Virus record (IMG/VR): IMGVR_UViG_3300030107_006221
Span: 1 to 44,454 of that record
Source of the DNA: a virus
Direction: 5' to 3' (one strand)
DNA: 44,454 nt
In this document: in pieces, positions 1 to 44,454 of the stretch
How positions within the stretch are numbered: position 1 is the stretch's first letter
Layout of the letters: each line of letters begins with the position of its first letter
The notes under the pieces: generated by a model
What the model was told of the DNA's origin: nothing
Seen by the model: only the letters and a program-made list of their open reading frames with translations
The model's database searches: none
Position numbers and translations under genes: made by a program

Positions 1-375
1 TGGTTTCTCATGATTCTCAAATACCCAATTGGTTATATCGTTCTTGACCTCACAATAGTGTCGAAGGTGTTGTTGAGGAACAATCTCAAATAAACAAACA
101 TCGTCAAACTTTATCTTGGCGTTTGCTGTTGCTCTTAAGAAGCTCCGAATCTTGCGAGAATAGATTTCATACCTGTCTTGAAGGTGGACGGGGCCGACTT
201 TACCAATTTCTCGACCACCGCAAAAGATAGAACCATAATCGATGTTCCGACCAAGAAGATGAGGACACCACTCCCAAGTCCGATCAAGGTTGCTTGGGAA
301 ATTGTCGTAAATAAAACTTCCGTTATAATAGATTCCATAGCACTCTCTCCTGTCATCAAGAATTTGAAATGTCAT
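1..375 (-). CDS. Unknown conserved-looking phage protein, 3' end beyond the left edge
   Basis: An uninterrupted frame of 125 codons starts at an ATG whose A is the last base of the upstream gene's stop codon (TAATG overlap) and runs off the left edge, so the C-terminus is missing. A G-rich stretch about 7 nt upstream can serve as ribosome binding site. The protein begins MTFQILDDRRECYGIYYNGS and is rich in aromatic residues, Cys and charged residues (WEWCPH near residue 35, FCGG near 51, QDRYEIYSRKIR near 66-77). It has no signal peptide or membrane segment. I do not recognise the family. Its coupling to the structural operon suggests a late virion or assembly role, which is inference. A competing 67-codon frame (135-338) lies inside it and is treated as a finding rather than a gene. 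Confidence 0.7.
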   Translation of the reverse strand, partial: MTFQILDDRRECYGIYYNGSFIYDNFPSNLDRTWEWCPHLLGRNIDYGSIFCGGREIGKVGPVHLQDRYEIYSRKIRSFLRATANAKIKFDDVCLFEIVPQQHLRHYCEVKNDITNWVFENHEKP

Positions 376-1712
376 TAATACCCCCCGCTTGATCCTCCAC
401 CGATTGCTGGAGTAGTTTCGGAAACACCAGACACACCTGTTTCAATTTCAGTTGTATTGGTCGCCTGATTCTCGACTGTTGATGAGATTGAAGGCGCGGT
501 GTCTTTGTTTCTTTCGTTTTGCCTTTTAATAAAATAATTTGTACCACCATACTTTGATTTATATTTTACTCTGAACTGTTCATTAATATATCTCATAGTT
601 TTCCGGTTGTCAATATTTTTTGTCATTTTTATTGTTTTTAATATTTTTTTAATCTCATTTCCAGATAGCACGTTATTCTCTTCAAAATTTCTTATATGCG
701 TATACAAAGCAAATCTTTCCTTCATATGAAAATCGTCTTCTATCTGTTGTGCTGTCATAGTTTTTCTGTCAACAAACTTAATTGAAGTGTTTTTGCGACA
801 AGCAGATTGTACTATGCGCTCAAAGGGATAAGTGCTAGCAAAATTATTATAATGACTCATAAATTTTTGCATCAAAAGTTCTATATCTACGGTAAAAGCA
901 TATTCATATGAAAAAATAAACAAAGCGTTTGTGCTGTAAATATTCCTATTTTTAGCATATGGCAAGAGCCCCGGTGACATTATATCAGCAACCATAATTG
1001 TTGGTGTTAATTCTGATACAATAAAGCCATTCTGGCGGCATACATTTAAATAATATTCAAAACACGGGCTTTTCAAAACCCTTTCCTCTGTTATGGGGTC
1101 GTTTCCTATATTTAGGCCACCAATATCAACTGCAATGCCAGTTGTAAAAATGTTTGATGTTTTAGAGCGTTGCCAAGAAGTAAAAGTTAATGGCGTGTGA
1201 TCAGGCTTAGATTTCAAAAATAACAATAAATTCTCAACAAACTGTTTATATGTGAACACCTTTTGTTTAATATTATTAGAGTATAGAAAGTTGTTTATAT
1301 AATCCTCCATTAATAGGTCAATATAATTGTTATATAACACAAATGGAGATATATAGGCTTTTTTGGGCGCAAAACGTGAAAAAATTGGATCATCATTTGG
1401 TATTGTTCCAATTTGTTGTGCGTTCTTCATCGCATCGCTAACCGCCGTAAAAGCATCTGCTGCAAAATCCAATAATCTAAAGACATCTTCTGTGTTTTCA
1501 TTTTGTGATAGCGCGATCAACTTATTTTCTTTTGGATAAATTGTGTTTAGTCTTGGGTCCACTCTCCCATAGAGCGTGTTTTCAGCAAACGTAAGATTTC
1601 TAACTTCTGGGCCATCGTTTATACCCTTGAAGGCGTCTTGTGCATAAAGAACTCTATAATAAAAAGATGTTGATGCATAGGAATTATTGTTTGTTGCTTT
1701 AAATTTAGTCAT
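375..1712 (-). CDS. Probable virion/baseplate structural protein, 445 aa
   Basis: A 445-residue protein starting at ATG 1712, three bases after the stop of the 1715-residue gene. There is no signal peptide or membrane segment. A motif near residue 50 (LYGRVDPR) resembles VYGRMDPI in the baseplate-like protein at 7232-7849, hinting at a shared structural element. The middle is rich in aromatic residues and Asn, and the last 60 residues are a Thr/Ser/Gly-rich tail ending SSGGY. Its place at the end of the tail/baseplate gene run supports a baseplate or tail-tip role. I cannot assign a named T4 equivalent. Confidence 0.6.
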   Translation of the reverse strand: MTKFKATNNNSYASTSFYYRVLYAQDAFKGINDGPEVRNLTFAENTLYGRVDPRLNTIYPKENKLIALSQNENTEDVFRLLDFAADAFTAVSDAMKNAQQIGTIPNDDPIFSRFAPKKAYISPFVLYNNYIDLLMEDYINNFLYSNNIKQKVFTYKQFVENLLLFLKSKPDHTPLTFTSWQRSKTSNIFTTGIAVDIGGLNIGNDPITEERVLKSPCFEYYLNVCRQNGFIVSELTPTIMVADIMSPGLLPYAKNRNIYSTNALFIFSYEYAFTVDIELLMQKFMSHYNNFASTYPFERIVQSACRKNTSIKFVDRKTMTAQQIEDDFHMKERFALYTHIRNFEENNVLSGNEIKKILKTIKMTKNIDNRKTMRYINEQFRVKYKSKYGGTNYFIKRQNERNKDTAPSISSTVENQATNTTEIETGVSGVSETTPAIGGGSSGGY

Positions 1713-1715
1713 TTT

Positions 1716-4700
1716 TTATTTTTTGGACCCCTTAATAGCAAGAGCGTTATTGGCTGTTACTGTATTTAGTAATTCAACACATTTAGAAGCGTCTCTGGTG
1801 GCTACTCGCGCAGTAATAGCAGAACTCGAAATTGTCGTTTGTGCCCCTGTCATCCCTGTAATTGAAATATTTCTGGATTCTCCGTCTCCACTATATTGAA
1901 AAAGAGCACTCAATTTGGTTTTAAACCCCGCAGATGAAATTTCAGATTGTACTTTCGTTATAACATGGTAACCACCAATACCAAGAGCATTAGCAGTTGA
2001 TCTATTGTTTCCACCAGTGGTTGGGTCCCAATCAGTGCCTCCAAATCCTCGCGGATCAATAAAAATCTCCATGCCGGGATAAAATATTGTATTTCCGTAC
2101 AACTCCAATTCAACATTATAGACAGCACCTAATTGTAAAAGTCCATAATGACCTTGATTATAAAATCTGGCTTCTCGTAAGTACGCCATGTCAGTTTTAG
2201 AGAAACTGACATTTTTTAACAAACCCCTATCTGAGCCTATTTGAAAATGATAGGTCGCATCCTTTTCATCTTCAATTCTCAGGCCACGGCCTTTATGTGT
2301 CAATGATAATACCGGAGCAACTGGGTATAACAATATGTATTTATACATATTTTTCGTTGCTTGCTCATCTTCTTCATCAATGCCGCCCGTGCTTAGAGGT
2401 AATTTCTCTTTTTCATGCATTGCATCAACGCGGCGGGGTAATGTGGCATAGAATTTAGAATTGTCACCATCGTAATCATCCCAACTCTTGTCAAAATCAA
2501 TATGAAGCGGGTCAAGATAATATTTTGTTTTAGAGCCAGCAGCACCGGCCTGAGCACTCTTTATTTCTTCGCCTGCGCCCATAAATTGGCCCGTCTGAAA
2601 CATCAATGAAGAATCAACTCTTCTATTAATACAGGCGTCGGTCATCAATGAAACTGCTGATTTTAATAAATCTTTTACAAATTCAATCAGTGGATACACA
2701 GTTCTATCAGGTTTTACTACGTTTTCAGTCATCCAGTTATTAAAAAATTCAAGAGATATAGGAATATCAGCAATATTTGCTGTAAAGAATACCTCCTTTT
2801 TTGTATAATCTGTAAATGTAAAGGAGGATAACAACATAACAAAATTTTTCACTTCATCTCGGCGATGTCTAAAAATATCCACATCATCCAATTCTGGATC
2901 ATATGATGCATTGAAATTCTGCTGTCCGGGGGCTGGGAGATATAAACAATCCATGAGCGTATAAATCAAATCACCCATATGAAAATATTGAACTATATAG
3001 TTGTCCACTTCATCGTCGTCATTGGTAGTGATACCAATTCCGCCGCGCTGTGCCTCCTTGACCGATGGGAAAGTAACAGAAAATTCCTTTTGATAAGCTG
3101 TAACGTCGCTTTTATCATACTCTGCGCCCCAAATGTTGGATCTTTTATTTAATCGCCTCATGATTGAGCCTTGGGCGGCTTTTATATATTTTTCTTCTGC
3201 TGTGATTAAATTTCTTTGTAACGCAATTAATTGCATTTGGTTACAAGACTCTTGTATTTGTTTAGAAAGTATTTGATCTCTCAAATATCTTTTATATGCT
3301 TCAATTTGTGGTGTTGATAATGCATTTATGTCAGTAGTTCGCAATTTAGAATCAATATAGGCGGCATAATTGATTTTAACCTCAACTGTGCCATCGTTAC
3401 GAAAGTCCATATCATGATCAACCATGTTTAATAAAAACGTTTTGTTTGTTAGTTCCAAAGATTTATTAAATTCTTCTAATAAATTCTTTCTAACTTCTTT
3501 TATTTTAAGATACAATTTTTTCTTTTTAGAAGCCTTTATTCGCTTCTTTTTTTCCTCTTCTGAAAGCCTAGTATATAGCAGGTCCTTGAAGGCTTCATCA
3601 TTTCTAATGCTCCAACCAACGTCAACTCTAATTCTAAAATTTGTAGGACTATATTCATTCGGATGAATAGAAGTGGATGTTTTTTCAGTTTTATTTGTTG
3701 GGTATAGCAGCAAATCTATATATTTATATTTGTAACGGTCAGAACCTCTTGTTTTTGTTAATTCATTGAATGATTGAAAATACATAACAAGTTCTGCATT
3801 TATATCTTTTGTTGCAGTCGCGGGGGTTCCGCCTTCATATGTAAAAGAGAAACTTTTTATACCAGAGCCTTCTCCCTTTTCAATTCCTTCGGCCTTTGAG
3901 AGCTTTTTCGCATAAGAGGGTGTAACAAAATTATTAAATGTAAACTCTATTTCTTTTTCACCAAGAACTGGGTCATCAGATATTCTAAACAACCTTATCT
4001 TTGGCGTAAGCGCAGATTGTATATCAGGAGTTATATTTAACAGAGGTCGTATTAGTTCTCCTTTTGGTGCTGATAGGTAGTTTGGTATTTTTGAAAACTG
4101 TCCCTTTGTGTGGGTCACACGGCGCAAGCGACCGCCGAAAGGATCAATTTTGCCGGTATTTGGTGAATCAACGTCATGGCATTTATGTAACAAAAGTTCC
4201 CCACCACGGCCACCACGGTGGGACTCAGCGGGTCGTTGGCCAGCATAATTCATATCAGATTGTATTTGATAAATATATTTCTTTTTTAATTCATCTATGT
4301 TTGTTAATAATAAACATTGATCCATATTTTTCTTACGAAGTTCAAGTCTTTCTTTTACCTCTTCTTCGGTTAAATCAACACTTGATGATTTTGGATCATT
4401 GGGCAAATCAATATTGTTTATACCAGACAAAGCTGGGGCCGGTGTGCCTGAAGGGGCGGCGGTCTCGGCGAGGTCGGCTAAATCTTCACCGTCATCAGCT
4501 ACTTTTTGCAAATTAGCAACTGTTAGATATTTTATTGTTGCATCAAGCCATAAATTTTGCACTATTGCCCATTCACGGAGCTTATATGCAGCGGCATTAA
4601 CAGCATCAATCCATAGCTGCACTATCCATGATCTGGTCGTATCGTCGTCTTCAATTCTGTCTGTTAATGAGTAATAATTGAGACCTTCGGTATCAGCATT

Positions 4701-6863
4701 ACCATTAACTCGATTTTCTGCAATTTGTGAAACACAGGCAGCTATGGTGCCGTTGTTTTGGTGAAATAGATTTCTGTAATCACGCTGAACCATCTCGGCG
4801 GCGAGTCTCATTGGACTGAAAAGCAAATCCATATCAGTTTCAGTTAGCTTTATTGGCTTCTCAGGCGATTCGGTTAACGAATTTTTTATTGCTAATTCAA
4901 GCGACTCGGCAAGCTGCTTTTTTTTAAGTTCCAAATATCCTAATATTGTGTCATCTTCATGAATTTGATATGGCCCTAATGCTTGTTCTTCCAAAGTATA
5001 TAAATCAAACATTGATCTGTACCATTTTCCGCTAACGTTTTTAACTTCCAGAGAAGTGATTAGTTTATCGTTTTGTCTTTTGGGGGCCGGGGCGTAGTAG
5101 TGTCGAGTTTCGTCTCTGCCGTGTTTATCAACAAGCTTTCCGTCTTTGTCGGGTGCCCATGTTGGAAATTCGGGAAGTTGGTCGCTCAAGGCCGTCACAT
5201 CGGGTACTATATCATTATACCATATTACCGCACTGATTGCTGGGAGTTTGTCATGTTTTTTCCAATCTTTCTGGCGAGCGGGCACGCGTCTTCCATATCT
5301 TCGACGTTTGTCTTCATCTTGTATTTTTGTCAGCAAGGGGGCGTTGCCGGATTGACTATCTTGACCAAACAGCATATATGGATTCTGACTGGTGATACTT
5401 AATGATTCAAGTTTCGGATATACAAGCGTTCTACCTTGCTTTAACTTATAGCCTGCCTGTCTGGGGGTGTTGACGCTGCCCAGAAAAGGTGATAATGGCC
5501 ACTGGGCAGTTCCAAAAAATCGCCATTCCTCCGCATCGAAATCGTTGTTCATGAATGCTGCTTGACCATCGCTATTCCAAGTTTGTTCTCTATAACCTTT
5601 AATACCTTCACCAGTGTCTGGGTCTCCATCTAATGCTGTTGTCACGCCTTCTGCGAGAGTCAGGCCATGTGTCACATGTTTCGCGAAAAGCTCCTCAGTT
5701 GGTTCTTGGCTTCCCAATCCATTTTGCAAAAGTTTATAATATTCACTATCTGTAAGCAAATCATTTTGTACTTTATCTATCCATTTTTCCCAAAAATCGT
5801 GAACCGCATCAGGTATATAGCCGTTGTCGGGGTGGGCTTCACCCCAAGATTTCCCAACAGGGCCAACTTGAATCCATGGTTCTTCAAGCGTGCCGTATTT
5901 ACCCGCCATCAACATCATTAAACGCTTTTGTTCTACGGTCCAATTTTCATACTTTTTTTCTTCTAAATATCGATAAAATTGAATCACAATCATCGGTGGC
6001 CCTGTGCCATCGGATTGTAAATGACCCTGCGAAGCAACTGTTACTGCCGGGTGGAGCCTGCTCCGAACCCAATCGTTGCGCCAAATGGCGTTGTCTTCGA
6101 GGTCCGTCACCAAATCGCCTTTCCGGGTTCGCCACTTGCGGCAGTATACGTCACCGGCTGGCATGTTATTGATACAGTGTTTATAGTAGAAATATACTAT
6201 CCCCTCCCAGCCAGAAGCATCGCTATTCTTATCATATTCAAAGGTTGCCTTGTGCATCATCAAGGATGTTGGGGGTGCGTAAACGGTCACGCCGGGAAGC
6301 ATGGTGGGGCTTCGACCACCTGCGCCCATACCATCAAGTTGATTAAGAATTATACCAGAGCTATTGGGCGATATGCGGCCATATCGATCAACTTGAACAC
6401 CGCCGTATGTTCTGGAAATAAATCGAACAAAAAGTGGATCATTAAAAAATTCTTTATATTCGATATTCTCCGAGTCCTCTGAGAAGCCCGTCTTTGTCTT
6501 GAAATAGCTATCCAATAGCCACGCGCAAAAGTGGGCTGCTCCGAGGTCGATGGCATTATATTGACTATAATCGTTAGCATCGGATGTGGCGTCCCCTCTT
6601 GAAGTAATAACAGTCGCAAGGCCCTTATAAGGCCACATTGAGTCACCTATTGTCCAGTCATAGAGTTTTTGCGGAGTCATTTCTCTATCATCGTCGTCGA
6701 GGTCCAACCTTCGCAATCGATTAATCTCGTCATTGCTAATTGTATCGCCTTCATAGAAAAGCATCTTGTTGTCGTCGGTCTCATATGCTGACATTGTTTG
6801 ATTAAACCATGAGGCCCATGACATTAAAAATGTCGAACTCGTTATTGCTGCATCATCTGCCAT
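1716..6863 (-). CDS. Giant virion structural protein, probable baseplate/tail hub, 1715 aa
   Basis: The largest protein in the window. Its ATG overlaps the stop of the gp53-like gene (TAATG). It has no signal peptide. A highly charged Lys/Glu helical segment lies in the middle (around 3470-3560), with Pro/Ala and Gly linkers near 4440 and 2540. The last 200 residues look like a beta-rich hub or tube domain (YGNTIFYPGMEIFIDPRGFG, then GIGGYHVITKV), a pattern I associate with baseplate hub proteins of marine myophages. It lies directly downstream of the tape measure and gp53-like genes, where T4-type phages carry baseplate genes. It may combine functions that T4 splits among gp27, gp5 and wedge proteins. 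I saw no convincing lysozyme motif. The structural assignment is fairly safe, the exact role is not. Confidence 0.6.
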   Translation of the reverse strand: MADDAAITSSTFLMSWASWFNQTMSAYETDDNKMLFYEGDTISNDEINRLRRLDLDDDDREMTPQKLYDWTIGDSMWPYKGLATVITSRGDATSDANDYSQYNAIDLGAAHFCAWLLDSYFKTKTGFSEDSENIEYKEFFNDPLFVRFISRTYGGVQVDRYGRISPNSSGIILNQLDGMGAGGRSPTMLPGVTVYAPPTSLMMHKATFEYDKNSDASGWEGIVYFYYKHCINNMPAGDVYCRKWRTRKGDLVTDLEDNAIWRNDWVRSRLHPAVTVASQGHLQSDGTGPPMIVIQFYRYLEEKKYENWTVEQKRLMMLMAGKYGTLEEPWIQVGPVGKSWGEAHPDNGYIPDAVHDFWEKWIDKVQNDLLTDSEYYKLLQNGLGSQEPTEELFAKHVTHGLTLAEGVTTALDGDPDTGEGIKGYREQTWNSDGQAAFMNNDFDAEEWRFFGTAQWPLSPFLGSVNTPRQAGYKLKQGRTLVYPKLESLSITSQNPYMLFGQDSQSGNAPLLTKIQDEDKRRRYGRRVPARQKDWKKHDKLPAISAVIWYNDIVPDVTALSDQLPEFPTWAPDKDGKLVDKHGRDETRHYYAPAPKRQNDKLITSLEVKNVSGKWYRSMFDLYTLEEQALGPYQIHEDDTILGYLELKKKQLAESLELAIKNSLTESPEKPIKLTETDMDLLFSPMRLAAEMVQRDYRNLFHQNNGTIAACVSQIAENRVNGNADTEGLNYYSLTDRIEDDDTTRSWIVQLWIDAVNAAAYKLREWAIVQNLWLDATIKYLTVANLQKVADDGEDLADLAETAAPSGTPAPALSGINNIDLPNDPKSSSVDLTEEEVKERLELRKKNMDQCLLLTNIDELKKKYIYQIQSDMNYAGQRPAESHRGGRGGELLLHKCHDVDSPNTGKIDPFGGRLRRVTHTKGQFSKIPNYLSAPKGELIRPLLNITPDIQSALTPKIRLFRISDDPVLGEKEIEFTFNNFVTPSYAKKLSKAEGIEKGEGSGIKSFSFTYEGGTPATATKDINAELVMYFQSFNELTKTRGSDRYKYKYIDLLLYPTNKTEKTSTSIHPNEYSPTNFRIRVDVGWSIRNDEAFKDLLYTRLSEEEKKKRIKASKKKKLYLKIKEVRKNLLEEFNKSLELTNKTFLLNMVDHDMDFRNDGTVEVKINYAAYIDSKLRTTDINALSTPQIEAYKRYLRDQILSKQIQESCNQMQLIALQRNLITAEEKYIKAAQGSIMRRLNKRSNIWGAEYDKSDVTAYQKEFSVTFPSVKEAQRGGIGITTNDDDEVDNYIVQYFHMGDLIYTLMDCLYLPAPGQQNFNASYDPELDDVDIFRHRRDEVKNFVMLLSSFTFTDYTKKEVFFTANIADIPISLEFFNNWMTENVVKPDRTVYPLIEFVKDLLKSAVSLMTDACINRRVDSSLMFQTGQFMGAGEEIKSAQAGAAGSKTKYYLDPLHIDFDKSWDDYDGDNSKFYATLPRRVDAMHEKEKLPLSTGGIDEEDEQATKNMYKYILLYPVAPVLSLTHKGRGLRIEDEKDATYHFQIGSDRGLLKNVSFSKTDMAYLREARFYNQGHYGLLQLGAVYNVELELYGNTIFYPGMEIFIDPRGFGGTDWDPTTGGNNRSTANALGIGGYHVITKVQSEISSAGFKTKLSALFQYSGDGESRNISITGMTGAQTTISSSAITARVATRDASKCVELLNTVTANNALAIKGSKK

Positions 6864-7195
6864 TATTCCACCACCTGTAAAGCATCGGCCAGATTAATAG
6901 GTATTTCAATAATGTCTCCAATTTTATTTAAATGTTCTGTTGGACGTTTGTTAAAGGAGGCAATGACCCACCAATATTGAGGGTCTCCATAATAACGCGC
7001 AGATAAACGCCAATACATATCACCGAAACGCCATGGGTGTTCCACTACATCAATAGAATCATAAACCTCTTGTTCATAAACATCTTTCGCCAAAGTCCGA
7101 TACTGTTCAACTGACTTGACACCTCTTATGTCAAATAGGTTTCTATATGTATCATCACCGTTTATTGCTTTTCTTCTTTTTTTATATCTAGACAT
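6863..7195 (-). CDS. 53: Baseplate wedge protein, gp53-like (LysM-type fold)
   Basis: A 110-residue protein. The core HPWRFGDMYWRLSARYYGDP followed by YWWVIASFNKRPTE and GDIIEIP matches the pattern of T4-type gp53 baseplate proteins, whose C-terminal part resembles a LysM module (order: residues load, YYGD, WWVIA, hydrophobic strand at the end). In T4, gp53 joins the six baseplate wedges around the hub. The start ATG at 7195 has GAGGT a suitable distance upstream. Its neighbours are a baseplate-like protein upstream and the giant hub-like protein downstream with a TAATG overlap, consistent with a baseplate operon. The family call is from motif recognition only. Confidence 0.75.
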   Translation of the reverse strand: MSRYKKRRKAINGDDTYRNLFDIRGVKSVEQYRTLAKDVYEQEVYDSIDVVEHPWRFGDMYWRLSARYYGDPQYWWVIASFNKRPTEHLNKIGDIIEIPINLADALQVVE

Positions 7196-7231
7196 ATTCT
7201 AAGACCTCATAGGCTCCATTTATTATTTTTT

Positions 7232-7849
7232 TTACAAACCACTAAAAAAACCACTAGATAGCCATTTGTGTTTCTCAGCGGGTGTACCATGGCCTTTGTC
7301 TCCTTGATGCAACACGTTTAACACAAACGATAGATTAATAATTTTAGGATACAAATTATTGCCATCAACAAACATCCCCATATCCATAGCTGGGGTCCAT
7401 TCTAGCCCACTGAGCCATCCTAGTTGGGGGGATCCACCGGCAGATATCAAATTAGCGTATTTAACCGCTACCAAAGGTGGGCGAGCGATGACTCGGCCAA
7501 CAGTTGTATTTGATCCTTTATCTTTTTGTGGTTTATAGCCCGGATATAAAAATTTAGCCAACTGGTTACATTTGGATAAATTTTCCTTTGCAGATTGCAT
7601 TGAAGTGGCGGGGAGATCAAAAGTCAAAGATATAGCACGCTTTGTGCTTTGAAACGTCGCTATTGGATCCATTCTTCCATATACCTCCTCTTCATTCCAG
7701 TTTGATGTAAATGTTTGGGTAAAGCTCGTTATAAAGGCTGGAAAAATTATTTCTTTATTTGTTAGCTTACTTCTTATTAATAATTTTCCGGGCCCCCCTT
7801 CAATAGAATCTCGGCCTTTCTCGCCATATGTTGCTGTTGGTGTTGTCAT
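7232..7849 (-). CDS. Baseplate/tail-tube-cap-like structural protein
   Basis: A 205-residue protein whose ATG at 7849 lies just below the tape-measure stop, with GGAGGACAATAATT as the ribosome binding region inside the tape-measure end. The sequence is mostly beta-type (FPAFITSFTQTFTSNW, VYGRMDPIATFQSTKRAISLTFDLPA, GLEWTPAMDMG). This resembles the tail-tube-like fold used by baseplate-tube connectors. In T4, gp48 and gp54 cap the baseplate and start the tail tube, and a gene between tape measure and gp53 could do the same job. I cannot tell which equivalent it is, so the symbol is left empty. Confidence 0.55.
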   Translation of the reverse strand: MTTPTATYGEKGRDSIEGGPGKLLIRSKLTNKEIIFPAFITSFTQTFTSNWNEEEVYGRMDPIATFQSTKRAISLTFDLPATSMQSAKENLSKCNQLAKFLYPGYKPQKDKGSNTTVGRVIARPPLVAVKYANLISAGGSPQLGWLSGLEWTPAMDMGMFVDGNNLYPKIINLSFVLNVLHQGDKGHGTPAEKHKWLSSGFFSGL

Positions 7850-7851
7850 AA

Positions 7852-10326
7852 TTATTGTCCTCCCGCATAACTTTTAGAAGCTTTCGCCACTCGACCATCG
7901 ATCAATTCTTTTAACGCCTTGCCTTTTATTTCAACGTAAACGTCACCAGTTTTGTTACCAGATACTTGACTCTTTATTGCATCAGCAACATCACCGATTG
8001 CTGTGCTGACTGAAGCCATGGTCATGTTCATATCACCAGCAGCCTGACCAGTGGTCATCAAGGCTAAATTTGCAATTGTTGACTGAACATCTGCTGTAAG
8101 CTCTTGTTTGGACGCTCTGAGACCGTGACCTATGGCTGAAAATGCTTGTTCTATCCGATCTCTGTTTTTCATTAAAACTTGCAGCTTTTCTGTTAAATCA
8201 GATATATCCTTGGCGTTTTCAATTAAACTGTTGGTGTCCATCATTGGTTTTGATGGTCTTTTTCCCAAGTTCGCAACTCCAACGGCTAACCCGGCGATTC
8301 CGGCGACCGCTGCACCCAACATCCAACCCAACGGGCCAGTCATTGTTAATTTTTTAGATGCTGACGCTAAAATCCTAACTGCAACAGCAAGACCAATGAT
8401 ACCACCGGCGAAAACGGTAAGACCCATAAACACTTCTTTGAACCCAACGCTGTATAGCTTCATCATCGTAATACCTTCAAACATGGTGTCCATCAATTTA
8501 GAAAAAGCCCATATAATTGCTGATACACCGATTGCAACGGGAAGAAATCCTTTTGCTAATCCCTTCATTGACACTCCAAGCGAAGAGACACCGGGGGCTG
8601 CACTAGCGGAGGCCGCACCAGTTAGTTTTATGGCACCAGCAATTGCACCGGCATTGGCAATAATTTTAAGAATAAAACCACCGATGGCGATACCAAGCAC
8701 TTTATATGGATTTTTCATAACCCAAGCGATAAACTTACCCAAGCCTTTAACAAAATCTTGAAATATTGGCAACAAATCTTTGTTTTCTATTGCGAATTCT
8801 GCCATTGCTAATTTCATTCGTGTCATAGCATCAACAGTGGCTAACATTCTATCGTTTAATTCGTCTTGTGTTTTCTTTTGTGCGGCTTGGTCCTTTTTTA
8901 GCTTATCATAAGCACTGGTGCTCATCCCTAAAATTTGATTTGCTTCGGCCATATTTTGAATGCCTAATTGGGCCGCAATAGCTTGTCTAGTGAATTTATC
9001 AAGATTTTTAAATTGAATACCTTGGGCCTGCATTCCTTGTATAACTGCTTTAACCCTCTCGTCGTGATCCATCATTTGTAAGTTCAAGCCAGAAAAGCTA
9101 GTTCCCAAAATTGCATTTAATTTTGCAGCAGTGCCAGCGGCATCAGAAAAAGTATCAAATTTGTTTGCAATACCCAATAGTGTTTCCACCTCAACAGAGG
9201 CAGCACCGGCCATAGCTGCAAGATTAGAAAATATTTTTGGTGCGCGGGACCCATACACAGCCAGCGTTCCCATCGCTTGGTTAAAGTTTCTTGTTATCTC
9301 GCCAGCACTCATTCCCAAAGCTTTACCTGATAAAGCGAGTTCTCTGGTCATTTCTTTTGCTTTTGTTTGTGTTACGCCAAGACTTTTGGATAATATTATA
9401 AAAGACCCAACAGCTTCTTGGCCGCTGACGCCGATTTGTTCAAGTCCTGCTACCATTCTAGCCAATTCGTTTTGTGTACCCACTGACATAGAATTAAATT
9501 CGGCCAAATTGGTTGCAAATGCTTCAAAACCTTTTCCAACTTTATCGGCTGTTAAGCCAAATTTTAAATTTGCCTTCGTTACGGATTGAATCTGAGTTTC
9601 ATACATTCTACCCATACCAGAGGCGGCTGCAAATGCGGATGCGGCTTTGTCAACAGCAATAATCTGCTCCAATGTTTGTTCTATGATTTTTGTTAATAAT
9701 GAGGTGCCTATATTGGCGGGACTTAACACAGTCATGAGGGATTTTCCAAGACCTCTAAGACCACCATCGCCCTTGGCTATCGCCAAAAGTTTGCCTATGG
9801 ACGCGGCGGCTTTGTTGCCGCCTTTGGAAACCAGACCCAAATGAGTTGCCATATCCTCAAACATCGGAGTGGCTTCTCTTAGTGCTTCTTCATAGGCTGG
9901 ACCAATGTTTTCCACTTCATCGACGTATTCCTTGGCACCTTCGGCAGCGGATCGATATGCTTCTTCTTCTTTTTTTAATTGCTGTATTCTTTCTATCTGT
10001 TGATTACTAGCGTCACTTTCCAATTTATGAAGATTTTCTCTGATTGATTTATAATCAGCTAGAATTTTTCTATTTGCATCCAAAGCGGCTAACGTATCTT
10101 TGCGAGATATGGCGTGCTTGGCTTCTGCTTGGGCCAGTTCTACGGTTTTTTTAAGATCCTCTTCTTTATAAGGCATTAAGTTCTTTAAAGCATCTATTTC
10201 AGCATTAATCTCATCAACCTTCGATTTTCTGCGTTCCTTGGCTAATTTTTCTGCTGCTGCTTTCTCTTGGGCTGCAATTTTTGCAGCCATTGCCTTTTTG
10301 CCTCTACCTTTTCTACCTCTGGCCAT
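7852..10326 (-). CDS. Tail tape measure protein, 824 aa
   Basis: An 824-residue protein with a Lys/Arg/Ala-rich N-terminus (MARGRKGRGKKAMAAK), a long coiled-coil region to about residue 150, an alpha-helical middle, and four hydrophobic segments between about residues 535 and 700 (for example KVLGIAIGGFILKII, FLPVAIGVSAIIWAF, VFAGGIIGLAVAVRI and GWMLGAAVAGIAGLAVG). This layout is typical of tape measure proteins, which set tail length, fill the tube lumen and are ejected before DNA. T4 gp29 is about 590 residues. At roughly 0.15 nm per residue this protein would predict a tail near 120 nm. It lies after the chaperone pair and before baseplate genes, the usual tape-measure position. Confidence 0.8.
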   Translation of the reverse strand: MARGRKGRGKKAMAAKIAAQEKAAAEKLAKERRKSKVDEINAEIDALKNLMPYKEEDLKKTVELAQAEAKHAISRKDTLAALDANRKILADYKSIRENLHKLESDASNQQIERIQQLKKEEEAYRSAAEGAKEYVDEVENIGPAYEEALREATPMFEDMATHLGLVSKGGNKAAASIGKLLAIAKGDGGLRGLGKSLMTVLSPANIGTSLLTKIIEQTLEQIIAVDKAASAFAAASGMGRMYETQIQSVTKANLKFGLTADKVGKGFEAFATNLAEFNSMSVGTQNELARMVAGLEQIGVSGQEAVGSFIILSKSLGVTQTKAKEMTRELALSGKALGMSAGEITRNFNQAMGTLAVYGSRAPKIFSNLAAMAGAASVEVETLLGIANKFDTFSDAAGTAAKLNAILGTSFSGLNLQMMDHDERVKAVIQGMQAQGIQFKNLDKFTRQAIAAQLGIQNMAEANQILGMSTSAYDKLKKDQAAQKKTQDELNDRMLATVDAMTRMKLAMAEFAIENKDLLPIFQDFVKGLGKFIAWVMKNPYKVLGIAIGGFILKIIANAGAIAGAIKLTGAASASAAPGVSSLGVSMKGLAKGFLPVAIGVSAIIWAFSKLMDTMFEGITMMKLYSVGFKEVFMGLTVFAGGIIGLAVAVRILASASKKLTMTGPLGWMLGAAVAGIAGLAVGVANLGKRPSKPMMDTNSLIENAKDISDLTEKLQVLMKNRDRIEQAFSAIGHGLRASKQELTADVQSTIANLALMTTGQAAGDMNMTMASVSTAIGDVADAIKSQVSGNKTGDVYVEIKGKALKELIDGRVAKASKSYAGGQ

Positions 10327-10329
10327 TTA

Positions 10330-10680
10330 TTATTCCTCGTCTTTGAAGGGCCACAGTAAGCCTGTGTTGCTTTCAAAGTTGTCCACCGCCGTGTTTAAAA
10401 TTTCTCTTGCTTTAACAGTTTGCATATGTTCTTTTCCATATTGTGAAAAAGCATCAAGATACTCCTTTTCAGCAACGATTGCTTGGGCATAAGATTTAAC
10501 GTCTTTGTGTTTTCCGCGAATAACAAATTTTGGATTTGAAACTTCTTCTTCATTGACATTCGCGACCACTTGAACATCGTCGCCATACATCAGCTTTAAA
10601 AGAGTTTTAGACCATGCTCCTAGCATTTCCATGTATGTCTCTTTAAGAAGTTTTCTTTCCGATAAATCAATTACTAACAT
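10330..10680 (-). CDS. Unknown small protein upstream of tape measure
   Basis: A 116-residue, mainly helical, acidic protein starting MLVIDLSERKLLKETYMEM and ending WPFKDEE. Its ATG at 10680 follows GGGGAG, with an ACTATTTA box 25 nt upstream and a terminator just before that, so it is the first gene of the tape-measure/baseplate operon. It stops three bases before the tape measure begins. There is no membrane segment. It may be a tail-assembly factor by position, but I do not recognise the family. Confidence 0.65.
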   Translation of the reverse strand: MLVIDLSERKLLKETYMEMLGAWSKTLLKLMYGDDVQVVANVNEEEVSNPKFVIRGKHKDVKSYAQAIVAEKEYLDAFSQYGKEHMQTVKAREILNTAVDNFESNTGLLWPFKDEE

Positions 10681-10704
10681 ATAAATTTTCTCCCCAATTA
10701 CAAA

Positions 10705-10712
10705 TAAATAGT
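10705..10712 (-). promoter_or_regulatory. ACTATTTA box, candidate late promoter for tape measure/baseplate operon
   Basis: Minus-strand ACTATTTA followed by TT lies between the terminator ending the gp26/gp51 operon and the start of the 116-residue gene. It is one of the recurrent intergenic boxes, and the box-to-ATG distance is about 24 nt. The promoter role is inferred from recurrence and position. Confidence 0.55.
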
Positions 10713-10714
10713 TT

Positions 10715-10743
10715 TAATAAAAAAATGCCCCAAAGGGCATTAT
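10715..10743 (-). terminator. Rho-independent terminator after gp51-like gene
   Basis: The minus strand carries the stem ATGCCC/GGGCAT with loop CTTT-type bases (stem plus loop at 10725-10740), followed directly by seven T residues (10719-10725). It overlaps the end of the gp51-like frame and closes the sheath/tube/chaperone operon. Confidence 0.85.
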
Positions 10744-10929
10744 TTATCTTCGCTTATAAGCCTTATCTAATTCGGCTTTTTCTTCTTTGAAATGTTTTTG
10801 CAACCTTTTTAAGAACCACAGTCGCAAGCCAACTGGTAGATTGTAAGCCTCCATAAAAGACCAACCACCATGATGTTTCAAGAGGAAAAACTGCTCATAA
10901 GTTGCCTCAATATATTGATCACTCAGGCC
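10744..10929 (-). CDS. 51: gp51-like tail/baseplate assembly factor, likely made as frameshift extension of gp26-like protein
   Basis: Sixty-one codons beginning GLSDQYIEATYEQFF and containing HHGGWSFMEAYNLPVGLR, then a charged helix ending KAYKRR. The pattern 'short helical protein with ...EAYNLPV...' is what I recognise from gp51-like proteins downstream of gp26 in T4-type phages (T4 order 26-51). No ATG or well-placed start precedes it: the frame upstream opens only at a TTG (11001) deep in the upstream gene. Its first codon lies right after the run of seven T residues where the upstream gene is in another frame. I therefore suggest it is reached by a +1 (or -2) ribosomal frameshift from the gp26-like gene. 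Independent initiation at the TTG is the alternative. Confidence 0.6.
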   Translation of the reverse strand, partial: GLSDQYIEATYEQFFLLKHHGGWSFMEAYNLPVGLRLWFLKRLQKHFKEEKAELDKAYKRR

Positions 10930-11767
10930 AAAAAAAGTCCGCCCCGAAGGGCACCTCCAATTCTTGCTCAAAGCCGCATTCGGTACAAGAATATTGATCA
11001 ATAACTTTTACATCTGGGTTGGCGATTTTATAACAGCTTCTGAAAAACCTAGAATCTCGCGTAGGCATATTATCTACAAACCTGTTTATAACACTTTGGT
11101 CTGCATGTCCTTGGACTGAAACAATCATTCTTTTATATTGATCTGTCAAAGCAGTTTCAGTCGCAGACCCTTTCGCTTTATTTGTGATTAATTTTGTCAA
11201 ATAAGCCTCATCTTCACCAGTCAAAAGCCTAAAATCCACGGTGAACTTAGATAATGGCATAATAATACTAAAATTGCCATCGCCTGTTTTTGTCAAATTC
11301 ATTTTTTCATCAACTTGTGATTCATTAACAAATGTCTTGTTCAAATCAAAAGTAACCTCAGAAGAGTGACCACAAGATGGACAATTAATTTTTGTAATAT
11401 AATCTGAGCCATACCCCGATATGCGCGAAGCAATTACAATTGCATTTCTGTCTCCTACCAATAGCGATGAAGCTTTGATATTTTTATCAACTATAATGTT
11501 TTCTAGAAACCTTTCTAATGCGATACCCTTTTTTAAAAGAGTTTTTGATGTCAACAGATCTTCATCTTTTGCTGTCATATACCTTATTTCAATTGTATCT
11601 TTACCATGCATAGGGTGCGTTGAAGCATATCCTATACCTTTCGACGGCAAATCAACAAATTCGGTTGGAGCAACGAAGTGCATTGGACTTTGGACATTCG
11701 CTGTTTCTGTTGTTGGAGCTTCTGCTTGTGGAACTGCTCCCATTCGTTCCATATTGTTTCTACTCAA
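10919..11767 (-). CDS. 26: gp26-like baseplate hub assembly/chaperone protein with zinc ribbon
   Basis: A 282-residue protein. Two CxxC pairs (C129-C132 in CPSCGH, C261-C264 in CTECGF) look like a split zinc ribbon. The N-terminal third is rich in Pro/Ala/Thr, followed by a helical domain (TAKDEDLLTSKTLLKKGIA) typical of phage tail-assembly chaperones. The best start is TTG at 11767, which has GAGGTG about six bases upstream. The first ATG (11752) is too far from it. The order tube, gp26-like, gp51-like, tape measure fits the tail-assembly chaperone slot of long-tailed phages and T4 gp26-gp51. The gene ends TTT TTT TGG CCT GAG TGA, overlapping the gp51-like frame. Confidence 0.65.
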   Translation of the reverse strand: MSRNNMERMGAVPQAEAPTTETANVQSPMHFVAPTEFVDLPSKGIGYASTHPMHGKDTIEIRYMTAKDEDLLTSKTLLKKGIALERFLENIIVDKNIKASSLLVGDRNAIVIASRISGYGSDYITKINCPSCGHSSEVTFDLNKTFVNESQVDEKMNLTKTGDGNFSIIMPLSKFTVDFRLLTGEDEAYLTKLITNKAKGSATETALTDQYKRMIVSVQGHADQSVINRFVDNMPTRDSRFFRSCYKIANPDVKVIDQYSCTECGFEQELEVPFGADFFWPE

Positions 11768-11784
11768 TTTTCACCTCTTTAAAA

Positions 11785-12495
11785 TTATTTTTTCTGTGCG
11801 TTGGTTGCTGTTTTTTCTATTGTTGCATAATCATAAGTAATGGTTATATCTATTGAAACTAAATCATCAACACTATAATCTAGTTTACCATAATTAACTC
11901 CCGAAACATATGAATTTACAAGAATCCACTTTCTCAGTGTAGTTCCTTTGTCTGTTAGCTGTTCGATAATAATATTATTAGCTTGGGCCATGTCTGCATC
12001 AAGACCTGCTATTTTTAATCTTTTAGCTTCATCTATTTCGGCTTTTTTATCTTTTATTTTTTTATCCTGTTCATTAGAAAAGACATTTCTATTTGCACCT
12101 TCTTCTCTTTTTTCGTCTCCGACCTCTTTTTCAAATTTTGCCATTTCTTCCGTCGCGGCTTCCTCTATTTTTTTAAGGGCGGCATCTCGCACACTGGGGT
12201 TTAATACTTTCGACAAACCATTTATTTGAACGCCGGAGTCGAAGCCGCGAGTTGCCAGAGTCTTTTGAATCTGATCTACTGAGTCTTCAACGTCTACAAC
12301 ATTAATTACAACATCGTTCCAAGTTGCAACGCCGGGATACTTAAACTTTTGGTTTACCAATAAGAGTTCAGTTGTATCAACATCAAATGAAGGAAGGTCC
12401 ACAGAATTTGCATACCACCAATTAACGCCAGCGGGCCCTAATTTAAATCTATATTGTCTCGCTGGTTGTAAATTGGCACTACTCCAAAAAGCCAT
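11785..12495 (-). CDS. Second tail-tube (gp19-like) protein with coiled-coil insertion
   Basis: A 236-residue paralogue of the tube protein just upstream: both begin M(A/T)FWS(S/N)A and share YRFK, WW, LPSF/LPSY, PG and a C-terminal part with (F/Y)G(S/K)LDYS followed by DDL. Between the two halves (about residues 100-185) it carries a Lys/Glu/Ala-rich helical insert absent from its partner. T4 gp19 (163 residues) forms the tail tube. A longer paralogue could be a tube-initiator or terminal ring, or decorate the tube. The gene is 13 bases after its partner, in the same operon. Confidence 0.7.
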   Translation of the reverse strand: MAFWSSANLQPARQYRFKLGPAGVNWWYANSVDLPSFDVDTTELLLVNQKFKYPGVATWNDVVINVVDVEDSVDQIQKTLATRGFDSGVQINGLSKVLNPSVRDAALKKIEEAATEEMAKFEKEVGDEKREEGANRNVFSNEQDKKIKDKKAEIDEAKRLKIAGLDADMAQANNIIIEQLTDKGTTLRKWILVNSYVSGVNYGKLDYSVDDLVSIDITITYDYATIEKTATNAQKK

Positions 12496-12508
12496 CTATT
12501 TCTCCCGC

Positions 12509-13072
12509 TTAAACAGTTTGCGGTTTAAAGACTGTTCCACCGGCACCGGCGACGCCAGTAGTGCACTCAGCCCAATCATAACGCATAGTCAATTCAAGTT
12601 CTTTTAAATCATCATTAGAATAATCTAGCGAACCAAACGAAGCAGCTTGAATAAAAGTATTTTTCAATTCCCAAGACTCAACGGACTCGCCATCAGCATT
12701 AAGAACATCAATTTTAACCACTCCCAAACCATTTGCATTAGCCTTGTTCTTTGATAGTGTTGGTTTTTTGGCACCCGTATTTGCATCGGCTGGGACGATA
12801 TAACCAGCGGTCACCAACATATCATTCAACAACTTTGCAGCATCAGGTGAGATCGGATCAACCAAGGTCATAGCCACAGTTGACCATGATACTCTACCGG
12901 GAAAGTAATATTTATTATCCATGTGGTTGTGCTCGGTTTCAGAAACCTCGTAAGAAGGAAGGGTGACAGTTTTAGCCCACCACATAAGTGACTGATCACC
13001 AAAAGCGTTCATTGTAATTTTAAATCTATAATTTCTTTTCGCCTCTAATGTGGCATTACTCCAAAATGTCAT
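12509..13072 (-). CDS. 19: Tail tube protein (gp19)
   Basis: A 187-residue protein beginning MTFWSNATLEAKRNYRFK. It has the typical tube-protein layout: N-terminal beta strands, MWWAKTVTLPSYEVSE, a PGRVSW segment, and a C-terminal part with SFGSLDYSNDDLKELELTM. This matches T4-type gp19, the hexameric inner tail tube through which DNA passes. Slightly longer than T4 gp19 (163 residues). It is encoded directly after the sheath gene, as in T4 (18-19), with AAGGAG upstream of ATG 13072. Confidence 0.85.
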   Translation of the reverse strand: MTFWSNATLEAKRNYRFKITMNAFGDQSLMWWAKTVTLPSYEVSETEHNHMDNKYYFPGRVSWSTVAMTLVDPISPDAAKLLNDMLVTAGYIVPADANTGAKKPTLSKNKANANGLGVVKIDVLNADGESVESWELKNTFIQAASFGSLDYSNDDLKELELTMRYDWAECTTGVAGAGGTVFKPQTV

Positions 13073-13097
13073 TATTTATTTTCTCCTTATTATAACT

Positions 13098-13105
13098 TAA
13101 TTAGT
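13098..13105 (-). promoter_or_regulatory. Variant late-promoter-like box (ACTAATTA)
   Basis: Minus-strand ACTAATTA, one mismatch from the ACTATTTA box, lies in the gap between sheath and tube genes about 26 nt before the tube ATG. A separate TATAAT occurs at 13089-13094 but has no convincing -35. It may boost tube expression. Confidence 0.3.
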
Positions 13106-13112
13106 TGTTGGT

Positions 13113-16037
13113 CTAGAATTCTACGCCGCTTTTTGTTATGATGAAGTCGATTGCAATAAATTCAATTGCTCTCGCAGGTTTAACAAAGATTTTAGCATAC
13201 ATGATATTCTGATCTACCAAGTCAGGGGTAGTAGTGGTCTCATCTAAAACAATTTTAAATTCTGTAATACCAAGACGGGCTTGAACATCAGTCAGAATCA
13301 AATCTGCTCTTGACTTAAATCGTGTAAAAGTAGAATCAACATTCTGATCAAACAGGATTGTATCAGCAATCGCTCCAATTTTCTTTTTAAGGAAAATCAT
13401 CAATCTTCTAACATTAATTCGATCCAACGCAGACGGTGTTTGTTGAAGTGTTTTCTGTCCGAAGATAACGATTTCTCCGATAGCGGGGAATCTCGCAACT
13501 GGGTTTACATTCAATTCATACAATTCATCTCGATCGGCCTTAGAAAGGTTTTTCCAAGTACCAACGACGCGAGGACCATCATTTCCTCCGAGAATTGATA
13601 TACCGCCTCGGTTGAAGCCAGCGGGGGCGAACCATGGCCCATCTGAATTAGCGTCTGAAAATGCCAATGCGCCTGCGGCAGCAACGGTGGCCGGTGCTAT
13701 AAAGATGTCTCCATTGCCGGAAAGTGTATCTCTCATTCGAACTCTTGGGTAATAAGTAGCAGCATAACTAGTGTTTAGATCTCTGGACCTAGCGGTTGCC
13801 AAGGCAGTTGAAAGAGAACCACCGGTTCTTGTGCCACTATTTTCATAAGTCTCTAAGTAGTCGTCGTTAAGATCGATAAGAGCTAATGCATCTCCACGAT
13901 CTTCGACAGCCGACATTAATTTGTCACTTAAAGCTGCGTTCGTTAAGTCAGGAATAGCCACAACATCATATTTAACTACTTCACTGTCTGAAACGGCGTC
14001 AATAGCTTTTGAAATTGAATAGTATGGAGAACTAGTTGTCTCTGATTTGCCTGATAACACTTGCGAATTCGAAAATGGATTTATTCTTGTTACATCAAAT
14101 CCATCAAATCCGCCGAACAGTGGTAGAGCAAATTGTCTAACGCTACTGGTCAACAAAGCATTGGTTCCCTCGTTGGCAACAAGTGAATCACCGGAACCCA
14201 ACGAACCAGAAACCCAATAATATTTGCCCGAAGCCTTTCTAACATCATCTAATGAAAACACAAATGAATGCTGGGTTGCATTGCTTGTCGAATGAAGATC
14301 AATTCCGCCACCTTGGTATCTCAAAAGATCAATATAGCTTCTATCAGCAAGAATATTTTTTGAGTTTTTAGATGAAAATTTATGTCTCAAACCAAACATG
14401 TCTTTTGAGCTATAATTTACTCCCGACTTGTTGGTCGATTGTTCTGATAATTTTAATCTTGGAAATGTAAATGATGCTGTCAATTGATTAATCGAAGCAC
14501 TAATAAATGAGTTTTCAGTACCTCCCCAATAAGAAGTTGTTTGTGCTGCTCCAACAACATATGCATTAACCATGGCAGTAGAGCCGGATACAGTAGTTGA
14601 TAAAGGATATAATCTTCCGTCATCTGGGACAGCATCGGTGTCTTCGTCGTGATTTGTTATTAAAATTGAAAACCCTTTTGGTTGAGCAGGGCCGAAGAAA
14701 CCGAACGGCAATGCATATGCATCATCGTTTGTTTCAAATTCAGAAGACATTTCAACACGAACATAATCTGAATTATTCACATATTCGCCGTATAATTCAT
14801 ATCTTTCGTTGGCATTGCTCCAAGTTTGGTATTGTGTACCGATTTTTTTAGCAACGAAGTTTTCAGATGATTCTTCAAGATTTAAGTTTGAAAACTGTTC
14901 CACAACATCACCAGCAGAGTTGCGAACTTTGACTGTGAATGAGGAATTAGGGTTTTTAACCGTTCCTAATTGCAAATCTTCAATTGTAATATAATAATTT
15001 CTTTCAAAATATTCTCCTTCACTTAAAGACACCAAGCGAAAGAGTTTTTTGTTCTGATCAACCGGCAATGCTTTATTAGAAACAGGTTCTGGGTTTCGAT
15101 TAATGATCCAGCCTGTTTTTGAAGGGGTTGCCACAGCTTTGTGATATAATAGGTTATTTGTAGCAGCAGAGCCCGATGCAAGAGGAAGCAACATGGCATA
15201 TTGTTCACCAGACGTTGTTTTTACGTTGGTAACCAAACGGTGAACCGCTTCTTCAAAAACTTCTCCAACCCAATAATTTTTATTCAAACCAGAAGCAAAT
15301 TGAGATGAAATTACTCGGTGCGGGTTTGTATTTAATACATTTCTAATATACCCATCTTTCTTGTCTGGGTCAAAGTGAAAGACCAATGTTTCATTTGGAG
15401 CATAAGGCACATCACTAGTGGTATTTATGTCCAATCTAAATGTTCCGGGCGTTGAAGCATCCGATATTGATTTAATCAAGGTTCCAGCGGAAGAAGTGGT
15501 ATGTCCTGTTCCACCAGCTACGGTGCCGCTCAAACTCAAAGAGGAGCCGGTTGCATATAAAATAGCCGCCAATGTTCCATCAATGTTTGCGCCAGCGGCA
15601 CCTGATGGCATCAAAAACAAGCCGTAAGCAGTTCCATTTGCACTTGGTGACAAATCAAACGCAGCACCACCTAGATCCCAACCTGCTTCGCCAGCAGTTG
15701 TAGCATTAGCGTCTTGCTCACCAAGGAGCCTCACAAAAGTAACAGGGGAAGTATTAGACGCTAACCAAGCTTGGGCAGCATACGTTGCATATGTTGGCCC
15801 TTGGTTATTACCATCTCGCCACACATCACTGTTGATGGTTCCTTTTCCACTAATTGGTTTTCCAAAAACATCAATAAAATTTTCTAAACTACTAATCTTA
15901 ACTGGCTTAAGGGCTGGACCTGATCGGGCCCTTCCAATGAGCAATAATCCATCTTCTTCCAAGGGTGTTTCCAGCTTACTTTGATCAACTTCTGTGATCT
16001 GGACACCGGGGGAAACAAAATCAAACTTTCTAGGCAT
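13113..16037 (-). CDS. 18: Tail sheath protein (gp18), enlarged
   Basis: A 974-residue protein. The N-terminus (MPRKFDFVSPGVQITEVDQS) and C-terminal part (GPWFAPAGFNRGG, then LNVNPVARFPAIGEIVIFGQ, RINVRRLMIFLKK, and a terminal AIEFIAIDFIITKSGVEF) are hallmarks of T4-type contractile sheath. T4 gp18 is 659 residues. The excess lies in the middle (about residues 90-640), probably extra surface domains. The conserved ends form the core fold that links sheath subunits, while variable domains project outward. The gene starts at ATG 16037 with GGAGAG upstream and an ACTATTTA box 34 nt upstream. Confidence 0.9.
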   Translation of the reverse strand: MPRKFDFVSPGVQITEVDQSKLETPLEEDGLLLIGRARSGPALKPVKISSLENFIDVFGKPISGKGTINSDVWRDGNNQGPTYATYAAQAWLASNTSPVTFVRLLGEQDANATTAGEAGWDLGGAAFDLSPSANGTAYGLFLMPSGAAGANIDGTLAAILYATGSSLSLSGTVAGGTGHTTSSAGTLIKSISDASTPGTFRLDINTTSDVPYAPNETLVFHFDPDKKDGYIRNVLNTNPHRVISSQFASGLNKNYWVGEVFEEAVHRLVTNVKTTSGEQYAMLLPLASGSAATNNLLYHKAVATPSKTGWIINRNPEPVSNKALPVDQNKKLFRLVSLSEGEYFERNYYITIEDLQLGTVKNPNSSFTVKVRNSAGDVVEQFSNLNLEESSENFVAKKIGTQYQTWSNANERYELYGEYVNNSDYVRVEMSSEFETNDDAYALPFGFFGPAQPKGFSILITNHDEDTDAVPDDGRLYPLSTTVSGSTAMVNAYVVGAAQTTSYWGGTENSFISASINQLTASFTFPRLKLSEQSTNKSGVNYSSKDMFGLRHKFSSKNSKNILADRSYIDLLRYQGGGIDLHSTSNATQHSFVFSLDDVRKASGKYYWVSGSLGSGDSLVANEGTNALLTSSVRQFALPLFGGFDGFDVTRINPFSNSQVLSGKSETTSSPYYSISKAIDAVSDSEVVKYDVVAIPDLTNAALSDKLMSAVEDRGDALALIDLNDDYLETYENSGTRTGGSLSTALATARSRDLNTSYAATYYPRVRMRDTLSGNGDIFIAPATVAAAGALAFSDANSDGPWFAPAGFNRGGISILGGNDGPRVVGTWKNLSKADRDELYELNVNPVARFPAIGEIVIFGQKTLQQTPSALDRINVRRLMIFLKKKIGAIADTILFDQNVDSTFTRFKSRADLILTDVQARLGITEFKIVLDETTTTPDLVDQNIMYAKIFVKPARAIEFIAIDFIITKSGVEF

Positions 16038-16070
16038 TAAAATACTCTCCTTTAAATATATTATTCACAG

Positions 16071-16078
16071 TAAATAGT
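16071..16078 (-). promoter_or_regulatory. ACTATTTA box, candidate late promoter for tail sheath operon
   Basis: Minus-strand ACTATTTACT sits in the 60-base gap between the gp15-like gene and the sheath gene, about 34 nt before the sheath ATG. It belongs to the recurrent set and suggests separate transcription of sheath and tube. Confidence 0.6.
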
Positions 16079-16097
16079 ATTGTTTTGACCTAAAATC

Positions 16098-16937
16098 CTA
16101 TTCTCTGTAATCGTTGTCTTTTTCTTTCCAAGGTATCTTGTCACCAGTGATAACTCTCTCCCTAGATAACCGAATTTTAACGATATTCTCTCTGATAGTC
16201 ACTTTTGGGCGTTCATTGTTTTTACCTTCTCCAATAAGGAACCCAAGCACCTTGATTGATACATTAGTTTCAAACATTCGCTCGTCTGAGCCCATGTCAT
16301 TAATATTTTTCACCTCTGAGAACTCTGGTTCAATAAAACCCTCGTATTTATACCCCTCTTGTTCAAAGAAAAAGCCATTGATGTTTCCCGTTTTAGCGAT
16401 AAAAGGGGCAACTAAGTCGTTCATCTGCTGTTGGTACTCGGCTCTTAGAGTAATATTATACATTACAGTGATATATGATGGAACCGGAATGGTTATCTCT
16501 TGATATACTGTTTTGCCTTTATTGTTTACTTGGGGGCCAGTCTCTCTACTATCTTTTAAAATTCTAGCTAAGTCGGCATTTGTAAAATTTCTTGTCTTTT
16601 CTTGTTGAATTCTACGAGTAATTGTAATAGTCCCGCCCTTATAGTCGTTTTTTTGATGGTAATGTGCTTGAAATCTGCCTTTAAAAGACATATCTTTTGT
16701 TATTGATGAGCGATTAACAGCAATTATAGGAAGTTTCAATCTGTTGTCACTATCTCGCAAAAGTTGGTCTTTTTTAACTTGAAACGCCCTTTCAGCACCA
16801 AGCCAAATAACCGGAACTTTCTTCCACCCTTCATTGGTTGCTGTACAAAGAGAAAGTGTATTGTCAACCCAGTTATATAACCCGGAATCTATGGTTTCTA
16901 TTGTAGAGGGCTCAAATATGTATTCTTTAACTGGCAT
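16098..16937 (-). CDS. 15: Tail completion / sheath stabilizer protein (gp15-like)
   Basis: A 279-residue protein beginning MPVKEYIFEPSTIETID. The segments KKVPVIWLGAERAFQ, LPIIAVNRSSIT, PVPSYITVMYNITLRAEY and FETNVSIKVLGFLIGEG align in order and spacing with T4 gp15 (KFIRVPITYAS..., LPRINLHLV..., IKMIYELSIFTRYEDD...). T4 gp15 forms the ring that ends the tail and joins it to the neck. It overlaps the gp14-like gene by 11 bases and precedes the sheath gene, and the 13-14-15 order is conserved. The comparison is from memory of the T4 sequence. Confidence 0.8.
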   Translation of the reverse strand: MPVKEYIFEPSTIETIDSGLYNWVDNTLSLCTATNEGWKKVPVIWLGAERAFQVKKDQLLRDSDNRLKLPIIAVNRSSITKDMSFKGRFQAHYHQKNDYKGGTITITRRIQQEKTRNFTNADLARILKDSRETGPQVNNKGKTVYQEITIPVPSYITVMYNITLRAEYQQQMNDLVAPFIAKTGNINGFFFEQEGYKYEGFIEPEFSEVKNINDMGSDERMFETNVSIKVLGFLIGEGKNNERPKVTIRENIVKIRLSRERVITGDKIPWKEKDNDYRE

Positions 16938-17415
16938 TGAATAATCCGTCTCTTGCTCTAATGCATTCCGCTATTGTTTCAAATTCATGGGCTGGTTGGC
17001 CAAACAGGTGCTTGGGTTCAGATTTTTTCATGATTTCATAATAAATATCACCATATCGAACAAAATCACCCACTTTAACTTCTAAATCTTGATCTTCGGT
17101 TAATCGTCTTCGATGAAATTTAATTGTTATCTTCTCCATTTCATCAACTGCTATATTGGACATATAGTTTGTTTCTTCTCCGCCGTACTCAACAAGAGCG
17201 TATACTCTAATTGGAGGCAAAAATGTCTTTTCAATAGCCTCTCCATAAAGAGGGTGATAATTTGTATGGTCAATGTCAATTGGAAAATAAAGAATTTGTT
17301 GTCCGACGACTCTTTCAATTATTTCATCGTTAACTTGTTTGACTAAATCTCTTTCTTTCGCTCCAAGAAACATAGGAGGAGGAGGTTGGGCTGATTTTTT
17401 CCACTTATCTGACAT
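16927..17415 (-). CDS. 14: Neck protein (gp14-like)
   Basis: A 162-residue protein, shorter than T4 gp14 (256). From about residue 60 it follows the T4 gp14 pattern: a beta segment (PPIRVYALVEYGGEE), SNIAVDEMEKITI, KVGDFVRYGDIYYEI, then EPKHLFGQPAHEFETI. The N-terminal helix includes VVGQQILYFPIDI, equivalent to T4's ECYYVPRE region. With gp13 it forms the neck that closes the packaged head and receives the tail. It lies between gp13-like and gp15-like genes, supporting the call. Confidence 0.75.
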   Translation of the reverse strand: MSDKWKKSAQPPPPMFLGAKERDLVKQVNDEIIERVVGQQILYFPIDIDHTNYHPLYGEAIEKTFLPPIRVYALVEYGGEETNYMSNIAVDEMEKITIKFHRRRLTEDQDLEVKVGDFVRYGDIYYEIMKKSEPKHLFGQPAHEFETIAECIRARDGLFNAS

Positions 17416-17419
17416 TTAG

Positions 17420-18694
17420 TTATCCTACAAAAATTTTCAATGGCACGTTCTCAACCATGGTTTGAGAGTTTTCTGACATTTCGGCGTCTTGTGCTAATAA
17501 TTGGTTATATGTCATTTCGTCCAATTGTGTTTTAAGTTCATCTCTTAAAGCGTTTTGTTCAGTTTGCGCTTGGGATAAAAGATCAGAAGCATTCAGTGTT
17601 ATATTGTCGCCGGGAATAGGTATAGAGCCTCCAAATTTCCCTCTAACCTGTCCTAATGTCTCTTTTGAAAGAGCAAGAGCAAATCTGCGAATCCACTGTT
17701 TACCAATAGAATTAATATTTTCATAAGGGATATTTTCAAACGGAAGCGTGTTCATATTATTTATGCCATGTTGACCAGAGTCATAATCATCTTCCCAAGG
17801 TTTCGAATTTCCTTCTATACTAAACTTAAACCAAAAATTATCTGGTGATACATCATCTGGCTCTGGGTATAATCTAAGATTATTATTAATAATCTCATAT
17901 GAATAATGAGAGGTCCTAGTATATAAATGGTCTTCGTACTGAATGGCCTGTATTTTGTTTTGCCAAGCGGGAATCACTTGAAAAGAAGAATCGTCGGCAT
18001 ATTGGCCATAATTATGCATGTCTCCAACAACATTTAGGCCACCATAATAACCATAAAATCTCCACATTTGGCGAGGCGTCACATAATAGACTTGATGTAT
18101 TTTAATTCGATTCTTACCCACTTCTCCATAAAATGGAACTGTTGAATCATTAGTAGAGGCATCTTCAACAATAGCTTGAAGATTGTAGTCTTGTACACCC
18201 GCAACAGTTGTAATGGATCCAGAGTATATTGTTTGTTTTCCCCCAACAACCGCTTCTGTTGAATAGGCGTCAGCGATACGAAATGCCGTTTCAAAGGAGA
18301 ATTTAGGATATTTAAGGGCCACATCTTCGGGACCATCAGTTACCTCGCCCTTATGGTTAAAACTAGCTGTTTGGGCCCCTAACATCGACCCTAGCGTATT
18401 CTTTGATTGGTGTATATTTACTAAATAAGAATATTCTAGAACGGCTTCTTCATAGTTGGCAAAAACACTACCTGATGTAATTTCGATATCAAGACTGTCT
18501 CCACCTAATTTTTTATATGTGTATGCAACTTGTGCTATAGCACCAGAAACAAACTGGGCAGAGCCAGTATAATAACCAATTGGACAAGCATCTGACACAA
18601 CAGAATCTGCTGGTGATGCGCCATTAAATGACACCGACGCCGGTAATACAATTGCACTATTAGTAGAAGCTGGTGTTAAAGTTGGTATTGCCAT
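17420..18694 (-). CDS. 13: Neck/head-completion protein (gp13-like)
   Basis: A 424-residue protein starting MAIPTLTPAS. ATG 18694 is preferred over upstream alternatives because GGGGGA lies 8 bases before it. The C-terminal third contains GKQWIRRFALALSKETLGQV followed by SIPIPGD, LNASDLL and a Gln/Glu-rich helix, a signature I recognise from gp13 of T4-like cyanophages. T4 gp13 is 309 residues, so this one has an expanded N-terminal part. With gp14 it completes the portal after packaging. An ACTATTTA box lies 23 nt before the start, making it the first gene of a 13-14-15 operon. Confidence 0.75.
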   Translation of the reverse strand: MAIPTLTPASTNSAIVLPASVSFNGASPADSVVSDACPIGYYTGSAQFVSGAIAQVAYTYKKLGGDSLDIEITSGSVFANYEEAVLEYSYLVNIHQSKNTLGSMLGAQTASFNHKGEVTDGPEDVALKYPKFSFETAFRIADAYSTEAVVGGKQTIYSGSITTVAGVQDYNLQAIVEDASTNDSTVPFYGEVGKNRIKIHQVYYVTPRQMWRFYGYYGGLNVVGDMHNYGQYADDSSFQVIPAWQNKIQAIQYEDHLYTRTSHYSYEIINNNLRLYPEPDDVSPDNFWFKFSIEGNSKPWEDDYDSGQHGINNMNTLPFENIPYENINSIGKQWIRRFALALSKETLGQVRGKFGGSIPIPGDNITLNASDLLSQAQTEQNALRDELKTQLDEMTYNQLLAQDAEMSENSQTMVENVPLKIFVG

Positions 18695-18716
18695 ACATAA
18701 ATCCCCCAATCAAGAT

Positions 18717-18724
18717 TAAATAGT
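18717..18724 (-). promoter_or_regulatory. ACTATTTA box, candidate late promoter for gp13-14-15 operon
   Basis: Minus-strand ACTATTTAAT in the gap between the basic coiled-coil gene and the gp13-like gene, about 23 nt before ATG 18694. Part of the recurrent box set. Confidence 0.55.
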
Positions 18725-18743
18725 TTCCAGAATGGGAAAGCTT

Positions 18744-19079
18744 CTAACTCTTCTTTGTAGTTCTCTTTGTGGTTCTTTTACGGGGAGCTTTTTTAGCTGG
18801 AGTTGGCTTTTCAGCTTTCACTTTGGCTTCTTTTTTTGCTTTTAGTTCAGCTTCTTTTTTTGCTTCTTCTTTGGCTCTAAGTTCAGCAGCTTCTGCTTCG
18901 GCTTTGAGTTTAGCTGCTCTTTCTTCCGCTTCTTGTGCTTCTTTTAATTTTTGAATTCTTACGGAGTTTTCTTCTACAATTCTACCAAGACCGTTTCTAA
19001 TAAGGTCTTGATCTGGGACTTCTTGTCCAGCATTTAATTTTCTAATCATTAGTTTTTTTCTTTTGGATCTTCTACCCAT
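18744..19079 (-). CDS. Basic Lys/Ala-rich helical protein with histone-H1-like tail
   Basis: A 111-residue protein. The N-terminus (MGRRSKRKKLMIRKLNAGQE, then VPDQDLIRNGLGRIVEE) is followed by a long Ala/Glu/Lys helix and a C-terminal tail of KKAP/KRTT repeats ending RTTKKS. The tail resembles histone-H1-type DNA-binding tails, but no defined DNA-binding domain is visible. It lies between the decoration-like gene and neck genes, downstream of a terminator and an ACTAATTA box, so it is probably a late, head-associated protein. Binding packaged DNA is an inference. Confidence 0.65.
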   Translation of the reverse strand: MGRRSKRKKLMIRKLNAGQEVPDQDLIRNGLGRIVEENSVRIQKLKEAQEAEERAAKLKAEAEAAELRAKEEAKKEAELKAKKEAKVKAEKPTPAKKAPRKRTTKRTTKKS

Positions 19080-19101
19080 TATGTTCTCCTTAAATATAAA
19101 A

Positions 19102-19109
19102 TAATTAGT
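19102..19109 (-). promoter_or_regulatory. Variant late-promoter-like box (ACTAATTA)
   Basis: Minus-strand ACTAATTA lies directly after the terminator of the preceding gene and about 23 nt before ATG 19079, the same spacing as the ACTATTTA boxes. One mismatch from the main box. Confidence 0.4.
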
Positions 19110-19111
19110 CT

Positions 19112-19141
19112 CAAAAAGAAAAAGCCCACCGAAGTGAGCTT
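19112..19141 (-). terminator. Rho-independent terminator after decoration-like gene
   Basis: The minus-strand stem AAGCTCAC/GTGGGCTT with a TTCG tetraloop (19122-19141) is followed by TTTTTCTTTTT. Eight pairs, one of them a wobble. Confidence 0.9.
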
Positions 19142-19171
19142 AGTCTTTGCATTGCGGAGACTCAGTAGTGA

Positions 19172-19642
19172 CTATGCATCCCAAGTAATCGCGTCGGTCG
19201 CTGTCGCGCCAGCATCTACGAAAACACATCCAGAAAGATGCCATGAAGTTCCATCACAAATTGCTTCTATCCAAGAACCAACATTAACATCTGGATTCCC
19301 ATCAACAGAAAGTTTAGTAGCACTTCCGCCGTCCTTTTCTGCGGCATCGCCTGTGCCATCAACTTCCATACATCGGATAATGCCCTTGAGAACACCAGCA
19401 GCGGCACCAGATGGGGGCTTAAACTCAATAATAGCATCATCGTCAGTCATTTCTGTAGCCCAAATAAATTTACAATAAGCACCTTCTTTTACAGGCGGCA
19501 ACAAAATTTCGATAGTCGCACCAGTATTATAATTAATAAAATAGACTTCGCCGGTTTCGTTTGCAGTGATTGTTTTGGCGGCAGTAATAGACTCCACTCT
19601 CATAAGGGATGCATTTCTTGACGCTCTTCCAACTTTTGACAT
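19172..19642 (-). CDS. Probable head decoration/structural protein, 156 aa
   Basis: A beta-rich 156-residue protein (MSKVGRASRNASLMRVESIT, then TANETGEVYFINYN and ATIEILLPPVKEG, with a C-terminal WIEAICDGTSWHLSG). The hydrophobic 'LP' strand and terminal W motif recall the shared C-terminal beta domain of the fibre-like proteins at 25-30 kb. It is isolated between two terminators, with its own ACTATTTA box, directly after the major capsid gene. A strong single-gene unit in that place suggests an abundant capsid-decorating protein, which is inference. No signal peptide. Confidence 0.6.
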   Translation of the reverse strand: MSKVGRASRNASLMRVESITAAKTITANETGEVYFINYNTGATIEILLPPVKEGAYCKFIWATEMTDDDAIIEFKPPSGAAAGVLKGIIRCMEVDGTGDAAEKDGGSATKLSVDGNPDVNVGSWIEAICDGTSWHLSGCVFVDAGATATDAITWDA

Positions 19643-19688
19643 AGTTAATATCTCCTAAAAATATATATTCGCTCTATGCGATCAATAG

Positions 19689-19696
19689 TAAATAGT
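19689..19696 (-). promoter_or_regulatory. ACTATTTA box, candidate promoter of decoration-like gene
   Basis: Minus-strand ACTATTTACT lies just downstream of the capsid-gene terminator and about 47 nt before ATG 19642. It is the longest box-to-start distance among the clearly intergenic boxes. Confidence 0.55.
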
Positions 19697-19702
19697 ATGT
19701 TC

Positions 19703-19739
19703 AAAAAGAAAAACCCCCGATGAAATAAATCATCGAGGG
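19703..19739 (-). terminator. Rho-independent terminator after major capsid gene
   Basis: Minus-strand ten-pair stem CCCTCGATGA/TCATCGGGGG (one wobble), loop TTTATT, then TTTTTCTTTTT. It ends the gp22-gp23 transcript. Confidence 0.9.
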
Positions 19740-19763
19740 CATTTATTTATCCTAAGTTATTTT

Positions 19764-21572
19764 TTAGGAACCGGACTCACCAAGCAATCCACGAACGATA
19801 ACAAGACCGTACATATCAGGACGAACCATCTTCTTGGCATAACGGGTCATGACACCCTTACGAGGAACGAAGTCCTCGACACCGAAGATAGTAGGTGTTA
19901 CTTGGAGTGGTACATAAGGAGCATACACATATCCACTTTCGAGGAATGAGTTACCCTTACGCCCAACAAGAACAACATTACGAGGGAAATAAGGATCCAC
20001 GATAACGTCGAACTTGCGACTCAAAGAGCCAACCTTAACGGCTCCGATTTCGCCTTTGTCTGCATCAGCAGTAACGTTGGCTCGGAAACCAGCGGTCATT
20101 TCCAAAATGTTAGCAGCTTCTGGTGAGCAAACAACATAGTTAGCTCCGCCACGAAGTGTCTTACGATGGATTTGAGCAGAAACATCATTGATAGTTTCAA
20201 TCAAAGTCTCGTACCATTCGCTAACAGTGCCTGTGAAATCAGGAGCGGCAGAAGTTGCACCCAATTCTTCACCAGTTGAACGGTTAACAAAAAGACCCGG
20301 TGAACGTGACCAGTAGAAAGTACCAGCAGACGCACCGTTAACAAGATCAGCAAGAATCTCACGATCAATTTCAAGAGCAATTTGCTCAGAAAGAATCGAA
20401 GTCAACTCAACTTCAGCATCCAAGTTGTGATAAGCATTCAAGTCTTGACCCAACTCAGGAGTCCACTTGGCTTTCAGTTTCTTGGTCTGTGCTGTAATAG
20501 CAATGCTATCGACCTTGATGTCGATCTCAGGAATGTTTTCGTTAGCTTCAAGTGCAAACAAGTTACCTGCACCGCCGACGCCGCCAAGAGCGGTCCCAGC
20601 AGCAATCGAATCAGCAATAGGATACACAGATGCTGTGGATGGCAACGGAGTAGCAAGAGCCGAAGCTGCTGTAGTTGTGACATTAGCAATTGGTGCTGAA
20701 TAAACAAAACGAACTGCTTGGTTTCCGGTTTGAGAATCAGCAGCGGAAACCATTTTAGTCAAGCGACGAATTTGATTAAGATTTGCGACAGAGCTCAATC
20801 CAGTAATGGTCGATGCACCAGAAATATCCAAAAGGAACGCTGACATATTATCAAAATCAGGATCACCAATGCTAGAAGCCAATGCGGATTTATCAACATC
20901 AACAACAATAGCACCAAGCGTTGTTGTGGTTGCCAACAAATCTGGGTCGTATTGAATATATTTTTTGTTAGCTTCTGAAACGGAAGTGTTCAATTTAAAC
21001 AATAACGCTTTACCTTCACCAACAGCAACATCAGAAGTGTTGCTTCCAGTTGGAGACGCATAAGCATAACCAGTTTGACCATCTCGACCGGGACCACCAA
21101 AGCCGCTCTTGTAAGTGCTGTCAACAAGGTCAACACCACCGGTAACTTGTGAGGCCACTTGGTTTGTACCATAGATTGATTTATCATATGGGTTTCCATG
21201 ACGATTTCCACTTTCTGTGCTCGTTCCGAGATTTGGTGAGAATGTGAAGTCAAGGAAGAAGATGAGGCCAGATGGCAAGCTCATCGGTTGAACGCTAACA
21301 AGATCGTTAGCAATAAGACCGGCGAATACTCGACGGACAATTGGGAAAGCGACAGCGGCGAAACCTTCAACATCGCCAGCAGCCATTGTGGAACTTTCAC
21401 GAAGAAGTTCCTTTGCTTGGTTTTCCAAAAGACGAGCCATTGAGTGCTTTTGTCTCTCGGTTTGAAGACCTTCAAGCAAACCTGTTGATGACCATTTATT
21501 AAGAAGAGCTTGCCCTTCTGCGGCCATATCACGGTTTACTATGCCTTCTGTAAGTGTATTAAGAATAGACAT
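19764..21572 (-). CDS. 23: Major capsid protein (gp23)
   Basis: A 602-residue protein. The segments GDVEGFAAVAFPIVRRVFAGL, LVSVQPMSLPSGLIFFLDF, the downstream RKTLRGGANYVV/LEMTAGF region and the C-terminal PYVPLQVTPTIFGVEDFVPR, then GVMTRYAKKMVRPDMYG match T4-type gp23 (HK97 fold). The N-terminal helical 60 residues look like the gp23 propeptide. The site LRE|S at residues 57-60 fits the [L/I]-x-E consensus of the gp21 protease and lies where T4 is cut (residue 65). The gene follows gp22 with AGGAGG before ATG 21572 and ends at a strong terminator. Confidence 0.95.
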   Translation of the reverse strand: MSILNTLTEGIVNRDMAAEGQALLNKWSSTGLLEGLQTERQKHSMARLLENQAKELLRESSTMAAGDVEGFAAVAFPIVRRVFAGLIANDLVSVQPMSLPSGLIFFLDFTFSPNLGTSTESGNRHGNPYDKSIYGTNQVASQVTGGVDLVDSTYKSGFGGPGRDGQTGYAYASPTGSNTSDVAVGEGKALLFKLNTSVSEANKKYIQYDPDLLATTTTLGAIVVDVDKSALASSIGDPDFDNMSAFLLDISGASTITGLSSVANLNQIRRLTKMVSAADSQTGNQAVRFVYSAPIANVTTTAASALATPLPSTASVYPIADSIAAGTALGGVGGAGNLFALEANENIPEIDIKVDSIAITAQTKKLKAKWTPELGQDLNAYHNLDAEVELTSILSEQIALEIDREILADLVNGASAGTFYWSRSPGLFVNRSTGEELGATSAAPDFTGTVSEWYETLIETINDVSAQIHRKTLRGGANYVVCSPEAANILEMTAGFRANVTADADKGEIGAVKVGSLSRKFDVIVDPYFPRNVVLVGRKGNSFLESGYVYAPYVPLQVTPTIFGVEDFVPRKGVMTRYAKKMVRPDMYGLVIVRGLLGESGS

Positions 21573-21593
21573 TTTATAACCTCCTTATAATGT

Positions 21594-22640
21594 CTAAGAA
21601 AGACCAGCGAGTTTTCTCATTCTATCAGAGAAGGAATGATCTTGTGTCTCGTTGATATTTCTTTTTGATCGTTGCAAAATATTAGATAAATTAGACTTTC
21701 TGCTAACAGACTCGCTAAGTGATTTTGGTCCATCATTTTTGGTAGAGCCCACTGTAGCTTTAAGAGTCTCGCAAAGAGACCTTGCTTCATCTTTTGTTTT
21801 TGCGTTAGCGATGGCTTCAACAATTTTATCTTTTTGTCGCTCATTCAAGGAGGCATCGCCTAATATTCTGTTAGAATAAATCAATTTTGCATTTGATAGC
21901 ATTGATTCTTCTAACTTGTTATTCATCTGCTTTATTGCAGAATATAATTCTTTATTTTTTGTCTTGTAAGATTCGATAGATTCTTTCATATCTTTAAGCT
22001 TCTTTTCAAGAGCTTCATTTTCTTCTTTATATTGGGTTGATTCAGACTTGGCTAATTCCATTTCTTGGTAATATTTTAATTTACCAGCATCTGTCTGAAA
22101 GGTGCCGTCTTTTACTTGACCCATATCGACTATCAATTCTTCTTCTAAAACTTCTTCTTGTTCTTCGTCGGACAAAAGATCAACAATCTCTTGTAAATCC
22201 AACATATCTTCGGTGTCTTCGGCAGCCTCAACTTCATTGTCGGTGTCGTTTTCAAGCCCCATCGCACTCATTACATCTTCGGTGTTCTCTCTTTCTGCTT
22301 CAACAGCTTCCGGGCTGTCTTCCAATTCTGCTTGTTGTTGCAAATCACCCAAATCAAGAAAATCATTAACATCAAATTCATATTTGAACTCAATACCCAT
22401 TTCAACTTCTTGGTTTGGATTTTGATCAGCGACCGCAAACGGTGCTTCGATAGCAGAAGCGGGCGTTGTTTCCATTCCCATTTCTTGTTCCGTTATCACA
22501 CTATCATTTTCTAAAAGCGAATTAACCGCTGCTTTGATTTCTGGTGCATACTTCTCAATAACTGATTGTTCTGCGTTTTTAAGGGCTGCTTCGCGAAGGG
22601 CGGCGGCATCCACAATTGCTTGCTCTAACATTGAAGACAT
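21594..22640 (-). CDS. 22: Prohead scaffold/core protein (gp22-like)
   Basis: A 348-residue, strongly acidic protein. An N-terminal Ala-rich helix (LEQAIVDAAALREAALKNAE) is followed by a Glu/Asp-rich middle (about residues 80-170), a long Lys/Glu coiled coil (about 190-260), and a C-terminal basic segment (RSKRNINETQDHSFSDRMRK) that would bind capsid. Such an acidic coiled-coil protein directly before gp23 is the expected gp22 scaffold, which shapes the prohead and is degraded by gp21. T4 gp22 is 269 residues. The sequence is divergent, so position and composition carry the call. Confidence 0.75.
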   Translation of the reverse strand: MSSMLEQAIVDAAALREAALKNAEQSVIEKYAPEIKAAVNSLLENDSVITEQEMGMETTPASAIEAPFAVADQNPNQEVEMGIEFKYEFDVNDFLDLGDLQQQAELEDSPEAVEAERENTEDVMSAMGLENDTDNEVEAAEDTEDMLDLQEIVDLLSDEEQEEVLEEELIVDMGQVKDGTFQTDAGKLKYYQEMELAKSESTQYKEENEALEKKLKDMKESIESYKTKNKELYSAIKQMNNKLEESMLSNAKLIYSNRILGDASLNERQKDKIVEAIANAKTKDEARSLCETLKATVGSTKNDGPKSLSESVSRKSNLSNILQRSKRNINETQDHSFSDRMRKLAGLS

Positions 22641-22672
22641 TAAATAAACTCCTAAGATACTATTAACAAGAA

Positions 22673-22680
22673 TAAATAGT
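22673..22680 (-). promoter_or_regulatory. ACTATTTA box, candidate late promoter for gp22-gp23
   Basis: Minus-strand ACTATTTATT, about 33 nt before the gp22-like ATG, in the gap after the fibre gene. AGGAG follows 5-6 nt before the start codon region. Confidence 0.6.
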
Positions 22681-22708
22681 GTTTTAAAGAAGAAAAGTCC
22701 GATATCTA

Positions 22709-24448
22709 TTAAGTAAGGTTCACGTCACCATTTTTTACTGTCCCGTCACTGTACCTAACTTTAAATTTTAATTTATGATTACCCTCATCAAGATAGAAAG
22801 TAACAGACCCACTATGAAGATTGGCATCAGGAACAACTGCGGTTGGAGCACCGAGAACAACTGCGCCACTTATATAAAGATTTGCATCAAAAGCTGCTGG
22901 ATTAATATTGCTTGCAATCATACCACCCTCAACAACTGAGAATAATTTCGGATTTGTTGGAGACATGACCTCAAATAACGTTTGCCCTCCGCTTTGAATT
23001 GTTACGGACGAAGAAACTTGAAATATCGAATCTTTCAACCTTGCGCGTACATGGCTACCGCTAACTTGAAAAGAGCCGCTTACACTTAGTGTTTCTATCG
23101 GCCCAGTACCTCCAATACCAATTCTATCATTAGTTTGGTCCAAAACTAATGTGCCATTATCAAAATTCAAACCATTTGTTGTTGCGACGGCTGTTCCTGT
23201 AAAGGTAACCTGATCTGCTGAGTTATCTCCGAGGATTGTGTTTCCGTTGATGGTAAGACTTGAATCAATAGTTGATGCACCATTAGTTCCAATTGTTAAA
23301 TTTCCATTGGCCGCGACTTTAAACGTTGCAGCGTTAGAGCCATTATAAACTATTTTAAATTGAGGGTCATTTGAAGAAGATATTTCTAACGGAACCGATG
23401 GTGTAATATCACCTATTCCAACAAAGCCGTTTGATTCATTTATTTGAAAATCTAAACCAGAAGAGTTAATTCTGAAATCGGACCCGATCACTTGCACTCG
23501 CCTTGGTGAAAGATTTCCATAGTTTGTTAGCATCTGGACACCGCCAGCAACAAAAGCAATTAAGTCATTGCCTCCAAAACCAAAATAACTATCTGCGTCA
23601 CCAGCATGAGTTATATATTGTTCAATTTGCAGAGCAGATGCGCTAACATTGCCAGCGACGACGACATCGCCAGAAGAGCTAATATGACTACCAACATGTA
23701 ATGTTGTTGAAGCAGAAAGGGCCCCAGTGACCGATAAAATATTCCCAACATAATTTAAATTTGAATTAGATGCAATAGCACCGACGCCGCCGCCTAATAA
23801 AACTTGATTTGTATTAGCCAAAGCACTGGCGTTTGTGACACTCTGGTTGGTGAGAAGTTGTGTTAATGTTGATTTCTTAATATCACCAGAATCATCTATA
23901 AATAAAGTAACACTACCGTTGGGTGTGTTTTGAGCGGTTGCGTTATCTATCGATAGCTTCAAGCCATTAGCGTCGGCTGAAAGACCACCATCATCCATTA
24001 ACTCTATTTTGTTTGCATCTATAACAGACCCCGCCCAAGCACCATAAAAAGCAGAACCAGAAATGTTGCCAGAACCAGAAATTGAAGTATTTTTAAAATC
24101 CAACACAGAGCCATCAAATGTCAAATTTGATTCTACTGTTGCTTCGTCAGCGTCTTTATAAGTTAAGACCCCGTTGGCAGTGCTACCGTCGAATGAAATG
24201 CCTCCGCCAGTAGGGTCGATAAAGACGCCATCAGCATAAAATGCAGATGCAGAAATATTAATCGAAGCACTAACATTACCAACAATATTTGCATCTCCGG
24301 TAATACTAACATCAGATGACGAAGACAGGTTGGAAAATGTTTTTTGACCATTTATAGTTTGATCAGAATGTTTGTCAACAATGTCCTCAATGGAGCCATT
24401 ACCTTGACCTTCGAAATTAACATTTCCGCTTAATATATTATATGACAT
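22709..24448 (-). CDS. Tail/head fibre-like protein, 579 aa
   Basis: A 579-residue beta-repeat protein rich in Ser, Gly, Asn and Thr. Short strands recur with motifs such as ISGSGNISGSAFYGAW and SGAVVLG, and stretches like GFVGIGDITPSVPLEISSS and DRIGIGGTGPIETLSVSGS are the GIGxxxPxxxLxVSG repeats of trimeric fibre shafts. It begins MSYNILSGN, nearly the same as MGYNILSGS of the protein at 28275-29045, so the N-terminal attachment segment is shared. The C-terminus (YLDEGNHKLKFKVRYSDGTV) forms a small domain I have seen on other marine phage fibres. It is probably a virion adhesin. Confidence 0.7.
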   Translation of the reverse strand: MSYNILSGNVNFEGQGNGSIEDIVDKHSDQTINGQKTFSNLSSSSDVSITGDANIVGNVSASINISASAFYADGVFIDPTGGGISFDGSTANGVLTYKDADEATVESNLTFDGSVLDFKNTSISGSGNISGSAFYGAWAGSVIDANKIELMDDGGLSADANGLKLSIDNATAQNTPNGSVTLFIDDSGDIKKSTLTQLLTNQSVTNASALANTNQVLLGGGVGAIASNSNLNYVGNILSVTGALSASTTLHVGSHISSSGDVVVAGNVSASALQIEQYITHAGDADSYFGFGGNDLIAFVAGGVQMLTNYGNLSPRRVQVIGSDFRINSSGLDFQINESNGFVGIGDITPSVPLEISSSNDPQFKIVYNGSNAATFKVAANGNLTIGTNGASTIDSSLTINGNTILGDNSADQVTFTGTAVATTNGLNFDNGTLVLDQTNDRIGIGGTGPIETLSVSGSFQVSGSHVRARLKDSIFQVSSSVTIQSGGQTLFEVMSPTNPKLFSVVEGGMIASNINPAAFDANLYISGAVVLGAPTAVVPDANLHSGSVTFYLDEGNHKLKFKVRYSDGTVKNGDVNLT

Positions 24449-24470
24449 TTATAAGTCTCCAATTTATATA

Positions 24471-24478
24471 TAAATAGT
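24471..24478 (-). promoter_or_regulatory. ACTATTTA box, candidate late promoter for 579-aa fibre gene
   Basis: Minus-strand ACTATTTATA about 23 nt before ATG 24448. The plus strand here reads TATAAATAGT, which contains the T4 late -10 sequence TATAAATA, but pointing away from the gene. Confidence 0.5.
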
Positions 24479-24483
24479 TTATT

Positions 24484-25230
24484 CTATTGAACTCTGTGAT
24501 ATCCAAGAGTTTTTCTCGCAAGATACTTGATTTGGTTTGCTGAGAGTTCTTGATCGTAAATTGCACAAGAAGCCTGAATAAAAGTCGAGTTCAATCGAGT
24601 GTGCAAGTTATAAACTGCACCCAGTGAAAAATATCCAGAATTTTGTGCTGCGTCTTCTCCCGGTGCTTTGGAAGTTGTCCCAGAGCCAATCTCTGTACCG
24701 TCTATATATATCTTTACACCCGTTCCGTTTGAATCTCGTGTAAATGCGAGATGGTGCCACTCATAATTACTTGGCACAGTTGTGTCCGAGTTAACTCTAT
24801 GATATGTCCCTTGAGAGCTTTCGTGCAAATAACTAATTTCATACGGCAAGGTCCCTCCAAGTTTTGTAATTTGAAGTGCATACATCGAAGGACCGGCGGC
24901 ACCTGTACCATCAAAAGATACAAAATAATGTTGATTGCCGGTTGAATCCGGCTCATTTGCTCTTGTTCTAAAGAGACAGCAAAACGACATTGCACCTGTA
25001 TATTTAAAATCAGTGGTGCTATTGCGATAATAATCAAAGTGTGATAAGCCCCCGGCTGTATTGGGGATAAAATCGCCCTCATCAAGTGCTTCATCATTCT
25101 GAGTTAGATTTTTTGCTGACCCAGCGGAAGAATCTGTTAGTAAGCTTCCAGAGGCAAAATTATAAAGACCTGTGGGGCTGAATGTTGTATCATGAGCACT
25201 TCTTAAATAATTTTCTTTCATTACTGGCAT
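24484..25230 (-). CDS. LamG/concanavalin-A-like domain protein, probable adhesin
   Basis: A 248-residue protein starting at ATG 25230 (MPVMKENY), which overlaps the preceding stop (TAATG) and has GGAGG eight bases upstream. The middle and C-terminus have the laminin-G/pentraxin-like jelly-roll pattern: AMSFCCLFRTR, MYALQITKLGG, EWHHLAFTRDSNG, VKIYIDGTEIGSG, GYFSLGAVYN, then IYDQELSANQIKYLAR. This pattern (W-H-hydrophobic strand, then KIYIDG) is typical of carbohydrate-binding LamG domains on phage adhesins. It sits within the fibre cluster. Glycan binding is inferred from the fold. Confidence 0.75.
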   Translation of the reverse strand: MPVMKENYLRSAHDTTFSPTGLYNFASGSLLTDSSAGSAKNLTQNDEALDEGDFIPNTAGGLSHFDYYRNSTTDFKYTGAMSFCCLFRTRANEPDSTGNQHYFVSFDGTGAAGPSMYALQITKLGGTLPYEISYLHESSQGTYHRVNSDTTVPSNYEWHHLAFTRDSNGTGVKIYIDGTEIGSGTTSKAPGEDAAQNSGYFSLGAVYNLHTRLNSTFIQASCAIYDQELSANQIKYLARKTLGYHRVQ

Positions 25231-26147
25231 TAACTTATCCTCCACCAATTGCTTCCATCTGAAATAAGATGCATACTTTCATAATCTGAATCCATTATTT
25301 TCGTTGCTGCTCCGTCAATGGTTTCAGATGAATTTCCATCAACAGTAACTGTCTTGCCGTTTGCAACACCAGCGATCTTTACAACAACTTGAGCATCGGA
25401 TGAAGCAGCGGGTAATGTAATTGTTACATCGCCAGAAGCTCCAACAAGGTTAACCAAAACAAAATCCCAGTTAGAAGCTGTGTAGTTGCTTGTTTTTTGC
25501 GCTGTTGCTCCTAGTGCGTCTCCACTACCTCCACCACCACCGCCTCCGGTGGCTGTTAGGTCTGTCTCCGAAACATCGTGCGATCTCCAATATATTTTTC
25601 CATCTGATTTAGTATAAAGATATCCTTTGCCATCAGCAGGTTGACTTGGCGTTGCAACTTCGGCTGTTATGGCGATTTTACCATTAACATCTAACTCTGC
25701 GATTGGAGAATCCGTTCCAACACCAATTCGAGCCTCTCCGGCATCAGCATGGAACAGTACATTAGAGTTATTATCTTTAATCTTGAAGTCAATATCTTGA
25801 TTTGCGTTATTTATCTTTACAACATTATTGCCTTTGTCCATCTTTATCATTGATGTTCCGCCGACCTGCATATTGATATCATCATTTTGAAATCTGATAT
25901 ATGTGTTTGTATCGCCATTATGATAGAGGTATTCATCCATCCCAATATTTCCGGCTACATCAAGTGCGTAGTCGGGTGCGGTGGTTCCGATTCCAACTCT
26001 AGATCCAGAAACAACCATAATAGAGGAGCCGCTGGTTATAAAGCCAATATAATCCTCTTCAAAATCTATTACCGTATCTCCTTCCGAATCAGCGGAGCCT
26101 GTAAGATCAGCTATTGTTTGTGGGCCAACAGAATATTTATAAGCCAT
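25230..26147 (-). CDS. Fibre-like protein with shared C-terminal beta domain, 305 aa
   Basis: The start is ATG 26147 (MAYKYSVGP), with GCGAGG upstream; a longer upstream frame is unlikely because it crosses the terminator. Fibre-shaft repeats are visible (RVGIGTTAPDYALDVAGN, then ARIGVGTDSPIAELDVNGK), then an eight-Gly linker and a C-terminal domain of about 90 residues (VTITLPAASS ... ETIDG ... SDGSNWWRI) shared with three neighbouring proteins. The N-terminal MAYK start is shared with the protein at 26245-28143. It is likely a virion fibre or adhesin subunit. Confidence 0.7.
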   Translation of the reverse strand: MAYKYSVGPQTIADLTGSADSEGDTVIDFEEDYIGFITSGSSIMVVSGSRVGIGTTAPDYALDVAGNIGMDEYLYHNGDTNTYIRFQNDDINMQVGGTSMIKMDKGNNVVKINNANQDIDFKIKDNNSNVLFHADAGEARIGVGTDSPIAELDVNGKIAITAEVATPSQPADGKGYLYTKSDGKIYWRSHDVSETDLTATGGGGGGGSGDALGATAQKTSNYTASNWDFVLVNLVGASGDVTITLPAASSDAQVVVKIAGVANGKTVTVDGNSSETIDGAATKIMDSDYESMHLISDGSNWWRIS

Positions 26148-26162
26148 AAATTCACCTCGCAA

Positions 26163-26170
26163 TAAATAGA
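26163..26170 (-). promoter_or_regulatory. Late-promoter-like box (TCTATTTA)
   Basis: Minus-strand TCTATTTATT, one mismatch from the main box, directly after the terminator at 26176-26210 and only about 15 nt before ATG 26147. The leader would be very short. Confidence 0.45.
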
Positions 26171-26175
26171 TTTTA

Positions 26176-26210
26176 AATAAAAAAAGGGCGATTGCCCGAA
26201 GACAATCGCC
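26176..26210 (-). terminator. Rho-independent terminator after 632-aa fibre gene
   Basis: Minus-strand stem GGCGATTG/CAATCGCC with an inner TC-TTCG-GG loop, followed by C and seven T residues. Confidence 0.9.
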
Positions 26211-26244
26211 ACAAAGTAAGGATAGATAAAAATCTAATTTCAGA

Positions 26245-28143
26245 CTAGAAGATCTTCCATTCGTTATTACCAACAAAGACACATTGAACAGCAGCAAATG
26301 GCGATTCAAGAACGATTGATGTTTCACCATCAATTGTGTGAGAACCTTGTTTGCTAATTGTAACTAATCTAGTAGAGCCACAATTTTCCATAGCCTTGAT
26401 AAAAATTTGATCACCAGCAGATGGAGCCGCTGGAAGGTCAACTGCTGTGTTCGCGATCGAAGAAGATGCGAAGAAGTTAACACCAGCAGCCAAAGTATCA
26501 CCATTTGATCTGGCAGAGTGAACTGTCAAAGCAGCATCAGAAACATAACTCTTAAGGTCAGAAGCTGGAATTTGCTTAGTTGTATTGCCATCAATAATAA
26601 TGAACCCATCGGCATCAGCAATCGTGATTGAAGATGTAGACTTTGCAGAACCATCAAGCATGTTCAATTCGGCAGTAGTAACATTTGCACCATCAAGGAT
26701 AGCAAGCTCTGTTGTGGATACAGCAGAAGCACCAGTTTGCCAAGAACTATCTGAGAAAGCACCCACAGTACCATCGCAGTTTGGAAGATTAATTGATCTA
26801 TCGCCAGTTGGATCAATAACGCCCAAAGTGGTTTCATTACCATCGGCGGTAGACCCTTCAAAAGCAATTGAACCAGTTATAGCAATTGTTGTTGAATCAA
26901 TTGTTGTTGTTGTACCTTGAACATTCAAGTTACCATAAACTGTAACGGAGCCAGAAGAAATTCTCATCTCAAGGTCATTGGCACCAGTACCATCGATAAA
27001 GAAATCAATTTGATCATCAGTACCGAAGTCAATGGCGTCGTTACCATCACCGCGACCAAGTTTAAGATCGTCGTTGAGAATAGAAGTGATACCGGTTTGA
27101 GCAGCATCAACATCAAGAAGACCAGAGTTGTTGGAAAGACCAGCACCATCAATTGCTTCTGCAAGAACAGACACATCCATTCTTTTAAGTGTTCCAGCAT
27201 CAGAAACTAAAAACTCATCAGTAAGAGCCAAGCCAGAGGCCAATGCTGTTTGTGCTGAAATGACATCATCGTTTAATTTTGCACCTGTAACACCATCATC
27301 TTTAACTCTCAAAGTATCTGAGTTGATTTCAATAGTTGAGGCATCAACTTTAACTTTAAGAACCTTTGATGAGCCGTCTTGTTCGATACCGTCACCAGCC
27401 AAAAGAGCAGCGATATCAGCAATTGTATCGCTTTTCATAGTACCATCAGAATCTTTAAAGTACAAAGAATCAGCAGTAAGAGAGATTGTAGCATCCGCAA
27501 CACCTTGAAATTCAACAGTACCGTTAGAGATGATAGAAGCACCACCAGAACCAGAAACAAGTAATCCAGCAGAAGAAGTAACTTCGCCAAAAGAAGCGTT
27601 GTTACCTTGGAAATTACCAGCACTACTAATAATTTCACTTCCACCTAATTCAAATGAAGTACCATTAACTTCGCCACTTGAACCGTAAATAACAGCAATG
27701 CTGTTAACGATTGTGCCTGCGGCAGCAGTATCAAGCAAGTTGAGTTCAGCAGCAGTTGATGAAACAGCAACACCGCCTAATTGTAAACCACTGGTCTTAG
27801 CAACGTTGAAATCAACATCATTTGCAAGTGTGAGAGCCTGTGCACCCAAAGTCATAATGTCTGTATCGCCATCACAACCAATTGTTGAACTGTTATCAAC
27901 AGCCAAAGATTTAAGTGCAGTGTCACCATCTGCATCGACAGAAAACCCTGTCATTGTAATTGTTCCCATTGTAAGATCGCCAGATCCGTCAATAGAAGTT
28001 GCACCAGCAATAGAGCCAGCGTTTGTGATTCCACCACTCTGTAAGTTCATTGAATCAGCAGTAAGTGCATCGACTTCGACTGCGCCTTCTTGTGTTAATG
28101 AACCAGAAGCAGTATAGGAACCTAATTGAAATTTATAAGCCAT
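26245..28143 (-). CDS. Fibre-like protein with shared C-terminal beta domain, 632 aa
   Basis: ATG 28143 (MAYKFQLGS) has AGGAGG upstream, so the longer frame is rejected. The 632-residue protein is low in charge and rich in Ser/Thr/Ala/Asp. It contains repeats such as TAAELNLLDT, TTELAILDGANVTTAELNML, which I know as TAELNxLDG repeats of marine phage fibre proteins. The C-terminal 90 residues (AVDLPAAPSAGDQIFIKA ... SHTIDGETSIVLESPFAA ... NEWKIF) form the shared domain, most like that of the 28275-29045 protein (SIRLESPFAA versus SIVLESPFAA). Probably a tail or head fibre. Confidence 0.7.
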   Translation of the reverse strand: MAYKFQLGSYTASGSLTQEGAVEVDALTADSMNLQSGGITNAGSIAGATSIDGSGDLTMGTITMTGFSVDADGDTALKSLAVDNSSTIGCDGDTDIMTLGAQALTLANDVDFNVAKTSGLQLGGVAVSSTAAELNLLDTAAAGTIVNSIAVIYGSSGEVNGTSFELGGSEIISSAGNFQGNNASFGEVTSSAGLLVSGSGGASIISNGTVEFQGVADATISLTADSLYFKDSDGTMKSDTIADIAALLAGDGIEQDGSSKVLKVKVDASTIEINSDTLRVKDDGVTGAKLNDDVISAQTALASGLALTDEFLVSDAGTLKRMDVSVLAEAIDGAGLSNNSGLLDVDAAQTGITSILNDDLKLGRGDGNDAIDFGTDDQIDFFIDGTGANDLEMRISSGSVTVYGNLNVQGTTTTIDSTTIAITGSIAFEGSTADGNETTLGVIDPTGDRSINLPNCDGTVGAFSDSSWQTGASAVSTTELAILDGANVTTAELNMLDGSAKSTSSITIADADGFIIIDGNTTKQIPASDLKSYVSDAALTVHSARSNGDTLAAGVNFFASSSIANTAVDLPAAPSAGDQIFIKAMENCGSTRLVTISKQGSHTIDGETSIVLESPFAAVQCVFVGNNEWKIF

Positions 28144-28274
28144 ATATATATTCCTCCTAAATATAGCATGAGGCAAGGCATGTCGAGCTATACAAGACAC
28201 ACCAACCCCCTCAACCTAACTAGGGAGCAGTATCACGTTTAGAAGAAAAAAAATAATATATTTTTATCTCTCGA

Positions 28275-29045
28275 CTAGAAGATAAAATATTTGTCCGATC
28301 CATTGCTGTAAACATTAACTGCGGCAAATGGACTTTCTAATCTGATGCTTGAATAATCATCAATCTTTTGAGACCCAGAGGCCAAAATAAGAACAGTATG
28401 CGTTCCGGCAGTGCCATTTTCATCTTTAAAAATAAATGTCTGCCCACTTGTTAACGTTGAAGCATCTGGTAATCTTATATCTAAATCCGTTGAAGCAGAA
28501 ATTCCAATAAAATAATCCGATGCTGATGCTGTGATGGTCGAAGATATTTGTCTTCTTTTTAAAATTAAACCACCTTGTAAATTTAAAACACTACCATCAA
28601 ATGTTAAATTTGCCTCTCCATCAAGTTCTGTTGTTACTGCTCCAATCGTGACTAAACGATTTGCGGCCCTATTATTTAATTCAGATATCTTACCAGAAGA
28701 GCTTGTCAATACAATATTATTATTTGAATCAATTGCAATAAAACTGGAAGTCGTTGCTGTACCTGCTACAAGCCCAGCCAAATTGATTCCAGAGGAAGCT
28801 GAGAGTTTGGCTATCGACAGTGTGTCAGTTGTTGGATTATATGATAAAGATGCATCGCCCTCTAAATTTACCTCTCCCCCAACATCTTTGAAAAAAGGAA
28901 TCCTACCTCCGGCGGTGTCGCCGTATAAATCAAATTGCTTTACATTTTCCAGATTTGTTCCATCGCCGCCAAACGATCCTGTAAATGAACCAGATGAAAA
29001 TATACTAGTGGCTGAGACACTACCAGATAATATATTGTATCCCAT
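28275..29045 (-). CDS. Fibre-like protein with shared C-terminal beta domain, 256 aa
   Basis: Starts MGYNILSGSVSATSIFSSGS, sharing its first residues with the 579-residue fibre. A variable middle leads to a C-terminal domain (DIRLPDASTLTSGQTFIFKD ... SGSQKIDDYSSIRLESPFAA ... NGSDKYFIF) that is a close relative of those at 26245-28143 and 29063-29674. No membrane or signal segment. It is likely one of several alternative or co-assembled adhesin subunits. About 130 bases after it (28144-28274) hold no gene, only the ribosome binding site of the next gene. Confidence 0.65.
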   Translation of the reverse strand: MGYNILSGSVSATSIFSSGSFTGSFGGDGTNLENVKQFDLYGDTAGGRIPFFKDVGGEVNLEGDASLSYNPTTDTLSIAKLSASSGINLAGLVAGTATTSSFIAIDSNNNIVLTSSSGKISELNNRAANRLVTIGAVTTELDGEANLTFDGSVLNLQGGLILKRRQISSTITASASDYFIGISASTDLDIRLPDASTLTSGQTFIFKDENGTAGTHTVLILASGSQKIDDYSSIRLESPFAAVNVYSNGSDKYFIF

Positions 29046-29062
29046 TCACAATTCCCCCTATA

Positions 29063-29674
29063 TCAATAAATGAACCATTTATCAACACCATTACTGTAAA
29101 TAGTTAATGCTGGGTTATCACCGGAAAGATTGTAAGTGGTTTGGTGATCTATTTTTTCACCAGTGGATGCAGAAATTGCTATATGATTAGCATCAGAGCG
29201 AGTACCGTCCGTTTCATCTTTAATTATTAATATTTTTCCCGGCCCTGCTACGGATGCAGACGGAAGAGTTAAAGAAACATAATTTGCAGATTGAAGACCT
29301 ATTATAGAATTGTATGACTGCACAGAAATAGTTGTCTCAGCAGAAGCAGAATAATATTGACTTAGGCCGCCACTCATAATATAAAGAGAACCAGTAAAGT
29401 TATGAACATCACCAGAATCGTCACCAAAATTTGTACTACCGCTAACGTCTATTTCTGTTTTTGTAGTCTGTTTGACATCAAATATATTGGCTCTAAGGGT
29501 TCCGCTAATATCCATACTACCAGTAATAATCAAAGCATTGGCATTATGATTAAAAAGAAAATTAGAACTGCCGGAAATAGTACCATTTGAACTGGATGCA
29601 AATTGTACTGCACCGTCTGGTCCTTGTGCGACTTTATTTGAGTCTGTTATATGTGCCCAACCAAATTTGCCCAT
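29063..29674 (-). CDS. Fibre-like protein with shared C-terminal beta domain, 203 aa
   Basis: Begins MGKFGWAHITDSNKVAQGPD, then a short shaft-like part with 'FLFNHNANALIITGSMDISG', and the C-terminal domain (VSLTLPSASVAGPGKILIIK ... STGEKIDHQ ... NGVDKWFIY). The ACTATTTA box near its end (29097-29104) could drive the next gene. Likely a structural adhesin, the shortest of the four-member set. Confidence 0.6.
   Translation of the reverse strand: MGKFGWAHITDSNKVAQGPDGAVQFASSSNGTISGSSNFLFNHNANALIITGSMDISGTLRANIFDVKQTTKTEIDVSGSTNFGDDSGDVHNFTGSLYIMSGGLSQYYSASAETTISVQSYNSIIGLQSANYVSLTLPSASVAGPGKILIIKDETDGTRSDANHIAISASTGEKIDHQTTYNLSGDNPALTIYSNGVDKWFIY
29097..29104 (-). promoter_or_regulatory. ACTATTTA box inside the end of a fibre gene
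   Basis: Minus-strand ACTATTTACA encodes part of the terminal motif of the 203-residue fibre protein and lies about 52 nt before ATG 29045. It could be a promoter for the 256-residue fibre gene or a coding coincidence. Confidence 0.3.
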
Positions 29675-29686
29675 TATGTAATCCTA

Positions 29687-30097
29687 TTAAAAAGTGCTAA
29701 AAGAAGCATAGTTGGCATTTTCAAGCAGAGTGGCCGAACTCGTATTAAAAGCTATTAAATCAGCCCCAGCAATTTCAACTATAATGTGCTCTGTGTCTGA
29801 CACTGCAACCGCTGCTCTCGTTCCGTCTGTTATATCAACATGATGCAATTCTGCCCAAGATGCGGCGGCATAATTATAAATAAAAACCTGATCAAAACCA
29901 GAATTAGAACCAGTGCAATGCAAGTGAACATATCTCTGGTTTTCTGTTTTATAAACACCATTGGCTTCTGTGAAATTATCTGTTGATAATGCAGATAATT
30001 CACCCCACGAAGAGCCTGTTACATAATCCCCATCTCTTCCAGTTGCATTTTTGGGTCTTCTTGTTCTGCCCCAGCTTGTTGCTCTATATACCGACAT
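29687..30097 (-). CDS. Unknown beta-rich protein at head of fibre cluster
   Basis: A 136-residue protein beginning MSVYRATSWGRTRRPKNATG, then beta-type sequence (RYVHLHCTGSNSGFDQVFIY, AVSDTEHIIVEIAGADLIAF) and a short end NYASFSTF. No signal peptide. It lies between bS21 and the fibre genes. A capsid or fibre accessory role is possible by location; I do not recognise the family. Confidence 0.6.
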   Translation of the reverse strand: MSVYRATSWGRTRRPKNATGRDGDYVTGSSWGELSALSTDNFTEANGVYKTENQRYVHLHCTGSNSGFDQVFIYNYAAASWAELHHVDITDGTRAAVAVSDTEHIIVEIAGADLIAFNTSSATLLENANYASFSTF

Positions 30098-30128
30098 TTA
30101 ATTTGCTCCTATAAAAGTAAATACAAAA

Positions 30129-30344
30129 CTAAGTAGTTTGTTTCCTACGTTTTGCTTCCTCTTTTCGCCGTCTTGCGTCTGAACGTTTCTTGGCTTTTCG
30201 TCTTCTTTCAGAGGGTTTAATATAGTGACGGCGTTCTTTGACCTCTTCTATAATTCCAAGTTTTTTAACTTTTTTATTAAATCTTTTTATTACTCTCTCA
30301 ATATTTTCATTCTTTCGAGGTCTAACTTTGTAATTACAAGCCAT
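30129..30344 (-). CDS. rpsU: Phage-encoded ribosomal protein bS21
   Basis: A 71-residue, very basic protein that fits bS21 along its length: VRPRKNENIERVIKRFNKK corresponds to E. coli VRENEPFDVALRRFKRS, then LGIIEEVKERRHYIKPSERR to GVLAEVRRREFYEKPTTER, followed by a Lys/Arg tail. Length matches E. coli bS21 (71). bS21 sits on the 30S platform near the anti-Shine-Dalgarno and promotes initiation. Phage copies are known from viral genome surveys and pelagiphages. This gene follows the leader-type protein gene by one base and lies in the structural operon, so it is probably made late. Host replacement of bS21 on ribosomes is an inference. Confidence 0.9.
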   Translation of the reverse strand: MACNYKVRPRKNENIERVIKRFNKKVKKLGIIEEVKERRHYIKPSERRRKAKKRSDARRRKEEAKRRKQTT

Positions 30345-30345
30345 T

Positions 30346-30765
30346 TTATTTATCCACCATTTTTGACCAATTGTGAGCCGAGGCCATTAAGGAACTAATA
30401 TCAACACCGGGGTCATTTGGTGCAACTCCGCTTAATGGCCCTTGTTGTTGAGTTTGTCCGGGTGATGGGGCGGATGTGGTTGGAGTAGTTCCTTCAAAAA
30501 GGTCTACACCATTGTATGCACCTGATCCGATTGAATCAAGAAGTTTTTTCTTTCGCTCTAAAATTTGTTTTCTCTTTTTCTCTCTTGCGGCTGTATTATC
30601 AATTTTTGGCTGGACGGGTTGAGTAGTTTCAACAATACGAGCAGCACCTGTACCTTTCATAACTTCTGCTATGACTGTTGATAAAAGGCCCTCTTCCAAT
30701 AAAACTTCATTAATACATTGCTTCACCAAAGGTTTTAGAACCTTTTTCAATTCATCTTTTTTCAT
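30346..30765 (-). CDS. Prohead-core-like protein with N-terminal helical leader
   Basis: A 139-residue protein beginning MKKDELKKVLKPLVKQCINE, then VLLEEGLLSTVIAEVMKG, a Lys/Arg-rich helix and a Pro/Thr/Gly/Gln-rich C-terminus. The N-terminal stretch is an amphipathic helix that I associate with proteins near gp21 in T4-like marine phages. Motifs such as LLEE and VLLEEG could be cut by gp21. It lies immediately after the protease gene, where T4 phages encode core proteins. A prohead-core role is plausible, not shown. Confidence 0.6.
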   Translation of the reverse strand: MKKDELKKVLKPLVKQCINEVLLEEGLLSTVIAEVMKGTGAARIVETTQPVQPKIDNTAAREKKRKQILERKKKLLDSIGSGAYNGVDLFEGTTPTTSAPSPGQTQQQGPLSGVAPNDPGVDISSLMASAHNWSKMVDK

Positions 30766-30777
30766 TATTTCCTCGGA

Positions 30778-31404
30778 CTAATCTTTTAATATCTTTTTAA
30801 ACAAATCTCCGATAATCTCGGCTTTGTTTTCATTAATCTTCTTTTCATAAATAGAAGCGGCTATGTTTTTTGATTTGTTATCAGGGTAAATATAAGCATC
30901 TGGTGTTGACGGCTCAGAAACAATATCAAAACAAATTAATTCAAAATCTTCTTGAACCATAGATGCTCCCATTTGTTCTTGGACCGACCCCATGCCTCTT
31001 GACGAAATACCAAGCTTAACACCGGAATTAACAAGATCTTTTACAACTTTACCTGATGGTGTATCCAAAATTTTGATCTTTCCGATAACATCATTGCCTT
31101 CCCACCAAATAGAAGTAATTAGATGAGATACATTGCGAAGATTAATAACTGAGTCGTCTGGATGGTCTAGTTCGCCCAATGCTCTATTGTCTTTTACAAT
31201 ACTCTCATATTTTTGTATTTCTCTTTTCAAAACATTACACGGATAGATTCGGCCATTTCCATTCTTCTTTTCGCAAGTTTGAATGCGACCGGAAAGATAA
31301 AGGGCACCATCGGCAACTTCTTTTTTCTCTCTTTCGGTCAAAAGGTCTTGACAGATTCCATCTTTGCATAATTCATAAAATTCTGTTAATAATTGTTTTG
31401 GCAT
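30778..31404 (-). CDS. 21: Prohead protease (gp21)
   Basis: A 208-residue protein. The pattern NRALGELDHPDD (catalytic His81) followed about 50 residues later by GVKLGISSRGMGS (catalytic Ser134 or 135) is that of the T4 gp21/herpesvirus-assemblin-type prohead proteases. N-terminal SGRIQTCEKKNGNGRIYP is also typical. gp21 cuts scaffold and capsid proteins after [L/I]-x-E during maturation. T4 gp21 is 212 residues. The gene lies between portal and capsid genes as expected. Confidence 0.9.
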   Translation of the reverse strand: MPKQLLTEFYELCKDGICQDLLTEREKKEVADGALYLSGRIQTCEKKNGNGRIYPCNVLKREIQKYESIVKDNRALGELDHPDDSVINLRNVSHLITSIWWEGNDVIGKIKILDTPSGKVVKDLVNSGVKLGISSRGMGSVQEQMGASMVQEDFELICFDIVSEPSTPDAYIYPDNKSKNIAASIYEKKINENKAEIIGDLFKKILKD

Positions 31405-31416
31405 TTTATTTCCTTG

Positions 31417-31857
31417 TTATCCGTAATATCTATCAACCTTATCATCAAGCTTTTCAGCAAAAGCTCGACCAACAGGATTATTTTTATCTGCGTCTAATTT
31501 ATCTTTTAAAGCATTGATATATTTTCTAGAACCACTAAATCCATATTGCGGAGATAAAGCAAGTATCATGTGTTGATCTAATGTCATCTCTCCTCTTTCG
31601 GGATGATTTGGGTGTTCTATGGCAAAGTCCCTTGGGACAATTGCATCCCAACGCCATGCTTTCTGCCACTGTTCATCTTCGGTGGGTGCGGTGGGTTTGG
31701 AAGCAGCAGATCTAGATGGAGCAGCCATAGAAGCCCTACTGGACTTGGGTGTTAATTCATAATCTATCTCATCCCATTTATGCTTTCGCCAACGACCTCT
31801 TGATTCTTCTATTTCTTCTTTAATAATTTGTATTAACCTTTCTTTTGTAATCTTCAT
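31417..31857 (-). CDS. Leader-family protein (MKITKERLIQIIKEEI)
   Basis: A 146-residue protein whose first 16 residues match the MKLTKEQLRKIIKEEL leader seen in genes at 37.7-39.6 kb. The rest (basic RGRWRKHKWDEIDYEL, Ser/Ala/Pro-rich linker, then WRWDAIVPRDFAIEHPNHPE and a helical end) is unlike the others. It is preceded by a terminator and a 19-codon frame, and followed by gp21. It may be packaged in the head or be a core protein. Function unknown. Confidence 0.65.
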   Translation of the reverse strand: MKITKERLIQIIKEEIEESRGRWRKHKWDEIDYELTPKSSRASMAAPSRSAASKPTAPTEDEQWQKAWRWDAIVPRDFAIEHPNHPERGEMTLDQHMILALSPQYGFSGSRKYINALKDKLDADKNNPVGRAFAEKLDDKVDRYYG

Positions 31858-31869
31858 TGTTGTAATTCC

Positions 31870-31897
31870 TTAAAAAATAAAAACGGGCGCAACCCGT
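31870..31897 (-). terminator. Rho-independent terminator downstream of the 19-codon frame
   Basis: Minus-strand stem ACGGG/CCCGT with loop TTGCG (31883-31897), followed by TTTTTATTTTTT. The stem is short but G/C rich. Confidence 0.75.
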
Positions 31898-31902
31898 CCG
31901 AG

Positions 31903-31962
31903 TTAGGATCCAGAGCAGCAACGACGAACTGGCTGAAGCATCCATTTAGTTGTCCAAGTCAT
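31903..31962 (-). CDS. Possible 19-residue peptide, coupled to membrane protein gene
   Basis: ATG 31962 overlaps the stop of the membrane-protein gene (ATGA) and has AGGAGAGG nine bases upstream. The frame reads MTWTTKWMLQPVRRCCSGS then TAA, just before a terminator. It is basic and has adjacent Cys residues. A real peptide, a leader or a chance frame are all possible. Confidence 0.35.
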   Translation of the reverse strand: MTWTTKWMLQPVRRCCSGS

Positions 31963-32303
31963 TTGTCCTCTCCTGTTTTATTAATTTTTAAACCACTGTC
32001 ATTAATTAGCATGGATAAAATGTATGAGGTTCCCGAAGCAACCCAGCCACATATAAACATGTTTCCAATGGAGTATTTGAAAGTAAATAGTTCTGTCCAT
32101 CCGTTTATGAAGAACAAAAACATTCCTACCCAAAATCCCATACACATAGCACAGTTCGCCATGTATCCAATAAGGCCGTATTGATCCCTTCGGGGCCGGA
32201 TAGATTCAAAAATTTTAGAATAAACTAAAATCTGTGTTAAGCCGTATGCGGCCAAAATAAACCAAATCATTCCTAAATCCAATTCTATTAATTGTACGTT
32301 CAT
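31959..32303 (-). CDS. DUF1360-like membrane protein
   Basis: A 114-residue protein with hydrophobic segments at about residues 10-28, 55-70 and 82-100, and the motif NCAMCMGFWVGM (C51xxC54) that recalls DUF1360-type small membrane proteins, where a CxxC-G-W pattern follows a helix. The R-P-R-R stretch (residues 36-39) is a likely cytoplasmic loop. It lies among head genes, unusual for a membrane protein. Role unknown. Confidence 0.6.
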   Translation of the reverse strand: MNVQLIELDLGMIWFILAAYGLTQILVYSKIFESIRPRRDQYGLIGYMANCAMCMGFWVGMFLFFINGWTELFTFKYSIGNMFICGWVASGTSYILSMLINDSGLKINKTGEDK

Positions 32304-32306
32304 TAG

Positions 32307-32897
32307 TTACTCGTAAAGGTATCGACCATAAACATATGGAGAGAAAAGGACACTCTGGTCGATTGATCCCTTATCAGCATCTTGCGGAACCTCACCAAGC
32401 TCAGTTGAATCAGCAGCATCGGGGTCGAGCAAAGCATCATCCATCATATCGTCATATGCTTCCATAGATTTAAAGTATGGCCGCTCTTCATTCATCCATT
32501 GACCAATTTCATACAATGAGGCTTTAATTGGATCAAGCTCTGTTGAATCTAAAATTAAAGCTTCAAGTGATCCATAGACATTTCCGCCTTGGATTGAATC
32601 AAAAGCAATAACGCCCTTTTTCTTGAGGTGTTGAAACAAACGACTCTCGGCTCCATATACCACTTCGGACATTAAATCTTTTGCGAAAGCAACAATCTTT
32701 TTTGATTCCAACATAACAACAATATCAATATCGGCATGGTCAAATATCATTAAGTCACCGTTTAGTGCTCTCCGCATGTTTAATTTAAATTCCAGCATTT
32801 GGCTTTCTGGTTCTGCAATTTTAACACTAATTGTCTCGTTTGCTGGCTGTTCGGTTGGCTCCGGTGTAGGGTTGGCAATATTTATTTTGATAGACAT
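32307..32897 (-). CDS. Unknown conserved-looking protein between portal and protease
   Basis: A 196-residue acidic protein: a Pro/Glu/Thr-rich N-terminus, a folded core (NMRRALNGDLMIFDHADIDI, VVYGAESRLFQHLKKKG, GSLEALILDS) and an Asp/Glu-rich C-terminus ending PYVYGRYLYE. ATG 32897 overlaps the preceding stop. By order, such genes between gp20 and gp21 are often prohead components (T4 gp67/gp68 position), but the sequence does not confirm it. Confidence 0.6.
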   Translation of the reverse strand: MSIKINIANPTPEPTEQPANETISVKIAEPESQMLEFKLNMRRALNGDLMIFDHADIDIVVMLESKKIVAFAKDLMSEVVYGAESRLFQHLKKKGVIAFDSIQGGNVYGSLEALILDSTELDPIKASLYEIGQWMNEERPYFKSMEAYDDMMDDALLDPDAADSTELGEVPQDADKGSIDQSVLFSPYVYGRYLYE

Positions 32898-33721
32898 TAT
32901 TCTAATACCTCAGAAACAAAATCTTGAATATAAAACACCTCTCTTACCAACTCTTCGGTAATTGGAATTTTTTTATAACTTTCAAGTTTTTCAAGAACTC
33001 TTTGAGTATTATCATAGAATTCTTTATTGTTTTTAATTTTATCTGTCTCAGAGCATCTTGTGACTTGTTCCTTGAGTCGGGCCACTTCTTCGTTCAAAAA
33101 CGATTTAAGGCCAAGTCCATTATCCGAGAAAGAAGTAATATAGTTCGTTAAAAGATCCTTTTGTTCTTTGCGAAGAGTCTTATCATAAGTTTCATTAAAT
33201 TTGTTAACGAATGTCTTGTATTCCAAACTATCAATATGTTTCATTTCTTGTTTTTCTTCTGTCTTTGTAGAAGTGAGCATTCCAACAACTCTTTGTTCCA
33301 AAATCAAACGAGTTTTAGCGTTTGTATTATCTGAATGAAAATACTGATACAAAGAACCGATGTTTTTATAATTTGAAATAAAGTTTGAGAAAACTGAATT
33401 TGAAAGAGATTCGTTTATCTCTTTAATCAAAGCTGTTTGTTGGTTGAAGATCTCTTTCTTATCAAGGCTGTTAAAGTCTTTTTTGACCTCAAATAAAAAC
33501 CGTCGAGAAAAATTCGGAGACATTTTATCTGCCTCTAAGACCAATTTATATATTTCTAATTCTCTTTTTAGTGGAGACTCAGCATTAAAATATTTTTTAA
33601 TGGTCTCCAAGATGTTTTGTTTTTTATCTTCTTGTCCTCGGACAATTGCTTTTGTTAATTCTGTGATTAATGATTCGTAAAGAAAAGCGGTGTTTCTTTT
33701 CTTATTGTGTTTTACTCTCAT
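32897..33721 (-). CDS. Unknown helical protein after portal, 274 aa
   Basis: A mainly helical, Lys/Glu-rich protein beginning MRVKHNKKRNTAFLYESLIT. It overlaps the portal gene end by 20 bases and the next gene by one, implying translational coupling. There is no membrane segment. I recall similar proteins downstream of gp20 in T4-like marine phages but no function. A head-assembly role is likely from context. Confidence 0.6.
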   Translation of the reverse strand: MRVKHNKKRNTAFLYESLITELTKAIVRGQEDKKQNILETIKKYFNAESPLKRELEIYKLVLEADKMSPNFSRRFLFEVKKDFNSLDKKEIFNQQTALIKEINESLSNSVFSNFISNYKNIGSLYQYFHSDNTNAKTRLILEQRVVGMLTSTKTEEKQEMKHIDSLEYKTFVNKFNETYDKTLRKEQKDLLTNYITSFSDNGLGLKSFLNEEVARLKEQVTRCSETDKIKNNKEFYDNTQRVLEKLESYKKIPITEELVREVFYIQDFVSEVLE

Positions 33722-35621
33722 TCTCTGTGTTCTCCAAGTTGTTTAAGCTTTCTAGAAGTTCGTTTACTTCTGATGATGTATTAAATAGTTTTTCTTCTTC
33801 TATTTTATCTAGTGTTTTGTTTTCTGTTACGCCCCTGACTAGTGAATCTAATCCACCAAAACCAGTTTTGCCTTTAAAAATGCTTCTGGTTGTGTTTCCA
33901 TACTCACCTGTGGCTTGATTTTTCATGTGTTTTGAAAACCCGCCTTTGCGATAATTTAGCTGATGTTTTTTATATGGTCCTCTGGTTTTGTCTTTTCTTT
34001 TACCGGGGGCGGCAAGAAGAACATCGTCATCTTCGCCACCGGCCCCTTCGTCGCCGCCTTCATCGCCGAGATCAAGCTCATCATCACCGCCAAGATCAAG
34101 TTCGCCGCCAGCATCATCATCACCGCCGAAATCAAGATCACCACCGCCACCGCTTTCGGGAACCTGCCCAGCGACTTCAAGGTCGGCCATAAATTTCCTA
34201 TCAAAGAACATTTCTCTCTGCATTCTAATAAATTCATCTTCGGAAATTCCAAACATATGTTCGGCAATCCATCGCATTGAAAAGAAGCCTTCGGTAGCAG
34301 CACCGGCGACATCAAATTTAGTTTTCCAATGTTCAAGTTCTTGAAGTTCAGCAATCTTTGAAGGGTTGTTCAAAGAGAGGCTAAAAGCCAAAAGATCGTC
34401 GCCTCTGAAACCTAATGTAAAAAGATGAATAATTCCAATCTTTTCTAACTCAGAAACAACCACTCTTTGTAATCTTTGAATAGTTCTAGCAAAGCGAATA
34501 TCTTTTTGTGCTAAGGTTGTTTTGTCTTCTTGTGCTCCATCGCCCATAACAAGATACGATTGAGGAACTTTGAGAGCAGCAAATAATTTTTCTCTTAAAT
34601 ACTTAACATCTTCAACAGTTCCTGTAAACTGACCACCGGGAAGGTTTATAATCTCTGTTCCAGAGGTTCCACCACGGATAGGAATAAAATAATCTTCTTC
34701 AATTGATAAAGGATTATATCGAAGGTCAACACGACCAGTTTTTGGATCAACTACTTGGTGTCGTTTCATTTGAGTCATAACTTTCTGCATATATTGTTCA
34801 ACATCATTTGGTGAGATATTACCAACATCAATTTTAAATACTCGCCTTTCTGGGCTTCTTACGATACGATAAGCCATCATTGCATCTTCAAGCAATGTCA
34901 ATTGTCTCCAAATACGTCGAGCAGGTTCAAGAACCGAAGTTCCATAAGGGGCGTGTTTATCATTACCAAGAATACGAAAGTGAGCCATCTGCCAGTTTTC
35001 AAGAGTCATACCAGCACTGTTCCATTGATATTGGACATAGTTTGGATTTGAATCATCCTCTCCCTCTAATCTTTCAATTTCTTGTGGAGGCAAGCCAATT
35101 ACGCTTCTTATTCCCATTTTGTCATCAATATCCAAATATAAAAACAAGTCTCCATACTTACACATTGTACGAGACCAACCAAATAAGTTATGATCGATAT
35201 TTAAAACATTGTGATACAAAGAATGTAAAATAGATTTTATTTCTTCGTTAGGGCACTTAATTCTCAACATAGGTTGTAAAGAAGAATGAGTGGTCATTTC
35301 ATCAGCATAAATATCAATAGCAGAAGCAATAATTGGTTCGTATTCCATCTGATCGAAATCAATATACCTCTCATTGCGATTTCTATTAGAAATCATATTA
35401 AGGGCCATAATATTCATTGGGTTATATTCAGTCTTTTTAAACTGCTGTCCCGATGCAGATCTAAATTTAGATGAATACATATCCAGATGTCTTCTTGATA
35501 ATTGTCTACCAGTCTGGGTTCGCCTCTGAGTCAGAGGGCCCGAGAACAGTCTCGTTAGTTGTTTAAATAAACCTGATTCATTATTATATGGGTTCTTGGT
35601 ATTTTTTCTTCTTTGTGCCAT
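33702..35621 (-). CDS. 20: Portal protein (gp20) with Asp/Gly-rich segment
   Basis: A 639-residue protein (T4 gp20: 524). Typical gp20 sequence includes NRNERYIDFDQMEYEPIIAS, IYADEMTTHS, VRSPERRVFKIDVGNI, PGGQFTGTVEDVKYLREKLF and LKVPQSYLVMGDGAQEDKTT, a set I recognise from T4-type portals. It forms the dodecamer at the head vertex for packaging and tail joining. Near the C-terminus a Gly/Asp-rich low-complexity block (GGGDLDFGGDDDAGGELDLG and onward to about 34020) precedes a basic KRKDKTRGPYKKHQ tail. This extension accounts for the extra length. Confidence 0.9.
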   Translation of the reverse strand: MAQRRKNTKNPYNNESGLFKQLTRLFSGPLTQRRTQTGRQLSRRHLDMYSSKFRSASGQQFKKTEYNPMNIMALNMISNRNRNERYIDFDQMEYEPIIASAIDIYADEMTTHSSLQPMLRIKCPNEEIKSILHSLYHNVLNIDHNLFGWSRTMCKYGDLFLYLDIDDKMGIRSVIGLPPQEIERLEGEDDSNPNYVQYQWNSAGMTLENWQMAHFRILGNDKHAPYGTSVLEPARRIWRQLTLLEDAMMAYRIVRSPERRVFKIDVGNISPNDVEQYMQKVMTQMKRHQVVDPKTGRVDLRYNPLSIEEDYFIPIRGGTSGTEIINLPGGQFTGTVEDVKYLREKLFAALKVPQSYLVMGDGAQEDKTTLAQKDIRFARTIQRLQRVVVSELEKIGIIHLFTLGFRGDDLLAFSLSLNNPSKIAELQELEHWKTKFDVAGAATEGFFSMRWIAEHMFGISEDEFIRMQREMFFDRKFMADLEVAGQVPESGGGGDLDFGGDDDAGGELDLGGDDELDLGDEGGDEGAGGEDDDVLLAAPGKRKDKTRGPYKKHQLNYRKGGFSKHMKNQATGEYGNTTRSIFKGKTGFGGLDSLVRGVTENKTLDKIEEEKLFNTSSEVNELLESLNNLENTENESKTQ

Positions 35622-35626
35622 TTTTC

Positions 35627-37210
35627 TTATCCTTTATAAATCCAAAGAAAATCTTTTATTTGCTCTTTTGCATCTAATTGTTTTTCTTTAAGGTCTGATC
35701 CGTATCCATTCATGCCTTTTATAGCAGTGTTCATTGTTGTTTTGTTTAAGTACATAGAATTTAACATCGCTTTTTTATATTCTACATCTCTCTGGTTAAC
35801 CTGTAATGCCGTGTCTCTAACCCAACAAGCGATAGCCAAAGACATCACCAAATCGTCATGATACGATCGCATGGCTTGTGGTTTTCCATTTTTCCAAATG
35901 AAAGTTTTAAATTCATGAAAAGTTCTTGACGAATAGATGTTTAACATTTTATTTCTTATAAACTCCTCAAGTTTTGCTACAATCAAAGGACGAGTTTTAG
36001 TTGAAGTTGTAAAACCAGCAACTGCTCCATCCATGGCTTCGCCTTGGACAGATTCAACAAACTCATGTGTCGATTTAATTGAATAATAGAGATTTGGATA
36101 ACCGAGAGTAATTAGTTTTTCCAAGATGGATATACCAATTCCATTGTTTTCAACAACTAGAAGACAATTTCCATATTCTGTTCCCGCTGAAAATAACATT
36201 TGAGAATACATATCCAAATTTGGCTTGCCTTGGTATTCAGCTACAATCTCCATCGTTTCTAATTTTAAAACATGGAATACAGAATTATCGGCACCGTCGC
36301 CTCTTGCAACATCTGCAACAAGTAAATAACTGTTACCTTCATTATATTTCTCCCAAATCCAAAAGTTCCTATCATGACCTGTTCTATATTGTGGCTCACG
36401 AATAGTATTATTTAACCAAGCAATATCATCAGGGTGAATCACTGTGTCGCCTGATGTGTTAAAGTTGCATTCTAACTCTTGTGCTATTTGTCTCCGAGAC
36501 ATGTTCTTTGTCTCTTTCTCAAACCATTCTTGATTTCTTTCGGGATGAACATCCCAAGGGAGACAGACCGGATGAAAATCATTCTCTTTATTATCGGCAT
36601 CAACATAGGTTTTGTGAAACCAGTTTCCAACACCGTTTGGAGTCGAAAGAGCGATACAGCGACCACCAGTTGATAGAGTGGGATATAAACCAGTCCAGAG
36701 TTCTTTTAGGCCATCGACGTGTGCGGCCTCATCAATAACTAAAAGCGAAAGAGCTTCAGAACGACCAGCATCACCAGAAGTGGAAGCAGCTTTAATTTGA
36801 GAGCCATTTGATAGTTCAAACGATGTTCTGTTGTCGATTGAAATTGTAGCCACTTGTAACCAAGGTGGTAAATTCTTCATGATATGTTTTACTTTTTTTA
36901 CCAAGTTGGCAGCAGTGGCAAATTTAGTTGCGATAACCAAAACATTCTTATCACGATGAAACAACATAAGCCACACACAATATGCGGCTGTAATAGTTGA
37001 GATCCCCAACTGTCGGGCTTTTAGGATAACTGTAAAGCGGAAATCGTTATAGTCGTTTAATAAATCATCTTGATACGGATAAGTTTTAAACGGAACGAGA
37101 CCTTTCAGTGGGTGCGAGATCCTACAAAAATTATTTGTAAAATAAACCGGATCTTTCCCGCATTTAAGGATTTCTTTTACAATCTCCTTTTTTGAGAGTT
37201 TAAAAGACAT
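35627..37210 (-). CDS. 17: Large terminase subunit (gp17)
   Basis: A 527-residue packaging motor. The N-terminal ATPase has ILKARQLGISTITAAY (Walker A region, residues 63-77), SLLVIDEAAH (Walker B, VIDE at 157-160) and ALSTPNG (coupling motif, about 186-192). The C-terminal RNase-H-like nuclease has LLVADVARGDGAD (Asp299), LLVVENNG (Glu353) and YHDDLVMSLAIA near the end. T4 gp17 is 610 residues. The Walker A lacks the usual GKT Lys (here GIS), as in some other terminases with RQLGxS. It sits between the 180-residue gene and the portal. Confidence 0.95.
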   Translation of the reverse strand: MSFKLSKKEIVKEILKCGKDPVYFTNNFCRISHPLKGLVPFKTYPYQDDLLNDYNDFRFTVILKARQLGISTITAAYCVWLMLFHRDKNVLVIATKFATAANLVKKVKHIMKNLPPWLQVATISIDNRTSFELSNGSQIKAASTSGDAGRSEALSLLVIDEAAHVDGLKELWTGLYPTLSTGGRCIALSTPNGVGNWFHKTYVDADNKENDFHPVCLPWDVHPERNQEWFEKETKNMSRRQIAQELECNFNTSGDTVIHPDDIAWLNNTIREPQYRTGHDRNFWIWEKYNEGNSYLLVADVARGDGADNSVFHVLKLETMEIVAEYQGKPNLDMYSQMLFSAGTEYGNCLLVVENNGIGISILEKLITLGYPNLYYSIKSTHEFVESVQGEAMDGAVAGFTTSTKTRPLIVAKLEEFIRNKMLNIYSSRTFHEFKTFIWKNGKPQAMRSYHDDLVMSLAIACWVRDTALQVNQRDVEYKKAMLNSMYLNKTTMNTAIKGMNGYGSDLKEKQLDAKEQIKDFLWIYKG

Positions 37211-37752
37211 TATTTCCTAGTGTCGTTGCTTGGCCTCTTCTTAGAATTAAGAGAAAGAAAATCTCTGATTGCTTTATCTACTGTGTCCTCGGAGGGAGAT
37301 AACACTGGCTCTGAATCAACACCGGAGATTTTAAACCATCGGTAAGCTTGGACAAAAGAGCGAACGCGAGATGTTGATTGAGCAAGAACTTTAATTTCTT
37401 CATCTTTCACAGGAGTAATTCTAACTGATTCGCCAGTGATGGCTTTATATTCTTTTTGTAAGAATTTTTTAATATCATTAATTTTTCTTTCCATCTCGGC
37501 TTCAAAGCCACCAGCATAAATATCTTTAAGTTTAATATCTGATTGATATACAATGCACATCGCATCACCGGAAAATTTAACTTTAAACCCATCAATAACT
37601 CTTGAATCAAGAATTGGATCACCTTCTTCGCGATTGAGACCAATCTTTCGTGCTTTTCCATCGGCAGCATATCGTTCATCATGCGAGCCGTCATAAGCAT
37701 TTGCGGCTGCTTGTGCGATACCTTGTACGATTTTTAGTGTGTTTGAGCTCAT
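37210..37752 (-). CDS. Unknown protein before large terminase (gp16 position)
   Basis: A 180-residue protein with an Ala-rich helix at the start (GIAQAAANAYDGSHD), then REEGDPILDSRVIDGFKVKF, a beta segment and a long helix (FEAEMERKINDIKKFLQKEY). It overlaps the terminase ATG by one base. T4 has small terminase gp16 here. The sequence does not show an obvious small-terminase DNA-binding domain, so this may be another conserved phage protein. Confidence 0.6.
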   Translation of the reverse strand: MSSNTLKIVQGIAQAAANAYDGSHDERYAADGKARKIGLNREEGDPILDSRVIDGFKVKFSGDAMCIVYQSDIKLKDIYAGGFEAEMERKINDIKKFLQKEYKAITGESVRITPVKDEEIKVLAQSTSRVRSFVQAYRWFKISGVDSEPVLSPSEDTVDKAIRDFLSLNSKKRPSNDTRK

Positions 37753-37763
37753 TTAGTAATCCT

Positions 37764-38117
37764 CTATTTTTTTCGGGTTCGGCGTTTTTTTGTTTCGGCC
37801 ATTTTAACTTGGGCAATTTTGGCTTCTCTACATTTGTCTATTTGGGCTTGGATATCAGCGACAATCATGTCGCCATACGCCATCTCGTTATCATATGATA
37901 ATCCATGCTTCCAACTACCAGATTCCAAATGTTGTTCTAATTTCTTGTAATTACAATCAAGATATCCCGGTAAATTCATTCTTATTTTTTCGATTGCTTG
38001 TTCGACAGATAACTCATCAGATGCTGGTCCGGGTTCACTTGGCAATTCGATCTTTTCTTTGATCTTTCCAAGCTCTTCTTTAATAATTTTTCTAAGTTGT
38101 TCTTTTGTTAATTTCAT
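37764..38117 (-). CDS. Leader-family protein, 117 aa
   Basis: ATG 38117 (MKLTKEQLRKIIKEELGKI) is chosen over the upstream TTG because GGAG lies about nine bases before it. The leader is followed by an acidic linker, a helical domain (VEQAIEKIRMNLPGYLDCNY), and a basic tail ending KKRRTRKK. The first 57 bases of the gene region are identical to those of the gene at 38972-39220. A packaged, DNA-associated protein is a speculation from leader and basic tail. Confidence 0.7.
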   Translation of the reverse strand: MKLTKEQLRKIIKEELGKIKEKIELPSEPGPASDELSVEQAIEKIRMNLPGYLDCNYKKLEQHLESGSWKHGLSYDNEMAYGDMIVADIQAQIDKCREAKIAQVKMAETKKRRTRKK

Positions 38118-38118
38118 T
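38062..38118. repeat. 57-bp direct repeat, copy 1
   Basis: Identical over 57 bases to 39165-39221 (offset 1103). It covers the leader codons MKLTKEQLRKIIKEELGK and the base before ATG. Flanks diverge at once. Confidence 0.9.
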
Positions 38119-38491
38119 GTTTTGGTCTCCAACCTTTATTCCACCTATCTTCGCGCCCCTCAACCCATTGGATGTAACATTTTTCACAACAATCAAACTT
38201 CGTCATATAGACATCATCATTTGATTTAAAAGAATATGTTTTACAAATCGGACAAGATCGCTCGGATTCTTTATTAAGTAGTTTTTTCGGAATAAAAACC
38301 CCATTTACTTCTTCTCGATCAAAATCTTCTTTGTCTTCATAGTATTTGTGTGTTTCTTTTAGTTGAGCCAAATACTCTTTTTCTTTCTCGTCTGTCCAAT
38401 TGCTCTTCGGGTGTTGTATTGTTTCTTCACCATATTTCTTCGCAATTGCTTTCTCAACTTTTACTGTGTAATTCGGATCCTTTTTGCTCAT
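38114..38491 (-). CDS. Zinc-ribbon protein of unknown function
   Basis: ATG 38491 overlaps the preceding stop (ATGA), giving 125 residues. The N-terminal part is charged and helical. The C-terminal half has CPICKTYSF (C80, C83) and FDCCEKCYIQW (C101/C102, C105), a zinc-ribbon pattern, then GREDRWNKGWRPK. I associate such a C-x2-C...CC-x2-C protein with T4-like marine phages but know no function. It overlaps the next gene by four bases. Confidence 0.7.
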   Translation of the reverse strand: MSKKDPNYTVKVEKAIAKKYGEETIQHPKSNWTDEKEKEYLAQLKETHKYYEDKEDFDREEVNGVFIPKKLLNKESERSCPICKTYSFKSNDDVYMTKFDCCEKCYIQWVEGREDRWNKGWRPKQ

Positions 38492-38916
38492 CGCAACCCC
38501 GGTGTAATAGCATACATAATGCCGATTGCTGCCCCCGCGCCAACTGTGAAGCCACCAATAGCCCACCAATGGGCATTTGAAGGGCGAACATACTTTTCTA
38601 AACTCTGAATGTGTTGATCTCGAATACTAATCACATCGGTAAATCGTTGATTGTCTGCTTCTGATTTAGCATAAAGAATATCGTATTTATATTGTGAAGT
38701 GGCATTTGCTTGTCCAACTTCAAAATCTACTCTCAATTTGCATTCAAGATTTCTGAACTGGTGATCGACAATCAGTTTTGAAACTGCTGGATCATTAAAT
38801 AAACGACCGTCAAAGGGGGCTACGTCTCCTTCTTTGAGGTTTGTGAATTTCGCTTCTTCCGCTCCATTTGCCGCTGACGACCAAGCCAGCAAAAAGCCCA
38901 TAAGTACATGTTTCAT
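38488..38916 (-). CDS. Exported/membrane protein with signal peptide and C-terminal membrane helix
   Basis: A 142-residue protein: a signal peptide (MKHVLMGFLLAWSSAANGA, cut likely after ANGA), a periplasmic region with GDVAPFDGRLFNDPAVS and a helical coil, then a C-terminal membrane segment (HWWAIGGFTVGAGAAIGIMY). This topology resembles phage envelope proteins near lysis genes that I have seen with 'APFDG' motifs. There is no lipobox Cys. GGAGGAG precedes ATG 38916, and a near-perfect sigma70 promoter lies 24-52 bases upstream. A lysis or envelope-modifying role is possible. Confidence 0.65.
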   Translation of the reverse strand: MKHVLMGFLLAWSSAANGAEEAKFTNLKEGDVAPFDGRLFNDPAVSKLIVDHQFRNLECKLRVDFEVGQANATSQYKYDILYAKSEADNQRFTDVISIRDQHIQSLEKYVRPSNAHWWAIGGFTVGAGAAIGIMYAITPGLR

Positions 38917-38939
38917 TTCTCCTCCAAATAATCGATTAT

Positions 38940-38968
38940 ATTATAACACACTTTTTAGAGTTTGTCAA
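38940..38968 (-). promoter_or_regulatory. Consensus sigma70 promoter
   Basis: Minus strand: -35 TTGACA (38963-38968), a spacer of exactly 17 nt, and -10 TATAAT (38940-38945). Both hexamers are perfect. The expected start site near 38933 gives a leader of about 17 nt before the ribosome binding site and ATG 38916. Confidence 0.9.
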
Positions 38969-38971
38969 GTG

Positions 38972-39220
38972 TTAATCTTCTGGGTCAACTTTCCCAAGCC
39001 AATTAATTAACGGAGTTGCGCTTTCCTTGCTAGAGTCCGCGAGGGCATCTTCTCCGGCATTTGCTTTATGGTTATCACCGTCTTTACGGAACTTCTTGAT
39101 CAGACGGTTCGCTTTTTCTTTCATTGCATTAAAATTTCCCTCAGAGCGTTCTTCTTCCGATAGAATCTTTCCAAGCTCTTCTTTAATAATTTTTCTAAGT
39201 TGTTCTTTTGTTAATTTCAT
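38972..39220 (-). CDS. Leader-family protein, 82 aa
   Basis: Begins MKLTKEQLRKIIKEELGKI, followed by an acidic, Ser/Asn-rich short domain (SEEERSEGNF, KANRLIKKFRKDGDNHKANA) and ends GKVDPED. Its first 57 bases equal those of the gene at 37764-38117. ATG 39220 overlaps the upstream stop. No known domain. Confidence 0.65.
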   Translation of the reverse strand: MKLTKEQLRKIIKEELGKILSEEERSEGNFNAMKEKANRLIKKFRKDGDNHKANAGEDALADSSKESATPLINWLGKVDPED

Positions 39221-39221
39221 T
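39165..39221. repeat. 57-bp direct repeat, copy 2
   Basis: Identical to 38062-38118. A third, imperfect copy lies at about 39603-39649 (at least three mismatches) in the next leader gene. Confidence 0.9.
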
Positions 39222-39648
39222 TTTTGTTTTCCATATAATCATGACGACCGGATGGAGCGGATAGGTCGGAAATTTTCTTAAACCATTCTTTTTTGGCTGT
39301 CCAAATACGCGGATCTGGTGGGGTCTTGCCTTTTTCGATGTTCCAGTCTTCTGGCCAAGGGTGGTTTTTCAGCACCTTTTCCATGCATTCCCAATCCAGT
39401 ATTGGCCTGCCTTCTCCGTCGACATCACGGCAATGCGGATCCGCAGCATCAAAGACCTTCATATAATAATCATAATCTTCTTGAAATTTCTCTGGGTTGT
39501 TGATTTTATACCGATCTTCAATCCAATCTTGGAATTCGTCCTGTCTATCCCGAAACCGGCCAGAGCCGGAGTACTGCTTTTCCGACATCATTACGGCTTG
39601 GAGTTCTTCTTTAATAATTTGTTTAAGTTGTTCTTTTGTTAATTTCAT
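39217..39648 (-). CDS. Leader-family protein, 143 aa
   Basis: Leader MKLTKEQLKQIIKEELQAVM, then a Tyr/Asp/Trp-rich domain (DRQDEFQDWIEDRYKINNPE, CRDVDGEGRPILDWECMEKV, LKNHPWPEDW), mostly charged. AAGGAG precedes ATG 39648. It overlaps the next leader gene by four bases. The C-terminal domain is unrelated to other leader genes by eye. Confidence 0.65.
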   Translation of the reverse strand: MKLTKEQLKQIIKEELQAVMMSEKQYSGSGRFRDRQDEFQDWIEDRYKINNPEKFQEDYDYYMKVFDAADPHCRDVDGEGRPILDWECMEKVLKNHPWPEDWNIEKGKTPPDPRIWTAKKEWFKKISDLSAPSGRHDYMENKK

Positions 39649-39654
39649 TTTTTA

Positions 39655-40395
39655 TTAATCTCCTTGTTTTTGGTTGTGTCTAAGGATTTTATCTTTTTCA
39701 TTGACTATGGTGGAAGCCAATCTTCTTAATCTGTAATACTCGGATCGTTCTTCTTTGGTGAAATCTTTGATGGACTTACCCAAGTCATTTGCCATTTGTT
39801 TCAGAAGACCGGAAGACCAATCGTCCAGCCACCTTCTTTTGTCAAAGTCGGGTCCTGATTGGTCTATAACTTGATCGATCATTGCGCCGATTTCTCTGGC
39901 TTTTTCTTCTGTCGCATTTTCGCTAATTCTATTTTGTCTTCGCGCTTGTTGTCTTTTTGCAATACGTTTATTTTCATCCTCATCGGGATCATGATCTTTG
40001 GATTTGGTAGCTGGGTCGAGCAGTTGAGTAACTTTCATGGCAATTGGTAAAGAAGCGACACCTATCATGCCAAGATGTTTAAGAGCATCAAGAACCATCA
40101 TAACATTATCTGGCGTGATGTGTTCCAAAGATGGCGACTCTATAAGTGTATTGTCTGTATTTGTTTCACGAATTTCATCAAACATCATATTGATCATACC
40201 CATAATATCGTCACGATCAAGATTATTGGTTGTTACAAGGTTTTCAAACTCACCATAGATTTCTTTTGGAGAAAGACGTTTGGGCATATCAAGTGCATTA
40301 TACATTTCATCTTTATCGCCCATGTCGTGATAATGACCTTTTTTCTGTACCTCTTCTTGAATAAATTTTTTAAGTAATTTTGCTGTAAGTTTCAT
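39655..40395 (-). CDS. Leader-family protein, 246 aa
   Basis: Leader MKLTAKLLKKFIQEEVQKKG, more divergent at the DNA level. It is followed by an acidic helical domain with IYGEFENLVTTNNLDRDDIM and a hydrophobic middle (KHLGMIGVASLPIAMKVTQL) that may be one membrane-like helix, then Asp/Lys/Arg-rich stretches. It is the largest member of the family. No recognised fold. Confidence 0.6.
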   Translation of the reverse strand: MKLTAKLLKKFIQEEVQKKGHYHDMGDKDEMYNALDMPKRLSPKEIYGEFENLVTTNNLDRDDIMGMINMMFDEIRETNTDNTLIESPSLEHITPDNVMMVLDALKHLGMIGVASLPIAMKVTQLLDPATKSKDHDPDEDENKRIAKRQQARRQNRISENATEEKAREIGAMIDQVIDQSGPDFDKRRWLDDWSSGLLKQMANDLGKSIKDFTKEERSEYYRLRRLASTIVNEKDKILRHNQKQGD

Positions 40396-40409
40396 AATTT
40401 TTCCTCTAA

Positions 40410-41132
40410 TTAAATTTTATCAACGTGCTTCGCAAATCTATATTTCAATCTTTTAGCATCACCGACAGTACCCATAATAGCATCCTTATCAGAGTTAAAT
40501 GCTTTTTTTATGTCTTCCATAGTAATATCAGGAAGTCTTGGCGTTGGGTCACCGGGGTGAAAGGTCCAAACAACAAACTTTTTAGGATCTTCTCTGGATG
40601 GCCCAACAAGTAAAGTTGTATGTTTTGTCTCACGTTGGGCGGTCGGTATCACTGTCACTACTTCGGCTAATACCATTCCAAATTTTGGACTTTTTTTATC
40701 CTGTACTGTTGCTTTTCCAAAGTGAGCAGGTTGAAAGCGAACTGGTTGATCATCTGGGAGTCCAGCAATCTCTGCTACTCCCAGATAGCCCGGAATGGAA
40801 GCTTTGAACCCAACAGCAGGAGAATTAATTGCGGGATGAGGATATTTTTCCCACTCTGCATTCACTAAATCTTTAAGTGTCTGTGATTTTTGAAAAACAC
40901 TGCCGACCGAATCTCCACCGGGGTTACGACGAGCGACACTATCTTCAAGATATTGTTGATCTGTATTTTGAAACGCCTGTTTTGGACTAACTATGGATTC
41001 CTTTTCTTCTGGTTCGGGCTCTTCAACAGGAGCGGCATCAACCGGCTCTTCTGTCTCTTCTTCATTTTCTTTGACGTATCTCCGCCAATTCTCAAATAAC
41101 TTTTGCTGTTTTGTAAAGCTTGAATATTTCAT
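40410..41132 (-). CDS. Unknown protein with different N-terminal helix, possible head protein
   Basis: A 240-residue protein starting MKYSSFTKQQKLFENWRRYV, followed by a Glu/Pro-rich linker and a folded domain (GYLGVAEIAGLPDDQPVRFQ, HTTLLVGPSREDPKKFVVWT, FHPGDPTPRLPD). The N-terminal amphipathic helix followed by an acidic linker resembles the leader arrangement of its neighbours but not their sequence. Its ATG overlaps the preceding small gene stop (ATGA). Confidence 0.6.
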   Translation of the reverse strand: MKYSSFTKQQKLFENWRRYVKENEEETEEPVDAAPVEEPEPEEKESIVSPKQAFQNTDQQYLEDSVARRNPGGDSVGSVFQKSQTLKDLVNAEWEKYPHPAINSPAVGFKASIPGYLGVAEIAGLPDDQPVRFQPAHFGKATVQDKKSPKFGMVLAEVVTVIPTAQRETKHTTLLVGPSREDPKKFVVWTFHPGDPTPRLPDITMEDIKKAFNSDKDAIMGTVGDAKRLKYRFAKHVDKI

Positions 41133-41302
41133 TTTTTCACTTTCCTTTTTTTAGCCTTTGAAATTTCTATCTCAAGGTCGGTAATTTTTGTCTCGATATG
41201 ATCAAGGCGATGCTGAGTTGTATAATAAAAACCGCCGAAAACAATTGCGGCTGTTATAAAAGTAATTACTGTTTTTATATCGAATTTTATTTCATTCATC
41301 AT
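41129..41302 (-). CDS. Small membrane protein with coiled coil, 57 aa
   Basis: ATG 41302 overlaps the stop of the preceding gene and ends in ATGA overlap with the next one. The protein begins MMNEIKFDIKTVITFITAAI, has one membrane helix (TVITFITAAIVFGGFYY), then a short Lys/Glu/Ile coiled coil (HRLDHIETKITDLEIEIS) and a basic end KKRKVKK. An alternative start is ATG 41299. Tight coupling on both sides supports a real gene. Membrane-anchored, function unknown. Confidence 0.7.
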   Translation of the reverse strand: MMNEIKFDIKTVITFITAAIVFGGFYYTTQHRLDHIETKITDLEIEISKAKKRKVKK

Positions 41303-41696
41303 TTTTTATTCCCAACTCTTCTTCTAAAATTCTATTAATCTCATCTGGGTTGTTTTTTGCTTCTTTTAGTTTTTTTCTAACTTCCACTTCTTTTTTCATG
41401 TTCAAAGAATTAAAGTCGTTTTTATATTTCTCACGAACAATCTTCATCGCATTATCATACTTTCGTTTAGCTTCTTCACGAAGTTTCTTTTCGGTCTCGT
41501 ATGCTTTTACAATAGCATCTTTCTCTTGTTTATAATGTTTAAGAGTGAGCTTGGCTTGGATGAGTTCCGCTCTGTTTTGTCTCTTACCAAGAAGATAAAC
41601 AATAACAAGAGCAACCATCATCACAAGCCAACGCCAATGTTGCCGACACCAAACGGAAGCAATATCCCACCATTTCTTAATCAACAACATAGACAT
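41292..41696 (-). CDS. Inner-membrane coiled-coil protein, i-spanin-like
   Basis: ATG 41696 has GGAGAG about ten bases upstream, overlapping the end of the holin-like gene; GTG 41705 is an alternative. The 134-residue protein has an N-terminal membrane helix (WRWLVMMVALVIVYLLGK) and a long Lys/Glu coiled coil to the end. Rz-type i-spanins have this plan: a short cytoplasmic end, one helix, a periplasmic coil. No outer-membrane lipoprotein partner is visible beside it, so the lysis role is tentative. Confidence 0.55.
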   Translation of the reverse strand: MSMLLIKKWWDIASVWCRQHWRWLVMMVALVIVYLLGKRQNRAELIQAKLTLKHYKQEKDAIVKAYETEKKLREEAKRKYDNAMKIVREKYKNDFNSLNMKKEVEVRKKLKEAKNNPDEINRILEEELGIKNDE

Positions 41697-41701
41697 AAAA
41701 C

Positions 41702-41911
41702 TCACTCTCCGTGCTTATAAACCTTCACAGTGTCGATGACCGATTGACCACCAACATAAACAATCGCAATCATGCCCCAAGTCTCTGGGTCAAGAAGCGA
41801 GTAGGCCATAAGACCGGTTGCTGTTGCGAATACGAGAAGTTTTCTTGAAATTGCTTTTTCAAGCATTTTATCAATTACACTTCCAGTTTTTTCTTTTAGT
41901 GCTTGTACCAT
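41702..41911 (-). CDS. Small two-helix membrane protein, holin-like
   Basis: A 69-residue protein beginning MVQALKEKTGSVIDKMLEKA, with hydrophobic segments KLLVFATATGLMAYSLLD and WGMIAIVYVGGQSVIDTV and a basic C-terminal KVYKHGE. Size, two helices and charged ends fit a small holin. AGGAG is before ATG 41911, with an ACTATTTA box 24 nt upstream, making it the first gene of a late operon. Holin identity is not certain. Confidence 0.5.
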   Translation of the reverse strand: MVQALKEKTGSVIDKMLEKAISRKLLVFATATGLMAYSLLDPETWGMIAIVYVGGQSVIDTVKVYKHGE

Positions 41912-41934
41912 ATTTATCTCCTAATATGATACAA

Positions 41935-41942
41935 TAAATAGT
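41935..41942 (-). promoter_or_regulatory. ACTATTTA box, candidate late promoter for membrane-protein operon
   Basis: Minus-strand ACTATTTATT in the 36-base gap between the Rad50-like gene and the holin-like gene, about 24 nt before ATG 41911. It would mark the switch from replication/recombination genes to late genes. Confidence 0.6.
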
Positions 41943-41947
41943 AAGTT

Positions 41948-44454
41948 CTATTTTAAAACAACATTAGCATATCCATCAATTTTATCTATATCGATGGTCA
42001 TGTCTACAACATCTTTTAATGATTCAAGGTGAGATACGAGCAATACAATCTTAAATTGTGTCTTTACCATTTCTAACAAACGAACAAATCCTTCCATGTG
42101 CTCGGCATCCAATGCTGTTGCTGGCTCATCAAGCACAAAAAGGTTTCCAACTGGTAGGTTAGTAATTGAAATCATACCAAGTCGTATGGCCATAGAAGCT
42201 AATGTCTTCTCAGCACCAGAGGCCATGGAAAGAGGACGGGGCTCATATGCTGGATGTTTGATAAAAATATCTAACTTGTTGTCTGTGTTGTCAAAAAAGA
42301 CCTCGAAGTCAACGATGTTGGCCAGAACCTTTCCTATTTCTTCATTAATAATTGGAAGACGGTCTTTGATGATATTATATGAGATTCCATTGGCGTGCAT
42401 ACATCGCATGAACATTTCATAAGCAACCCACTTGTTTTCATAGCCCTTATACTCTTCAAGTTCCTTCTCGATGTTCTTTATGATTTGGGCGGTTGATCCC
42501 TGTTCAATAAGACATTCTTGCAACTGCTCATTACATTTAGTATATACTTCTCGCAGTTGGGATAGCTTTGTTTCAAGTGCTTTCTTTTCTCTCGTAAGTG
42601 TTCCAAGGTTTTCGATGGCTTCTCTATTTTCTTCATATTCCGCTTCCTGATTTCTTAAACTTTCTATTTGATTCTTTAAAAGATTCAATTTGTCTTTATT
42701 AGACGATAGTTCCATAGATTTTATTTCATTTTGATTCTCTAATTGATCAATATCTTGAGAGAACTTATTGTGTCTCTCAATATTAGAAGCAATAACTTCT
42801 GGATTTATAAAGTTTATTTTTTCTTGTATGTCTGCGACAAACTCTTGTAATTCCTCAATCATTTTGGTTGTGGGCATTATCTTAGTTGAAGCTTCGTGAG
42901 CATCTTTTACAAACTGATTGCCTACACAATACTTGCAATTAGGATCATACTGGTGTTCGTCGAGAAGCTTGACTTTTGATTTCAAGTTTTCTAATACTTT
43001 TGTTTGCTGATTTAATTTTAATGTTATTATTGATTTTCGTTCTTTGTGAGTTTTACAAGTTTCATTTAGAGAAATAAGTTGCTCATAATTTAAATCATCA
43101 AGAACCATTTTATATTGCTCTACAAACTCTTCATTATTTGATATTTCTTTTTGAAGATCGATATTCTCATGTAGAATTCTCTTAACATCTTCTTCTTTAA
43201 AAACAATATCGGCTTTAACTTTATCAATATCAATTATCTCTGCTGGTATTGAAGATATGATATCTTCAACTTCTTTTAACTTACCGGTGAAAGATTCAAC
43301 TGATTTTGTTGTCTTTTGGCATTCTTTTTTCTTGCTCTCAATTGCTTCAACAATTTCTTCTAAAAGTTCTTGATTTTTGGTTATCTCTTCAAGATAATTC
43401 TTTGCTTCAAACTTCTTAATTAAAGTTTTAATATCAGCGGAGTCCTTTTTGGCTAATTTAAACTTCTGATCGAAGATATCCAAGTCAAGGAATTTAGCAA
43501 TAATTTCTTTCCTCTTCGTCGAACCTTCTTTGATAAACGACAGGGAGTCAAGCTGTGAGGCCATAGAGGTTAGTAGGAAGTCGTCAATCGTACCAAACTT
43601 CCTTCTGATATTAGCATCGGTTTCGTTGCGAGTAGTTCCATTTAAACTCTCATCAACTCCACCAATTTCTTTTGTAAAATCAAGATCAACCTTTGCTTCG
43701 ATTGTTTCCTTGCCTTTTAACTTTCTTGTATACTTGTTCAGATTACGAGCAATCTTATATGTCGCATTATCTGATTCTATTTCAAGAAGAATTTTAGCAT
43801 CTTGTTTGTTCTGGTTGATTATGTGGACGTTTTTTCTTTCATTCTTAGAAGTTGTATTATACATTCCGTATAAAACACTATCAATAATAGAAGATTTACC
43901 GGAGTAGTTCTTACCAAAAATACCCACGATACCATTAAGTCGATCAAAGTTGATAGTGTTCTTTTCGCCATAGTTAAAAAGATTGTCCCAAGACGCACTC
44001 TTAAGTTTCCAAATAACATTTCTTGTTATCTCCTCGTTTTCCTCAACGGTTTGATTGTATTTTCTGTTTAATTCCAACACCTTATCCATGATTCCATCAT
44101 CGAGTTCCATGTCTTTAAGGTATTTTCTAATATATTTCTCTTGTACTGTAATATCCCGAAGGTTCTCTTTCTTTAAAGCATCGGAAAGGTTTGTCTTTTG
44201 GTTATCTTTATGACCCGTCTTAACACTAAATGAAACACTTGTTGGTCGCCATTTAACCTTAGCAAAGTCCATCGCTCTTTTCATTTTAATTGGAGGTATA
44301 AGATTAGAACCAATCAATCTCAATCGACAACCAACAGGGATATCATCTTTGGGTAATTGACCTGTCTTGGTCAATACAACATTAATAAACGGACGAGGGT
44401 TATTAAGCTTGTTAAACTTAACCTTAAAGTCGGTCTTGTTGTTAATATACCACA
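41948..44454 (-). CDS. 46: Rad50/gp46-like recombination ATPase with Mre11/gp47-like N-terminal part, 5' end beyond the right edge
   Basis: At least 834 residues; the frame is open to the right edge, so the start is missing (TTG 44374 is only an internal codon). Walker A GKNYSGKSS is at about visible residues 180-188, the zinc-hook CKYC near 506 between long coiled coils, the ABC signature ASGAEKTLASMA near 742, and Walker B LFVLDEPATALD near 771, followed by an H-loop SH. These define a Rad50/SbcC/gp46 ATPase. Rad50 proteins normally start a few residues before Walker A. Here over 150 residues precede it, with LNNPRPFINVVLTKTGQLP and IPVGCRLRLIGS, resembling the Mre11/SbcD cap domain. T4 gp46 and gp47 are separate. 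It processes DNA ends for recombination-dependent replication. Confidence 0.85.
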   Translation of the reverse strand, partial: WYINNKTDFKVKFNKLNNPRPFINVVLTKTGQLPKDDIPVGCRLRLIGSNLIPPIKMKRAMDFAKVKWRPTSVSFSVKTGHKDNQKTNLSDALKKENLRDITVQEKYIRKYLKDMELDDGIMDKVLELNRKYNQTVEENEEITRNVIWKLKSASWDNLFNYGEKNTINFDRLNGIVGIFGKNYSGKSSIIDSVLYGMYNTTSKNERKNVHIINQNKQDAKILLEIESDNATYKIARNLNKYTRKLKGKETIEAKVDLDFTKEIGGVDESLNGTTRNETDANIRRKFGTIDDFLLTSMASQLDSLSFIKEGSTKRKEIIAKFLDLDIFDQKFKLAKKDSADIKTLIKKFEAKNYLEEITKNQELLEEIVEAIESKKKECQKTTKSVESFTGKLKEVEDIISSIPAEIIDIDKVKADIVFKEEDVKRILHENIDLQKEISNNEEFVEQYKMVLDDLNYEQLISLNETCKTHKERKSIITLKLNQQTKVLENLKSKVKLLDEHQYDPNCKYCVGNQFVKDAHEASTKIMPTTKMIEELQEFVADIQEKINFINPEVIASNIERHNKFSQDIDQLENQNEIKSMELSSNKDKLNLLKNQIESLRNQEAEYEENREAIENLGTLTREKKALETKLSQLREVYTKCNEQLQECLIEQGSTAQIIKNIEKELEEYKGYENKWVAYEMFMRCMHANGISYNIIKDRLPIINEEIGKVLANIVDFEVFFDNTDNKLDIFIKHPAYEPRPLSMASGAEKTLASMAIRLGMISITNLPVGNLFVLDEPATALDAEHMEGFVRLLEMVKTQFKIVLLVSHLESLKDVVDMTIDIDKIDGYANVVLK

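Follow-up and report, generated by a model that had tools for sequence, protein, structure and literature searches.

The stretch of DNA analysed here (the window) is a 44,454-base virus record (IMGVR_UViG_3300030107_006221), and all coordinates given below refer to the whole stretch. A T4-like head module, including the gp21 and gp23 genes, is located on its minus strand (Table 1). Five genes on the same strand have in common an N-terminal peptide, MK[IL]TKxQL[KR]xII[KR]EE, referred to as the class A leader. From residue 23 onward, the remainders of the five proteins exhibit no mutual BLAST similarity (best match E = 0.28, chance level). One of these genes adjoins a gp21-type prohead protease gene, identified by PF03420, and the other four are positioned upstream of the terminase. 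The terminase/portal block, which separates gp21 from these four genes, was assigned by position and from the annotated relatives immuto and Mel-JY01. The original prediction had described the locus in these terms, and its account of the five leader genes, their unrelated remainders and both genomic positions was confirmed.

Table 1. Leader genes and head-module genes of the window, with approximate leader positions.
Feature	Coordinates	Strand	Leader	Details
Class A leader gene, directly upstream of gp21	31417–31857	−	~31792–31857 (MKITKERLIQIIKEEIEESRGR)	[LIVMF]xE ends at residues 14 and 18
Class A leader gene	37764–38117	−	~38052–38117 (MKLTKEQLRKIIKEELGKIKEK)	IxE ends at residues 14 and 21
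Class A leader gene	38972–39220	−	~39155–39220 (MKLTKEQLRKIIKEELGKILSE)	[IL]xE ends at residues 14 and 22
Class A leader gene	39217–39648	−	~39580–39648 (MKLTKEQLKQIIKEELQAVMMSE)	IxE at residue 14, MxE at residue 23
Class A leader gene, divergent	39655–40395	−	~40330–40395 (MKLTAKLLKKFIQEEVQKKGHY)	Internal IxE at residue 14 only
Class B (FENWR) leader gene	40410–41132	−	~41067–41132 (MKYSSFTKQQKLFENWRRYVKE)	
gp21-type prohead protease (Peptidase_S77)	30778–31404	−		PF03420 E = 5.6e-31; phrog_207 E = 1.4e-62
gp23-type major capsid protein	19764–21572	−		PF07068 E = 8.8e-74
Gene after gp21, amphipathic N-terminus	30346–30765	−		Many [LIV]xE sites; conserved

An I-x-E motif ends at residue 14 in all five class A genes of the window. 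Additionally, a second [LIVMF]xE is observed at residues 18–23 in four of them, the exception being 39655–40395, whose relatives in three other loci (L475–L477) keep the leader. The start of 37764–38117 is an ATG within a slightly longer TTG-initiated ORF. Comparison of the window leader proteins with family collections returned weak, sub-cut-off matches only; a match to phiKZ_IP (E = 0.027) fell below the family cut-off and was not used. Two further minus-strand genes, 38114–38488, which contains a CxxC-rich stretch, and 37210–37752, are located between the leader island and the terminase, where they frame the variable leader region; both are strongly conserved, in more than 80 fetched loci each. 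A large ORF at 41948–44374 (−) resembles, by eye, an SbcC/gp46-type recombination ATPase. Three fibre-like proteins (22709–24448, 26245–28200 and 28275–29045, all −) begin alike, with a short M[SG]YNILSG-type sequence that is unrelated to the leaders.

Two neighbouring genes, 40410–41132 and 30346–30765, had been suggested to play the same role as the five. The first carries a widespread leader of another class, described below. The second groups with the leader proteins in an unbiased comparison of N-termini; its entire sequence, however, is conserved in at least 17 loci. This pattern is more like that of a fixed head gene than that of variable cargo, and the gene product is probably a prohead core component. 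A small basic ORF at 30129–30344 (−) resembles ribosomal protein bS21, and in Microcystis phage Mel-JY01 an annotated RpsU is found at the equivalent position past the prohead protease gene.

The distribution of the class A leader was surveyed in IMG/VR with a degenerate DNA pattern that covers the leader as far as codon 15, which selects on residues 1–15 and leaves residues 16 onward unselected. The pattern was found in at least 120 stretches, and the listed stretches together with the window hold at least 289 class A leader proteins, often several per locus and, among the matches listed, up to 13 in one record. The phages that bear them are nearly all uncultured and T4-like, and mostly aquatic. 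Among the matches listed, the 277 proteins of at least 60 amino acids fell into 203 remainder clusters, 163 of which contained a single protein. In a set of 84,980 bacterial and archaeal species, each represented by one genome, the pattern was present on only four contigs, all from metagenome-assembled genomes, and one of these also bears gp21. Among 50,697 phage records, no close class A match was detected; the sole hit, at 55% identity, was a 484-kb uncultured phage in which four of the leaders have VNE, LQE, LRE or LME where the end motif is expected. Literature searches returned nothing relevant on the leader peptide sequences, no account of leaders of this kind in marine phages, and no proteomics of immuto or of these leader-bearing phages.

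The end of the leader is sharply marked. Across the 203 clusters from the matches listed, conservation is visible up to residue 22, which is Glu in 48%, and is near background from residue 23. An [LIVMF]xE motif ends at E21 in 51 of these 203 clusters and at E22 in 82 (together 133/203), compared with 18 of 382 non-leader ORFs (4.7%) from loci selected by gp21. When residues 15–30 are considered, the motif is present in 176 of the 203 clusters, and shuffling the same residues gave a mean of 116 and a maximum of 137. Two observations count against a cleavage reading: the site at E21/22 is absent in about a third of the class A clusters, and the residue that follows it is not mainly Ala, unlike in most of the T4 sites read here. 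The leader had been described as ending in IIKEE. The invariant I-x-E at residue 14 agrees with this placement, but the likeliest cut is near residue 21–22.

The class B leader, MKxLFENWR[KR][YF]LxE, is the type found on 40410–41132. Scanning with MKxLFENWR identified 129 proteins in 74 remainder clusters. Glu is present five residues past the selected Arg in 87%, and [LIVMF]xE ends at this unselected position in 62 of the 74 clusters. Conservation stops directly after the site; in several members that contain insertions, an [LI]xE is found a few positions downstream. For 40410–41132 itself, the search for relatives gave leader-level matches only (residues 1–25), and the leader recurs alone in four loci (L468–L471). 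A homolog of the protein (L039:7837–8571, 49% identical) begins with a different N-terminus, KLLVESFKNFMEDGDFSP, which is possibly a fourth leader type. An AlphaFold2 model of 40410–41132, built with two sequences, had a mean pLDDT of 33 and was discarded.

The class C leader, FDLKKFLxENKLTxNSxxLxE, was first seen in Flavobacterium phage immuto (NC_055915.1), the only cultured carrier found (host Flavobacterium sp. LMO8), in which at least six proteins bear class A-like or class C leaders. Scanning for this class identified 113 proteins, which form 61 clusters; the site lies at +6 in 44 of these and at +5 in a further 12 (56/61). In classes A, B and C alike, the frequency of [LIVMF]xE drops to approximately background past the leader. 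Furthermore, an internal [LI]xE (IKE, LFE or LVE type) lies within the selected core of every class, which may allow a second cut. Processing is argued for most strongly by the fact that three unrelated peptides have the same end motif at a sharp boundary.

The gp21 domain (PF03420) was detected in 34 of 55 class A, 17 of 41 class B and 15 of 24 class C records. Among records of at least 100 kb, the corresponding figures are 17/19, 14/15 and 3/3, or 34 of 37 in total. gp23 is likewise missing from each of the 21 class A records without gp21, which are therefore probably fragments that lack the head region. Random contigs contained gp21 in 0 of 35 cases, these controls being shorter, mostly below 80 kb, and so not length-matched. 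Since T4-like common ancestry may explain part of the co-occurrence, the presence of gp21 is a necessary rather than a sufficient indication of a functional link.

When loci were selected solely by similarity to gp21, leader genes were located either ahead of the terminase, at −10 to −6 kb, or no more than about 1 kb from gp21; one was found at −2 kb and none among the downstream tail genes. A comparison of the N-termini of ORFs with unrelated remainders in these loci yielded one dominant group, comprising 44 ORFs from 27 remainder clusters, and the same comparison in an equal sample of random contigs yielded no group of more than two clusters. Whole records no longer than 200 kb contain 73 class A copies, of which 39 are located at most 20 kb upstream of gp21, against 10 expected (records treated as circular). 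The anticipated recurrence beside gp21 and the terminase thus holds for the gp21-selected loci and for many phages of this size, but not for records above 200 kb, where none of the 50 copies lies within this distance and leader genes are far from gp21. In T4, the ip genes are located ~30–40 kb from gene 21, so distance does not exclude a role in the head.

The gp21-adjacent slot was compared in five close relatives of the window (gp21 DNA 89–94% identical; 700 nt upstream 86–93%), all of which keep 13–16 of 16 leader residues. The cargo of the window gene, 31417–31857, is the same in one of these relatives and is replaced by unrelated cargo in the others. Where relatives differ in cargo, identity at the DNA level takes in the sequence immediately preceding the ATG together with the first ~16 codons, and stops there. 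At about 20–45 bases upstream of 31857 (−), a G+C-rich inverted repeat is followed by a T-run (ACGGGTTGCGCCCGTTTTT); this element looks like a terminator and is kept in relatives with different cargo.

The remainders of classes A and C are mostly orphans in comparisons with Pfam and PHROGs; Pfam matches were obtained for a few of 100 class A representatives and for 2 of 45 in class C. Class B cargo includes more recognisable domains, namely protein kinase, Nudix, HD, exonuclease, amidase and nucleotidyltransferase, and in one protein (L157) the Nudix domain begins at residue 21, directly past the leader. A by-eye guess that two other class B cargos (L155 and L159) are Alt-like ADP-ribosyltransferases found no Pfam support and is not claimed.

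Based on these sequence patterns, we propose, with a probability of roughly 75%, that the leaders are capsid-targeting sequences cut by gp21, and that the cargo behind them is retained in the head for possible delivery to the host. As the head assembles, the short amphipathic N-terminal helix would dock its protein onto the prohead core. The proposed processing enzyme, in the window the gp21-type protease of Table 1, would then cut after [LIVM]-x-E at the leader end, at about residue 21–22 in class A, 14 in class B and 22–24 in class C. After removal of the leader, the mature cargo would stay inside the head, from which it could be ejected into the host along with the DNA. Recombination at the leader would swap the cargo behind the tag, so that each phage would have a changing set of virion-borne proteins. 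Capsid targeting was the central suggestion of the original prediction, and what it implies at the level of sequence was borne out: unrelated proteins with one leader, the gp21 motif at unselected positions, phages that encode gp21, and exchange of cargo. Encapsulation peptides of bacterial microcompartments, which are short amphipathic helices addressing different enzymes into a protein shell, provide an analogy only; they are non-viral and, in contrast to what is proposed for the leaders, are not removed at a protease site.

The closest comparison is with T4, where we take the cut positions to be MKTYQEFIAE/A in IPII and IPIII, MAKINELLRE/S in gp24 and MLKEQLIAE/A in gp22, and where exchange of the site Glu for Asp is reported to block the cutting of IPIII. 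With their N-terminal L/I-x-E, these four substrates fit the motif after which T4 gp21 cleaves (PMC9026906). Among the major capsid proteins, the position of the known gp23 cut site of T4 (LTE) is occupied by LRE in the window (residues 57–59), VSE in immuto and ISE in Mel-JY01, and the RM378 protein was not clearly aligned. As in T4 IPI–III and Alt, a short N-terminal peptide is common to otherwise different proteins; it ends at a gp21-type L/I-x-E in most clusters of the three classes, although not in every member, and an S77 prohead protease is encoded by the window and by the 34 of 37 larger records. The internal-protein cargo of T4 likewise varies between related phages (PMC9026906). The sequences themselves differ: class A leaders (14–22 residues) have Thr4 and Gln7, unlike the aromatic targeting residues Tyr4 and Phe7 of T4 (PMC9026906), and the likeness of class B (MKLLFENWRKYLNE) to MKTYQEFIAE is confined to layout. 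These phages also differ from T4 in having several unrelated leader classes and hundreds of cargo types. Most likely, the leaders would work in the mode of the T4 internal proteins, with different leader sequences and a much larger set of swappable cargo.

Inner head and ejection proteins of the giant phages SPN3US, phiKZ and 201phi2-1 carry N-terminal propeptides that are removed after Glu by the prohead protease (PMC5694885). The leaders resemble these in being N-terminal segments that end at the Glu of a predicted prohead protease site. The phiKZ-type propeptides are mostly longer than 100 residues and protein-specific (PMC5694885), whereas the present leaders comprise 14–24 residues and are common to many proteins.

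Among other explanations, we regard as unlikely one in which the leader proteins belong to the prohead core or scaffold, in the manner of T4 gp67/gp68, and are placed in the core by the leader and degraded by gp21, with a function in head shaping and no delivery to the host. [LI]xE sites are likewise present at the N-termini of T4 core proteins, which are reported to be cut into fragments (PMC9026906); furthermore, many class A cargos are small and charged, and the conserved 30346–30765 has the same N-terminal style. Close relatives, however, exchange this cargo, unlike a structural core. Class B cargo includes kinase, Nudix and exonuclease domains, and further sites past the leader are at about background in all three classes. 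Still less probable is an uncut docking helix that ties accessory proteins to the portal, terminase, replication or tail machinery, with gp21 playing no part. The amphipathic character of the leader, the several copies that adjoin terminase and portal genes and the distance from gp21 in large phages are consistent with such a helix, but it would not predict that conservation ends sharply at a protease motif in three unrelated classes.

Across phages, the mean entropy of the class A leader is 0.62, 0.39 and 1.11 bits at codon positions 1, 2 and 3, respectively; third positions vary and second positions do not, so the leader is under selection as a peptide. A recombination arm or expression element acting in cassette exchange at the DNA level, without protein function, would fit the identity that spans the pre-ATG flank and ~16 codons and then stops, but it is highly improbable and is rejected as a full explanation on this codon-position variation, and classes B and C differ in sequence yet have the same end motif.

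If the leaders do act as capsid-targeting sequences, the tag would serve as a search key by which proteins that are packaged into virions, and probably injected, could be recognised across a large set of uncultured phages. Orphan leader proteins would gain a common fate, with functions in early host take-over and counter-defence indicated, and several unrelated tags would have arisen for one protease. A broader reading, for and against which we see the balance as even, is one of modular delivery: in uncultured aquatic T4-like phages, several independently arisen head tags would be carried by fast-changing proteins, enzymes among them, that are exchanged through recombination at the tag, and each virion would inject an effector cocktail that can be read from the tag. 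As a cultured phage, immuto makes the head-targeting reading testable. In this phage, gp077, annotated as an adenosyltransferase, and neighbours in the ferredoxin region bear class C or class A-like leaders, so some current annotations may name cargo from weak matches.
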